From Alternaria dauci (taxonomy: Eukaryota > Ascomycota > Dothideomycetes > Pleosporales > Pleosporaceae), in contig NC_091272.1 of assembly GCF_042100115.1 (NCBI RefSeq), forward strand, positions 4,712,001-4,776,000: a stretch of 64,000 nt of DNA. The letters are read 5' to 3'. The notes below the pieces were generated by a model. That model was not told where the DNA came from. It saw only the letters and a list, made by a program, of their open reading frames with translations, and did not search any database. The translations under genes were made by a program, and so were the position numbers. The first letter of the stretch is position 1. The number at the start of each line of letters is the position of its first letter. Positions 1 through 64,000 of this stretch are shown here, in pieces.

Positions 1-1316
1 GGTGATTCAAACGAAGCAGCCTGAGCGGATCAAAACTAAAGCTGTACAATCAACCGTTCCCTAAAACTTAACCTAATAATTACTGCGATACAGTAGCCCT
101 CCACCAGGAGACCGAAAAGTGACGCAACACTCTCGTATGCTTAAAGTCCACGGATGTATACACATGTTAGTGCTTATCGGGCAGGAGAAGGTATCGCCGA
201 TATAATCTGCCGTCTCTTAGCGAAGAGTCGCATAAATCCGCAGTTCAGTAACCAAACAAGTCAATGCCTGCCCTGTGTTCTAGTTACGGTGAGAGAAGAG
301 ACTGAATGGGTGCAGTCAAGGTCGCAACTCCGCTGTCGATGTCGACGCGTCATCACAGTAGCGTGTCATTAGCGCGCTGACATGCGCGCAGTCCGGGTCG
401 CGCGGAGACGGACGCGTCTTCGTCCACCACCCAGCGAGTACCATATCGAACACTTTGACGCGACACCGACTGAGAGAAACTTTCGCGCATTGGAATTATT
501 CACCGACAGCCGGCTGTGATGGCAGATGAGAGCTTGTTGCGCTCTGTCCTGCGCGAAAGGGTGCATAGAAATAAACGCTGGAGCATGCCCATCTATCTGG
601 AATAGTGTCTTTTAAAAGCGCCGACAGCGGAAGATCCGAAGCGAAAGATTTCTAGAGGATGCGGGTAGGGGATGCGGGTAGTGCGATGAATACGCAAATG
701 GCCCTCTACTGGAAGTCTTTGTTCGACAAAGACAAACGCACGGGAACCGATGATGTCGACCAGCATGCGCAGAGCGAACTGAAGAGCTGAAGAGGCGTGT
801 GCGTATCATGTCCTTCCTCGGCATGCCATGCACAATGCGATGCATGCAGGTAATTACCCTGACATTAAGACAAGTCGTCGATCAGTCTTGCGCCTGTGCA
901 CCTCAACAGCGAGTCTTCCAAGGTTGCTTGGGCCGGCTTCTCGGGGATCACTCCCACGCGGCCTGCCAATACATTCGCTTTTCCGCGGGGCCTGGAAGCG
1001 ACTCATACGGTACGGAAGGATCGCAATCGTGGTTACACAGCAGGTCATTGTTACACAAGCTCGTGACTAGTCTTTCAGATTTCGGTCTAGCGTAAGCCAC
1101 CTCTTAACCGCTCTCGTGCTGGCATCCGGTGGCACTGCTTACGCATCACGTGTACCGAGTATTGATTGGCCAAACAACTTTATGGGCTTCGGAAACAATG
1201 CTCGTCAATCCGATGTTTTGTTCGCATGCCCACTCGCTTGAGGTACACTTCATAACGATCCTCCTCAGATATTTGCTCTGTGAGCGATATCTGGGGTCCG
1301 CTTCTTTTGCATCAGA
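1..1316. other. No gene recognised; upstream of amidohydrolase
   Basis: Short open frames occur on both strands but none gives a recognisable protein, a splice-joined model or coding-like composition. The only local structure seen is a 12-bp unit GGATGCGGGTAG present twice at 657-668 and 670-681. The last few hundred bases presumably carry the promoter of the amidohydrolase starting at 1317. Confidence 0.5.
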
Positions 1317-2612
1317 ATGAAGGCATATAGGAGACTGCCCCTTGCATTCGCATTGGCAACAGCTTTCGTAGCCTATGCAAGTGGATTGCCTACGCAGGAT
1401 GAGATCATTCAGTCTATCGTCCAGCGTGCCAGAGCTGGTACTCGCCTTGTACCTGCAATCATTGTCGCAACACTACTGATCGACTCCATCTAGACTCCAT
1501 CAAACTTGAAGCCATTCCTAACTTCGCTTTGACCTCTGCTCTCCAAAGCATCGCCGCTACATATCTGGATGTCGAAGCACCCGAGCTCGCGCAGCGCAAT
1601 GCTTCCAATCTCACCAACATCATCGACGTTCATGGTACGCGTTGTTCCCAGGCCTTGAGTACACTTCTAACGAGCTTCCATAGCGCATTGTGTACCTGAC
1701 TGGTTTCGTACAATCGCTCCCATGGCCGGCGGAAATCCGACGCCTCCATGGAATGTCACTGCACACCTCAATTTCATGGCAAGCCAAGGCATCTCGCATT
1801 CCGTCCTGGCCTTCTCGTCGCCCGGCGCGAACGCTTACCCAGGGAATCAAGGTGCTACCGCTGCGCTGGCTCGTCTGATCAACGAGCAATCTGCAGCATA
1901 CGCGCGAGCCTACCCAAGCCGCTTCTCCTTTTACGCTGTCGTTCCGCTACCATACACACAAGACGCTATTTCAGAAGCGGTATATGCGCTCGATACGCTT
2001 GGAGCTGCTGGCATCGCGCTGTACTCCAACTTTGAGGGTCGATATCTTGGCGATCGAACCTTCACGCCCTTCTTCGAGTCGATGGACAAGCGCGGTGCAG
2101 GCCAGATCATTTATATACACCCAACAACGCCATATATACGCGTAAACGGCTCGCTGGTGGAAGCAAACCCTACTACATACTCGACTGGGAACATCGAGTT
2201 CTACTTCGAAACGGCACGCGTGCTTCAGGATCTCGCAGTCACGCAGACGATCCTGAATTTTACGAATATCAACTTCATTATACCGCACGTCGGCGGCGCG
2301 TTTCCTTCTGTTGCAGATCGGTTGCTGAAGTCGTACCCAGCTATCTATGACCGCACGATGGCAGCCTTGCAGACACGCTTCTTCTGGGATTCGGCGGGCC
2401 CAACGTACTTCCACCAAGTCGGCGGCCTTCTCGCGTACGACATACCGGCGACCAATCTCTTGTTTGGTACAGACTTTCCGTATGCGCCGATCTTCACGTA
2501 TGCTCCGTCTCTGTTGGGCATCAAGACCTCGTCGTTTGTAACCGATGCGGAACGTTCAGGAATCTTCTTTCGCAATGCGCAACGACTCTTTCGCGACCAT
2601 CTCTCTTTTTAA
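1317..2612 (+). CDS. Secreted ACMSD-type amidohydrolase / decarboxylase
   Basis: Metal-dependent hydrolase of the amidohydrolase-2 (ACMSD, 6-methylsalicylate decarboxylase) family, acting on an aromatic or heterocyclic acid that cannot be named. Three exons join in frame: 1317-1437, 1494-1634 and 1684-2612, giving 396 aa with introns of 56 and 49 nt. The second splice rebuilds the N-terminal metal motif DVHAHC (HxH), which neither exon shows alone; this supports the model. Later family signatures are IIPHVGG (metal-binding His) and LFGTDFPYAP (catalytic Asp region). The N-terminus, MKAYRRLPLAFALATAFVAY, has a basic start and a hydrophobic core with a likely cleavage near residue 21-24, so the enzyme is probably secreted; most relatives are cytosolic. 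It stands alone with no obvious pathway partner. Family confidence is high, substrate unknown. Confidence 0.85.
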
Positions 2613-3146
2613 GTGGCGGCATGACGGTCAGCTGTATACGTGCTGATTCTCGTAAATCAAAGTGTTTCAACAGTACATCGCCATGCACTTCGGACTTTGT
2701 GGCTACTGAGATGGCCTTCGTAGTAGCGAGCGCTAGATCGTACTGAATCTACACTCTTTCACGATTTTCGTTTATCGTCTCTCTGACGCCCTTTTTCGCC
2801 GCGATCGCTTCCACATAATGCTCCTCGTCTTCACGGCAGGGCTAAAAGCCATTGTCCTCAGTGAGAACGAGCTCCGTGCTTCATGCCATCTCGTCCGCAA
2901 TGTGGATCTTCTCGTTGACCGCACGTATCGCTTCTGCTCCGTCTATATCGGCTCTTTGTATCCTGTCCGCAACTCGAGATGTGCTTTGTGCATCTCATAC
3001 AGTCATTGTCCGGGACATTATCGATGATAATAACGGAGGCGCGGGAGTGCTAGAAGTAGCAGAATCTCCGTATGCTCAGAAGTCTGTTACGTGTTGAAGG
3101 CGCTCTTCCATCTGGAATGAGAATGTTCGTCCATGCAAGCTTTTCA
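2613..3146. other. Intergenic, nothing recognised
   Basis: Convergent gap between the amidohydrolase and the minus-strand unknown gene. Small open frames near 2820-3100 have no recognisable content. It probably holds the two 3' untranslated regions. Confidence 0.4.
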
Positions 3147-4485
3147 TCATGTCACGAATTCTACCGTCGCAAAGAGATGTGGGGCCTTTGGGTTTTTGTG
3201 TTCCAATATCCAATCCACAGCTGCTTCCCAGAGCACCTCTAATTCGCTTTCCTCCAGATTGAGTTCGAAGGCCTCTTTGTCAGGCATGCTCTTGTTTGCC
3301 TTGAGCATCAGCGCCATCCTTTGTCGGTCAAGATCATCAACACGGCCTCGCTTTACAGCCCATTGATGAAAAGCTTGGTAGAAGGCTTCGCCCGAGTCAC
3401 TTGGATCGAATGACATATTGATAGGTGTTTTATCCCATATTCCAATCACACGAAGTTGGCCGCTGTGATCTTCTTCTCGAGGTACAGGGGAAGTAATCGT
3501 TTGAGTTGGTTTATCACGGTCCGCATGCTTCGAGCGGGCGGCCGAAGCAGATGGGTCAGTCGCGTGCATGCGTTGATGGTCGCGCATAGCCTGCAAGGGC
3601 TCATATGCCTGTTGGACGGCATGTGGTGGTAGAGAGGATTGTTGATAAGCGGACGTTGGTATCATAGACGCATGCGGGGGTGGCGCTGGGTCAAGTTCTT
3701 CTACTCTCGCAAACGCGTTTGAATAGCGCGCTTGCGGTGAGTGTGCCTCATGGACGTCTGTTTGTGTATTGGACGGGTCAGCGTGGTTGGATGCGGCTCT
3801 GACAGATAGTAGTAGACTAACCTGAGGGGAATTGACTTTCGATGGGTCCATCGGGTCCCAGAACCACATCGCAGTCTAGCGATCTCGCTGGGACAATGTA
3901 GAAGGTGTCCACATTCGTTGAATATTCACTGCGACGACGCCAAGTGAGGTTGACAGCGAACCTCACATGTTCCCATGTGAGACCACGGGATGGATGATGC
4001 ACGGGCACCGACTCGTTCACCTCAATTTTAACCGCGCCTAGGCCACGACATAATGCCACTTGATCTCTGATCAGATTGTGTTTCCCCGTAGCGCTTCTCG
4101 CTATCACTGGAATATCTGTGCCCTCGTCATCGACTGACAGGAAGTAGATCTTTTCCATGCCCGCTGCAGTCATGCTCGAAGCATGCGACTTGACTGAGCC
4201 CGCGCTGGTGGGTGGAGTGTAAACGCTTTGTCTGGCATCCGAGATGTTCTGCCTGGTCGATGCTTGTGGTTGAGAGACATTGCGATGGTGTGAACGTGTC
4301 GGCAAGGACCCATGGTGCTGTTCAAATGCCGTATCGAGTCCTCCTGGAGAAGGGTCGTGCTGTCCTATGTACTGTTCGGCGTTCATGCGAATGTCCTTGT
4401 TCTGTAGATAGTCCACCAAAAGCTCAATGGCCTTTGGACGATACTTGTCGACAAGCTTCTGCGCTAATGTTACGCGATCGCCCAT
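3147..4485 (-). CDS. Unrecognised protein with retropepsin-like pattern
   Basis: Two exons: 4485-3822 and 3757-3147, joined by a 64-nt GT-AG intron (3758-3821) with a CTGAC branch-like site; the phase matches and both frames stay open. The first in-frame ATG (4485) gives about 424 aa. The frame stays open upstream to beyond 4540 and reads coding-like, so an upstream exon is possible. The middle part has TDIPVIARSATGKHNLI followed by a Leu/Gly step, and ends in FYIVPARSLDCDVVLG. This order resembles a retropepsin core (DTGA then N-[LF]-I-S, then F-x-V...D-V-[IL]-LG), but the catalytic Asp position is Arg. The C-terminal 100 residues (RVIGIWDKTPINMSF onward) form a second compact region, possibly a small-molecule or nucleic-acid effector-type domain; I cannot name it. 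The gene at 5454 is divergent and shares the same pattern. The function is unknown. Confidence 0.55.
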
Positions 4486-5453
4486 GTCGTGCAGTGAGAG
4501 GCAGCCTCGTCGCAACCAGCCAGGAACCCACGCGCCTTCTGCTTCCGGCGTGATGCGAGGGTGAGCACTTGGTCAATGCCGCGCTCTATCTAGAATCCAT
4601 AATCATCAAAAGCGCCGGCAATGCAGAGGATGTGGTAAAGGTCCGGTTCCGTGTAACTGCGAGGAAGCCTGTGCGCCCGAGTGTTCGCATGAACCCTACT
4701 GCACGACAGAAGGATTGAGTGGGGCAGATCTCCAGCTTGAGCATCATCAGTGCGACAAGGTCTGGCAGGGGTGGCGCTCGTTCTTATGAGACGCTATACC
4801 TCTCTCAATTGACCGGTAGCGACGCGGCAAATCGTTCCCCATGGCGGGACAAGCCACGTGATAGCGCATCCCCGCGATTGAGTTGATCAACGGTGAGCGT
4901 CCTGTAAGAGCCCTCAGAACCAAACATGCCGCTCTCGGTACGAGGATGAGCCGGGTTGCTCGGACAGCATTTACATACAGCGCGGCCCCCGGTTGAATGC
5001 CTTTGTCTACCCGCTCCTTACACTTCGGACTTCTATGCCTCAAGATATGAGTAGCTTCTACAGAAGCGATGTCAGTCATTCCACTCGTTGTTCAAAAGGC
5101 AGAGCTGGATCGTCAGCATCTGCTATTGGCCGTCTTACAGACGCCAAAGAAGTGACACAGATAGCAGCCGTGGTCGGGAACAGAGCCCACGACAGTGCGC
5201 TACAGGTTAACGGACATGTTGCAGACAAGATCAACCACCTCACTTTGTCAGTATCCGCTTCGCTGCCTTCAAGGAAGCTACTGATGTCTTTGTAGTAAAT
5301 ACCTTATCGTCTCATGTCACTGCGACAACGTAAAGGCCATGGCGAGCGCAGGATCAGCCCCTCTGCTACCCGCTGCCGTCATTGGACAGCCTCGTCTCCG
5401 AGCGCCAGCGAAGCGTTCCGCTCACTTCAATACTGTTAGTTCATTATCATACC
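4486..5453. other. Divergent gap between two unknown genes
   Basis: Nearly 1 kb separates the two divergent retropepsin-like genes. A minus-strand open frame at 4747-5079 and a plus-strand frame starting at ATG 5340 (MASAGSAPLLP...) could be 5' exons of the flanking genes. I could not find splice joints that keep both frames open, so they are not annotated as coding. Confidence 0.3.
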
Positions 5454-5840
5454 ATGGGCCTTTGGTCGTCACTGACGGTAGGAAAGATTGACCGAACAGA
5501 GATGTCGTCTTTACAAAAAACAAAACGGAATATAACAGTTTTGTCCAAAGTGACAGAACGACCTGTCACTCTTTGCGTTATTTCCTCTCGAAAAGTGGAT
5601 AACAACTTCATTTCTCAAAAGACGGTCGATCGTTTGGGTCTCAGAGTACGCTTCGATGCCGCGATAGTAAGCTCCGTCACTTGGGACTTGAAACGATTTT
5701 GTTCAACTGGCAGATTTGTGGATCTTTTGGTCCCGATGCCAGGTAGCGCTATGAACGTTGCGCAACGATTTCACATCTTGGCGGACTGCCCTTTCGACAT
5801 GCTTCTTGGGACACTTGCAGCAAGACCTTCCACTCATTGA
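5454..5840 (+). CDS. Small unrecognised protein, degenerate retropepsin-like
   Basis: Open frame with its first ATG at 5454 and another at 5502; about 128 aa. It continues open upstream of 5454, so the start is uncertain and a 5' exon may be missing. Two blocks stand out: VTLCVISSRKVDNNFISQ followed by VDRLGL, and FHILADCPFDMLLG near the C-terminus. Their order and spacing (about 75 residues) match the first and last strands of retropepsin-fold domains in fungal proteins and transposon Gag-Pol (DSGA...NFIS...LGL, then F.V...FDVLLG). The catalytic DSG is replaced by SSR, so protease activity is not expected. It is divergent from the gene ending its start at 4485, which shows the same layout. 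It could be a decayed transposon fragment or a domesticated gene. Confidence 0.4.
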   Translation: MGLWSSLTVGKIDRTEMSSLQKTKRNITVLSKVTERPVTLCVISSRKVDNNFISQKTVDRLGLRVRFDAAIVSSVTWDLKRFCSTGRFVDLLVPMPGSAMNVAQRFHILADCPFDMLLGTLAARPSTH

Positions 5841-5958
5841 TACCTATGACATGTGTTCAGTCCTTCGTTGTGGTACATAGAAGCGCTGGCGCGTCTTTGT
5901 TGTTTTGTTAGCGTGGAGAATACACCTTGCAAACTACGTGCTTACCTTACTTGATTCC

Positions 5959-7735
5959 CTACGCGTGGAGAAGACCACCTACATACTCAGCAACCGCAAG
6001 CATCTTCTCCTCCTGCAGTCTTCGCCCGACAAGCTGCACACTAACATGCGCACCATCATAAATCTCCGGGTCGTAGTCGTCCTGGGTTTTCTGATCCTGC
6101 TCGTCGATCGCCTTGTACCCCTCCACCTTCCTATCAACATTCTTATCCGCGTTCGTGACCGGTACAATAATACTTGTGTAGTCCAGCGTATTTACCCACG
6201 TTGAGTAGCCATAGTACTTGTATTTCTCCCTTCGTGCAGCAGGGAACGGCGCAAGAGGACAAATGATCGCATCGACAGGCCTACCAGTACTTGTTTTGTC
6301 AACAGTGCTGTTCCAGTATTCCATGTACTCCTTCTTCAAGCGGCGAACCTCGACGTTTGTAGCGGCGATCTCGCTGGCGGTGTACTCCTTTTCAAGCGAT
6401 TGGTAAAAAGAAACCTGAGGAGCCATAGGTTCGCCTGAGAGCGCAAACGCGGAGCGAACATCTTTTCCGGCATCGTAGATCCACGAGTTGAAACCTGTGT
6501 CGTTGATAGTGCGGTGGGAGGGTGGTTGCCAGTCAATGACTTGGTGTCCAGCGGAGCGCAAAGCTTTGACGACCATTTCGATTGCGCGGCTGACGGGTGG
6601 ATGGGGGTTCACCACGCCGTCTGTTCGTAAAACGCCAAAGCAGAGCTTCTTTGCCGACTTGATCTCGGATTCTTGATCGGCCCGCCAGGGGATTTCGTGG
6701 ACCAACGGGTCGTGAAGCCATGGTTCTTGTTGGAGGAGGGCTTGGGTGACGAGGCGTAGGGAAGCTGCATTGGTTGCGAGAGGTCCGACTACGGAAAGGA
6801 CGGTGTTTTGGCCTTCCATCGAATTTGCCATGCCTTCATATGGCAGGCGGCCAGTAGAAGGGCGGAGGCCATATAGCCCGTTGAAGGCGGCGGGGATACG
6901 GATGGAGCCGCCAATGTCAGTACCAAATCCTACTGGCGCTGTATGGTGTTAGCTGACCCTATACTTTGACAAGAGCGGAGGCTCGGGGCTGTTTGAAAAG
7001 CCAACTTACATCCTCTGATCCCAATCAATGCGCCCTCACCGCCTGAGCTACCACCAGCCGTCAAGTGCCTATTCTTTGGGTTAAGTGTATATCCGATGAT
7101 ATTGTTGACTGTCTCGCCACTCATGAGGGTATGAGGCACACTCGTCTTGCAGTACAACACGGCCCCCGCATTCCGTAACATCTTCACCATCTCACTCTCA
7201 AAGACTTTCTCCTTACCAGTACCTTTCTTGCCTTCAAAGGTACCGATCCAGCCTACGTAGCCCATGCTGGTTTCGACATGTTTGACATGGAATTGGTCTT
7301 TGAGTGAGACGGGTAGACCATGAAGAGGCCCAATTGTCTTCTTGTGTTTGGCATAGTATGCATCGAGAGCCTTTGCATCTTGGATGGCAGCATCAAAGAA
7401 AATCTCATGTAGGCAGTGCAGCTTTCTCGTCAGTAGCTTTCGCTCGACATACGAGGTATGCAACGTACCAGCTGATGCGCCACGGCGGCGCGATGACAGA
7501 ATGCCCTCGTGACCTCCTCGGCGGTCCACTTTCCCTCAGCCACTGTTTGCGCAATAACATCCGCGCTGCTTTCAGTAATATCGAGCTCTTTCTCACTGAA
7601 GTACTGCTTCACATATTCGGTGACATCAACTTGCTCCTCTACAGACGGCAACTTCTCCAGTCGCCATTCACTCGGTATAGCGGCCAAGATGGCTTCGCGC
7701 TTTTGAGTCGCCGTTTCCTCCCAAGATGATGTCAT
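5959..7735 (-). CDS. Acetamidase-type amidase (amidase signature family)
   Basis: Hydrolyses a carboxylic acid amide to acid and ammonia; fungal acetamidase/formamidase branch by length and sequence style. Exons 7735-7469, 7421-7010 and 6938-5959 join in frame (introns 47 and 71 nt) to give 552 aa, the normal length for the family. The Ser-cisSer-Lys triad is visible: Lys in SLKDQF, Ser in the Gly/Ser-rich AGGSSGGEGAL, and the nucleophile region in FGTDIGGSIRIPA, which only appears after the second splice. The start ATG at 7735 (MTSSWEE) matches the usual beginning of these proteins; an in-frame TTG lies four codons upstream. No signal peptide, so cytosolic. Substrate not determinable from sequence; nitrogen scavenging is the usual role. 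Confidence 0.9.
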
Positions 7736-8545
7736 TATGATGTGCAATGCAGGACTGGATGATTGTGAAATTGATTGACGATATTTCGCAAAGGTTGATA
7801 TGTCCGAAGAGATGTTCTAGGGCGCGCTGCGCGTAAGAGCGGTTCCGGACTGTAAATAGACAGCTTCGGGAGTGACGACGTTCAGTGCTGGCAGGCCGTT
7901 GATAGCTTTGAGACTACGCAGTGGGTGAGTGGGGTAGCTTTGGAGCATTTGATCTAAGCACCTTCCATATTAGCGTAGCTCCGCACTGAACGACATGAAG
8001 CTGGGCAAGAGCGATGCAGGGCACCCATTTGCCGATGCGCACATGCCGCAACGACATGAACAGGAGGGGCAGCTACAGCCGGGTCGTGGTTGGAGCTGGC
8101 ATGAGGTCACAGATACGGTGTCCCGCCGACCGATCTCCACTTTCGGAAATTGGGGTAACTCCAACAAGACCCCATACCGCACTTTGACACATCACTTGTT
8201 CCTGTAACTTGAAATGTTGACTTTTCTTTGCTACATATGTGTCTGCAAACAATGGCAACAAGAATAAGGGATGAATAACCTTCAAGCATACAAACATTCA
8301 AGGAGAAGACGCCATCCCATGCGTGAAAGCAAGCAAGGTGCTGAATGCTAACCGCTCAAACAGGACTCGGACATGTTCGCTAGAATAAAAATAAGCAGGG
8401 TATACCAGTCTATGTGGTCGGAAACTGTGGTATCTTCCGACGGAACTGTATCGATCAAGAGGATTCGTTATGGATATCGCATGCGCGCTAGGAATGAGGA
8501 GCCTAGACGGTCTCGACATAGTTGCTGTGACAAGTCAGTGACGAC
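7736..8545. other. Intergenic, nothing recognised
   Basis: Roughly 800 bases between the amidase start and the end of the SYLF-SH3 gene. Several overlapping small frames on both strands, none recognisable. It should contain the amidase promoter and the 3' end of the next transcript. Confidence 0.4.
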
Positions 8546-9965
8546 TCAGCGTTTCGGCATGAGTGCGGCGTACCTTGGGAAGATGCCTTCTCTGCTTCCG
8601 ACTCTGCCTGTCCACCAGTCCGTCTCGTTGTCTGTCCTTTTCAGAATCGTGATGATCTCGCCCTTCTTGAAGCCCAGATCGCCCGGTTGATCCGCGTCAA
8701 AGGTGAACTTGGCAATGGCCTGATCGGCTTGTAGGCCCGCCTTCTTCTGACCCGTTGTTTGTCCAAATACTGGCTTCGGGGCTGTTGGCCGGCCAGGCTT
8801 GCGGTCGCTATATGAGTAGTCGTCGCCAAAGGTGGAGGCGCGGTTCCGTGTGTCGATGCGGTCGAATGTCTCGTTGGGGTTCGCGCGCGTGGAGAAGGAC
8901 CGACCGAGGGGCGCTGAGGATGGTTGTCGGTCGTAAACGTCATCTTCCCAGGCGGACGAGCGCTGGGGTCGATCTCTGTACTCGTAGTCGTTGTTGCCCT
9001 GGCCCAGAGAACCTGTGCGGTCCCGGCGTACGCCCTCGCCCATTGCTGAGCCCTGGCGCCCTTGCCATACTACGTTGTCGCGCGAATCGTCGTAGACGGG
9101 GATGTCGTTGTACATGGCATCGTTGGTGACGTTTTGCGCTCCTCCAACACCAGCGAAGACTCTCGAGTTGAGTACCTGCAGGAGCGGGGCGGCGGCTGGT
9201 GGTGGGGGTACTTGTCCACTGAGAATCTCGCGAGCAGTCCATCGGCGGCCGTACAGCTTCTCGTTGGCGTCTCTCCGCTCGATAATACCACTGCCCTCCA
9301 GACTGACACCCGCGAAAAGTCCCTTGGTCTTGCTGTAGCTGAAGATGCCCGCTACGCCCTTCAGACTTGCCGCGCCGGCAGCCTCGGCATTGCGACCAAC
9401 TGGCCCCGCTGCAATAGAGACATTGCCACCAAGTGTCAGAGAGCCTGCCTGCGCAAACGTACGCACTGCCGATGCATCATTCAGAATAAAAACGAAGTCG
9501 GTGAGCTCGAAGCCAATCTGTCCGCCGAAGCCGCCGCCGATGGTCCCGATGGCTGTAGGCGCCGACCACGATCCGTCGGCGAGACGAGCGACAACGACAC
9601 CGGAACCAAATCGCGCTGTGCCGAGGAAGCCAGCTTTGAATACTGTGAGAATCGCGAGACCCTAGACATGTGTGTCAGCAGCTCGTCCGGCGTTTGCTTG
9701 GGCAGCATTGACAGACGCCGGATGCGCGGGAACAGTCGTACCTTTGCATTGGCGAGCACATTTGGGGGAATAATCTTGTCGGGTCCAAACGACTGTCTGG
9801 GGTCTACAAAGGAGGCTAGAATCTTTCCCGTCTTGCGACATTCACCTGAGGGGAGAGCACTTGTCAGCGACGTCACCGGACCGCAAGCGGTGCATGAACA
9901 AAGTGGGCTGCTGGCAACTTACTGCTCATGGAAGAGGGCAGGGGGTTGTTGAGACTGAAACCCAT
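8546..9965 (-). CDS. SYLF-SH3 protein, Ysc84/Lsb3-like
   Basis: Actin-patch/endocytosis adaptor: the N-terminal SYLF domain binds phosphoinositides and actin, the C-terminal SH3 binds proline-rich partners. Exons 9965-9923, 9845-9742 and 9661-8546 join in phase (introns 77 and 80 nt) to give 420 aa. The start MGFSLNNPLPSSMSS and the two splices restore the SYLF opening (ECRKTGKILASF, IIPPNVLANAKGLAILTVFK) and its Gly-rich body (SGVVVARL, GGGFGGQIGFELTDFVFILN). Residues about 225-355 are a disordered Ser/Asp/Arg linker. The final 60 residues are a clear SH3: AKFTFDADQPGDLGFKKGEI, TDWWTGR, GIFPRYA. The layout (SYLF, linker, SH3) and length match fungal Ysc84. A housekeeping gene at the edge of the AT-rich block. 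Confidence 0.9.
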
Positions 9966-10869
9966 CTTGGCGCGTGTGTGGGGAGAGAAATCGCAAAGAG
10001 TTGGGGTATATGGGAACGGGTTGCGGAGAAAAGAGCGCGGCCAGTTGCTTATGCTGCGAATGGAAGGAAGCATGGCGGGCGGCCTTCAGCGGCCATTATG
10101 TCATTTGCTGTGGCTGTGCACCGCACACGACGCGTCCGCCCTTGGCGTGCCATGGTCTTGAACTTTCCACCACATTCACCCACGTCGCAGCTTCGCCATA
10201 GCTCACGAGCGTCCATCGGATTGCGCACCCAGTCGCTCCGTTGTCGTGTGTAATGTCGCGATTGGGCCATCAGTCCACCATCTTCGCGAGACGCGTCCAC
10301 GCCCAGCCCAACTCGGAAAACACCGATTGCGACACATCAGACGTTGCCACTTCTCGAGTCCTGTTAACAGCCCAAATTTGTAGATCACTCGCGCATACGT
10401 ATACAACGTGGCAGCGTACTGCGCCACATGACCCCTAACATCGCAGCTAGGGAAGCTTTGTCGCCTTCAAGCACGACTGCCGCACCGGACCATCAAACAT
10501 CCCGTGTCGTCACCCGCCAATGGGAGCGGTCGCGGTTGTGCGCGCTTTCACTGCTTACAAATACCACAGGTCAATATTTGGTAAAGGTGCTTCCACTGTA
10601 TCTCTACATACTAACTGGTCTGGCCATCCTCAGATTCCTCCAAGCAGTGGTTTGCTACAGATAACTACTCAGCACTCCTGAGAGTGATGGAAATAATCAG
10701 CACTTGTACATACAAGCAATGGATACCGGGGTGTTCACAGAAGCCCTGCAGCGTACTATGTCGCCTTCATTCATATACAAACCCCGATGTTGACGACTGG
10801 CTCACCCTCGGTCTACCGTGTCCGTGCACCAGATGAACACAGTCGCCAGATAAACACCCCTACCACCTA
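9966..10869. other. Promoter region and border of AT-rich block
   Basis: About 900 bases of normal base composition with no recognisable gene. The part next to 9965 should hold the promoter of the SYLF-SH3 gene. Open frames at 10049-10664 read as low-complexity shadows. Composition drops sharply to AT-rich at about 10870-10900. Confidence 0.4.
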
Positions 10870-11651
10870 ATATCGCGATAAAAATGAGGTTGTAGAGCTA
10901 CTAAAAATTATAATAAAATTGCGTAAAGCTAGATTTATACTATATATAGGCTTACGAAAGTTTTAGCTTATTTAGAATATTTTTTTAGTGTCTAGATTGT
11001 CTAGGTATAGCTCCTACGCGTTAGGGTAGCTTATATAATACTTATAGCCTCTATATAAGATAGAATAATACTAATACGCTTTTAACGCTTTATAGGCGGC
11101 CTAGGGGCTTTTAAAGCTTTATATTTACTACTTTAGGCTAATTATATAGCTTTTTTAGTATTATAAAGTACTTTCTAACGCTCCTTTTTAGCTATCTTTA
11201 CTTCTTACTCTTACTACTTAACCTCCTTAAGTCTCTTACGCTTAAGACGCTTCTCTTCTACCTCTTAAAGCTTATAGAGTTAAGCTTACTCTCTTAGCTA
11301 AGTCCTCTTAGCTTTTTAAAGTTATAGTTATTATATTTATTATTATTATAATACCTTATTATCCTAAGCTTAATAGATATGTTTAGGTAACTAGAAAATA
11401 GCTCTTCTATAGTAATCCTCTAGGTTATTAAGTTAAAGCGTATAGCTCTTCTTTTCTTATCTTTCTTTTATTACTAGAGCCTCCCTAAGGCCCCTAATCT
11501 CTCCCTAAAGGATACTATTTTAGGCTAAGATATAGTATAAACTTTATTAAAGTTCTTTAATATCCTTATTACTTTAATCCCTTACTATATAATATATAAT
11601 AGACTCTAGCTTAAGCTAATTATCTCTACTAAGTATAGAAACTAAGCTTAA

Positions 11652-12105
11652 TATTATAAGTAATAAAGGTTAAATCCTCCTTATATAAGGAAAGCTATAG
11701 ATAAAGGAAAGAAGGCTAAGTATAAGGTATACTAAGTTATATAATATACTATTACGCTAAGGTCTAATATCTAGGATAGTAGAATACCTTAGGATAGTAG
11801 CGCTATTATAACTATCTATAAAAGAAAGGATAGAAGGGATAGTAGGACCTAAGGTAATAGGTAAAAGAATATATTAGATCTTATTATTATACTTATTATA
11901 GTTAACTTAAATAGTTTATCTCTTATATAGATTATTAACTAGTTATTCTATTATTTATAGAATTAGTAGTAATTATCCTTTTAGTTATAATAATAACTCT
12001 TTTCTATTTAATTATTCTATATCCTACCTTATAGACTACTACTTTAGTCTACCTTACCTTAGTATAGACTAAGCTTAGAGAAGTATAGTAAACCCCTATA
12101 TAATA
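11652..12105 (+). repeat. RIP-degraded LTR copy A
   Basis: Starts TATTATAAG (intact LTR: TGTTACAAGG) and ends in CCCCTATATAATA (intact: CCCCGTGTAACA). The middle, e.g. GTTAACTTAAATAGTTTATC, aligns with the intact LTR with C-to-T and G-to-A changes. The bases just after it (CTTTAACTAAATCTAATATC) also match the sequence following the intact 5' LTR, so this is probably the 5' LTR of an older related element. Confidence 0.75.
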
Positions 12106-12997
12106 CTTTAACTAAATCTAATATCTCCTTATAAAATCTTTTAAGGATAACTTTAGGGTTTAGTAAGTATATCCTAGTAACTTTAAATAATCTTTTAATA
12201 GCTAGAGGTTTAAAAGTACTACTCTAAGCCCTCTAAAAGAGTAGGAAGAAGTCTCCTTTTAATATATTAAGGATACCTTAGCTACTATAAAGAAATACTA
12301 AAAGTTTATTTAAATAAGTACTTAATAAGGGCTTAAATATCCTAATATTAAGTAGTTAAAGTATATAGGTTATATAAGGTAGAAATATAGCTAAAAGTAT
12401 CTTATTACTATTATAAAAATTAATAAAGTCTATTATAAGATAGGATCTATAGCTATTAAGGAGTAGTAATTAGTATCCTAAGTAAGCTTTCTATCTAGTC
12501 TCTCTTTTAAACACCTCTTTAAGCTAAGCTACCCTTATATTATTATTTATCTAGTTAGTTAGAGATAAACTAATAAAGACTTAATACTTTTCTAGATTAA
12601 TTATATCTATCTAGCTTAATTAAAGTACTTTAGTAGTTAATTAAAAGATAACTAATAGACTTAAAGCTATTCTATCTAAATAAATATAAGTAAAGACTAT
12701 TATCTACTCTATTAAGCTATCTTATAGAGCTAAAGTAACCTCTTTTTAATTATATAATACCTTATTAAACACTTATTTTAAGTATCTAAGTACCTTAAGG
12801 TAAAAGCCTTTTTTATCTATATTAAAGATATTATATAGCTCTATACTATATTCTTCTATCTTATTATATAATAGCTTAAAGTATAAGTTATACTTTACTT
12901 CTAAATTAGCTTTATAGTATACCTAGTCTATACCTTACTACTAGTAAGAGATAAGATAAGAGCTATTATAGTAGAGAAAGTATATAACCTAGCTATT

Positions 12998-13447
12998 TAT
13001 TATAAGTAATAAAGGTTAAATCCTCCTTATATAAGGGAAGCCACAGATAAAGGAAGGCTAAGTGCGGGGCGCACTAAGTTATATAATATACTATTACACT
13101 AAGATCTAATATCTAGGATAGTAGAGCACCTTAGGATAGTAGCGCTATTATAACTATTTATAGTAGAAGGGATAGAAAGGATAGTAGGACCTAAAGTAAT
13201 AGGTATAAGAATATATTAGATTTTATTATTATACTTATTATAGTTAACTTAAATAGTTTATCTCTTATATAGATTATTAACTAGTTATTCTATTATTTAT
13301 AGAATTAGTATTATTATACTCTTAGTTAATAATAATAACTCTTTTCTACCTAATTATTCTATACGCTACCTTATAGACTATCGCCTAAACCTATCTTACC
13401 TTAGAAAGGACTAAGCTTAGAGAAGTATAGTAAACCCCTATATAATA
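12998..13447 (+). repeat. RIP-degraded LTR copy B
   Basis: Nearly the same sequence as copy A over its whole length but slightly less mutated; it keeps a GC island (AGTGCGGGGCGCACT near 13059-13073). Ends TATATAATA. It lies about 890 bp after copy A in the same orientation, so A and B may bound a deleted or non-autonomous element. Confidence 0.75.
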
Positions 13448-14507
13448 CTATTTAAAACCTTTTTTCTAGCTAAAGATAATATAAACTAATATATTATAGG
13501 TTTTATAGGTAGTAAATATTATTTAGTAAGTATATTAATATATTATATAAGCTCCTTCTTATATTATAGATAAAAGGAGAGGTTATATATACTATATAGC
13601 TTAGTTTAACCTTAGTATCTTTAAGTAAATATAATATAGTTAATACTATACTTTTTAGTAATTTATAAGTATAAGAATTTATCTCCTAAGTTATATAATT
13701 TAATTTCTATAATTACTTCTTAAATTAGGTCTATATTAGTTAAGTTATAATGTATTAAAGTTTTATTATTAAGCTAGTAAGGGTATTTATTTAGTAACTA
13801 TATTTATCTAGTATATTATAGTATAATATCTATATATAGGTTAAGTTAGTTTATAGGTTAAGCTACCCTACTAATATTAGATAATTATAAATATAAGGAT
13901 ATATAGCTAGACTAAATAGCTATTATTATAAGGTTTTTTAGAGTATTACTATATAGACGCTTCTATAGTGTTTACACTACTTATATCTTACTAGCGTCTT
14001 AATTTAGCGCCTACGCGCGCTATTTTTAGGTAGGGGAGATACTATAGGTAGACTAGCGTTAGTATAACTTAATATAGTAATAATATAATAATACTTTATT
14101 AGATTTTTTACTACTTTATATAAGGCTTTTTATTTATATATATTTATTATATTATAAGATTTTTATATAGTTATAGTATTATATTACTACTTTTTAAGTA
14201 CCTACTACGTAGCTAGTTCTTTAGTGCGCTATTAATACTTATAATTATACTTAATTTTAGCTTATTATTAAGCTACCTTTATAGCTTCTTAAACTTACTT
14301 TTTATAAGCTATTACTACTACTTTAATCTCTCTATTATAAGCTTTTTAGAGTTATAGTTACGTAGCTTTATTTAATTTAGTAGCTTTATACACGCGCTTA
14401 CTAGTAAGCTTCTATAAGCTATAGAATATAGTACTACTATACTACTTATTACTATCTTATATAGCTAGTATTATAGACTTAGTTAGCTACTTTATAAAGA
14501 GGTTAAT

Positions 14508-14995
14508 TATTATAAGGTAATAAGAAGAATCTCTCCTTAATATAAGTTATATAGTAAGAGACTATTAGGTAACTATATTAGAAGGTAATAATTAGTATAG
14601 GGCACTAATTATATAATAGATATCTTACTAAGAGGAGCTATCTTACTAAGGATAAGATAGTAAGTTTATATAAGATATTAACTATTATAACTATCTTATA
14701 GAAGGTTATAACTAATAAGATAGCTATAATAGTAATAGATAAAGTAATAAGGGTATAAAGATAGAAAGGTTTTATTATTATACTTATTATAGTTAACTTA
14801 AATAGTTTATCTCTTATATAGATTATTAACTAGTTATTTTATTATTTATAGAATTAGTAGTAATTATCTTTTAGTTATAATAATAACTCTTTTTTACCTA
14901 ATTATTCTATATCCTACCTTATAGACTACTACCTTAGTCTATCTTACCTTAGTATAGACTAAGCTTAGAGAAGTATAGCCTACCCCTATATAATA
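14508..14995 (+). repeat. RIP-degraded LTR copy C (divergent U3)
   Basis: The right half (from about 14770) aligns with the intact LTR with RIP-type changes and ends in CCCCTATATAATA. The left half begins TATTATAAGG but then diverges, so it belongs to a related LTR subfamily. No second LTR of this type nearby, so it is likely a solo LTR. Confidence 0.65.
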
Positions 14996-15385
14996 TATAA
15001 TCTTAGCGTAAAGCTCTACGTTTTAGAGTTATAGAAGCTTATTATTAACCTATAGTAAGTGTAGGCCTTATAATAGCTATTTAGCTTTAACTTTAGCCTT
15101 ATTTACTACTATAGTATTAAAAATCTTATATAGCTAAGGCTAGGTATTACTATTACTTTACTCTCTAATTCCTAAGTTATAATCTTATTATTATAGGTAG
15201 TTATTAAAGTATTAAAGTACTTAGTCTACCTCTATTAACTATATACTTATAGCTTAAAAACTCTTTAAAATAAGATTATAAGTTATTATAGAGCTCTATA
15301 CTAGCTAAAAATTACTAAAGAAGTTATATTTAGTAATCCTTAAGAGGCCTTAGGTTTACTAGAGGTACTAGGTAAACTACTTAGT

Positions 15386-15861
15386 TGTTACAAGGTAACA
15401 AGGAATTGCTTCCCTTTCATGCAGGTCGTATGAAGGAAGACCATCGGGCGGACACGATGGACGAAAGTGGATCTAGGGCGGGGCCCAGATCACGTGAAAG
15501 GAATGGCATCCCGCCAAGACCTGGCCTCTGGGAGGCCAGTGAGGATTGGGAGGTCACGGCCCTCCTAGGCCTCCCTCTTGGAAGGGAGGGTAAGGAGGAC
15601 AGGACCTATGGCAATGGGTATAAGAATGTGTTGGATCTCATTATTACACTCGTTGTGGTTAACTCAAATAGTTCATCTCTTACACAGATTGTCAACTAGT
15701 TATTCTATCGTTTATAGAATTGGTATTGTTTATCCTTTGGTTACAACGATAACTCTTTTCCACCTGATCATTCCATACGATACCTCACGGACTACCGCTT
15801 TAGTCTACCTCGCCTTAGTACGGACCGAGCCTAGAGAAGTATAGCCTAACCCCGTGTAACA
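15386..15861 (+). repeat. 5' LTR (476 bp)
   Basis: TGTTAC...GTAACA. Contains a TATA-like TATAAGAA at about 15620. GTGGTTAA at 15655-15662, some 35 bp downstream, would lie near the transcript start. It carries GGCATCCCGC (15505-15514), one base from the reverse complement of the intergenic motif described around 45.7-48.9 kb; this may be chance. Confidence 0.95.
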
Positions 15862-15882
15862 CTTTAACCACCTTGGATATCA
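15862..15882 (+). other. Primer-binding region, possibly self-priming
   Basis: The bases right after the 5' LTR (CTTTAACCACCTTGG) should include the minus-strand primer-binding site. I could not assign a tRNA. TTAACCAC at 15864-15871 is perfectly complementary to GTGGTTAA in the LTR just downstream of the TATA box, which is where a Tf1-style self-primer (5' end of the element's own RNA) would be. The match is only 8 bp and the 3' LTR has GTGGTCAA, so this is a hypothesis. Confidence 0.35.
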
Positions 15883-15924
15883 GTGGACGTTTAACCAACA
15901 GGACAGCCCGATTAAGATTCAACA

Positions 15925-17865
15925 ATGGCTCATCAGGGAAACGCGCAGAACAACAGGGCTCAGGGTCAGGGACCCTCGACGCCAGCACGCCCTACCCCAG
16001 AAAATGATGAGATGCTGGAAGCATCCGATGACGAGGGAGAGAACCCTAACGTCACCGAGCTCAGGAATCTTAGGCAACACACAACCACGCAGGCTCAGCA
16101 GATTGCTGAGATGCAGGCAATGATCAATCAGCTTGCAGGGCAACTGATGATGACCCCTAACGAACGACCCGTTGCTACAAAGAAACCCAAGATAGCGTCA
16201 CCAGAGAAATACGGTGGAGAACGAGAAAAGCTACGAGTATTTCTCACCAACATCGACCTGTACTGCGAGTACAACGAGGTACCCAACGACCAGGAAAAGA
16301 TCCTCATGGCCAGTACATACATGAAGGATAAGGCTTCCAATTGGATGCAACCCTATGTGGACGATTATCTGCTGGATGCAGAACACATGGGCACTAAAGA
16401 AGGAACCCGTACCTTATTCGCAAGTTGGACAGAGTTTAAGCAAGAGATGGGACGCATCTTCGGAGAAGTAGACGCTCAGAACCAGGCAGAGAAGAAGATC
16501 ACTCGCCTGAGGCAGACCTCGTCAGTATCGGCATACACGGCGGAATTTAAGCAACTACAAGCACGGATCGATTGGGATGATGCGGCACTTCGAACGGTAT
16601 TCGAAGCAGGCCTCAAAGAGAATGTCAAGGACGGCCTTGTACACCACGATAAGCCCGGGACGCTACACGCTCTGATCGAGCTAGCCACGCGTATCGACAA
16701 CAGGTTGTGGGAACGAAACGATCAGAAGAAATACTTCCGACCCAACCTGCCCAACATGAAGAAACAGCGTGGTAGATTCGACAGGGATGGCGACGCCATC
16801 ATGACCGGCAAGGTACAAGAGAAGGCCAAAGACAAGAAAACCCGAGGAGGTAAAAGACACGACGGTCTCTCCAAGGAAGAACGCCAGCGGCGTTACGACA
16901 ACAAAGCATGTCTCCGATGCGGGAAGACAGGACACTTCGCTAGGGATTGCGAAGAAGAACAAGTCAAACAGGCAGCTGTCAAGATCCGGATGATCAGACA
17001 AGGCACGCCTTACCCGGCCGGGATAGAGCCGGATGACAACCTAAGCGACTTAGACCTATACGAAGAGGCACGCTTGGAGGATAAGGAAGGCTACGAAATC
17101 GTCCCAAGAGTTAAACCGGACAACGAAGTTCTCACCATGGGCCAGCCAAAGAAGACTGACTGGAAGGTCAAAGGCACCATCGTGATGGAACGATTAGCCA
17201 ACAACCAGTGTTGGGTATGTGGTAACAAGACACACTACGCCGACGAATGCACGGTTCGCGAACGAATCATGATTACCGGCCCGAATGCCGAAGAAATTGG
17301 GTATCAGGCGATACACCAACAACCCTACTTCGATGATCCAATGGTTGAGGTCGAGGACCAAGAAGCCCACGAAGTAGAAGATACCAAGGATCACAAGGAT
17401 TTGTGTTGGTATGACTGTAAGATAAATTGCGAGTTCCATAAGCAAGATAAGGAGGATTGCAGGACAGACCAGGACCGGTGCTGCCACCTGAACCTCTGGG
17501 CAGACGAATGTCTAGCAGACATCTGCCATCTACACGAACCAGAGAAAGTGGAGATCCACTACAGACTTCTATGGACGCAATGCAGGAACGGGTGTGACTT
17601 CCATCGCAAGCAGCTCAAGGAAGCACACAAGGTGGATGACTATTACCATCGCACCCTATCATCAAACATCTGCGAGGTAGCAGATTGTGAGATTCACGAG
17701 GCCAAGAAGGCTCAACCAAGGAAGAGGATCACCAGGGAGGAGATACCTCACCAGAACATTCATTGGAGCTTCTGTTACGACGACAGGTGCTTGACGCACT
17801 ACAGCTCAAAGAATGACACAGGCTACTTTCCTAAGTACAGGAAAGGTAAGCAGTCAAAAAACTAG
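15925..17865 (+). CDS. gag: Retrotransposon Gag polyprotein
   Basis: Structural protein of the virus-like particle, 646 aa, starting at ATG 15925, 64 bp past the 5' LTR. Residues about 80-260 carry a retrotransposon Gag capsid region (ASPEKYGGEREKLRVFLTNI; FASWTEFKQEMGRIFGE; YTAEFKQLQARIDWDD). Two CCHC zinc knuckles follow: CLRCGKTGHFARDC at about residue 329 and CWVCGNKTHYADEC at about 429. Unusually, residues 495-625 hold five further Cys/His units of the form W-x2/3-C-x3/4-C-x2-H, for example WYDCKINCEFH and WTQCRNGCDFH. The frame ends in TAG at 17863, directly after a slippery heptamer, so Pol is probably made by -1 frameshifting. The long Cys/His tail makes this Gag larger than typical chromoviral Gags. 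Confidence 0.93.
   Translation: MAHQGNAQNNRAQGQGPSTPARPTPENDEMLEASDDEGENPNVTELRNLRQHTTTQAQQIAEMQAMINQLAGQLMMTPNERPVATKKPKIASPEKYGGEREKLRVFLTNIDLYCEYNEVPNDQEKILMASTYMKDKASNWMQPYVDDYLLDAEHMGTKEGTRTLFASWTEFKQEMGRIFGEVDAQNQAEKKITRLRQTSSVSAYTAEFKQLQARIDWDDAALRTVFEAGLKENVKDGLVHHDKPGTLHALIELATRIDNRLWERNDQKKYFRPNLPNMKKQRGRFDRDGDAIMTGKVQEKAKDKKTRGGKRHDGLSKEERQRRYDNKACLRCGKTGHFARDCEEEQVKQAAVKIRMIRQGTPYPAGIEPDDNLSDLDLYEEARLEDKEGYEIVPRVKPDNEVLTMGQPKKTDWKVKGTIVMERLANNQCWVCGNKTHYADECTVRERIMITGPNAEEIGYQAIHQQPYFDDPMVEVEDQEAHEVEDTKDHKDLCWYDCKINCEFHKQDKEDCRTDQDRCCHLNLWADECLADICHLHEPEKVEIHYRLLWTQCRNGCDFHRKQLKEAHKVDDYYHRTLSSNICEVADCEIHEAKKAQPRKRITREEIPHQNIHWSFCYDDRCLTHYSSKNDTGYFPKYRKGKQSKN
17856..17865 (+). promoter_or_regulatory. 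-1 ribosomal frameshift site at gag stop
   Basis: The gag codons read TCA AAA AAC TAG. This places the canonical slippery heptamer A_AAA_AAC (17856-17862) in the correct phase immediately before the stop. The pol frame is exactly -1 to gag and is open across this point: after a slip it reads AAA CTA GGA TGC and stays open into pol. A stimulatory stem or pseudoknot is likely in the following 60 bases but was not folded. Confidence 0.75.
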
Positions 17866-20800
17866 GATGCCGCCAGGGACAGGGTCACGCTGGTGAAGGC
17901 AGTCCTAAAACGACCCTTAGGAAGGTGCAGGATACCGATGGTCGGGTGAAGCAGCTGCTCACGACCGTATCTGTACAGGGACGAAACATCGAGGCGCTCG
18001 TAGATAGCGGGGCCGCACGAACGATGATCTCACCCAGAGTGGTGGAGAAACACGAACTACCCTACCGGGTTAAGAAGAACCCAGTATCGGTACTGTTAGC
18101 CGACGAGAAACCCATGGAATATGGAAACGGCATGATACGGATGGAAACCGAATCAACAAAGCTACGGATAGCTGGCATAGAGTGCCAAATGAATATCGAC
18201 ATAATGGAACTAGGAGGACTAGACATGTTGATTGGTTATGACTGGCTAGATGCCCATAACCCCGCCATCGACTGGCGAATGAAGACGATACTCAGAAGAG
18301 AACCTGTGCACAAGGTTGCTAGAGTACGCCAAAGAGTGAGCCCGAAGGACCAGAGCTCAACCCAGGACGGGAGGTTCGGCAAGATCTCGCCTCATAAGAT
18401 CATGAGAATCTATGAGAAGGACCCTCAAAGAGTAGGAGTCATATGGATAAGACGAGTCGCGACCACGAAGGAAGGACCCTTACCACTAGAGATACCAAGA
18501 GAGTATCAGACCGACGAGTTTAGAGAACTCTTCGAGGAAAACGAAGCCACGGACTTGGCAGACCATCAGGATTGGGATCACGAGATCATCCTAGATGAAG
18601 GGGCAAAGTTAAGCCCAGGACCTATGTATCCCATATCGCCCGAGCACGATGCTGAGCTAAGGGAGTACATCCAGAAGAATCTGAAGAAGGGATTTATCCG
18701 ACCGGGATCAGGCCCAATGGCCTCACCCATCTTGTTCGTAAAGAAGCCTAACGGGAAGTGGCGACTATGTGTCGACTTCCGAAGGTTGAACAGCGTTACT
18801 CGGAAGAACCGATATCCCTTACCACTAATAACCGAGCTCATGGATCGACTCCAGGGAGCCAAGTGGTTTACGAAGTTCGACGTTCGGGAAGGATTTCACC
18901 GAATCAGGATCAAGGAAGGACACGAATGGATGACAGCGTTCAAAACGAAATATGGACTGTTCGAGTACACAGTAATGCCTTTTGGGTTAACGAATGCCCC
19001 GGCAACGTTTCAGTCAGTCATCAACAACGCTCTTCACGAGTACCTTGGAATCTTCGTCACAGCGTACATCGACGATGTGCTGGTATACTCTAGCGGGACG
19101 CTAGAAGAACATGTGGAACATGTCAAGAAAGTGCTCAGGAAGCTTAAGGAATACAAGCTGTACCTGCAGCCGGGGAAGTGCGAATTTCACACGAAGGAAA
19201 CGGAATACCTAGGCTTCATAATATCCACAGAGGGGGTGAAGATGAACCCAAAGAAGACAGCGGCTGTACAGGAATGGCCAACGCCCAAAACAGTCAAGGA
19301 CGTGCAATCCTTCCTAGGATTTGCCAACTACTACCGGAAGTTCATCAAGGATTACTCAAAGATCACAACACCTCTCTCCGAGATCACGAAGAAGGAAGTT
19401 GGTTTCAAATGGAACGAGGAACATCAGGAGGCTTTTGATCGAATCAAGCAGATATTCCTCGAGGCACCAGTACTAGAGATGTACGACCCAAAGCGAGAGA
19501 CGCGAGTCGAGACCGACGCGTCAGATTATGCACTCGGAGCTGTATTGTCGCAGCAGTGCCCAGACAAAAAGTGGAGACCAGTGTTCTACCACTCAAGAAA
19601 GTTCTCTGGAGCAGAACTAAACTACGACGTTCACGATAAGGAGCTACTAGGAGTAGTCGATGCCTTTGAACAGTGGGAAGTCTATTTGCTAGGACTACCA
19701 CACCAGATCGAGGTTTTTACCGATCACCAGAACTTGGCAGGTTTCATGACAACGAAGAAACTCAACCGACGACAAGTCCGATGGGCTGAGATGCTAGCTC
19801 AGTTCGACTTCAAGATAACTCACCGCGCTGGAACGCTCAACGGAGCTGCGGATGCTTTAAGCAGGAGATCCGACTTACGCGAGGAAAATCATAAGGAACC
19901 ACATGACGCCATGTTCAAGAAGATGCCTGATGGCACACTACGTTACAACCAGCCGGAACTAGCTAAGATAGCTAAGGTGGCCGAGCGGGTAGAAACACTT
20001 CAGCAGCAGTGGCAGCAGAGAGCGGCCAGCTGGCAGTTCGAGCCTGACGAGAACGGCTCCGACGAACTGTTACAAGACGAGCGAGAGTACCGAGATATGA
20101 TTCGAAGCGATCGAACATATGTACCCCCACACATGAGATCGAGTCTCATCAAGGAACTGCATGAGTCCCCAGAGTATGGACATGCATCGCTAGAAGAAAT
20201 GGTCAGGCGACTATCAAAGGTGTTTGCGATACCACGCTTGCGAGCGAAGGTGCAGGACGTCCTAGGCAACTGTTTGGCTTGTCATCAGAACAAACCCAAG
20301 AGACATAAGCCCTATGGCCTGTTACAACCCTTACCGCCACCAACGAGACCATGGAGCAGCGTAACAATGGACTTCATAGTGAAGCTCCCGAAGTCGTTAG
20401 AACCAGGATCCGGAAGATTATGCGACACAGTCCTAGTCATCGTGTGTCGTCACACGAAAGGAGCAAAGTTTGTGCCCACGGAAGAAACCATTACGGCAGA
20501 AGAATGCGCGTATGAGGTCAGCAAGGCACTTATGTCAGAACATGGGATACCTGAAGAATTCATCACCGATCGTGATAAACTGTTCACTTCCAAGTATTGG
20601 AACACATTCCTGGCAAAGCTGGGTGTGAAGAAGAAACTATCGACTAGCTTCCACCCCGAAACAGATGGCCAGACGGAACGAACGAACCAGACACTGGAAC
20701 AGTATCTGAGGATGTACGCCAACAAGCTGCAAGACAATTGGGTTGAACTCTTGCCGACAGCACAATTGGCCTACAATAGTACTAGGTCTGCGACGACTAA

Positions 20801-22025
20801 GTACTCACCACACTACGCGAATTACGGATATGAGCCGGTTGCTCATCGAGATCCAAAAGATATAGAGAGTATCGCAGTAGGTGCAGACGACAAAGCCCGC
20901 TTGATGCGAGGACTGCACGAAGAATTGAGCAAGAACATAGCTCATAGGAACCTCACGACAGCCAAGGCGGCTAATAAGCAAAGGATTGAGGGACCAACCT
21001 TTAAGAAGGGGGACAAAGTTTTCCTGTCACGTCAGAACTTGAAAACTAAGCGACCAAGCAAGAAACTGGACAACCTCCGAATAGGACCATTCGAGGTTCT
21101 AGAGGAAATGGGTAACGTAAACTACAAACTCCAACTCCCACCAGGCATGCGCATCCACCCTGTCTTTCACAAGAAACTCCTGGAAAGAGCACCTCCAGAT
21201 GCCGAGCTAGCTACCGACATAGAGCTCGAAGACGATGAGTACGAGGTCGAAGAAATCAGGGACCTGCGGAAAATCGGTCGTCAGTGGAAATACTTGGTCA
21301 AGTGGCTAGGATGGCCAGAGAGCCAGAACACTTGGGAACCAAAAGAAAATTTGACGAACTGCAAGTCACAGGTACGTGAGTACCATCGGAAACACCCAGA
21401 GAAGGGAGGACCGGGTCCTCAAGGGAAGAAAAGAATTCAGAAAAAGGATCGAAAGAAGCGTCATCCTGCAACCAGCCCAAGTCAGTCGACAGTCCGGGTA
21501 GCGATGGTTCAGTTGGTTGAAAGTCCGTACCAGGGGCAGAGTTCCCCTCGGCTTGCTCTTTCGCGCGATCCTGAAGACTCAAAATGGCGTGATCTCGATC
21601 AGCGAATGCTCGCTCTCGCGCCTCAGTCTCTGCCACTTCCAGCCGAAGTTGAGCGACCTCGGCCTCAGCTCGAAGAAGCGCCAAGCGCTTCTCGCGCTTT
21701 TCAGCCTCAACCTTCTCCCACTCTTCCTCAGTCACAAATAAGCTACACTCAGCTTTCACCGAAATACAGCCCGCACACTGCCCAGAGGCAGTGTCCACGA
21801 AACAACGAAGATTCTTCTCCTCACACCGCTTGCAACGAAAGGTCATCTCGTTCCCTTGTTGGCGGATACGGTCAGCACGAGCCTGGCGCTGTTGAGTCGA
21901 GTTCTGGGTACGGACGCGTCGAGAAGTCTGAACCTTGGGCATGGTCAGGGAAAGTGAGGAAAAGAGGAAAGAGAGGATACGACACCACCGGAGTAGCTAT
22001 ACCTCCACCACCGCCGCCGGACTAG
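17862..22025 (+). CDS. pol: Retrotransposon Pol polyprotein with chromodomain
   Basis: Copies the element RNA and integrates the DNA. Open from the frameshift point; numbering from the GTG at 17925 gives 1366 residues. Protease LVDSGAART with catalytic Asp near 27. Reverse transcriptase active site YIDD at 381-384. RNase H with TDAS Asp near 531. Integrase zinc-binding His near 746 and CLACHQNK, then the D816, D882, E918 triad with the exact 35-residue D-E spacing. The chromodomain at about 1104-1157 (EVEEIRDLR, WKYLVKWLGW, NTWEPKENL) is expected to steer integration to marked chromatin, fitting its site in an AT-rich block. After the chromodomain comes a Pro/Ser/Arg-rich tail of about 200 residues ending in polyproline. 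That tail overlaps an antisense ORF and may be constrained by it rather than functional. Confidence 0.95.
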   Translation, partial: LGCRQGQGHAGEGSPKTTLRKVQDTDGRVKQLLTTVSVQGRNIEALVDSGAARTMISPRVVEKHELPYRVKKNPVSVLLADEKPMEYGNGMIRMETESTKLRIAGIECQMNIDIMELGGLDMLIGYDWLDAHNPAIDWRMKTILRREPVHKVARVRQRVSPKDQSSTQDGRFGKISPHKIMRIYEKDPQRVGVIWIRRVATTKEGPLPLEIPREYQTDEFRELFEENEATDLADHQDWDHEIILDEGAKLSPGPMYPISPEHDAELREYIQKNLKKGFIRPGSGPMASPILFVKKPNGKWRLCVDFRRLNSVTRKNRYPLPLITELMDRLQGAKWFTKFDVREGFHRIRIKEGHEWMTAFKTKYGLFEYTVMPFGLTNAPATFQSVINNALHEYLGIFVTAYIDDVLVYSSGTLEEHVEHVKKVLRKLKEYKLYLQPGKCEFHTKETEYLGFIISTEGVKMNPKKTAAVQEWPTPKTVKDVQSFLGFANYYRKFIKDYSKITTPLSEITKKEVGFKWNEEHQEAFDRIKQIFLEAPVLEMYDPKRETRVETDASDYALGAVLSQQCPDKKWRPVFYHSRKFSGAELNYDVHDKELLGVVDAFEQWEVYLLGLPHQIEVFTDHQNLAGFMTTKKLNRRQVRWAEMLAQFDFKITHRAGTLNGAADALSRRSDLREENHKEPHDAMFKKMPDGTLRYNQPELAKIAKVAERVETLQQQWQQRAASWQFEPDENGSDELLQDEREYRDMIRSDRTYVPPHMRSSLIKELHESPEYGHASLEEMVRRLSKVFAIPRLRAKVQDVLGNCLACHQNKPKRHKPYGLLQPLPPPTRPWSSVTMDFIVKLPKSLEPGSGRLCDTVLVIVCRHTKGAKFVPTEETITAEECAYEVSKALMSEHGIPEEFITDRDKLFTSKYWNTFLAKLGVKKKLSTSFHPETDGQTERTNQTLEQYLRMYANKLQDNWVELLPTAQLAYNSTRSATTKYSPHYANYGYEPVAHRDPKDIESIAVGADDKARLMRGLHEELSKNIAHRNLTTAKAANKQRIEGPTFKKGDKVFLSRQNLKTKRPSKKLDNLRIGPFEVLEEMGNVNYKLQLPPGMRIHPVFHKKLLERAPPDAELATDIELEDDEYEVEEIRDLRKIGRQWKYLVKWLGWPESQNTWEPKENLTNCKSQVREYHRKHPEKGGPGPQGKKRIQKKDRKKRHPATSPSQSTVRVAMVQLVESPYQGQSSPRLALSRDPEDSKWRDLDQRMLALAPQSLPLPAEVERPRPQLEEAPSASRAFQPQPSPTLPQSQISYTQLSPKYSPHTAQRQCPRNNEDSSPHTACNERSSRSLVGGYGQHEPGAVESSSGYGRVEKSEPWAWSGKVRKRGKRGYDTTGVAIPPPPPPD
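21298..21942 (-). CDS. Antisense ORF in retrotransposon, Zn2Cys6-like
   Basis: ATG-started 214-aa frame on the strand opposite pol, covering the pol tail and part of the chromodomain. After a basic N-terminus (MPKVQTSRRVR, then QQRQARADRIRQQ) comes a perfect C-x2-C-x6-C-x8-C-x2-C-x6-C array at residues 37, 40, 47, 56, 59 and 66, the spacing of a fungal Zn2Cys6 binuclear cluster. A strongly charged heptad-like helix follows at about 72-120 (EEWEKVEAEKREKRLALLRA...), typical of a coiled coil, then an acidic Ser/Leu/Asp-rich C-terminus (residues 140-190) that could act as an activation region. The order of cluster, coiled coil and acidic tail is that of a small transcription factor. No start or promoter evidence beyond the ATG. 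The pol tail on the other strand has no recognisable domain, which suggests selection acts on this frame. It could regulate the element or the host. Confidence 0.6.
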   Translation of the reverse strand: MPKVQTSRRVRTQNSTQQRQARADRIRQQGNEMTFRCKRCEEKNLRCFVDTASGQCAGCISVKAECSLFVTEEEWEKVEAEKREKRLALLRAEAEVAQLRLEVAETEARERAFADRDHAILSLQDRAKEQAEGNSAPGTDFQPTEPSLPGLSTDLGWLQDDASFDPFSEFFSSLEDPVLPSLGVSDGTHVPVTCSSSNFLLVPKCSGSLAILAT

Positions 22026-22067
22026 GCGCGGGAAAACGATAATCCAGGGTATCGAGACGATACGCCT

Positions 22068-22081
22068 AAGAGGGGGGGTAA
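22068..22081 (+). other. Polypurine tract
   Basis: AAGAGGGGGGGTAA directly abuts the 3' LTR; it is the expected plus-strand priming site for reverse transcription. Confidence 0.8.
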
Positions 22082-22556
22082 TGTTACAAGGTAACAAGGA
22101 ATTGCCTTCCTTTCATGCAGGTCGCATGAAGGAAGACCATCGGGCGGACACGTTGGACGAAAGTGGATCTAGGGCGGGGCCCAGATCACGTGAAAGGAAT
22201 GGCATCCCGCCAAGACCTGGCCTCCGGGAGGCCAGTGAGGATTGGGAGGTCACGGCCCTCCTAGGCCTCCCTCTTGGAAGGGAGGGTAAGGAGGACAGGA
22301 CCTAAGGCAAGGGGTATAAGAATGTGTTGGATCTCATTATTACACTCGTTGTGGTCAACTCAAATAGTTCATCTCTTACACAGATTGTCAACTAGTTATT
22401 CTATTGTTATAGAATTGGTATTGTTTATCCTTTGGTTACAACGATAACTCTTTTCCACCTGATCATTCCATACGATACCTCACGGACTACCGCTTTAGTC
22501 TACCTCGCCTTAGTACGGACCGAGCCTAGAGAAGTATAGCCTAACCCCGTGTAACA
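22082..22556 (+). repeat. 3' LTR (475 bp)
   Basis: Begins TGTTAC and ends GTAACA like the 5' copy. Differences seen include GCTTCCC/GCCTTCC, GTCGTATG/GTCGCATG, ACGATGG/ACGTTGG, CTCTGG/CTCCGG, TATGGCAATG/TAAGGCAAGG, GGTTAAC/GGTCAAC and TCGTTTATAG/TTGTTATAG. They are a mix of transitions, transversions and a 1-base indel, not a RIP pattern. Followed by the TTAGT target duplication. Confidence 0.95.
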
Positions 22557-22561
22557 TTAGT

Positions 22562-23575
22562 ATAGTACTTTAAAAGTAGTAAGAAGATTATAATATCTAA
22601 TAGCTATAAGCTATAAGTTAAATATAAAGGATATATTATAACTATAATATATTTAGCTTTATAATACTTTAAAAACTTAAGTATTAAGTAGCTACTATAG
22701 CTATTAAGAAGTAGAAGATATTATTACTAGTAAGCTTTAGTAGTAGTATAGTACTTAAATACTTACTAAAGCTAAGTAAGTCTTAAAGTATTATTTAACT
22801 ATCCTATTACTAAGTAGGAGATAAAAATCTAGTATTATTTAGCTAAAAGATTATTAACTTAGCTTAATTAAATCCTAAAGGTACCTTAGTAGATAAGAGT
22901 AGGTAGTAATATATTACTAAAAGTATATATATAAGCTAATAGTATTACCTATTCTTTATTACTATCTATTAGTATTATAGTATACTCTTTTACCTCTTAA
23001 ACTACCTTAGAGAAGATCCTTTTAGTATAGTTTACTATACTAATAAAGAAGCCCTTCTTATTTATATTATATATATTATATATATTAATACTATATTCTT
23101 ATATCTTAGAGTATAGTAAGTTAAAGTATAACTTATATTTCTACTTACTATTAGCTATGTAATAATTATAAGTAATACTAGTATCCTATTTAGTAGTAAG
23201 CCTATTAGGATAGTAATATTAAAACTAGTTTACCTAGCTATTAGAGACCTTTTACTATATAACTATACTACTAAAAATTTTTAAAACGCTTTATATAGTT
23301 AGTAAGCTATCCCTTATATATCTTTTTATATATCCTAATAAGTTATCCTCTTATTATAGGTTTAAGAGAGAGCTAATAGTATACCTAGTTATATTATAAT
23401 TACTATACACCTCTACATCTTTATAATAGTATTATTTAATTAACTCTAAATTTTTTTATAACTTTATAGTATAAGAAATATTCTCCTAATTTATATAATT
23501 TAATATATATAATTACTTCTTAAATTAGGTTTATAGTAGTAGAGATATAACGCGTTAAAGATAGGATATAATATT
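22562..23575. repeat. AT-rich block, RIP-like degraded repeats (right)
   Basis: Continuation of the left AT-rich block after the young insertion; same near-absence of TG and CA and no usable open frame. The border with normal composition is sharp, at about 23576 (GTGGGGTGGCTTAACCTGCG). Confidence 0.8.
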
Positions 23576-23825
23576 AGTGGGGTGGCTTAACCTGCGAAGT
23601 GGCTCGACCCGCGCAAGGGCACTGTACCTGAAAGACCGGCTTGGCACGCCTTACGCTACAAATGAGCAACTCGAAGCGAAGAAATGTCAGCACTGCATAC
23701 TCACGCCCTGGCGTTTGTCTCTGCGCCCTGCACTTTCAGTGAAAGAACCCGCATAAATACCACGATGGTTTCGCTCTCATGTATAAACAGAAATCCTTTG
23801 CACGACGTGGCAGGGCCAACACAAC

Positions 23826-25178
23826 ATGTCGACAACTCAGACCATCATCCCATTGGACACCCTCTCTTCCGACCAAAATTTACAGACACGTTTTGATGCA
23901 AGTGGAAATGACTCAACCGGCCTCGAATCCCTTTCAGACTCGCAACCTCCACCCTCTGCTGCAGAAGCAATCCCCGATGGAGGCTATGGCTGGACTGTGG
24001 TCGCCTCATGTTCTTTCCTTCTCTTCTGGATCAACGGCTACACAACAGCCTGGGGCGTCCTCCAGACAGCGATCCTGAAGTCCCCAAACCTGAACACAAA
24101 TGTGCGGACCATTACATTCGTTGGTAGCCTGTACATGGCCTGCATGGTCGCCTTTGGCATTGTTTCAATTAGAGTTATGAGATCCTTTGGTGTGCGCTAC
24201 ACTAGTCTTGCTGCCACAGCAGTGTTTGGGGTAGGGCTGATTGCTACGAGTTTCACGCTGGAGCATCTTGGTGGGCTGTTCTGCATCGCAGGGCTGTTGG
24301 TCGGAGTCGGAACGTCGCTGCTATACACTGCGACAAACAGCCTGCCTCTGCAGTGGTTCAACTCGAAACTTGGTATCGCCAATGGTGTTGTCAAGGCTGG
24401 TGGCGGTGTAGGTGCCACGGTGCTGCCGCTCGCAGCGCAGGCGCTCATCGACAGGTTTGGGTTGGAATGGACATTCCGTATCATGGGTATGCTCATCATG
24501 GCCACTGGTATACCATGTACTTTGGCATTGAAGGAACGTGCGACTACTGGAACGCTATCCCGATTTGATTGGTCGCTCTTGAAAAACGTTCCCTTCCTTA
24601 CGCTGACCATGGCTGGTGCCATTGGTGTCTTTGCTCTCTTCGTACCGCCATTCTTCTTGCCACTGTTTGCGAGTTCGATCGGTCTGTCATCGTCGACCGG
24701 TGCAGGCTTAGTGGGTGGGTTCGGTGCTGCGACGGCAGTAGGTCGCATCTTGGGCGGATGGACATGCGATAAGATCGGCACCTTCAACACGTTGTTGATC
24801 ACTTGCTTGGTCAACTCGGTTAGTATGCTAGCCATCTGGCCAGTCAGCACATCATTGCCGCCTCTCTTTATCTTCGCTCTCGTCAACGGCTGCGCCAACG
24901 GTAGCTTCTTTGTCAGCCTACCTACTGCCGTGGCTGTGGTAGCCCCGCATTCCGCTGCGGCGTCGATCGCTCTGATGGTCTTTTTCTGGACGCCAGGCTA
25001 CCTTCTAGGGGCTCCTCTTGCTGGGCTATTGATCGAAGCCACAGGTGCGGCTGATGCTTCATCGATCGAACCGTATCGGGCTGCTATCTTCTATGCTGCT
25101 GGCACAGGTGTTCTGGCGACACTTCTCATCGTCGTCGCACGACTGCGGCTGGACACAAAGGTGTTGAAGAGGCTGTGA
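23826..25178 (+). CDS. MFS transporter, monocarboxylate-porter-like
   Basis: Plasma-membrane or organellar carrier of the major facilitator superfamily, monocarboxylate porter (MCT) branch; single exon, 450 aa. The hallmark IPDGGYGWTVVAS opens the first membrane segment after a hydrophilic N-terminus of about 50 residues. About 12 hydrophobic segments follow, with typical MFS loop signatures such as SLPLQWFNSKLGIANGVVKAG after segment 4 and VGRILGGWTCDKIG between segments 7 and 8. In fungi this branch includes carriers for monocarboxylates, riboflavin and metabolites. The substrate cannot be read from sequence. It lies 250 bp from the edge of the AT-rich block, so its expression may be affected by heterochromatin. 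Confidence 0.9.
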   Translation: MSTTQTIIPLDTLSSDQNLQTRFDASGNDSTGLESLSDSQPPPSAAEAIPDGGYGWTVVASCSFLLFWINGYTTAWGVLQTAILKSPNLNTNVRTITFVGSLYMACMVAFGIVSIRVMRSFGVRYTSLAATAVFGVGLIATSFTLEHLGGLFCIAGLLVGVGTSLLYTATNSLPLQWFNSKLGIANGVVKAGGGVGATVLPLAAQALIDRFGLEWTFRIMGMLIMATGIPCTLALKERATTGTLSRFDWSLLKNVPFLTLTMAGAIGVFALFVPPFFLPLFASSIGLSSSTGAGLVGGFGAATAVGRILGGWTCDKIGTFNTLLITCLVNSVSMLAIWPVSTSLPPLFIFALVNGCANGSFFVSLPTAVAVVAPHSAAASIALMVFFWTPGYLLGAPLAGLLIEATGAADASSIEPYRAAIFYAAGTGVLATLLIVVARLRLDTKVLKRL

Positions 25179-25268
25179 TGGCGCATTCGATGCCATGCAG
25201 ATACAGCCGTAGATACCATTATAACAAAGTCTACTTTCAAAGCGATCGTAGCAATGTCAGGGAACTAT

Positions 25269-26466
25269 CTAAGTTTCCGGTTTGATGTTGTACAGCTCAC
25301 CCAACATCTCCTCCTTCGTATCCGCAGAAGCCCAGCACATCTTGATCGCATTCTCTGCCAATCTTTGTACCTCTGCGTCCGTAAAGCCACAGTATCTCTT
25401 CACCACTAGCAAGTTCTCCAGAACCCATGTATCCTCCATAAACGCTGGATCATCGCTTGCAATAGCGATTGCGATACCAGCGTCGAAGAGAGTTCGGATT
25501 CGCTGAAACACCTCATCCATTGGCTGGTGGCGGATATACGACCAAGGACAGATCGTCATGCCGAGGTTCCTGTCCTTGATAAGAGTCATGAGATCTGCAT
25601 CGCCAGCGGCATTGAGTCCGTGGTCGATTCTATCGGCCCCTGTACCCGCGATACTCGATGCCACCTGACGGATATGTTTGAGAGGATATGACTGGCCAAC
25701 GTCGCAGTGCGCCGTGATACGGAAACCATCGTTTCTGGCTCGCGTGAAGATTCCATCAAACAGCGATGGTGGTCTGTCGACTTCGTTCGAGTCCAGGCCA
25801 ATTCCTACTATCATATCGCGATACTTAAGTGCCGCGTCATAGTGTTCCATTGCAGATTCTGGTGTTTCGTCTCGAAGAAAGCACATGATCCAAGCAGATT
25901 TCACCTACAGCATGCTGTGAGCAAAAAACTATCCTAGTAGGAGATAACAAGCTCACGTTAAGGTCCTGTTCAGCTTTCCGCTGCGCTTGTCGGAAGCCTT
26001 CCATCATCGTCTCCCAAGTCGTCCCGACGCGCGTATGGCCTTGTGGATCGAAAAAGATCTCGGCATATCGCACATTCACCGCTGCCGCATGTTCGTAGTA
26101 CTCCATGGCCAAATCGTAATAATCTTGCTGGGTTTTGAGAACCTCAAATCCACCGTAATACGCCTCGAAAAACGACAGGGTTTCTTCATTGTTATCCATA
26201 CGGTTCCCTGTACGCGGCTTCAAGGTGTCATGAGAGTCTCGAAGCTCAGCAAGTGAAGAGAAGGGTTGCGCGGTTCGTGGGTTGACGATCGGTTGGCCAT
26301 TTCGTTGCGAAAACTTCCATTTTAGATCGGCACTTATAACTCCTTCTATGTGAATGTGGAGCTCGACCTTGGGAATTGCGTCCATGTATGGATCTCTTGT
26401 AGCTGCCAGGGAGCGTCTTAGTTCTCCTCTTTCTGTCACAGAGAGCGCATTCTCTACGTCTGTCAT
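25269..26466 (-). CDS. Adenosine/adenine deaminase family protein
   Basis: Zinc-dependent purine deaminase-fold enzyme of the adenine deaminase (Aah1-like) branch, purine salvage, cytosolic. Exons 26466-25957 and 25904-25269 join at a 52-nt intron to give 381 aa. N-terminal metal motif VELHIHIEG (His37, His39), HCDVG with the third His, DHGLNA, and the catalytic Asp pair in ASDDPAFM. The Ala/Gly-poor central part and the YYEHAAAVNVRYAEIFFDPQ block match the family. The gene is convergent with the MFS gene, only about 90 bp apart. Adenine versus adenosine preference cannot be decided by eye; the shorter length and DDPAxF context favour the adenine branch. The usual Ser of the SDDPAMF signature is retained. 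Confidence 0.85.
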
Positions 26467-26955
26467 TGTAGTCGTGATATAGTAACTTTCGGATTATTTG
26501 TGGATTCTAGTCAGAAAATTCGATTTAGGAGGACATCGGTACAGAATTCAAGAATTCAATACCATAGCATCGCTACTAATATATACGAATGGGAATCTGA
26601 TGACTGCATACATATTTGGTGACTCAGCGTCAGACCCTGCAGTCGATCATTCTGCCGACCAACCGAGCTGTTTGGTGGAAGACTACACATGGAGCACATT
26701 GATTTTGGGAATGAACAATCAATGTTGAAATTTACTTACGACGTTTTGCGATGTGCCATATGCTGAAAAAAATCATTCCGGCTCACCTGCATGTTCTAAT
26801 AGCATGTCAGACAGGAAAGAACTTTGGTGGTCACCTGGCCATATTCGAGACACGTAGTACGAACGTTCTTCATTAAGCGTTGTATTAATTAGGTAATTAT
26901 AGCCGGCGGCAGAATACATCGTAAATCAGGCTCAAAACCCTACAAACTCTATTGT
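26467..26955. other. Intergenic, nothing recognised
   Basis: About 490 bases holding the deaminase promoter and the 3' end of the GPI-protein gene. No coding potential seen. Confidence 0.4.
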
Positions 26956-27828
26956 CTACAAAGCCAAAGCAATAGCACCAAACACAATCGCCATGACACT
27001 ACCGGCTACTTTTTCGACAGACGCAGCACCGGTGAACTCCGGGGCACCCGTGAAAGTTGCAGTTGGGTTACCCGTAGGCGCGAAAGTTGCGTTACCAGTA
27101 GGTGTAGCAGCGCCAGTACCAGTTGGCAGGATGGGTACGGTATTGTTCACCATGCTGGATGGGTGCACCGGGCTCGCCACGCTGGACGGGGCTACGCTGG
27201 ATGGGTGTACCGGGCTGACCACGCTGGATGGTTGAACGGGCATGGCACTTGATGGCAGGAAACCTCTGCAGAGTCCGCCGCTGCAAAGATTGTAGGCACA
27301 CTGCGCGTCGCTGGAGCACGCCGCGTTGAAGTTACCGCAGCGGGCAATCAACATGGCGTTGCTAGCCCAGCACTCCACACCGTTGGCACATTGGCTTGGT
27401 TCGACGAAAGGGTTGCATTCAGCACCAAGAGGCAAAGATCCAGCAGGCGCGACGATAGTTGGCGAAGGAGCAGGCATTGGGCCGGGTGCAGTCGGTATAG
27501 TGCTGATCGTTGCTGACGCCGAGGATGATGAGACCGAGGAGGACGCGATGAAGCCGTTGCAAAGACCTTGCTCAAGGTTGCAAGTGTTAAATGCGCACTG
27601 CTCGTCGCTTCTGCATGAAGCCTGGAAGTTTCCGCAGACGGTCTGGAGTCCAGAGTTCGTCGCATAGCAGTTGGCACCGAGTGCGCATGGTGTGCCGTTG
27701 GGATCGCAGACTTGCCCAACAGGAATGAGGGCGCCTGCGGGCGATGAGCTGGCTGGAGTGGCTGGAGAGGAAGTGTGTGCTGAAGCGAATGAGGCAGCTG
27801 CGGCCAGAGTGAAGATGGTGTAACGCAT
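26956..27828 (-). CDS. GPI-anchored cell-wall protein, two 8-Cys modules
   Basis: Single exon, 290 aa. The signal peptide is at residues 1-17 (MRYTIFTLAAAASFASA). Two homologous cysteine modules follow, at about 36-95 and 130-192. Each has eight Cys and shared landmarks: G-x2-C-x6/8-C, CGNF, C-x4-C-[AY], then C...G-L-C-x-GF. A Ser/Ala/Pro-rich linker separates them. After module 2 come VHPSS-type repeats (residues 200-225), a Thr/Pro/Gly-rich stalk with TPTGNATF and TGNPTATF repeats, and a C-terminal small-residue site followed by a hydrophobic tail (VMAIVFGAIALAL). That tail is the signature of GPI anchoring. It is therefore a surface protein; the 8-Cys modules probably form four disulphides each. 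No family name recognised. The serine/threonine stalk is likely O-mannosylated. Confidence 0.8.
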   Translation of the reverse strand: MRYTIFTLAAAASFASAHTSSPATPASSSPAGALIPVGQVCDPNGTPCALGANCYATNSGLQTVCGNFQASCRSDEQCAFNTCNLEQGLCNGFIASSSVSSSSASATISTIPTAPGPMPAPSPTIVAPAGSLPLGAECNPFVEPSQCANGVECWASNAMLIARCGNFNAACSSDAQCAYNLCSGGLCRGFLPSSAMPVQPSSVVSPVHPSSVAPSSVASPVHPSSMVNNTVPILPTGTGAATPTGNATFAPTGNPTATFTGAPEFTGAASVEKVAGSVMAIVFGAIALAL

Positions 27829-28451
27829 GATTGCTGTTATGGGTATCGATTTGGAATTAGGGTATGTTGGGACAATTGTGTATATAAAACGAGTGTTGTA
27901 GATATCTTCTTTCGAACTGGATAGGAATGCTGTGAATGAGGGTGAGCTGAATATATACCTGCGGTTCTTGTGTTTATGCGAATTTTAAGCTGTGGTACCT
28001 CAATAGCTCTGAGCTGATAGTTCAGCTAGCGCCTAGCGCTCGTACCCAGCCTCCCGATTCGCCACATGACGCTGGTTACATGGCCGCTTCGCGAATGACG
28101 ATGCCCAAGTGGCCGAAGCCATCTCCGCGCACACGATCCACGTCTGTGCAGCAAGGCTCGATCTGGGTATTTTTAGAGACTTTAGTGTAGCGTCTTTGGG
28201 TCTGGGGTGGTCGCAGCTCGGCCTCTCGGAGTGGCGCCGATGTGCCGCGTAGCTCCGGCCGAACGTTACATTGAAGAGCCGATTGTTCTGCTGGGAAGCA
28301 TTCAGCTTCTTCTTGTTTTTCAACGTCGCAATGTCGTTGCTGTTTACGTAAGTCAAGACTCGTCGTGGTAAGTCCCTGGTCTTGTGCTTCATGATGCGGT
28401 GTGCAGTGGAGACGGAAGAAGCAAGAGTTATTACGTGGAGGATCGCGCCCG
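27829..28451. other. Intergenic, promoter of GPI-protein gene
   Basis: Contains TATATAAAA at about 27880, roughly 60 bp upstream of the GPI-protein ATG on the minus strand reading TTTTATATA. An open minus frame at 28033-28392 has basic, low-information content and is not supported. Confidence 0.35.
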
Positions 28452-29771
28452 TTACCTTAGCCGATCATCCCAATTCTTGGGTCCATTTTCCCAGCCCTCT
28501 TTCCTGAACACCAAGCATCTTGGGCTTCCGTCATCGTCCGTCCATGCCCTGAACATGCCTCCGCAATTGAAATCTTGTACAACATTTACTTTACTGCTGA
28601 CAAGCTCTATACCAATAATACCGCCGGTGCCTTCATGGGTAGCGCCCCAACGCTTTCCGGCAGATTGTTGAAGCTGACCATCGGGTCCCGCCATCCACGT
28701 TGTCGCATCCGAGAGCGATGTCGCAGAAAATTTTGATCTGGCAGCTGTGGTGCGAGCTGCGCACGTACGAAGAAACGAGTCGCCGTTGCCGGTTCCCGAG
28801 AGACCTACGGCGTGACGCGTCGGCATGGGCTTCTCGTATGGCTTGGTGAATGACGATACAGTTTCTCGTACCACGGGCGACTTAAGGAATGGTATGCAGT
28901 CGCCTACTACATCGCGTATATCGCCTCTCGACAGTTTGTCAATTTGCGAGGCAGGAGAAGTAGGAGGTTGGTACACCATCTGCGGGCCAGCGGGCTTTTC
29001 GTCGTACCACTCTTCAGCCCAGAACCCCGCTCCAATAGTCGGCGTATCTCCAATGCGCCCAGGAACTTTGTTCGTCAATCCGCCTGTTGAAGTTGCCGTG
29101 CAAACAGTACCAAAGCTATCCACGACCACCGCACCACAAGTTCCAAGCGGAACGTAGTTGTCTTTTTCCCAGTCGCTCACCTCATTCTTGCTCATATCCA
29201 TCTTGACCTTCTTTTTCTCCTCTGTAAGTGCGCGCCGATGCTCATCCCATCTCTTTTGCGTGAAGAAGTAGCTTGAATCGACAATTTCGAGCCCCCATTC
29301 CTTCGCAAGTCCCTCCACGAACTCTCCGCTGTATTGGCAATGGTCGGCTGCACCACCGCCATCCACTTCCTCCCCACGGATGAGTACCTCTCTTGCTAGC
29401 TTGATAGGGTTTTTGATATGCCTTAGCAGCATGCACCCGACGCCTCGTTTGCTGTACCCATTCGAAACCATAATACTGCATTCGAGTTCGTTCTTGCCCT
29501 CGCGGGTGAAGACTGCGCCCTTACCGGAGTTGTATAACGGGTCATCCTCTAGGAGGGAGACTGCATACGTTGCTACGTCTAGCGCCGTTGAGTCTGGCCT
29601 ACGCAAAAGCTTCTCGGCCTTGTCCAGGATGTTGAGAAGCGATGTGCGGTATTCATCGTAACGGTCTCGCGGAATGGACGTGCGCGTTATGTTGCCTGCG
29701 CCGCCATGGATAATAATGCGGGGTTTAATAGACGACTCGGTGGTGCCATGTGGGACGCGCTGTTCCGCCAT
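28452..29771 (-). CDS. Ntn-type asparaginase / isoaspartyl peptidase
   Basis: Type-2 asparaginase family, N-terminal-nucleophile hydrolase that cleaves itself to expose a threonine. Single exon, 439 aa. The opening PRIIIHGGAGN is the classic start. The autocleavage/catalytic Thr211 lies in PLGTCGAVVVD, followed by ATSTGGLTNKVPGRIGDTP (substrate loop) and SGTGNGDSFLR (oxyanion and substrate Arg/Gly region). Between residues about 160 and 205 there is a charged insertion (EEKKKVKMDMSKNE) before the cleavage site, as in fungal members. No signal peptide. The C-terminal end, FRKEGWENGPKNWD, is an unusual hydrophilic extension. It is divergent from the HET gene, with a 360-bp shared promoter. Confidence 0.9.
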   Translation of the reverse strand: MAEQRVPHGTTESSIKPRIIIHGGAGNITRTSIPRDRYDEYRTSLLNILDKAEKLLRRPDSTALDVATYAVSLLEDDPLYNSGKGAVFTREGKNELECSIMVSNGYSKRGVGCMLLRHIKNPIKLAREVLIRGEEVDGGGAADHCQYSGEFVEGLAKEWGLEIVDSSYFFTQKRWDEHRRALTEEKKKVKMDMSKNEVSDWEKDNYVPLGTCGAVVVDSFGTVCTATSTGGLTNKVPGRIGDTPTIGAGFWAEEWYDEKPAGPQMVYQPPTSPASQIDKLSRGDIRDVVGDCIPFLKSPVVRETVSSFTKPYEKPMPTRHAVGLSGTGNGDSFLRTCAARTTAARSKFSATSLSDATTWMAGPDGQLQQSAGKRWGATHEGTGGIIGIELVSSKVNVVQDFNCGGMFRAWTDDDGSPRCLVFRKEGWENGPKNWDDRLR

Positions 29772-30131
29772 GGTGTATATGTGAGTAGCCTTGGAGCTAT
29801 CCAGCCTTCCTCCTTCAAAGAGTAGATGGTTGAGATGGTGTCTGCAACCGTCTGGGTCTCAAAGTAGTGGAGATAAAGAGTGGGCCAAAAGAGGTTTAGC
29901 GTCCGATCCCCCACCTTCCTCTCAAGAGATTCTCGCAATCTCGATCCTCCTAGAAGCAGTCCGCCAATTCCTGTCTCATCGCAAACAACACCCTTGGACT
30001 CGATTGTCTTCATTGCGCAAGGCAAACTTCTATTGCAGATAGTGCGAATATCGTCGGTCGGACCGCTACGACCGGCTGTTGGAGCTGCACTTAGTAATGT
30101 ATTCCTCTGCCATTCCAGAAGCTTGTTCGAC
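29772..30131. other. Shared divergent promoter, asparaginase and HET gene
   Basis: Both flanking genes start outward from this gap. The plus frame of the HET gene is open through most of it, but the conserved protein begins at ATG 30132. An antisense minus frame (29687-30394) is also open and runs into the HET coding region; it is not recognised. Confidence 0.4.
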
Positions 30132-31904
30132 ATGCGGGTACTCAACACTTCTACCTTAGAGGTAGAGGAGCTTTCACAGAGCCAAGTGCCAGAGTATGCC
30201 ATTCTTTCGCATACTTGGAGTGATGGAGAGATTACTCTACAAGATCTTCTGTCGGGTATAGCGCCATCCAAGAAAGGGTTTACGAAGCTCGTCGGCTGTT
30301 GCAAGAAAGCGAAGGACGATGGGTTCAAGTACTGCTGGATCGACACCTGTTGCATCGGCAAGACGTCGAGCGCTGAGCTATCCGAGGCGATCAATTCTAT
30401 GTATCAATGGTACAAGGATTCGTGCATCTGCTACGTCTACCTCGAGGACGTCCACAAAGATCCCAAACTGGATGAATACAAAGAATTCGCGAACTCCAGA
30501 TGGTTCACACGAGGATGGACATTACAAGAGCTTATCGCGCCTGCAATTGTCGAATTCTACGATGCATCTTGGTCGGAACTTGGGACACGCAGCAGCCTTC
30601 AAGAGCGACTAACAGCTATCACGCGCATCAACAAAGACATACTTTTTGGTGGGGATCCTCTTGACTATCCAGTGGCCGTGCGAATGTCATGGGCTGCACT
30701 TCGGAAGACAAGCCGCTTGGAGGATGAAGCTTATTGCCTGCTTGGTCTGTTTGGTGTGAACGTGCCGATGCTCTACGGTGAAGGCAGACGCGCATTCCTA
30801 CGTCTCCAAGAGGAGATATTGCGCGTCGATGAGGATTATACCTTGTTCGCGTGGGACAAATACACTACATCAGGAAGTCTGCTAGCATGCTCGCCTGCAG
30901 ATTTCGACATGTTCACGCCGCGTCTCGACTTTGTGCTCGACAAGCTAGTATTTGCTTCTCCTGACTACTATCGGAGCAACCTGTCAAAAACCTTTTTCTC
31001 CTTGTTTCCCCCTCGACCTCATCACCTACCTCCGCATCTGACAGGCCGTGGTCTCCATGTTACCTTGCCACTGCGGCGACATGGTGTAGGAAAATATCAC
31101 ACGTTTCTTGCATTATTGGAGCTTCCACAGCTCGAGCCCTACCTTGTATGTGTGGAGATGCATCAGAGTGATGACGAAGAGAACCATTATCGGAGGGCCT
31201 TCGGTCAGGCGGGCGCCCTAGTACTTTTGCCTGAAAGTCTTGCGGAAGAATTCCGATACACATCCATATGTGTTGATCGGCCGGCGCTCAACCTCAAAGG
31301 ACAGGAAAGCCTCAGAGTCAAGCAGTTTCATCCCCTAATAGTGCGTGTAGTGCTGGATACGGACTTGATTCCTGAGATTTCATGCATCGCCGCGAATCTC
31401 ATTAACCTGAAAATCCTCGCGCACGGCTATCAAGCAAGATCCAAAGAATTTCGGGCGTTGAATGATGATGCTAATGGACAAACCTCGCCTCGGATCTACG
31501 GGATAGCAAAACGCATATATGAACCAGAATTCCCAATACAGTCGGCAACGATCAGCGGATCGGACTTGCTTTACACTCCTGGCTATCCTGAAGGCCGCGA
31601 TATGTTCCGATTCCAATTTGTGGATAGGGTCGGTGTCGACCTGATAACTCTCATTGGTTTCAACCCTAGACCTTGCTGCAATGCGAAGCTCGTACCATCG
31701 ACAGAGCTCGACTCAGAGCTACTTCACCAGTTTCCCAACGAGTCAGACAAGATGTCGGACCGCGCTACTGTGCATCTCAAGCATTTGCGGCATAGACAAG
31801 GTCCGGGGTGGGTCGTCAAGATTAGCATACGGCGTGCAGGTGCGATCTCCGCTGGTGTGCCACAATACGTGCTTGAACTTACCAAAGAGCACATCCCAAC
31901 ATGA
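30132..31904 (+). CDS. HET-domain protein (heterokaryon incompatibility type)
   Basis: Fungal HET-domain protein of the type linked to non-self recognition and programmed cell death. Single exon, 590 aa from ATG 30132. The opening MRVLNTSTLEVEEL, then YAILSHTW (about 21-28), ITLQDL, KYCWIDTCCIGK and WFTRGWTLQELIAP give the three conserved HET blocks. EDEAYCLLGLFGVNVPMLYGEG follows, the usual end of the domain, at about 200-225. The C-terminal half (about 330 residues) has no recognised repeat such as WD40, ankyrin or NACHT. The frame is open upstream to 29880, but that part does not look like a HET N-terminus. The start choice rests on homology style. Many HET genes in such genomes are not incompatibility loci, so the role is inferred only. 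Confidence 0.88.
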   Translation: MRVLNTSTLEVEELSQSQVPEYAILSHTWSDGEITLQDLLSGIAPSKKGFTKLVGCCKKAKDDGFKYCWIDTCCIGKTSSAELSEAINSMYQWYKDSCICYVYLEDVHKDPKLDEYKEFANSRWFTRGWTLQELIAPAIVEFYDASWSELGTRSSLQERLTAITRINKDILFGGDPLDYPVAVRMSWAALRKTSRLEDEAYCLLGLFGVNVPMLYGEGRRAFLRLQEEILRVDEDYTLFAWDKYTTSGSLLACSPADFDMFTPRLDFVLDKLVFASPDYYRSNLSKTFFSLFPPRPHHLPPHLTGRGLHVTLPLRRHGVGKYHTFLALLELPQLEPYLVCVEMHQSDDEENHYRRAFGQAGALVLLPESLAEEFRYTSICVDRPALNLKGQESLRVKQFHPLIVRVVLDTDLIPEISCIAANLINLKILAHGYQARSKEFRALNDDANGQTSPRIYGIAKRIYEPEFPIQSATISGSDLLYTPGYPEGRDMFRFQFVDRVGVDLITLIGFNPRPCCNAKLVPSTELDSELLHQFPNESDKMSDRATVHLKHLRHRQGPGWVVKISIRRAGAISAGVPQYVLELTKEHIPT

Positions 31905-32175
31905 AGGACCAAATATGAGTATCTACAATGTATGATCTCTGTTTGAATGAGACAACTACGCTACTCTGCTATAGACGTGACTACGCCTTCTTCTCACGGA
32001 CCTTACTTGTCCGTCAAAAGAACAACCAATGAACGTTGCCAAGAACCCTGGATGGTACGTACCTTGCAATCGCGACTGTAATCGTCTAGGAAATAGTATC
32101 ATGTAAATAAAACCAAGTGATGCAATTGAAATATACTATGTCAGCGTAGTTTCATCTCTATCTCCAAGTATGTAT

Positions 32176-34180
32176 TCATAAATGTGTCCTCAACCTCCGT
32201 TGGCTATCCCCCAAGCCCGCATAGTCTCCCGGTCTGTTCACATCTGGCTCCTCTTTCTGATCTCTCACCTTCTGCACCTCGTCCGCCGACCCCTCATACC
32301 CAATAGCCTTCAACCACTGTGAATCAATGTTCTCCAACTGCAGGTACGGACTAACATCGGCCTCTGGGAACTGCTTGTTACACATCGCATAGCCCATACC
32401 CAAGTGTGCCCAGGGATTCTTGTGCATATACTCAATATCGAAGTCTTCGTATCGCGGAGACTTGATAATCTCAGCATAGTGATTTGATGAGCCAGGCCAG
32501 ACAGCATTCACTCGGCCTGTGTCATTGTTCTTATACCAGGATCTGCAGTTATCTTTCCAAACAGTATGCTTGATCCACTCTTGCGCATGCTCGTTGAATT
32601 GATCTGTGATGTCTTGTCGCGGAACCCATGACTTGATGTGGTCGCGTTGCGTCTTCTTGATGATTTGGATTGTGTACTCAGCCACTGCCAGTAAAGGACC
32701 AGTGACTGAGCCGTTTTCTACAGGCCAGGTTGGTCCGATGAACATCAGCCAGTTTGGCATGTCCGGACATCCGAGACCGAGGTAACCTTCAGGCTCATTC
32801 TTCCATTTTTCGTAGAGATCAACGCCGTTTTTGCCGATAATGGGGAAGCGTGGACGGTAGGTTACGTCGAAACCAGTGGCGCAGATTATGGTGTCGACTT
32901 CGCGCTCAATGCCGTCCGCTCCGACAACACCTTTCTCGGTGATCTCATTGACAGCAGTGAAGTGAACGTCGACGTTTGGCTCCTGGATAGCCTTCATGTA
33001 GGGATCGCCTGGGGTTATACGACGGCCTGCAGTAGATTAGCAGCTAATTCCAGCAAGTATCAGATGAAACCTACAGCCAACTTCAAACTTTGGAGTGAAG
33101 CCTTCTAAGAGCCGTTCATCTTTGAGGAACTCCTTCATTCGTTCCTTGAACAGGGCTTGAGCGTCCTTTTGCGATTGACTTCCGGAATAAAATGCGCCCC
33201 ACAGTCCGTTGACCTGGTTCTCGATATCTTTGGCATGTGCAACTAGCTTCCTCGGATCTTTCCGAAAGTCATCGCGTTCTTCTTGGGAGTACTCCTTGTT
33301 CTGACCATAGTTGTTCGCGATCTGAACGAACCACACTCCGGTTCGGACGAAGACATCCATGTGCTTTACGTGCGGCTGCATGGTTGGCACGGTTTGGATA
33401 GACGAGGCACCAGACCCTATAACAGCTACACGGTCGTTCTTCCATTCTCCACTCTGGTAATCCTTCGGCCAGGTTGCTGTGTGAACAACGCGACCCTTGA
33501 AGCTGTTGATGTCCTTGATGCCTGGCCATTTGTAGTTGTTTAATATACCAGAAGCGTAGAGGAGAAGGTCACATTCCTCTTGAAACTCTCTTTCTTGGCC
33601 GGATGAGGTCTTCTGACGGAGAGTGACTTTCCATTTACCCACGTCGTCTTGCCACTCGGCCCTGGTAGCCTCGGTGTTGAATGTCATATACTTGCGTAAG
33701 TCGAACACATCGCAGACCTTTTCGAGGTATTTTTGTATGTCTGGAGCATAGGAGAAGAAACGAGGCCAGTCTGGGTTCAGAGCGAAATTGAGGGTGTAGG
33801 CATGCGACGGGATATCGCAAGCACATCCTGTCGCGTTTTAGCTAAACTCAGCCATCCTTGCCATACGTCCATACCTGGATACCTGTTTTCTAGCCATGTG
33901 CCTCCCAAGTTAGCATTTTTCTCGTAGATAACATGCTCGACATTTTGCGTGTTCTTCTGGATCTGGTATGCCATCTGGATACCCGACAAGCCGGCCCCGA
34001 TGGTCAAAATCTTAAGCTTCCGAGATGAGGGGTCCTGATAGATCATCAGTTCACGTCTCAAGCATTCCAGTCATCTTGATGTACATCGTAGACTATATCT
34101 GGGATGTTGTATCCGCCGGATCCTGGGGTAGAATAATCCCATCTTTGGCTGCTTCCTATTGCGTTGAGGTCAGGACCCAT
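32176..34180 (-). CDS. Baeyer-Villiger-type flavin monooxygenase
   Basis: FAD- and NADPH-dependent monooxygenase. Exons 34180-34085, 34034-33875, 33827-33075 and 33026-32176 join in phase (introns 50, 47 and 48 nt), 619 aa. First Rossmann motif [21 protein letters not shown], second nucleotide motif GSGASS, and the BVMO fingerprint F-x-G-x3-H-x3-W as [23 protein letters not shown] is restored by the third splice. The ATG-proximal join is the weakest: an unspliced reading keeps VHQDDW but hits TGA, whereas the 50-nt intron 34035-34084 (branch CTGAT, acceptor TATCAG) keeps the frame. Relatives often keep sequence like that removed by this intron, so a 1-base frameshift is an alternative. The substrate is unknown; relatives act on ketones, steroids or polyketide intermediates. 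Confidence 0.85.
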
Positions 34181-34936
34181 GGCGAAGGTTTTCGAGCGAA
34201 GGAGTCGTGATGAGATGGGTGTTGAGCTGTAAGTGGGTTCTGCGATGCGATGTAGCGTAAGTTATGTCGAACTTAGTAAGTCGGTAAGCATATATATCAA
34301 GTTTATGTGGTTACTTTAGCTAATGATGACTGTGCGTTGTGTCCAGAAAGATCCTACATCATTCGATGTTGCACGTCGGGTATCGGGTGTACGAGCCGTT
34401 GATGCTGACAGCCTCGTGAGACCCCGAAAAGGCTACATGGAGCACCAATGGGCGAAATGTCACGAAACGGGGCGTAGTTTGACTACTCTAGCATAGAAAA
34501 CCGATCAATGACTTGGTCGGACACTGCGCGGGGTTGTTGCGGGGTACAGCATCTCAGGTGGTGGCAACCTTGGAATGTTGCCAAACCAAACTGGTCGTCT
34601 GTTTCGCGCCTAAAGCAATCATGGTTACTTTGTTACTCAGCATTCTCCGGTTGTACAAAGCTCTTGAATACGTAACCAGTGCCAATACTCAGCTTGGCTA
34701 AACTTGGATAATGAATCACCCAATTGGTTGCGTTCAACCAATCTGTAGCCCGTGTCATTACAATGATATGCAGCATATAGACGTCGTTGTACAGTCCACA
34801 GACCATGAAAAGCGCAGCCGTGGCCTTTCCCATGGCAGCTCGAATGTTGATCGCTTCACAGCGCGTCGCTAGTTTAGTAAGTGCATGACTAGTAACAACT
34901 GTCATCGAACATCAGCTTCTTCTTGGTTGCACACGG
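34181..34936. other. Intergenic, nothing recognised
   Basis: About 750 bases between the monooxygenase start and the end of the Ind1-type gene. A minus frame at 34633-34905 gives a 90-residue unrecognised peptide; no support. Confidence 0.4.
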
Positions 34937-35987
34937 CTAACGCTTCAGCCCGATGAGATCTTCGACTTCCTGTGCAATTTTCCCAAAAGCCATCGCTCGC
35001 TCCCCGTCAGGCTCCGCTACCACGGTCGGTTTCCCGCGGTCAGCGTCGCCGCTGATACTAGCGTGTAGCGGAATCTCGCCCAGCATGTTCAATTCATATT
35101 TCCCGCACATGGCTCTGATCTTTTCCATATTTCCAAACACTTCGTGGACGTCGCCGCAACCAGGGCATTTGAAGCCCGCCATATTGCAGACAAGACCCAG
35201 CAGCTTTACATCGACTTTGCGGAAGAGCTCGACGCCTTTCACGGCATCCTTCAGCGACAAATCCTGGGGTGTGGATACAATGAGAGCGCCATCTAGAATA
35301 AGCTGTTGGGTGATGGTGAGCTGGACATCGCCTGTACCAGGCGGCATGTCAAGGACTAGGACATCTAGGCCACCCCACTCTACTTCGTGTAGTAGTTGCT
35401 GCAGGGCTTTCATGACCATGAGGCCTCGCCATGCTACCGGTGATGACTCTGGGATGAGATAGCCCATGGACATGGATTTCAGACCATAGTTGGCCAGTGG
35501 TAATAGTTGATTATCTAGGCCGATTGTCAGAAGTGGATTATAGGATGGACTGATTTACGGACTAACTGGCTGTGAGTCTCGGTTCGCCGGAGAGGTTGAG
35601 TAAGGTTGGTATCGACGGGCCAAAGATATCGGTATCAAGTATGCCAGCTCTGTAACCACGGCGTGCGAAGCTCAATGCCAGATTCACTGCGTCATAGTGT
35701 TAGTGTTTCTGTGTTTGTCAATTGTCCGACGGCGAAGCATACCGGCAATGGTACTCTTGCCAACGCCACCCTTTGCCGATGAGACGGCAATCACTTTCTT
35801 CACGTCTTTGATGTTCCTCTTCTGTGGCAACCCTCGCTGCATCCGAGGCATCTGCGGAGGCGCGCCTGAGCGCGGAAGACCCTGCGCACGACATCAGCCA
35901 TTGCGCCATAGAAAATTGATGTAGTCGTACAAGAGGGTTCTCATGCTGAAGATAGCGCAATGTCGAAAACAATCTTGGCTTCAACAT
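34937..35987 (-). CDS. ind1: Mitochondrial Ind1/NUBPL-type P-loop ATPase
   Basis: Mrp/NBP35-family Fe-S cluster carrier. Ind1 (human NUBPL) delivers 4Fe-4S clusters to respiratory complex I in the mitochondrial matrix. Exons 35987-35931, 35881-35743, 35686-35567 and 35514-34937 join in phase with introns of 49, 56 and 52 nt, 297 aa. The N-terminus [19 protein letters not shown] is a basic, amphipathic targeting peptide. Then [19 protein letters not shown], a conserved pre-loop stretch, and the deviant Walker [37 protein letters not shown] and the cluster-binding CPGC complete the family set. The choice of Ind1 over cytosolic Nbp35/Cfd1 rests on the targeting peptide and the absence of the N-terminal four-Cys motif of Nbp35. 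Confidence 0.9.
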
Positions 35988-36145
35988 TTTGTCGTGGTTT
36001 AGATGGGATTGCGGAGTTGGTCGCGGAGGTGACGCGCATCGGCGAAATGAAACGCCGATGGCATTGAACTTTTTTGTGGAGCAGAGTGAACTTTCTCTTC
36101 GTACACTATTTGCCAGCAACACGCACGACAGATCACCTGTACGCC

Positions 36146-37669
36146 ATGGGAAAGTCCAAGATCAGAGGTAAGAGCCTCAGATTAATGCGATTCAGGATCA
36201 CACTTACATGACCAACAGATTTTGACCCAGAGTCGCTTCTCGACCCTGCGCCGAGCTCCAGCGAAGACGAGCGCTCCGATGCAAGCCTCTCGGAAAATGA
36301 AGACGACAACGCCGGGCGCGAGCATTATACCTCTGTCGGAAAGAGCAAGCTGAGGAAGCCAGTCGAGGTTCCACTTGGCCCGGAGTACACTGGGCGCAAG
36401 GTGGACCGCAAAGCGCTCGAAGACAGCGACAGCGACGATCCGTTTGCCAGAGGCTTCGACAACGAGGACAGTGAAGCGAGCGACGATGAGGAGGGAGATG
36501 GTATGAATGATATAGAGATCGACGACCAAGACGACAGCGCCGGAGAAGACACAAACGGCGGCTCCGACGAAGACATGAGCGACGAAGACGAGGACATGGG
36601 AAGCGCAGAAGAGAGCGGAAGTGACGACGACGCCAATGAAGCAGAAGACTCAGAAGACGATGCATCTGGCGATGATGCCAAGCCCGACGCGTCCACCATC
36701 CGCGACCTCATGTCTGCGAGCAAGTCTTTCACCTCGACAATTGCCGCTGGTGCGCAAAACGATGTAGCAAAGGGAGAAGCTGTCAAGACCCAGCGGAAGA
36801 CATTCGACACGTTACTCAACTCGCGCATTCGACTACAAAAGGCGTTGATCTCGACAAACTCCATGGCCGCAGAGCCTTACAAGACGGAGGCTGCGCAGGA
36901 CGCTCCCATTGAGGCAGCGGAGGCAGCAGCTCTAACTCTTCTGAACAATCTTACGAACCTCCGGCTTTCTCTGGAGGAGTCGCGGACAGGCCAGAAGCGG
37001 AAGCGCACAGCATTCGACTCCAGTACGCCGTCGTCTGAGATCTGGGCCAATATCCAAGACAGCGAGAAGACCACCCTCCCGCACCGCAAAGCCGTCCTCG
37101 AACGCTGGTCAAACAAGACGAAAGCCACAACCGTAACAAACAACAAAGCCCGCCTCAACGCGTCCGCGCAACAGACTCTGACCGAAGTCCTCGACTCCCA
37201 GCTAACATCATCCCACCTGGTGACCCGCACCCAAACCCCACGTTCCTGCGCGCCCCTTCAGTCTTCTGGCAAAGCTGTCCAGCCCGACCCCGCAATCTAC
37301 GACGACGCCGACTTCTATGGTCTCATGCTCAAGGAGCTTCTCGAACAGCGCTCAGCCGACCTCAACGCAAACGGAACCGCCGAGTTCGTCGTACAAGCGC
37401 CGTGGCAGGTTGCTCGCGAAGCCAAGACGAAGAAGGTTGTCGACACAAAGGCTAGCAAGGGCAGAAGGTTACGATACACAGTGCAGGAGAAGCTGCAAAA
37501 CTTCATGGCGCCCGAAGATAGAGGCGAGTGGGGTGACAGGCAGAGGGACGAATTGTTCAGTAGCTTGTTCGGGCAAAGACTGGGGCTTGGGGAGAATGAC
37601 GACGTGGAGAGTGAGGAAGAGGGTGGTGTGGATGCTGAAGAGGCTGGTCTGATGTTGTTCAGAAGTTGA
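36146..37669 (+). CDS. bfr2: Bfr2/AATF-type ribosome biogenesis protein
   Basis: Nucleolar protein of the AATF/Che-1/Traube family (yeast Bfr2), part of the small-subunit processome. Exons 36146-36167 and 36219-37669 with a 51-nt intron give 490 aa. After MGKSKIRDFDPESLLDP comes a long Asp/Glu/Ser tract (about residues 70-165), which is usual here. The AATF region contains ARGFDNED, RDLMSASKSFTSTI and LLNSRIRLQKALISTN. The C-terminal TRAUB domain reads YDDADFYGLMLKELLEQRSA, then RRLRYTVQEKLQNFMAPED and FSSLFGQRLG. The first ATG is close to and divergent from the Ind1 gene (about 160 bp), a shared promoter between two housekeeping genes. Confidence 0.92.
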
Positions 37670-37897
37670 TAGTTTGTATCTGAGTAATTGAGTTGGCCAC
37701 GAAGCCATTAGCATGTCTGGCATATCGAAGGGCCCGTACCATCGCCGCGGTACAGTTCTCTGTGTAATACTTTTCGGATGGCACTTTGGTGATCACCGCA
37801 TCCTAATGCAAACAGCATCTCCAAGAAGTTGTGAACGAAGATTAATAGTATTATCCGCAAGCCTTCCCAGCGCAAAGTTCCGAACAAAATATTCTAT

Positions 37898-39716
37898 CTA
37901 AATCGGAGGCTTCACCTCGCCCTCGGCATAATCCACAGCAATCTTCTTCGCCCCAGGTGTCGGCTTGGGGTAAGTTGTCCTCCTCTTCGCTCTAACATAA
38001 AAGTTCATCGGCCTGATGAGCTGGAACTCTGGGTCATACGACACCGCCTCCTCGCCCTCCTTGAAGAACTCGTACCTGTACACCAATTCCGGCAACAGCA
38101 CCTTGACCTCTCCAAGCGCAAAGTTGAACCCGATACAACTACGTGGACCAGTGGCGAAGGGCATGTACGAGTTCTTGGGTCGGTTGGAAACTTCCTCGGT
38201 ACCCCAACGGTCAGGGTCGAAACGGTCAGGGTTCGACCAGATCTGTGGGTTGTTGTGGATGGCGTGCAGGGCACAGATCACGACGGATCCAGCCGGCAGC
38301 TTGTAGCCGCCTGGGACGATACAGTCAACCTTTGCCGTGCGTCCAGGTTGGAAAGAAGGGTTGTGAAGGCGTTGAGTCTCTTTGACAAACTTGTCGAGGA
38401 AAGTCAAGCCGTCGGAGAGCTCTGGGGTCCATTTGGTGTTTTCATTTACACCGGCGTCGACGAGTTCTTGAAGGAGGCGGTCCTGGTTGCCTTCGTAAAC
38501 ACAAAGGGCGTAGATAAGCCATGATAATAGGGATGAGGTGGTGGTGAAGCCGGCACCAGCAATAGGAAGCAGGTTGGGGATGACAAGCTCACGGGGTAGC
38601 TTGTTGCCCTTGTCATCGGTGGCGCGTTTCAGGTAGTCAACTACACAGCTGGCACCTAGAGCTGCGGAGTGCAGTGGCAGATCATCCTCGCTGCTTCCTT
38701 TTGGTGCTTGGTCAATTGCTTGGTTGAGGATGGTCCATAGCCTGTATCGGATCTTGTCCAGATCATACGCAGCTGTGAACGGGATAGCGCTGAGCTTCGC
38801 GTACCAAGCACCTCTTGAAGAGACCTTTTTGTTGAGGGAAAGTGAATGGGCAATCAAAATGACTAGCTCGCTCAGCGGTGCGTCTGGGTTGTCAAAATGG
38901 TGGGCGTCGTATCCAAGTGCGAACTTGAAGACTGTCTGAGACGCAAGCTTCAACATGTACTGGTACACATTCCAGGCTTCGCCTTCCTCATCAAGCTTGT
39001 CGAAAACCTTGAACGAGTCTTTTACCGAGGCCTCCATCAGCGGCGTGTAATGTCTGATTGCCTTTGGTGCCATGGAAGGCGGGATGAACTTGTGTGCTTG
39101 CCTCCATGCATCGGTGTCAGTATCGCAGATGAAGAGTGCTCTGTTGTCTTTGATAGCGGCCAAAGGGTGCTCAGGAGTAATGTGCTTGCTGAAAAACGCA
39201 GACTCCTGGAAGGCCACAGTCGCGATAGCAGGATCGTTTGTCAAGTAGTTCTGTTTGCCCATGGTCTCGTACTTGATCAACGATCCATACTTTTGGAAAA
39301 GACGTGCATGGTTCCCCTGAAAGATATTAACGACTGTTCGCCTTCTTATCAGACTGGACTCACAAGATGGTCGGGGAAGACCTCGTAATAGCTTCCAACG
39401 AAAGGAAGACCCGTTGGGCCTGCAGGATCGCGAATGGCTTGACCGTCAACAGTGATTCCGATCTCTTCATCGCAGTCCAACACAGCGTCCAGGTCGGTGA
39501 GGTCATCTCCCTTGGAATCTTGCAGCGCGATGCCTGGTGGAATATAAGTTTGGGTCCAGATCAATGACAAGTGTGCCTACCTGTGGATTGGATGATATTG
39601 TATTGCTCGGCTATAGCAATTTGCAGCGCTTCGAAGTCATGATATTGATCGATGTGAATGTCCTGGCGAAAGACATCTTTGCCTTGCCCAACAAGGTAGA
39701 AACTTTTGATAGTCAT
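37898..39716 (-). CDS. Cytochrome P450 with non-membrane N-terminal domain
   Basis: Haem monooxygenase. Exons 39716-39581, 39533-39364 and 39316-37898 join in phase (two 47-nt introns), 574 aa. Instead of a membrane anchor, the first ~95 residues form a charged region (MTIKSFYLVGQGKDVF, DFEALQIAIAEQYN, LTDLDAVLDCDEEIGITVDG), followed by DPAGPTGLPFVGSY, where a P450 proper begins. This N-part could be a small alpha/beta (ubiquitin- or PB1-like) domain; that is a guess. The P450 core has the I-helix AGAGFTTTSS, ExxR in KETQRLHNP, and the haem loop FATGPRSCIGFNFALGE with its Cys ligand. The C-terminus is hydrophilic. The protein is thus probably soluble or peripherally bound. Convergent with bfr2, about 230 bp apart. 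Physiological substrate unknown. Confidence 0.88.
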
Positions 39717-40382
39717 AATTGCGATGCGATGGAGTTTGGAAATGTCGCACAGTCAACAGGGCTATAACAAGACTAAATGAAAGCACATCAAACTACGTAT
39801 GCCCTTTTCGCAGCAACCCAGCACCTGCAGGCGCTGTGCCTAGGCTGTAAATATGTCGCATCTCCACTGACCAGCAACTGGCGCAGGCGTCGTCGTGCGA
39901 AAGATGCCGAGGAGCCCAATCTGCGCCAATGTGAAGCAAAAAACCCACGTCGTGCGAATAGCCCGGCCGAGCGTTGATCGAAATTTTGTTGTGGTACCGT
40001 TTCAGCGAGATCATTGCGCGTAAGCCTTAGAAGTCGCTCGTCTTGTCGGAGCTCCGATTGTCAGCGGAGACTTGATTGGTTCAGGCTCACAAAGTGCCGA
40101 GGTAAGTGGGGGCTTGGCTCCGCTAACACTGGACACCTCGTGGTAGTCGCTTTGATAGCGCTGTCATTTGTCATGGCGCATCAACAGACCTTGATATTGC
40201 TTATGTCAGAAACCTCGGTCGCGTCTACGTAGTGGATCAGTATGGCCGTTGCACGTTCGCTGCATGAAGCTATGGCGATGATGAAGGGTCTTGGTCAAAG
40301 GCTTTCACCGCCGTGGCCATTGACCTCCTCGGTGCCCCCTTAACGACTCAACGCATCCCATTCATTCGATCCTTACAACACC
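39717..40382. other. Divergent promoter region, P450 and b5 reductase
   Basis: Both flanking genes start outward from this 666-bp gap. No gene recognised inside. Confidence 0.4.
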
Positions 40383-41747
40383 ATGGCCGACGGTGTATAC
40401 ACTCTTCAGGAGGTAGCGAAGCATACCAGCAAGACTGATCTTTGGGTCACCTTGTGGAATCACGTCTACGATGTAACAGACTACCAAGAAGATCACCCTG
40501 GTGGTAAGGAGTTCTTGCTCGAGAACGCTGGCACAGATGCGACCACCGCATATGAGGATATTGGTCACTCTACAGACGCCAGAGAGATTTTGGAAAATTA
40601 CCGCATTGGACGGATCGCAGACGAGGACTGGACCGACCATGAAGCCGCAAAGATGCCCACGATCATTCCAAGCAGAGTTCATGTTGTGAACAACCTGCCT
40701 CCACCAAAGTCATATCGCTTCCAAATTTCAGCACTCGGCTTTGGTCTTGCATCTGTCGTGCTATCCATTGTAGCTGGTCGGAGATTTTCCCCACTTCTGA
40801 ACCGCTTCCAAAGCGCCGGGTTCTGGAAGGGATTCGCTGTCTCTTCTCTCGCCAGTATGGCTTTCGCTGGATATGCCAGTGTGTGGGCAACGAAGAGCTT
40901 TGACGTTGCACACAAGGACTTCAGGTCTTACCCGGCGCATTTCAAAGCCAAGTCAACTTCATCAAAGCCATCGAAGAAGAAGGACATCAACCTTGGTGTT
41001 CTCAACGCTCGTGTCTACCAGCCCTTCCCATTGATCGACAAGTTCAACATTTCTCATGACACCATCCGCTTCGTCTTTGGCCTCCCCAATGAAAACTCGG
41101 TTCTTGGTCTGCCGACTGGCCAGCACATCGCAATCAGGCACGAAGTAGACGGAAAGCAGCTCTCACGGTCATACACGCCAACATCCAGCAACAAAGACCG
41201 CGGCCGCCTGGAACTGACCGTCAAGATCTATGAGGGTGGCAAATTGACACCCTGGCTGAGCAAACTGAACATCGGCGACACTGTCGAGATTCGAGGACCA
41301 AAGGGCGAGATGAAATACCACAAGAATCTTGTGAAGGAACTCGGAATGATCGCTGGTGGCACTGGTATCACACCCATGTTCCAGCTCATACGCCGCATCT
41401 GTGAAGACCCCCGCGACAACACCAAGACGACTTTACTGTACGCCAACAAGACTGAAGGCGATATATTACTCAAGGATGAGCTTGACCAGTTTGCGGAGAA
41501 GTACGACCAGTTCAAGGTTCACTATGTGCTGAGCAACCCATCGGAGAGCTGGACAGGCGACAAGGGCCGGATCAGTAAGAAGATGATTGAGGAGCGTCTG
41601 CCTGCGCCAGCTGGTATGGACACCAAGGTTCTTGTCTGCGGACCGGATCCTATGATGGATTCTATGGTGGCGTATCTACAAGAGCGCGGCTTCAAGGCAC
41701 CTGGCAAGATTTCCAAGCCTCAAGATGAGATTTTCACTTTCCAATGA
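40383..41747 (+). CDS. Cytochrome b5 / NADH-b5 reductase fusion
   Basis: Single exon, 454 aa, both modules in one chain. Residues 5-80 are a cytochrome b5 domain with haem ligands His39 in DHPGGKEFL and His62 in EDIGHS. One or two hydrophobic segments follow, at about 115-130 and 145-165, predicting membrane attachment. The C-terminal half is a ferredoxin-NADP reductase-fold flavoprotein: LPTGQHIAIR, RSYTPTSS (FAD), GEMKYH, GGTGITPMFQLIRRI (NADH) and CGPDPMM. Such fusions supply electrons to P450s and desaturases; a P450 gene lies divergently next door, so functional pairing is possible but unproven. The reductase tail PQDEIFTFQ is normal for the family. Confidence 0.92.
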   Translation: MADGVYTLQEVAKHTSKTDLWVTLWNHVYDVTDYQEDHPGGKEFLLENAGTDATTAYEDIGHSTDAREILENYRIGRIADEDWTDHEAAKMPTIIPSRVHVVNNLPPPKSYRFQISALGFGLASVVLSIVAGRRFSPLLNRFQSAGFWKGFAVSSLASMAFAGYASVWATKSFDVAHKDFRSYPAHFKAKSTSSKPSKKKDINLGVLNARVYQPFPLIDKFNISHDTIRFVFGLPNENSVLGLPTGQHIAIRHEVDGKQLSRSYTPTSSNKDRGRLELTVKIYEGGKLTPWLSKLNIGDTVEIRGPKGEMKYHKNLVKELGMIAGGTGITPMFQLIRRICEDPRDNTKTTLLYANKTEGDILLKDELDQFAEKYDQFKVHYVLSNPSESWTGDKGRISKKMIEERLPAPAGMDTKVLVCGPDPMMDSMVAYLQERGFKAPGKISKPQDEIFTFQ

Positions 41748-42318
41748 TCGTTTGATGGGCTGTAAATCATTTGATAATGGATTTTAGGGTTCTGCGGCGG
41801 CGGCGGCGGCGATGGCGGCAGTGATGTTACCAATGGAGTTGTCGTAGATTCTGCGCTGTTCAGGATTCGTTTTGGATATCTTTCTATGATTCTTCATGAG
41901 CATTGATGCTGCCAAAATTGACTATTGTATTAATACATGAAATTTCTTTCCGTTGTCGAACTGTGTCTGTAGTGTTCTGATGTTCACGATGTTCGCGCTG
42001 TGGCGAGGTTTGCTCATCCCAAAATTTGACCAAGGGCCAGAAATAGCTCGGCCGACCCATCCGTACCCGGCAAGCTGCGTAAATTCCAAATCCTGAGCGA
42101 ATATCGCTCACCAAAAGAGCACAGTACAGATGACGTCTGGACTGGATCGGCACCGCACGGATGTCTATAGTTGTTGAGCAGTGACGTAACATCTACATGA
42201 AGCATTAGCGATTACCAAGAATATACATCATACGTCTCGATACGCTTCGCAGTTACAGGACCAGTGACACCCAAATAGCAAGAGGCATTATCTAGATTAG
42301 AACAGCCCTTAAGCAAAA
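41748..42318. other. Intergenic; short GGC microsatellite
   Basis: Contains (GGC)5 followed by GATGGCGGCAGTG at about 41797-41825, just after the b5 reductase stop. Nothing else recognised; the right part holds the promoter of the next gene. Confidence 0.5.
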
Positions 42319-44397
42319 ATGTCTCTATGCGCACAACGACTATGGAGGGTCGTTCGGAGAGTCTCGGCCGAGTCTCCTGTGGGCTATGCGACGTCGCGGT
42401 GTTTGGGGACATGTATAACTACTCGACGGCCAGGCTTCAAGACGAGCGAGTCATCTTTTCACACTCGCGCCTCGCCTGTGACTTACCCAATGACGTCCAA
42501 CACACAAATCCAAACTGCATCTAGCAGTACCCGACCACAATGGACGGCACCAGATACATCATCGAGACCAGTCGCTGTATTGGGCGGAGGAGTCTTGGGT
42601 CGACGAATTGCTGCTTCATGGGTTGCTGCTGGCTACGAAGTCGTTTTATGCGATCTTAGCGACGAGCAGAGAAACGCTGCGATACACTACATCGAGCACC
42701 ATATGACTGAGTTCTCGAAACTTACAGGAAGTTCCCGGAAACGAAGCAACTTTGCTACGGTCAAGAATATTAACGAAGCGGTCAAGAACGCGTGGTTGGT
42801 AGTTGAAGCATTACCAGAGAAGCTTCCGTTGAAGATTGATATCATGGGCCAGCTTCAACAACAAGCACCGATCGATTGTATTCTGGCTTCCAACTCATCA
42901 TCTTACAAGTCGCGATTCATGCTCGATAAGGTGGACGCGGATAATCGGCACCGAGTTTGTAATATGCATTATTACATGCCACCGGGGAACAACGTTGTCG
43001 AGCTTATGACCTGCGGCAAGACACATGGAGATATCCTACCTTTCTTGCGGAGCAAACTCCAAGACGCGGGTATGCAACCAGCTATTGCCCGCAAGGAATC
43101 GACTGGCTTCATCTTCAACCGACTGTGGGCTGCCATCAAGAGGGAGAGTTTACTTATCATGGCCGAGGGTGTTTCGGAACCGGAAGAGATTGACAGGTTG
43201 TTCCTGACCATGTTCAAAGACAACCCGGTTGGACCTTGCGGGATGATGGATGCGGTAGGGTTGGACACGGTTGCCTTCATCGAAAACAATTATATTCAGG
43301 AGCGCGGAGGCGATCCCACAGCGCGCGACTGGGTTCAAAAGAACTTTGTCGAGAAGGGGAAGCTAGGTGCAAAGTCTGGAAAAGGTGGTTTGTACCCGGC
43401 AGGCGAGACTACCCGCAGCTCCAAGGACGAGAGTGGCCATCACGACAACCTTGCGGCACCCAGATTATACTTTTTAGACATTGGCATTGGAGGCAATGTC
43501 ACTGATCTGCAAAAGGTCGTAACATCTGGCAAGATCATGACAGCTTCAGCAGACGGAAGTAACGTGCGCGAGATTGTCAGCGGCCAAGCCATGCCCGATG
43601 GTATCGATGTCTCCATCTCCGCTGGCCGTATCTTCTGGACGAACATGGGTGCCTCTCCGTCCAAAAACAACGGCAGTGTCATGTCCGCGAACCTCGACGG
43701 CTCTGATGTTCGACCGATTATTCCGGAAGGGCAAATACATACACCCAAGCAGCTTAAGATCGACCACGACAACAAGAAGTTGTACATCTGTGACCGTGAG
43801 GGTCTCCGAGTTCACCGATGTGACTTTGACGGCAGCAACCACGAGATTATCGTGCAGACAGGCGATGCCAACTCGGCAGCTGCTGAAGACCAGACGAAGT
43901 GGTGTGTTGGTATTGCTGTCGACCCTCAGGCAGGAAAGTTCTACTGGTCGCAGAAGGGTCCATCAAAGGGTGGCAAAGGCCGCATCTTCCGCGCAAACAT
44001 GCAGATGCCGACCAGCGAGACAGCATCCTCCCGCCCGGATATCGAGTTGCTCTTTGATAGCCTTCCAGAACCTATTGATCTGGAGTTTGAGCCCGAAAGC
44101 CAAACACTGTACTGGACAGATCGCGGCGAATACCCGCTTGGTAATACGTTGAACAAGGCGTATGTGGGTGGTGAAACAAGCGTAGAGGCGGGAACGAAGG
44201 GTGAGAGAGGTGTCGTAACGCTAGCGAGGCACTTTCACGAGCCGATTGGACTGAAGATTGATGCCGTCAATCGACATGTTTATCTGACGGATCTTGGTGG
44301 CACGGTGTACCGATTTGACATGGACGGAGGTAACAAGAAGAAGGTTTACGAGACGGATAGCGCGTATTCTGGCATCGCACTTGCGCATCTGCATTAG
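42319..44397 (+). CDS. 3-Hydroxyacyl-CoA dehydrogenase / YWTD-propeller fusion
   Basis: Single uninterrupted exon, 692 aa. Residues about 84-375 are a 3-hydroxyacyl-CoA dehydrogenase-type NAD domain: VAVLGGGVLGRRIA (89-94 Gly motif), ASNSSSYKSRFM, NMHYYMPPGNNVVELM with the catalytic-type His, STGFIFNRLWAAIKRE, and the C-terminal AVGLDTV region. From about 381 to the end there are six-plus blades of a YWTD-like beta propeller, marked by GRIFWTNMG, KKLYICDREG, GKFYWSQKG, QTLYWTDRG and RHVYLTDLGG, alternating with ANLDGSDVR and CDFDGSNHE. The N-terminus is Arg-rich and acid-poor, a possible mitochondrial targeting sequence; a second ATG at residue 58 could give a cytosolic form. The acyl-CoA enzyme joined to a propeller is unusual; its role is unknown. 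Confidence 0.85.
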   Translation: MSLCAQRLWRVVRRVSAESPVGYATSRCLGTCITTRRPGFKTSESSFHTRASPVTYPMTSNTQIQTASSSTRPQWTAPDTSSRPVAVLGGGVLGRRIAASWVAAGYEVVLCDLSDEQRNAAIHYIEHHMTEFSKLTGSSRKRSNFATVKNINEAVKNAWLVVEALPEKLPLKIDIMGQLQQQAPIDCILASNSSSYKSRFMLDKVDADNRHRVCNMHYYMPPGNNVVELMTCGKTHGDILPFLRSKLQDAGMQPAIARKESTGFIFNRLWAAIKRESLLIMAEGVSEPEEIDRLFLTMFKDNPVGPCGMMDAVGLDTVAFIENNYIQERGGDPTARDWVQKNFVEKGKLGAKSGKGGLYPAGETTRSSKDESGHHDNLAAPRLYFLDIGIGGNVTDLQKVVTSGKIMTASADGSNVREIVSGQAMPDGIDVSISAGRIFWTNMGASPSKNNGSVMSANLDGSDVRPIIPEGQIHTPKQLKIDHDNKKLYICDREGLRVHRCDFDGSNHEIIVQTGDANSAAAEDQTKWCVGIAVDPQAGKFYWSQKGPSKGGKGRIFRANMQMPTSETASSRPDIELLFDSLPEPIDLEFEPESQTLYWTDRGEYPLGNTLNKAYVGGETSVEAGTKGERGVVTLARHFHEPIGLKIDAVNRHVYLTDLGGTVYRFDMDGGNKKKVYETDSAYSGIALAHLH

Positions 44398-44697
44398 TAG
44401 AGCTGTAGCAGTAATTGATGTCGTCGTGAACAGAGTTGAATGTATCCTTGGAGTGACCTCGGGGGATTTCGACATCGGTGTTTGAGAGATGGAGCATTTG
44501 CCGACGAGGCTTCGGCATTCCCAATTCGACGCAGGCCGCAAACCGAGGGTCCGAGCTCCTCAACCCTAAATCCTCCGACCTTGACACATCGCACGCGACA
44601 CCCCTCATTGCCTGCGCTGTCCGCGTTTCCTTCACCCTACTCACGGTCCCGACGACCAATTCCTCTCCCACGGCCCGGCCCTCCGCGCACCGCCACA

Positions 44698-45530
44698 ATG
44701 AACACAATCTCGCCTCCTCCGCAGATAAAACGTCTATCAGGCCCAAAACGCTTCTTCGGCATCCTCTTGGGCATAACCGGCGGTCTAGGTGCCAATGTCG
44801 TCCTCGCCTACTCGGTGTCCTCCTTCTACACGCGCAACACCAAATTCGTCCCGTACGACACCTCATCGCCCGACCTCACCACCAGCGTCTTCCGTGCGCA
44901 CAACCCTAACGGCAATCCGCTGGGGTGCATAGATCATGCGATAAAGGAGGTTCCGTACGGCAAGCTGCCGGAGAAGTACTGGGTCAAGGGCAGTGGGGGC
45001 AGGATATCTGTCGACCAATCGGCTTTGACGACGGATTTCTGTAGAGGCATCTGGAGCGGTGTTGCATTCAGGGTACAGAGACGGTTTTTGGAGAGGAAGT
45101 ACCGTGCGTTGGAGGGCAGGGAGAAGCATCTCTGGGATGTGAAGCAGTTGGAGAAGGACGATTACAAGGTTGGCACTGCCATTGTGGATCACTTCGAGGT
45201 CATGGAGCATACAGACGATAGGGTAAGTTCGCGCAATTCTTTTCTTGCGTGGGAATCCGGCTGACTCGGTGTGTTTTCTAGGTCGTTGTGCGATGCGGAG
45301 ATTCACCACTCGTTTCTGACCACCGACCCTCCGACGGCCTCTTCTCCATGGAGGTCTCGAAAGACGACGAGGCGCAGATTGCTACCTTCCACCTCAAGTC
45401 AGTTTTCGTAGACACAACGCCAGAGGGAAAGAATGGACAACCGCAGCCCGCCACTATCCAGTGGTTGCACAGGTTGTACACAAAGCTCTGGATGGAGAGC
45501 GCGACCCGAAAGCTGATCAAGGAGGCATAA
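44698..45530 (+). CDS. Small membrane protein of unknown function
   Basis: Exons 44698-45222 and 45282-45530 with a 59-nt intron, 257 aa. Residues 15-40 (RFFGILLGITGGLGANVVLAYSV) form one hydrophobic segment after a short basic N-terminus, so it is a single-pass protein or an uncleaved signal anchor, perhaps mitochondrial. The rest is soluble, with a patterned C-terminal half (VGTAIVDHFEVMEHTDDRVVVRCGD, then DGLFSMEVSKDDEAQIATFHLKS) that reads like a compact alpha/beta domain. I do not recognise the family. The splice site is supported by frame continuity. The gene follows the dehydrogenase-propeller gene by 300 bp on the same strand. Confidence 0.75.
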
Positions 45531-45923
45531 GTAACTCGGAGACTGTAATGCAAATCAATACGCTGGATGGAGCACGAGACTATGCTAAGATCCATGAACA
45601 AAGTTTGGCACCCAGCGACGTCTGCTTGATATATCTTGAACACAAAGCATGATATCGTACGAAACGCTAGCTCCCTCCGCTGCCACATCTGAAAAGTCTA
45701 GCGTTGGTGGGATGCCGGTACGCATGAGGGGCTGTTAGTCATCCTCTCCATCCGGAACCCGTGTCCTGCACTCGCTGAGCTTGATAATACATAAGATTCA
45801 GATTATCAAAGCAGCGCTAAATCATAAACTCTTTCCTCTTACTTATTTAAAGACGTTCGTTGCCTACGCGATTTCCACGTCGCATATCCCTACAATTACA
45901 TCTTCGTATACTCACTATCAGAC
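45531..45923. promoter_or_regulatory. NmrA-like gene promoter with GTGGGATGCCG
   Basis: The 393-bp gap has one copy of the motif at 45706-45717 (GGTGGGATGCCG), about 210 bp upstream of the NmrA-like gene. Confidence 0.5.
45706..45717 (+). promoter_or_regulatory. GTGGGATGCCG motif, copy 1
   Basis: Reads GGTGGGATGCCG. The identical 11-mer GTGGGATGCCG recurs at five other intergenic sites up to 48877, always near the genes of this neighbourhood. A Zn2Cys6 half-site CGG occurs in the reverse complement (CGGCATCCCAC). Confidence 0.6.
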
Positions 45924-47120
45924 ATGAAGGTCGCTATCCTCGGTGCTAGCGGAACGACTGGCCAATCCATCGTCGATGGTCTACTGTCCTCCACAGAAAC
46001 CAAGTTCGTACGTTATACTACTCCAGACAAATCTTGCTCGCTGGCCTATGATGCCATAGGTCTAACTCAATATGTCTTAGGATATCACAGCTCTAGTACG
46101 ACCTTCCTCACTTGAGAAGCCTGATGTAATCGACCTCAAGAACAAGGGCATTACCATCCAAGCGGCCGACTTGAACGCCTCCGAACATGAACTAGGCCAG
46201 CAGTTGCAGGGCCAAGATGTGGTCATCGCCGCTATCAGCATTCCTGCAACGATGAAGCAAATCTCTCTTGCCAATGCCGCCAAGGTAGCTGGAGTCAAGC
46301 GTTTCGTGCCTTGCTTCTTTGCTCCTGTAGCAACACCAAAGGGCTTAGTGGATCTCAGGGATAAGGTAGGCAATATGCATCCCTATACCGCAAGAACCCG
46401 AAGTACTAACGAACCGCTACAGAAGGAAGACGTGTTCAACCACGTCAAAAAGTTGCATCTGCCTTACACCATCATCGATGTAGGCTGGTGGTTCCAGTTC
46501 ACTCTGCCAAAGTTGCCTTCTGGACGTGGCGATCACGCTCACAGTGGCTTGGAAATTCAGATTCCTGGAGATGGCAATGTGCTTTCGGCATTTACTGACA
46601 ATCGCGACATTGGGAAATTCGTCGCTCGCATCGTCGCTGATCCTCGAACTCTGAATCAGCAGATCTTCATGTATTCTGAGATGACAACTGTGACGAAGAT
46701 CTATGATCTCCTCGAGAAAATGAGCAACGAGAAGATCCCCCGCCGTTATGTAAGCACTATGCCCTTTAACATGCTCTCTTCTCATGAACACCTTACTAAT
46801 GCATCTGCGTCAAGATCTCTGGAGATGAACTTCTTGAGGCTATAAACAAGTTTGGGGACTCTCGCAACTTGAGCGACGACGAATTTCTCCAGAAGGCTGT
46901 TTACCAGTATTGGTACTCATGGGGTATTCGCGGCGAGAATACTGATGATCACGCCAAGTACTTGGGCTATGTTGATGGGAACAGTCTTTATCCAGGCATA
47001 AAGACAAGATCCTTCGAAGACTACATCAAGGAGATCCTGTCCGGATCAAGCATTTGGTCTGCCAATGATGGACGTTTTGCGGGTACACACCTAGGTAGCT
47101 TGGTGATGATGGAGAGATAA
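45924..47120 (+). CDS. NmrA-like / isoflavone reductase-like NAD(P) protein
   Basis: Atypical short-chain dehydrogenase of the NmrA/isoflavone-reductase-like group. Exons 45924-46007, 46081-46365, 46423-46749 and 46815-47120 join in phase (introns 73, 57 and 65 nt), 333 aa. The glycine motif is at the very start: MKVAILGASGTTGQSIV. DLNASEHELGQQLQGQDVVIAAIS, AAKVAGVKRFVPCFF and PYTIIDVGWWFQFTLP follow the family layout, with no SDR catalytic YxxxK in the usual place. Members reduce phenylpropanoid-like double bonds or act as NAD(P)-sensing regulators. First gene of the run of metabolism genes; the motif GTGGGATGCCG lies upstream and again in its 3' flank. Confidence 0.85.
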
Positions 47121-47456
47121 CCCAAAAGACATAATCGCATTGTCACGATTGAGCTTGTGTGACCTACTACTAGCTTTTCGATCAACTCGGCGTTAGATAT
47201 GGATGCTTGACGGCCAAACTATGTACAATTCTTGAAACTGCGCGTCACTTAATGCACAAGTGTGCACATCTAGCCTTCTGTAGTCGCCATACTCCCTTAC
47301 ACTCGTAACTTGTTGGTTGCAGATGCAGCTATCGGTAGATACTGATGTCATTATGAAAGCTGGATTGACTTAGACTCGATTACAAATTTTAACCTGTTGA
47401 AGAGATTTGCCGAATGTGCCGAACGTTGTGTTCAGTCAGTGCTTGGGAAAGAGACT

Positions 47457-47468
47457 GGTGGGATGCCG
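47457..47468 (+). promoter_or_regulatory. GTGGGATGCCG motif, copy 2
   Basis: GGTGGGATGCCG, followed by CTGCTGAAC, similar to the flank of copy 4 (AAGCTGAAC). Extended match with copy 3 as an inverted repeat. Confidence 0.6.
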
Positions 47469-47594
47469 CTGCTGAACAATCCAAGTAGCTGTTCGTCCGG
47501 AGCCCATCTGTCCATTGACATGGGCTCGCCGGTATCCGGCACTTCTCCGAGAACGCATGTAACCCGGATCAAAGAAGCCTAGGCGCCGATCAGA

Positions 47595-47606
47595 CGGCAT
47601 CCCACC
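47595..47606 (-). promoter_or_regulatory. GTGGGATGCCG motif, copy 3 (inverted)
   Basis: Plus strand reads CGGCATCCCACC; the only copy on the minus strand, about 100 bp before the GST start. Confidence 0.6.
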
Positions 47607-47707
47607 AGTCTATGAGTATATGTACGCTCTTAGTTGTCGAGTTCATTCTTCATTGTCTTGTCACACAACAGTTCAATTTCATCACCATCCACGCCAAACA
47701 TCTCAAT

Positions 47708-48459
47708 ATGGGCCTAACGGTGCATCACCTCCAACACTCACAGTCTGAACGGATTGTTTGGCTTTGCGAGGAACTCGGCATCGACTATGAGCTGAAAATC
47801 TATCAGCGGGAGCGTATTGGCTTAGGAGCGCCTGCGAACCTGAAAGCAATGTAACGTGTTATTTCCCTCGCCTTCTGAAGGCACAGTCATCCTACAGACC
47901 CTAACTGATCTTCAGTCATCCCACCGGCACAGCGCCAGTGATCCAAGATGGCGACATCACCATGTCGGAGTCTGCTGCCATCATGGACTACCTTTTGGGC
48001 AAGCATGGCAACGGTGCCCTCTCGGTTTCGAGCAGCGCGCCGAACTTCTCAGACTACGTCTTCTGGTACCACTGGGGTATCGGAACGTTCCAGAGCACGG
48101 CAATGACTCTCGTCTATTTTGTGAAGGCTGGCGTTGAAGAGACTCACCCTATTGTGCAAGTACTCATCCAGAAAAGAACGAGTGGACTTGACATGGTGAA
48201 TCAGCGCCTGATGCAGAGCACATGGCTTGCAGGGGAGGAATTTACCGCTGCCGACGTGTATACCGTCTTTGTCGTTACGACTATGCGCCTGTTCACCCCT
48301 TTTTCTCTTTCGGGCTATAGCGGTATCAAGAGATGGCTTGAAAATGTCTCCCACAGGCCGGCGTACAGGAGGTTGATTGAGAAGGCTGAGCAGGGCGAGA
48401 GCAGAGGCGAGTTTCCTGTGTTGGGCGATGAAGCGCCACGACCAATGGCAAGCTACTGA
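47708..48459 (+). CDS. Glutathione S-transferase
   Basis: Exons 47708-47850 and 47916-48459 (intron 65 nt), 228 aa, the usual size. The N-terminal thioredoxin-fold domain opens MGLTVHHLQHSQSERIVWLCEELGI, continues with LKAIHPTGTAPVIQDGD (cis-Pro) and MSESAAIMDYL, the glutathione-binding SNAIL/TRAP-like motif ES. The C-terminal helical domain has WLAGEEFTAADV, a typical N-capping box. The position, next to an ACC-synthase-like PLP enzyme, a P450 and a Zn2Cys6 regulator, recalls biosynthetic GSTs of sulfur-containing fungal metabolites, which add glutathione to a reactive intermediate. A detoxification role is the alternative. Regulated, I infer, through the flanking GTGGGATGCCG motifs. Confidence 0.9.
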
Positions 48460-48764
48460 ATGGTTATGAGATGTCCGTGGCACAAACATCATGCTAGAGT
48501 GCAGCACGTTTAGATTATTGCCTGTCGTTGTGCTCTATTTCTTCCTCATCAATACGACCAATAGTGAATTTGTCGAAGTGTTCAAGTCTCGCACTCCGAG
48601 GTACAAAGTCTCTGTACTCGTAAAGCTTTCGTCATAGCACCGTACTGTCCCTACCCTGCTCCAATCACTGACGAAGCACAAAATTAACCATAAGAGCAAC
48701 ACTTGGCGAAAGTTGTGTGCATGCTCGGAAAAGCTAATCGCATTCAGAGTCGTGGAACAAGCCC

Positions 48765-48776
48765 AGTGGGATGCCG
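48765..48776 (+). promoter_or_regulatory. GTGGGATGCCG motif, copy 4
   Basis: AGTGGGATGCCG followed by AAGCTGAAC. First of three regularly spaced copies. Confidence 0.6.
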
Positions 48777-48816
48777 AAGCTGAACCCAGCAGATTTCGAG
48801 GCGACGAAACAGGTTG

Positions 48817-48828
48817 AGTGGGATGCCG
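48817..48828 (+). promoter_or_regulatory. GTGGGATGCCG motif, copy 5
   Basis: AGTGGGATGCCG followed by AAGCTAGAG; 52 bp after copy 4. Confidence 0.6.
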
Positions 48829-48865
48829 AAGCTAGAGAGCAAAAGTCAAGCTAAGGATCAGGTGG

Positions 48866-48877
48866 GGTGGGATGCCG
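48866..48877 (+). promoter_or_regulatory. GTGGGATGCCG motif, copy 6
   Basis: GGTGGGATGCCG followed by ACGCTACCT; 49 bp after copy 5. Confidence 0.6.
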
Positions 48878-49241
48878 ACGCTACCTAAGTAGTTCGGGCT
48901 GCTTGGCATCGTGAGCGGCGGTAAGATGCGCGACCACCGGAGCTCACTGCGCCATCGCAAGCCTGGGTACAAGTCAAGTTGATAGTATAACAACGGGTAA
49001 GAACGGTGCACGTAGATCCAGCGGTGCCAAGATGTGTCGAAGGGCGTGACTTACATGGCTGAATTTACGGAAGGAACTTATGTAACCAATGACACTGGTT
49101 TGCCGACCTCGGATATAACCCAATGATAAGTCTTGACTACAACCGTTTTATTATTACTTCAACTGGCATGCAATCCTTCGAACGTCATTCTCGATATACA
49201 TCTTTGTTGGACCAAACATTCCAAAACGATCTGCAAGGGCC

Positions 49242-50614
49242 ATGTCGACCTCCAAACTCTCCAAACGCGGTAGCCATGCAAGTACAACAGGGGCCAAGGA
49301 CTTCGTATGTGTCATGTCTCTTGAATCATGATTTTTGGTCTGATACCTGTGCAGGAAATATGGGACATAATAACAAATATGTGGGACCCAAAGACGAAGC
49401 CTGATGGCTACGTGTCTCTTGGTCTTGCGGAGAACAGCCTGATGCACAACGAACTATTGAACTTTCTCAACTCAAAACGACTAGTTGAAGACACGGCTCA
49501 GGGACTCACCTACGGAGATGGGCCACAAGGGTCTCAGCGGGCCAAGGCTGCAATCGCATCGTTCTTGAGCAGCCATTTGCGCTCAACAAAGGAGCTAAAG
49601 CCTGAGAACATCTTCATCACGAATGGAGTCTCTTCAGCGATTGAACATTGCGCCTGGACCCTCGCTAACCCCGGGGAGGCTATTCTGCTTGGGCGCCCAT
49701 ACTATCGCGCATTCCTCCCAGACATGTGTATGAGGACAGGGGTCCAAGTTGTTCCGGTAGCATTCAGAGACGTCGATCCTTGCAACCCAGGCTGCGTGGA
49801 AAAGTACGAAGAAGCGTTGCTGAGATCGAACGACCACGGTGTGCCCGTTCGCGCACTCATGTTGTGCCATCCACATAATCCACTCGGGAGATGCTATCCA
49901 AGAGAGACACTGATTGGACTCATGAGATTGTGTCAGAAGTACCAGATTCATCTCATAAGCGACGAGATCTACGCACTCTCCACATGGAAGAATACTGCCG
50001 ATGACCTTGCTCACGAACCCGTCGGTTTTGAATCCATTTTGTCAATCAACAGCAAGGATATCATCGATCTTTCGCTGATCCATGTCCTGTGGGGCGTGTC
50101 CAAAGACTTTGGCGCAAATGGAATCAGACTGGGTGCCATCATTTCACAGTCGAATCCAGCTTTCCTTGCTGCATTGCGAACATGCAGCATATACTCATCG
50201 CCATCATCTCTCACAGAAAGCGCAGTTGTGCACCTCTTGTCAGATACGTCATTCGTCGAGAGCTACATCGCGACAAATCAGGCGCGTCTCTCAGCTGCAT
50301 ATGCGCGGACTGTCCTTGCTCTTCAAGATCATGGCATCGAACACATGCCGGGTGCGAACGCTGCTTTCTTTCTGTGGATCAACTTGGGCAAGTTCATGCG
50401 CGAGAAGACATACTTGGGAGAGAAAGAGATGCAGGTTTACTCTGGACCAGAAAGCACGCAAATAATCCAAGATCGGTTACTGGCGAGAAGGGTATATTTG
50501 GTTCCTGGGGATGCCGTAGGTGCAGAAGAGCCAGGCTGGTTCCGAATGGTTTTCACTCAGCGGGAAGAACTGGTAGCTGAATGCATTCGACGCATCGTTG
50601 ACGCGTTGGGGTAG
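49242..50614 (+). CDS. ACC-synthase-like PLP-dependent enzyme
   Basis: Fold-type I PLP enzyme of the aminotransferase/ACC synthase group. Exons 49242-49304 and 49355-50614 (50-nt intron), 440 aa. N-terminal block DPKTKPDGYVSLGLAENSLM is the ACC-synthase-like opening (substrate loop). TYGDGPQGSQRAKAAIASFL, then NPLGRCYPRE, the PLP-contacting HLISDEIYAL, and the Schiff-base Lys in VSKDFGANGIRLG are all present, as is the terminal Arg region (PGWFRMVF). In fungi these proteins seldom make ethylene precursor; several work in metabolite clusters, e.g. as C-S bond or amino-acid modifying enzymes. The true reaction is undetermined. Adjacent GST and P450 suggest a shared pathway. Confidence 0.88.
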
Positions 50615-51145
50615 AGACAATAGACACATATCAATTGGAACAAGGAAATTATCAGAGCTGTTTCTTTGGTTTTGCTCGATGGAAGAGCTTCGCCCTGCTA
50701 GACCATTCGGGCTGGCCACAACTCACACGAAGTTCCTGCTCCTAGGTAACCTTTCGGAATCGCCTCCGACTGTCTCTACCTAGGTACAGTTAGGGCATAC
50801 GCGGCCGTTCTCGTCCCCAAGGTTCCTCCGGGTAGGCGGCATCCGATTGGTCGCTTCAAGGAGCAACGTCTTGATCTCACCGGGTAAACGTAACCCGATT
50901 CGCTGACATCGGTCCTTCTACAACACCTATGAAGCTTGCGTCTGCATTCTGATTTGCACCACCGCAACATTCAGATGACAAGACATCCATGCCTACTCGA
51001 GCAAGTTCTTATGTAAGCCAAGGACACTCCCTACTTCTATAAAGGCTGAAACCACTATCCCATATGATTAGAGCATCCCGAGGTCATTTCTACATAAGTT
51101 CGAACAGTCGATCCTCTCATCTCCACATTAGCTCGACCGTCCAGC
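50615..51145. promoter_or_regulatory. P450 promoter region with TACCTAGGTA palindrome
   Basis: Perfect 10-bp palindrome TACCTAGGTA at 50777-50786, about 360 bp before the P450 ATG, with a half-related CTCCTAGGTAAC at 50739-50750. The same palindrome lies upstream of the second P450 at 58328. No gene in the gap. Confidence 0.4.
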
Positions 51146-52883
51146 ATGTCACTCTCCGTCTTGCTTGTAGCTGTGCTTATGGGGTTGATAGTATACTTAA
51201 TCACTTACATCATATATCAGCGATTTCTGCATCCGCTAGCCAAGTTTCCAGGCCCTTTTCTCGCATCTCTTACAGATCTTTGGCAAGTCTCAGAGTTCCT
51301 CTCTTTAAAGCAGCCGTACAACCTGACTGCTCTCCACGAAAAATACGGCCAGTTTGTTCGGTATGGCCCGGACAAGATTAGCACCACAGCCGAAGATGCC
51401 ATACCCATCATCTACCAGAAGGGCGGCAGGATGTTTCCGAAGACGGAATTCTATGATGCATATGGATCATCCATCCCAAACGTTTTTGGTATGCGTGATG
51501 AATCGGTAGGGTCTTCGACAATGCTGTTACTGAATTTGTCTTTAACACGACCTCCCAGAAACATTCCGTTCGACGGCGACACATGTCTTACAGCTTTTCC
51601 GCATCGTCTATAAAGAAGATGGAGGACCTGCTCGACAAGAACGTCAAGATCTTAAAGCAAAAGCTATGCAGATATGCCGAAAGCGGCGAAGTTGTTGACC
51701 TCAAGAAGCTTTTTAAATTTTATACCATTGACATACTTGGCGAGTTAGCTTTTGGTCGGTCCTTTGCGGTTCAAGAAACTGGTGACGAGTCCCGCGTACC
51801 ACCAGTTGTCGAGCATAGCTTGCTCGCTGCAGTAACTGGAGCATGGCCTGCCATGACATTCAGGCTGAAGCGATGGCTTCCGAAGGTACCTTCTCGAGGC
51901 TTGAGACGATTGTTCGAGGGCCGCGCAGCCTGTGCAAATTTAGCAGCGACATGCGTACGCCAACGACTCGCAGCCTTACGGAATGCTAAAGGCTTCGACG
52001 ATGATGCAACCACGCCGGAGCGAAAGGATCTCTTGACCAGCTTAATCGTGGCCAAAGATCCTGATACTGGAGACAGATTGTCTCAGACCGATCTTGAGGC
52101 TGAAGCATTTGGCTTAATGTGAGTTGTGTTCGTCGATAGCGTGTTGGTGATTTTGAACACTGACCATGGCGCAGCATTGCGGGGACTCACACCACAAGTG
52201 CTACCATTTCACTACTGTTTTATCATCTGCTGGAATCGCCTGGGATCATGGCGAAATGCGTGGCGGAGATTGATTCTCAGCTCCCGGCGTTAGGTCAAGA
52301 TGAACCAGCATATGCGGTTGCGGAGGTGGAAACTTCACTCCCCTTTTTGCGGAAGTGCGTCAAAGAGAACTTTCGCAATACCCCAGTCTTCACGATGCCG
52401 TTGGCTCGCAGAGTTCTGACTCCTGGTGGTGTCATAATAGGGGGCGAGCACATTCCCTTCGGCGTAAGTTTCCTTTTGGCTGCGACATCAGGTAGCGACG
52501 TACTGACTAGCATCTAGACCTCGATCGCAGTCTGCAACCATGCGTTCCATCATAATCCAGCTGTATGGGGCGATGACCATAGCACCTTTGATCCGTATCG
52601 ATGGGATCAGCCTGAGACTGCAGCGCGCGGACGCTACCTGATGCACTTTGGTCTTGGCGGTAGACAATGCATCGGGAAGACACTCGCCCAGACAAACATC
52701 TACAAGCTGACGAGTACTCTACTACGGGAGTTCGCGTTCGAATATACACGGACAGATGGCGAAGAAGCGGGCGACGAAAGGGAAAAGAAAGATGCGAGTG
52801 TAGGAAGACTACCGGACATGGTGTCTGTAGGAATCAGTGATCTAGAACATCCTCTCATGGTCAAAGTTCGCAGAAGAGGTTAG
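51146..52883 (+). CDS. Cytochrome P450 (membrane-anchored, first of two)
   Basis: Exons 51146-51505, 51559-52118, 52175-52463 and 52518-52883 join in phase (introns 53, 56 and 54 nt), 524 aa. N-terminal anchor SVLLVAVLMGLIVYLITYIIY, then the hinge HPLAKFPGPFLASLTDLW. KHSVRRRHMSYSFS (C-helix region) and I-helix IIAGTHTTSATIS arise at splice joints, which supports them. ExxR in KENFRNTP, PERF-region DPYRWDQPE, and haem loop HFGLGGRQCIGKTLAQ with Cys ligand. The style (pisatin demethylase/benzoate hydroxylase-like CYP clan 53/65 type) is common in fungal secondary metabolism. Substrate unknown. Convergent with the Zn2Cys6 regulator. Confidence 0.9.
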
Positions 52884-53128
52884 TTATCATGACGGCCGTT
52901 TTGAACAGGGAACCCGTTACAGTATCAGTATTGATGCTGGGAATATATACATTTCTTCGGTGACTTACTAGGGTAAAGAAGCACTTCAAAGTGGCTAGAT
53001 AGACAATGTGGAGGCTACCTAGAATGTAAAGCAATTACATGGGAAACCCCTTAGCTTTCTGTATAATTCTAGTAAACTCAATCCTGGTACAGTCATATGT
53101 AGTTACCCCTTCACTCTCAAAAAGGCTG

Positions 53129-55515
53129 CTAGCCACTAAGACTAGAGCTAAGAAAGCCCATATCCGAATCCAAATAGCCTAGCTGGCTAGATTGAAGAAC
53201 AAAATCGCAGGCGGGCTCGGCGACAAACTGTGCAAGGATGTCATCAAATGTACCCGTAAGCATTGGATCATTATACAAGATGTCATTAGGTGCAGATGCC
53301 GCATGTAGTACTTTATGGCAAGGTAGGTTAGCAAGTAATCTCGGTCCCAGGAATTGATTAGATGAAACATACCAAACGTCTCGAGCACGTGCAAGAACTT
53401 TTGCAAGCACTGTCGACCTTTCCGACTCATTAGACTGCATCTCTCGATAGTTTCTAGTGTTTGCAAGCTTGACACGACGGCTTTGCGAATTTCTAATGAG
53501 TCAGGCAATCTGTCTAGCACCGTGGAGTCAGACTGGCAGCTCGCTAGAAGTATTGCGAACAAATGTAGCGCGGCAGTGAACACTATCCAGTGTTAGTAGC
53601 GCATCTCAAAGTCTAGAGATTCAAAAGAGAACTCACCATAGTAGTTACAGGTCCACCAAATCGCATTATTGTCGAAGAACCCTGGACATGTCTTGGCTAT
53701 GTAGGATATCATATCAACAAGTTCTGTTGCTGATGCAAAATCGTTTTGTAGGGCTAATAAGATCTCGCCAGTGCACCAATGGAATTGGTCATCTCCGAGC
53801 TCACGCCCAGCGATCGCCTCAAGTACTGGCCGGTTAATAAGCAAAACGGTGACATGATAATGAATGGTGAGCAAGATGCGGAAGCGATTACTACTGAACA
53901 ATGGTGGCGACCACAATGCTACTTCTGCGTAAGTAGCGAGCGCACTCGCCGGTGGAAGAGTTCTTTTCCACTGTTCGAGCGTGCATATATGTTGCAGCCT
54001 TTGAGGGAGGATCTCTTGAATGGTAATGGATTGTGAAGAACCGAAATGATGATCTTCAATCGCTTCCAAGATTGAGGCTCTCACTTTGGTCAACTCCCTA
54101 GACCGAAGTTAGCTTCGTTTGTGGTAGTCAAAGGCCACTCACGCAAGCTGATAAAAGTATATTGCACTGTTGGTGTGGCCCAAGAGGCTCATTTGGCGGT
54201 GTGGTATACGTGCGTGGGGTGGAAAGATCAGACGAGGTCGTCCCAGTGCCATACTCAAGGCGCTATCCTGTATGATTACACCCAGCCAAACCCTTTGTAG
54301 AATCTCACAATGACCAGGATCTTTCCCATCATACAAAGTAAGCGCATGCAGGCCCATTTGAAAAGATGCCTTGACTGCGATTGCGTGGTAAGTCCAACTT
54401 GCAATGGAGCGTTGGGTATTCTGTTGGAAGGTACAGAGGAGTAAAACCGCTTGTACTATGCGCAGTAAGTCATATCAGAGCACGAAGGCGATTATGTTTG
54501 ACCGGATGACACGACATACCAAATTCCAAACCGGAGCCACGAAGAGGCAATCCATCAAGAAGTACAAGTGTACGGCGGTAGAATATCTCGGCGTCTGGAG
54601 ACGATTTAGTGAGTGCCGCGTGAGCACCGATGATATTCAACAATGCTTTCTTAGTGTTGGAACTGTTCTCGAATGGGACCAGGAAAGACCGATCTTCACC
54701 GAGGCCGAGTACGGTTCTGTCGACGTATGGAAAAACTGAACCCTGTGCTTCGAAGAAGTGGTTCACTAAACTTTGCAAATCTTGATCGCTTGACGAGACA
54801 AGATGACCCTTATGCTCCTGGTTGGTGAGCATATGTTGTAGGGATGGCTTCAAGTGTTGCTTTGAAGCGTCTAATTGTTGTTGATTGAGGAACCTGGACG
54901 ACGAGACCGCAATATTCTGCCTAGGTGAGCGGCACAATATGGGTAATCTTTGCGTCAAAGCTGAAGTTAGTATTCTGAATAGCGCATGATTCGAAGTGGG
55001 GCCTTTTATGGTCTATTAATATCCGATACTACTTCCAGAGCATGTTACAACTTACCAAAGTAGCCGATGTCTTGTTGCGGTGACTCGTCAAAAGCATTTG
55101 TGGCCAAAAGGTCTACAGCAGATTCGTCATGGCTATTCAATTCCTCATTCCCAGACTCAAGAGAAGGAGCGGAAGGAGCGGATGTTAGTAGCAACTGAGA
55201 CTCCAATTCTTTGACTCTTTTCGCAAGTTGTGCATATGTCCTAACTCTGGTATGAGCATCATGTGTACTCTTGGAAGGATCGTGTCTCATACGGATTCTT
55301 TCGCTGTGGTGACGGTAGTCGCTGATATTGGCATTGTAAAGACAATTCTAGGCAGGTGGAGCATGAGGGTCGCAATCCGTCACACTTGCACTTCGTCAGA
55401 TTACAGCGTACGTGGTAGAATGGAAAGGCGCAATTACGCGAGTTTTCCTGCTGCGACACGGGGCGCAGGCAAGGGCGACTCGTTTACGTATCGACAGTCG
55501 ATTTGGTGGAGGCAT
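53129..55515 (-). CDS. Zn2Cys6 transcription factor with fungal_trans region
   Basis: Pathway-type fungal regulator. Eight exons join in phase: 55515-55438, 55390-55314, 55246-55056, 54960-54520, 54449-54143, 54097-53637, 53582-53373 and 53310-53129, 648 aa. The first splice creates the zinc cluster: CAPC and RSRKTR join CKCDGLRPSCSTCLELSLQC, giving C-x2-C-x6-C-x8-C-x2-C-x6-C. Next come a coiled-coil stretch (YAQLAKRVKELESQLLL) and a middle homology region (VNHFFEAQGSVFPYVDR; IASWTYHAIAVKASFQMGLH; LQRVWLGVIIQDSALSMALGRP). The second intron uses a less typical donor, GTCACC; without it the frame breaks, so that join is the weakest. Neighbouring P450, GST and aminotransferase genes are plausible targets, perhaps through the CGG-containing GTGGGATGCCG motif. 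That link is an inference. Confidence 0.82.
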
Positions 55516-56633
55516 AACGGTAGAATGTGACGCTGTTACTGAGTGACTAGCATACTAGTAGCTAGACAGAAGGATTGTAGCCAGCTCGCTCATCGATGGG
55601 TGTTTTGCGAAAGACCAAAACCAACCTTAGCTGAGGTACAGTGCCCGTGCGCGTGACGAACTACCCCACTATCCTAACATTGCGTATCATAGTTATGTCC
55701 GGGCTTAGTTCTACGCATCGTCTAACGGTGTCATCCTCGTAGCAACCTTACCATGCACATCAACCACCTTGAAGCGCAACAATAAACGACGTGACATGGC
55801 CTCGCTAAGCAGTTGGGAGAAGCACGATATTCTGCGCTGCGAGCGATTTCTGAAAAGGATTGAAGGTGGGTTGACCCCACCTAGGGTTTTATGTCTACGG
55901 CACCTACACACGCCCGCAAAAGCAAAAGGATTCAGACAAGGGGGACGAGAAGGGCAAAGGCCAGGACATAGCGGGCAAGTCATATTAGTTCGAGCTCAGA
56001 GATAGATGTTTAATGGCTGTGTACCTAGTTATCTAGTAGACAGCGAACACTTCCAGGCCGTGCTGAACAAGCTGCACGCCCACGCTGCCGATACCCTGCG
56101 CTACGAGTAACCAGAAAATTATCGATGTCAGGGCTGAGTTTCTCCTGTTCGTAAGGTTCCCGCAAGGCTCAGATCTCTATCTGCCAGACACAGAAGCAAA
56201 AAACATACAACAGCGGGGATTCGCTAGTGGTCACCCACCTAACTACTAATCCGCCGGTATCCTGCTTGTATATGGCTGAGCGGACGGGAAGCCTAATTTT
56301 CAGGATCCTATGGTCGTATGTGGAATGACGGCATCAAAATGCAACTTATAAAGTTGACGCCCGAGAGCAACAGCTCGGGCGCACAATAGCCAAGACTGGT
56401 CTGACGCTACCGTGTCTGTGCGCGAGATGATTATGTGTGTCAGTTAAGCACCGCAACTACTATAATAATAGGACTTTGACGCGTTATAACTTCACTACTG
56501 CTAGATGGCGCGGTGGATAAGGAAGAAAGCCGATGCAGGGTGACACCGGTGGTCGGGGCGGGGTGGGCAGGGCCAGGCGCTACTGGCATGCCACAAACAC
56601 AGGACTTTGGCATGAAACAATTGGACACGCTTT
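55516..56633. other. Intergenic with a diverged repeat fragment
   Basis: Over 1.1 kb between the Zn2Cys6 gene start and the rhodopsin-fold gene end. A 44-bp fragment at 56367-56410 (CTCGGGCGCACAATAGCC...) is a transition-rich copy of 61251-61294. Open frames at 55769-56005 and 56440-56724 are unsupported. Confidence 0.45.
56367..56410 (+). repeat. Diverged repeat fragment, copy 1
   Basis: 44-bp segment matching 61251-61294 with about nine differences, most of them G/A or C/T, e.g. AAGACTGGTCTGACG against GAGACCGGTCCGACG. Looks like the RIP-mutated member of a dispersed repeat pair. Confidence 0.5.
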
Positions 56634-58051
56634 TCACTTGATCTCTACCTCATTGGTAACTATTATTTTCGTGCAATCGCTGGGCGACGTTCCACCTGTC
56701 CGAGTGCTGGCAATGCAGGCCTGACGCTCGAAGCGCTCGTCTCCATGGTTGTGCAGGATCCTTTCAATGGTCTCCACAGAAGTTCCGTCTAATCTGGGAC
56801 ACAACCTTTCTTCACTACTGACGCGGGTCGTTGTCGAATACAGATTGGGTTTCTTCCCAAATTTGGGCTGGGATCCCACCGTGTACACTTGCAGCTCTTT
56901 GTCTTCGGTTGATTGTCCGTTTTCGCCTCGTAGAGGATTTTTGCGTGATGCGTTCGACGAGAGGTACGAGCTGTATTTGCCAATTACAACACGCCAGAAC
57001 GGCCGCAGGGCAGGGAAACATCCAGCAATGATGAGGACATTGTTCTCAGTCCTGCTTGAGTGAGTCAAAGTCCCTTGTGATCAATAATACTATACTCACA
57101 GATACCAGATCGTTATCTCTGACCAAGAGTGTGTCATGTCCGCGACATTGGAGATGCTGCCCATTGCTACGATCTTCATGATGGTTGCGAATGTGCCACT
57201 GCCAACGTCAGTAATTGCAACAACAGTGCGGTGAGGTGACCTTACAGGATGCTACCACCCATCAGTATTACAAGATTTCGCTTGTCCTTTCGAGGAATGT
57301 TCAAAGTCCTTATGATGAAGTACGGCATTATAGCGCAAAAGACGTCCATCATCGCGTTGTACACTGAGGCTTCAGCACCTGGCAGAGACATTGGCATTCT
57401 TCCAACATACCTGAGACCGACTTTCCGACAACATCCAGCATTGCGGGGCTCAAGCATGTGCCCTCAATCTGCGGCCTCCAAGACTTCTGTACGGGCGAAC
57501 AAAAGAAGATCATGACAGAGCATGAGAGTGTGGAGCCGATCAGTAGGACGACCAGAGGGGCGTACGCGATACACTTGTGCGATAGACACGCCGTGTGCCC
57601 TCGGATCTAGGCTGGTAAGCTGAGAGTTACGTCTATTGCATAGTCCTGTGTACTTACTCTCATTAATGCGATGATGATGGAGGCTTTCGTGAAGAAGGCG
57701 CTGACGATGGAGAAGCAAGGCGCCAACAGCACGTACATGGTAGCCACAGCCCGATCTTCTGGATCACTGATGTCCCATACATGTTGTCCAAGGCCGTGCG
57801 CAGTGCCGGCTGTTACGAGCGATGTACACACTACAGCGAATATCTGATGTTCCAGTAAGTCAATGGCAATCGAACGTAGGACTGAGGTCTAAAGTCAAAC
57901 CCACCAGGCCAGCAATCATACACCAGTCGTCCCAGCCCAGAGTCGTCGTCACGACTCGTGTGCGTGTATATGATCGCGCTAGGACGAAGATGGCTGAAAA
58001 TGAGACCAGCATCCACCCAAGAACATTGAGGATTTTTCGATAATCATGCAT
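56634..58051 (-). CDS. SAT4/PTH11-type rhodopsin-fold membrane protein
   Basis: Fungal integral membrane protein with seven-helix rhodopsin-like (SAT4) domain. Six exons join in phase: 58051-57905, 57843-57658, 57606-57411, 57369-57246, 57198-57100 and 57051-56634, 389 aa. Signatures are TTLGWDDWCMIAGL after helix 1-2, TAGTAHGLGQHVWDIS, YVLLAPCFSIVSAFFTKASIIIALMRI, and the Cys-bearing loop FFCSPVQKSWRPQIEGTC. MDVFCAIMPYFIIRTLNIPRKDKRNLVILM and NVLIIAGCFPALRP complete the helices. The C-terminal ~100 residues are hydrophilic (cytoplasmic tail). Members are putative sensors or transport-related; no ligand can be assigned. It sits between the Zn2Cys6 regulator and the second P450. Intron 3 (41 nt) is at the short limit. 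Confidence 0.82.
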
Positions 58052-58567
58052 GTCAGCGGAAAGGAGCAGCGACAAACCTCGAAAACATCACAATGTCACT
58101 CACAACACACTCCACAGGGCAGAGCATCGTTCACATACTGCTCCTGTAGATACTGGGTCCAAGTATCAGGGTCATTCGAGCGTGCTATTGCTCGTTCAGG
58201 TATGCCAAGCTTGTGCCGTATGACTTTTGTCGCGTCGCACTTTCCTACTGGCCTAAAGTCCTGCATGAGCGTCTCATGAGTATTCATGATTTGATGGCTC
58301 AAGCTGTGCCGCAATCCTACACGACGCTACCTAGGTACGCTCGTATTAACCCGGTAGTCCCACGCACTGTCATTGGATGTGACAAAGGACGGGCCGTGGT
58401 CCGCCCCACTCAAATTCAGGGAGTGGGACGTATCGAAGCCTCGCATGAGATGAGGCACCGAAAGCTCGAAACATGTCCCGTTATCGCCTTGTATCGCATC
58501 TTCGAACAAACAGCGTTTTCCCTCATGCCTCGAATTTCTGGATATAAACCACTCCAACCTAGTCACG
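58052..58567. promoter_or_regulatory. Divergent promoter with TACCTAGGTA
   Basis: Both the rhodopsin-fold gene and the second P450 start outward from this gap. The palindrome TACCTAGGTA at 58328-58337 is 230 bp before the P450 ATG. No gene seen. Confidence 0.4.
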
Positions 58568-60163
58568 ATGGCCATGTTATCACCAACAGTCCTATTCGTT
58601 GTCAGTCTGTTGGCAATATTGTACCTCTGGCGCCGTATACGACAGGACTCGAATTTACCTCCGGGACCGCCTCGTCTGCCCATTCTCGGCAACTTACACC
58701 AGGCTCCCAAAGAAGCAGTCTGGGTTACATACCAGAAATGGGTGGAGCAGTATGGTCCTCTTGTGTACCTCAATTTCGGCGGTACGAATGTGATATTGAT
58801 TGGAGACAATGAGGTAGCCAAAGATCTGCTCGACAAGAAGGCAATGATCTACAGTAGTCGGCCACGCATGGTAAGTCCCAAGTCCATTCTGCCGACAGCT
58901 GTAATAGCGACCTGATATTCCAAGGTCATGGCACAAGAGTTGACGTGCAAGAGCAAGCACATAATGTTCAAGCCATTCGATGGTGACTTTCTCTTGCATC
59001 AACGACTAGAAGCTCCTGTGCTCAGCCCGCGTGCGTCAGCCTGTTACACAGCAATTCAGGACCTAGAGAGCAAACAGCTTTTGAAAAACTTTCTTCAATC
59101 AAACGACTTCCCCAAGGAGTTTGAGCGTTTTGCGGCGAGCATCGTATATTCCATCACTTTCGGCATGCGCATCATCACCGGCGACGAATGGCAACTTCAG
59201 ACCAGTCACGAGTGTCTTAAGAACTTCACTATTGCCGGTCAGGTCGGCGCGTGGGTAGTCGATCTCTTCCCGTCCCTCAACAGCCTCCCAGCACCATTGA
59301 CGCCATGGAAGAAAACCGCTGAGACGTGGTACCAGATGTGGGAAAATCTCCACATGGCCAACATGGAAGACGCCCTTAAGCGCAAGGGATGGAATTGGGC
59401 CAAAGAATTCAACAAGTCAAAGGAGGCAAAAGATCTCTCTGCGACAGAAATAGCATGGGACCTTGGTATCCTGTGTGATGCTGGCGTCGAAACCACACAA
59501 GTTCAATTGCAGATTTTCATTTTGGCGTGCGTATCCTACCCAGATTGGATTGCTGCCGCTCAGAAAGAGCTCGACGAAGTCGTCGGTACTAATCATCTTC
59601 CTGGATTCGAAGATCTGACCAACCTGCCCTATCTTCAGGCTGTGGTGGGGGAAAACTTTAGATGGCGGCACATTGTGCCAGCTGGGATTCCGCATGCTAC
59701 GACTCAGGAGGACTTTTACAAAGGTTATTTGATACCTAAGGGCTCGATCGTGGTTCCTGTGTTCGCCGCGATGCACCAGAACTCTAGCACTTTTGACTCA
59801 CCAGAAGTGTTCCGGCCTGAACGATGGATTCAAAAGTCTCAGCCTAGCAACTTTGGATACGGCCGAAGAGTTTGCCCTGGACGATTCATTGCACGAAACT
59901 CTCTAGCAATAGCGATGGCAAGGCTGCTTTGGGCGTTCAACATACGCTCTAAAGATGGCGTAAGGATCAACGTATCAGAAGAAATGTTTACAACTGGGTT
60001 TGTATCTGGACCAAAACCATTTGTTGCTGTCTTTGAGCCGAGGTCAAAGGAGCGCAAAGATCTCATTGAAAGAGAATTCGACCTGGCCGACAAGAACGTA
60101 GCTCATCTTCTAGACGAGGTCAGAGTGAAGCAGATCGCCGTTGGACTGTCGCCTCAAGGGTAG
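58568..60163 (+). CDS. Cytochrome P450 (second; OMST-oxidoreductase-like)
   Basis: Exons 58568-58870 and 58925-60163 (54-nt intron), 513 aa. N-terminal anchor LSPTVLFVVSLLAILYLW, then RRIRQDSNLPPGPPRLPILGN with the Pro-rich hinge. I-helix DAGVETTQVQLQ; the ExxR region is VGENFRWRH, read as E-N-F-R; haem loop NFGYGRRVCPGRFIARNSL with the Cys ligand. The hinge and haem loop are of the style of O-methylsterigmatocystin oxidoreductase-like fungal P450s. The C-terminus continues about 45 residues past the usual end (LIEREFDLADKNVAHLL). The role is unknown; it is adjacent to the rhodopsin-fold gene and follows the regulator. Confidence 0.9.
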
Positions 60164-60416
60164 CTTTCTCCAACAAGCATGCCCTATGCAGCTGACAAAA
60201 GGCAACAGCTTCTATGTACACGTTGAATAACATACACTATCTTCTAGCTATTCTGTCTATAATACCCTCACCCATGCGTGCGACAAACGATAATCTTGAT
60301 GAAACCTCAAGTTATGCGTAGTACTCGTAAAGTTCTGACCTGCTAGCACCAGCGTCTTGCGTTAACGATTATGATCCTCGACTGGCTGCGAGCCTCTCCT
60401 TGCCCAGTGCCTTTAC

Positions 60417-60634
60417 GGCCCGGCTGTCAGAGCGATGCGATCGGGGGCCGCGGTCCAGGATATTTGGCACAAACCAACACGCGAAACTGACGAGCTGCCG
60501 CGATGACGACTACGCCCACGCCCGCGCCTCCGCTAATTGCGCGCATTCACATGGCGCCCATGCTCTTTACTCAGCGCCGTCATGGCCCGGCTGACAGAGC
60601 GACGCAATCGAGGGCCACGGTCGTGGATGTTCGG
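60417..60634 (+). repeat. Imperfect direct repeat pair (~48 bp units)
   Basis: Units at 60417-60463 and 60585-60634 share GGCCCGGCTG-CAGAGCGA-GC-ATCG-GGGCC-CGGTC with mostly transition differences, 168 bp apart. Confidence 0.5.
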
Positions 60635-61250
60635 CCACCCTCCAACGCACCGACCGACCCTGTCGCCAAACGAAGGACAAGGGCCCAAGGCGTCACAGGA
60701 TCACCATTAGAGCGTCACGACGGGCGTTGTTCCGACGCCGGCCATCAGCTTCGCGGCTCTCTTGTCGACCTCGACCCGCGACGCCGCTTCCTCACCACCG
60801 ACACCTACTGGAAACCGTCGCTCTCTTACGACCGCCGCGCAGTCTCCAACCTGCAGTTCCCTCATCACCAACGTTCCCCTGCCTTGCCCACAACGCCGCA
60901 CTCGAACCCCTCCTCACACCGTGCTCGCCTCAAGGCCCCACTCGAATAGCTGACGGCATGTCAAACCAAGGCGTCCACCTACCCAAAGAACGAGTCGAGT
61001 CGTATGGTTGTGCCACTAGTCTTTTTGGTAGCCTCGTCTCGTTGGACCATTGCAGGAGGTTCAATGGCTCGATCCTGTTATTCGACTCATAAATGCTGAA
61101 CCAAAAACAGAGATTCGCGTAGCTCGAAACCTGCAGCATGAGCCAAAGGGACTGGAATTGCACGGCAACCTAGTGTGTTGATTTTTCGCGCACCGTTACA
61201 TGATGTAGTAGCCCCGCGCAATACCCGGCAGGCTTTAGTCGGTGTTCGGA

Positions 61251-61294
61251 AACAACAACTCGGGCGCACGGGAGCCGAGACCGGTCCGACGCTA
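61251..61294 (+). repeat. Diverged repeat fragment, copy 2
   Basis: GC-richer partner of 56367-56410, likely closer to the unmutated form. Confidence 0.5.
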
Positions 61295-61418
61295 GTCTCG
61301 ATACAGCTAGGATCGTGTTTGTCATCTAGTCATAGGATTTATCCACGGATGCGTCTCTGCACGTTTGCGCATTACGCTGCACCTTTCAATATCAAGATTT
61401 TGAACCCAATTCAGCGAG

Positions 61419-62675
61419 ATGGCCGGAAACCCTGAAATTGCCCTGTTCCAGTGTTCGTGGCCTGAATGTACTTCGAGTTACCAGCGGCGAGAACATCTCA
61501 ATCGTCACGTGAAGAAGCATCTTGAACCAAAAGAGTATGCGTGCCCATACTGTACGACTGTGGTTGGTCGAAGGTACGCGCTCTTGATTTCCATGTCGTT
61601 TGTGTAGCGTTGACGTCTAGAGATTGCAGCGATACTTTGGTTCGCCATATTTCACGACACCACAAGGGCAAGGAGTCGTTCCGATCCCGAGCACTTCGGG
61701 CCTGCTGTCACTGCAAGGCCCGAAAAATACAATGTAGCACAGGCACACCATGCGAATCGTGCTTTCAACGAGGGCTTTTGTGTTCTTATGGCTCTTCCGC
61801 TATATCTGATGACCCTGAGGATAAGCTACAGACACTCTCGACACCCGCACAAATCGCGTTCTGCAGCCCGGATCAGGAAACAACCAACCTTGACAAATAC
61901 CTAGCCATATACTTTACCCAGTTTCATCCAACATGGTCATTCCTTCACAAGTCAAGTTTTCGTCCGGAAAGAGAATCGCAAGTACTGGTTCATTCGGTAG
62001 TGATGGCAGGCCTGTGGTTTAGTAACGAGAAAGGTGCAAAGGAGGCAGCAATTGAAATGCACAAAACGCTGATGGCATCGATCCGGCGTCAGCGCGTATG
62101 TATAATGTCCCTGGGATCTACCGCTCAACGCTCACGAAGTCCTGTAGTGCACGTGGGATGATTCTCACTCCGACATAACCAGCGAGGCATCCACTTGGCC
62201 CATGGCCACTTATCAGGCGATTCTCCTGAATATAATCCTCCCCTTGACAGCCGATAAACAAGCGTCGAGCACGGTATTGGAGTTTCCTGCGCCTGATCAA
62301 GACATCTTGGTCGCTATCGTGAACAGCAGCTTAAAGAGAGGCATGTTCAGCTATACAAGTATGCTTGAACAGTATCAGCAAACAGCTTTGACTCCTCACA
62401 CTGCTCCCCACATCTGGATCGGTATCGAGGAAGCGAAACGGTTCGCACTGACTTTGTATCATGTGTGGACGATTTATTGTGAAACGCAGATGCCGAGTAA
62501 TGACGAGTGTCTGGATCGGCTTTCATCGCACAATCTACAGTTTTCTGCTCCCGTAAGTGATGACTTGTGGAACGCAGATACTATACCAGAGCTTGTCACT
62601 CTGGTCGAAGAGGAAAAGGCCAATGGCAACCAAATATGCGACAATGAGATGAACTGGATTTGTAATTGGTCATAA
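61419..62675 (+). CDS. C2H2 plus Zn2Cys6 dual-finger transcription factor
   Basis: Exons 61419-61573, 61621-62095 and 62187-62675 join in phase (introns 47 and 91 nt), 372 aa. Two C2H2 fingers lead: CSWPECTSSYQRREHLNRHVKKH and CPYC...LVRHISRHH, the latter rebuilt by the first splice. A Zn2Cys6 cluster follows at residues about 79-106 (CCHCKARKIQC, then CESC...C; C-x2-C-x6-C-x5-C-x2-C-x6-C). Then a fungal_trans-like region begins (LAIYFTQFHPTWSFLHKSSF; ASTWPMATYQAILLNI). The protein stops after CNWS, about 200 residues shorter than usual for this class, so it may be a short form or 3' truncated. The acceptor of intron 2 (CGAG) was chosen to keep the phase. Confidence 0.78.
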
Positions 62676-62752
62676 GGTGCAGCCTCTGCAGGATCCAGGA
62701 ACATATTCTACCCGTTTGCGCGTTCCAGAGATTGCGCACAAGATTCCCGACG

Positions 62753-64000
62753 TCAAGCCTCGGTGTGAGGCAAACTCATCCCTTCCCAGCCAGCCATTTT
62801 GCTCGACCATAGTCTCTGTGCCGTACCCCCGCTTTGCCAGCTCTGCAGCTCTCTCTCGTCGCTCTCACCTTGGATGCGGTTCAGAATGGCCACAGCATGC
62901 TCGGCACCAGGCTCAAAGGTCGAACCCAGGAAAGGCGGAAGTGTAGCGTAAGCCTCACCGGCGAACCAGAGCCTTTCTGATTGCGCTGACGAAATGGACG
63001 TGTCGCCACTCTGATCCCAATTTTCGTCATCGGTCTCTTCGTCGTCGGTGTTTTCATCAAGCTCATGAATAGAGGTCGATCTCATGGTCAGAGGAGCAGC
63101 AATCACTTTGGTGATCCAAGGAGTCTCGCACTTTGAGAGCATCTCCCAAACAAATTTCGGAAACTTATTCTTGGCGGCGTCAAGATAATCCTTCCATTTC
63201 TCTGCACGTCCCTTGACAAGACGCCCTCGGTCCACAAACGTAGTAATGACATCTTCAAGCTCTCGGTCGGTACCCAGATCGTACGGGTGATACCAACACC
63301 ATTCGATTACCGCATCAGCGCCGTCAAAGCCTGGCACACCATACCTGATAGTAGTCAGAACACAAGTATCAGATGCTTGAACAGAATACCTACAAGATGA
63401 TATACTGGGATCCGTGCATCTTGTACCAGACAATCAGGCCTTTCTTGATTTGTTCATCAATCTCCTTTCCTTCATCAACAAAGACATCAGCTGGCACTTG
63501 GCCGCGCCAGGCCACGACCTGCTCGTAGCTGGGCACCACACCTGGTGATATGAGCCTTCGTATGGTAGACTGGGCACCGTCTGCGGCAACGAGCATATCA
63601 GCTGTCTCTGTTTCGATACGATTGGTGGCTGTCGAGTGGTACGTGATAGTCCATTTGCCATCTTCGTAATGTGCATTGTGCACAGTTGCGCCTATGCGGA
63701 GCATTGGGCGTGCCTTGCTCGCTGCTTTCCAGTTTTCCTCGGATTCTACAACAACATCTCGCAGTAGAACCCGGTACACATCGAGCCAAGTAGTCGTTAC
63801 AACACGATGCTCTTCTGGCACAGGCGTCGTTTCATCTTTTTCCGGAGAAGATATCAAGAGCCGTTCACTGCGTATACAGCGTCCAAGCAAATCAGGAGCA
63901 GGGATGTGTTGTTCGAACATCTTTCGGCCCCAACGCCCGAGAGAAAATCCGCCGTTATGCTTTTCCGAATAAAGCGTTTTGTTCTGCTCCAATATGATGA
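62753..64000 (-). CDS. FAD-dependent monooxygenase (partial, 5' end outside)
   Basis: Flavin aromatic-hydroxylase (PHBH/salicylate-hydroxylase-like) fold. Exons 64000-63394 and 63344-62753 join at a 49-nt intron; about 399 residues are visible and the N-terminal dinucleotide motif lies beyond the window. Seen: LDVYRVLLRDVV, then the family DG motif MLVAADGAQSTIRRLI, VVAWRGQVPAD, RIDHGL-like absence, and the second FAD region RLWFAGEAYATLPPFLGSTFEPGAEHAVAIL (GD-like motif altered to GEA). The acidic insertion HELDENTDDEETDDENWDQS before that motif is odd. It ends tail-to-tail with the C2H2-Zn2Cys6 gene. Substrate unknown; it may belong to the neighbourhood's pathway. Confidence 0.8.

Follow-up and report, generated by a model that had tools for sequence, protein, structure and literature searches.

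Genes and motif copies at the locus

The window, the whole 64-kb stretch of Alternaria dauci DNA that was analysed, carries four metabolism genes on the forward strand followed by a gene for a Zn2Cys6 factor on the reverse strand. Gene models were built by hand with GT-AG introns and all give open proteins; the gap bounds are those of these models, with the stop of the upstream gene, at 45530, judged by eye. The exact 11-mer GTGGGATGCCG is present six times and in both orientations, in keeping with what DNA operators allow. Genes, exact copies and one variant copy are arranged as follows.

45707..45717, forward strand: putative operator copy 1, GTGGGATGCCG, 217 bp 5′ of the NmrA-like ATG
45924..47120, forward strand: NmrA-like (isoflavone-reductase-like) gene, ACET3X_001476, 4 exons, 333 aa, public record at 100% identity
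47458..47468, forward strand: putative operator copy 2, GTGGGATGCCG, 250 bp 5′ of the GST ATG
47595..47605, reverse strand: putative operator copy 3, GTGGGATGCCG inverted, 113 bp 5′ of the GST ATG, 17 bp in common with copy 2
47708..48459, forward strand: glutathione S-transferase (GST) gene, 2 exons, 228 aa
48766..48776, forward strand: putative operator copy 4, GTGGGATGCCG, 476 bp 5′ of the aminotransferase ATG
48818..48828, forward strand: putative operator copy 5, GTGGGATGCCG, 424 bp 5′ of the aminotransferase ATG
48867..48877, forward strand: putative operator copy 6, GTGGGATGCCG, 375 bp 5′ of the aminotransferase ATG
49242..50614, forward strand: gene for an ACC-synthase-like PLP enzyme (aminotransferase class I/II), 2 exons, 440 aa
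50837..50847, reverse strand: tentative variant copy, ATCGGATGCCG, 2 mismatches, completing CGG-ATG-CCG, 309 bp 5′ of the P450 ATG
51146..52883, forward strand: cytochrome P450 gene, 4 exons, 524 aa
53129..55515, reverse strand: Zn2Cys6 factor gene, ACET3X_001479, candidate reader, open 8-exon model, 669 aa, Zn_clus and Fungal_trans domains by Pfam

The public record of ACET3X_001479 is 667 aa long and 100% identical to our 669-aa model. For the PLP enzyme, the closest solved relatives are ACC synthases (E 3e-49). A paralogous aminotransferase at C5:39530-40791 is 48% identical over residues 1–287 and 34% over residues 288–438, and the pattern SGGATGCCG was not found around it (pieces L050 and L052). 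The A. alternata protein P0055, considered as a close counterpart of this paralogue, was rejected at only 51% identity over 265 residues.

All six exact copies fall within the 1,762 bp in total of the three non-coding upstream gaps defined by the hand-built models (45531–45923, 47121–47707 and 48460–49241), at distances of 113–476 bp 5′ of the NmrA-like, GST and ACC-synthase-like genes, which bears out an earlier sequence-only reading that had placed every copy there. The same reading had listed six identical copies, and all six are indeed exact, with starts given one base too low by its 0-based numbering; its spacings of 52 and 49 bp between copies 4, 5 and 6 are correct. The inverted match of copies 2 and 3, given as 16 bp, extends over 17 bp in alignment (AGACTGGTGGGATGCCG), and copies 4 and 5 likewise have 17 bp in common. 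The claim that the 64 kb hold no other copy remains true even when one mismatch is allowed; matches with ≤1 mismatch in 100 dinucleotide shuffles of the window averaged 0.82, with a maximum of 4.

The gap before the P450 gene carries the TCGGATGCCG variant, and ATCGGATGCCG is its only match with ≤2 mismatches. One word thus recurs across the cluster promoters, exactly in three and with 2 mismatches in the fourth. The only 8-mer common to all four upstream gaps is CGGCATCC, found elsewhere four times in the window (besides the six copies and the P450 variant) and, in 200 kb, twice beyond the 19 copies used for seeding. Its chance of occurring in a 531-bp gap is ∼0.012, or 0.056 with the 19 seeding copies counted, rough figures since the P450 site was found after looking.

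Clumping, flanking sequence and copies elsewhere in the genome

Within the window, GTGGGATGCCG alone among 11-mers reaches six copies per 3.2 kb. A further eleven have four or five over that length; ten of these are mostly A+T-rich words from a stretch at 11.3–15.2 kb and the remaining one is the motif shifted by one base, while three A+T-rich 11-mers attain 6–7 copies only when counted over the whole window. In 60 second-order Markov randomisations (23.5–64 kb) no 11-mer clumped beyond three copies, a level seen in 6 of them. Across a comparison set of twenty 10-kb genome pieces, 19 of which were picked for holding a motif copy, 11-mers with at least four copies per 3.2 kb came only from one 15-bp tandem array (L032:7522-7869).

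These randomisations already weigh against a chance clump, and it is extremely unlikely that the six copies reflect either chance or a bias of coding sequence. Read as codons, GAG TGG GAT GCC GA. gives the natural word Glu-Trp-Asp-Ala, which accounts for some of the other genomic copies, but all six copies at the locus are non-coding, so that coding bias was rejected for them.

A spread of copies by local duplication or by a short mobile element, with no regulatory role, would fit the presence of several copies inside 3.2 kb and the 17 bp common to copies 2 and 3 and to copies 4 and 5. Against it, pairwise identity among the six copies drops from 1.0 in the core to 0.36–0.37 in the adjoining 5 bp, 0.36 at −10 to −6 and 0.27 at +6 to +10, and lies at 0.22–0.29 farther out, to 40 bp. 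Flanks at chance identity beyond ∼10 bp on either side argue that the copies belong neither to a duplicated block nor to a dispersed repeat; the copies also stand in both orientations, and the genome holds no dispersed family. The flank comparison largely refutes duplication, which we regard as very improbable, and suggests that the core was retained while its surroundings diverged. A dispersed repeat, which the sequence-only reading had named as one finding that would speak against an operator, is ruled out by the genome-wide count and the flank comparison, although single copies outside the locus are more numerous than the backward control. As a weak hint of a possible 3′ extension, NNGCT follows the core in four of the six copies.

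The 34.9-Mb genome contains 37 exact copies of GTGGGATGCCG against 12 of the pattern read backwards, with ∼17 expected arithmetically at equal base frequencies. Thirty-one copies lie outside the window, no two of them within 3.2 kb of each other. Surroundings of 10 kb were at hand for 19 of these, and 5 of the 19 lie in stop-free frames of >300 aa; some outside copies read Trp-Asp-Ala in an open frame. Coding sequence only partly explains the surplus of 31 outside copies over 12. Related patterns gave 21 occurrences against 5 in the control for GGTGSGATGCCG (4 in the cluster, 2 at the gene with a GFA domain described below and 15 elsewhere), 21 against 13 for GTGGGATGCCGNNGCT with ≤1 mismatch, and 13 against 9 for TSSGATGCCGNNGCT, a pattern too loose to serve as a basis for listing a regulon; TCGGNNNCCGA was not enriched genome-wide (420 per strand versus 548 in the control). 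Among 20 frames around other copies (pieces L031, L032, L035, L036, L038, L039, L044 and L047), 11 had no Pfam match and the nine that matched were of mixed kinds, one of them a Zn2Cys6 factor (L035), with no pathway common to the nine. An exact 16-mer copy at C3:2951845 is near CHY-zinc-finger and HET frames, and no pathway link was seen in these surroundings.

On contig C2, the promoter of a gene whose frame encodes a GFA domain (PF04828, E 2.7e-20) has an exact GTGGGATGCCG (4942538) and, 53 bp away on the same strand, the one-mismatch GTGCGATGCCG, a partner also given as GTGCGATGCCGTTGCTGA; the two stand 209 and 262 bp 5′ of the ATG. The probability that one of the 31 other copies has such a partner at ≤60 bp by chance is ∼0.001 (31 × 120 × 16 one-mismatch 16-mers, both strands), a rough value calculated after the fact, as this site too was found after looking. 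Tandem pairs of the form SGATGCCG-N30-60-SGATGCCG number 8 genome-wide against 3 in the control and, besides the two pairs in the cluster, only the GFA pair holds an exact 11-mer. The GFA promoter repeats the tandem design of the cluster.

Site architecture and the candidate reader

Each exact copy has one perfect CGG half, and its second half reads GGG; on the opposite strand the motif reads CGGCATC followed by a looser CCCA. The arrangement CGG-N3-CCG is found only in the P450 variant. Over nine sites (the six exact copies, the P450 variant and the two GFA sites) neither the T at position 2 nor GATGCCG changes, variation being confined to positions 1, 3 and 4; this invariance is favoured by the choice of the three added sites for their likeness to the first six.

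Good support for a putative operator shared by the three adjacent metabolism genes comes from the clumping of the copies, their upstream position, the identical core with unlike flanks and the rarity of the word elsewhere. We consider it fairly probable that such an operator co-regulates the three genes, and probably the P450 gene too, and that its reader is a Zn2Cys6 protein, possibly the factor at 53129–55515; binding, the class of the reader and the direction of regulation are what we infer from the DNA sequence. The 11-mer would then serve as a transcription-factor operator for the NmrA-like, GST and ACC-synthase-like genes, and probably for the adjoining P450 gene, with the Zn2Cys6 factor gripping the invariant half CGGCATC via its CGG and the other half, CCCA, more loosely. 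A strong CGG contact combined with a weak half would leave just such an invariant CGGCATC and a looser CCCA. The NmrA-like gene would be served by a single copy and the GST gene by the inverted pair, and the aminotransferase gene could come under graded or cooperative control through its three tandem copies, spaced by about five helical turns; the three spaced copies themselves suggest cooperative or dose-dependent action.

The sequence-only reading had seen a Zn2Cys6 half-site in the motif and had proposed a pathway-specific operator, perhaps for the factor at 53129. Its zinc-cluster part is plausible, given the invariant CGGCATC and the P450-gap variant that completes CGG-N3-CCG, but the exact copies possess only one perfect CGG, and the missing second half was counted against a zinc-cluster operator. 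The shared operator it implied is well supported, whereas its reader was a guess by proximity. The factor at 53129–55515, the Zn2Cys6 regulator gene present in the cluster, is a natural and the simplest candidate, adjoining and open in the model, and we put its chance of being the reader somewhat below even. Relatives of the P450 are fused to relatives of the factor in gene models of A. panax (87% over 517 residues) and A. alternata (90% over 478 residues), and by eye in A. burnsii P0134, which suggests that the two genes adjoin in A. panax and A. alternata too. Points against this reader, in addition to the single perfect CGG of each exact copy, are the 785 bp 5′ of the factor, in which no motif copy with ≤2 mismatches was found, and the separation in A. 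panax of the best aminotransferase relative (P0003) from the P450-factor pair, which are on different contigs (2,432,464 vs 2,961,026 bp) if both belong to one assembly. A. gaisen (83%) and A. postmessia, but not A. panax, appear among the best 120 relatives of the NmrA-like protein; for the aminotransferase, the best 120 contain A. panax (87%) and lack A. gaisen. The NmrA-like gene is AG0111_0g2202 in A. gaisen and J4E82_001700 in A. postmessia, and the aminotransferase of A. panax is G6011_04959. No other named species has close relatives (>65% identity) of both proteins among the best 120 of each.

The word 'pathway-specific' may be too narrow, because the GFA-domain gene on another contig has a similar tandem pair, which suggests a possible action of the word in trans. 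The operator could be real and its reader encoded elsewhere, as another Zn2Cys6 protein (for example at 61526–62161) or a protein of another class, serving a wider glutathione-linked or detoxification regulon that includes the GFA gene. This is an unlikely reading, but one to which several observations point: the tandem pair itself, the fit of both GST and GFA to glutathione chemistry, the lack of a copy upstream of the local factor, the A. panax contigs and the excess of single copies outside the cluster over the backward control. Weighing against it are the adjoining open factor, the simplest candidate, and the 20 frames near other copies, with their mixed Pfam matches in 9, no common pathway and no match in 11. 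We likewise hold as rather doubtful that a small thiol-linked regulon reaches beyond the cluster, in which a half-symmetric, directional zinc-cluster operator (T-S-S-GATGCCG) in phased tandem copies would drive the GST, NmrA-like, ACC-synthase-like and P450 genes and the GFA gene elsewhere.

Taken as a shared operator, the motif makes one testable regulatory unit of four or five neighbouring genes in a plant-pathogenic (carrot-blight) Alternaria, points to a candidate reader and to a second gene that may be a target, and supplies an exact word to seek in related species. Cluster finders easily overlook clusters that have no polyketide or peptide synthase, and a shared operator is therefore a useful handle on them. 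If the factor at 53129–55515 is the true reader, its expected top motif would be CGGCATCCCAC.

Comparison with known operators

In the literature searched, CGGCATCC was not found as a fungal Cys6 cluster operator; extracts from the same literature yielded nothing on GGATGCCG beyond Trichoderma XYR1 and no such operator for four 9-mers. The main text of a paper on A. dauci clusters (PMC9114375), searched by term, mentions neither an aminotransferase nor Zn2Cys6, NmrA, isoflavone reductase or a promoter. We regard the motif as a sound new case of a well-known form of gene control, and not as a new kind, with the trans lead as a useful addition.

The DNA-binding part of the factor has HAP1/CYP1 (E 1.7e-5) and Gal4 (E 6.9e-4) as its closest solved relatives. 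HAP1 uses asymmetric sites, and the site spacing and sequence of both HAP1/CYP1 and Gal4 differ from the motif. The AflR operator, TCGSWNNSCGR, has equal half-site spacing and differs from the P450 variant by one letter, but none of the six copies matches, and the window contains 7 matches against 6.99 by chance. One place, matched on both strands at 48589, falls in the aminotransferase gap. Both the AflR consensus, with no match on the six copies, and the exact GliZ consensus TCGGN3CCGA, with zero occurrences in the window, are ruled out; all four matches to TSGGNNNCCGA read TGGG.

The TCGGN3CCGA site has been extended to SirZ, and GST, ACC-synthase-like, P450 and Zn2Cys6 genes are likewise part of gliotoxin clusters. 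An NRPS, as expected of a gliotoxin (ETP) cluster, was not found when Pfam was run on 20 sequences of the window, made up of 16 raw frames plus four cluster proteins, and on the factor, a scope from which unscanned frames and spliced genes could escape. The ETP operator class was rejected on this result together with the lack of a perfect GliZ match. In extracts from PMC4006717 and PMC7022936, TCGGN3CCGA is the predicted GliZ site of the gliotoxin cluster, not experimentally proven in the former. Among the sources and extracts searched, this predicted site appears to be the nearest one described, which our motif resembles but does not match: both have a CGG half-site, a 3-bp spacer and repeats in the promoters of one cluster, and copies 4–6, reading TGGGATGCCGA, and the P450 variant, TCGGATGCCGC, each agree with it at 7 of 8 fixed positions.

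A further gene downstream of motif copies

Two copies of the motif, one exact and one with one mismatch, lie 53 bp apart 5' of a gene on contig C2 of the A. dauci genome (G000), here given with its position in the roughly 10-kb genome piece L030:

L030:4942-5602 (G000:C2, about 4941941-4942601), GFA-domain gene (PF04828)

The ATG of this gene is 209 and 262 bp downstream of the two copies, and the copies and the gene share one common strand. On the basis of this sequence arrangement, the GFA-domain gene is a possible second target of the motif. Genome-wide, GGTGSGATGCCG occurs 21 times versus 5 for the reversed pattern, with 15 of the 21 copies located outside both the cluster and the GFA gene. 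The 16-mer GTGGGATGCCGAAGCT, which is common to motif copies 4 and 5 upstream of the aminotransferase gene, has one further genomic occurrence (L029:5846, corresponding to G000:C3:2951845); CHY-zinc-finger and HET-domain frames are found nearby. About 1.5 kb separates another motif copy, at L035:4493, from the end of a frame for a different Zn2Cys6 factor (L035:5997-7772).

The aminotransferase gene and its paralogue

The aminotransferase gene of the cluster (window 49242-50614) reads open in a hand-built model. A protein search with its product returned no A. dauci self-match, the best match being 88%, and the locus tags run from 001476 (NmrA-like) to 001479 (the Zn2Cys6 factor), yet three genes lie in between. 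The gene may be missing from the public annotation or modelled differently there. A paralogue was located on contig C5:

G000:C5:39530-40791, aminotransferase paralogue, 48% over residues 1-287

The pattern SGGATGCCG was absent from the examined DNA around this paralogue. About 10 kb away, at C5:50625, there is a motif copy with MFS and FAD-hydroxylase frames close by.

Repeats and a mobile element

Repetitive DNA was observed in the window and elsewhere in the genome:

window 15400-22300, LTR element of the Ty3/gypsy type
window 15916-17865 and 17850-22025, its gag and pol frames, both long and open

An identical 27-bp stretch occurs at window 15504 and 22200. Many A+T-rich 11-mers recur across window 11300-15200, a stretch that perhaps consists of decayed repeats. 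L032:7522-7869 is a 15-bp tandem array, in which 22 copies of its 11-mers were counted; the 1520-residue open frame enclosing it gave no Pfam match.

Orientation of the P450 and factor genes

Within window 51146-55515, the P450 and Zn2Cys6 factor genes of A. dauci are convergent:

window 51146-52883 (+), P450 gene
window 53129-55515 (-), Zn2Cys6 factor gene, ACET3X_001479

In gene models of A. panax (P0122) and A. alternata (P0132), and judged by eye in that of A. burnsii (P0134), their relatives are fused on one strand. This difference in orientation would come either from an inversion local to A. dauci or from gene-modelling errors in the other species.
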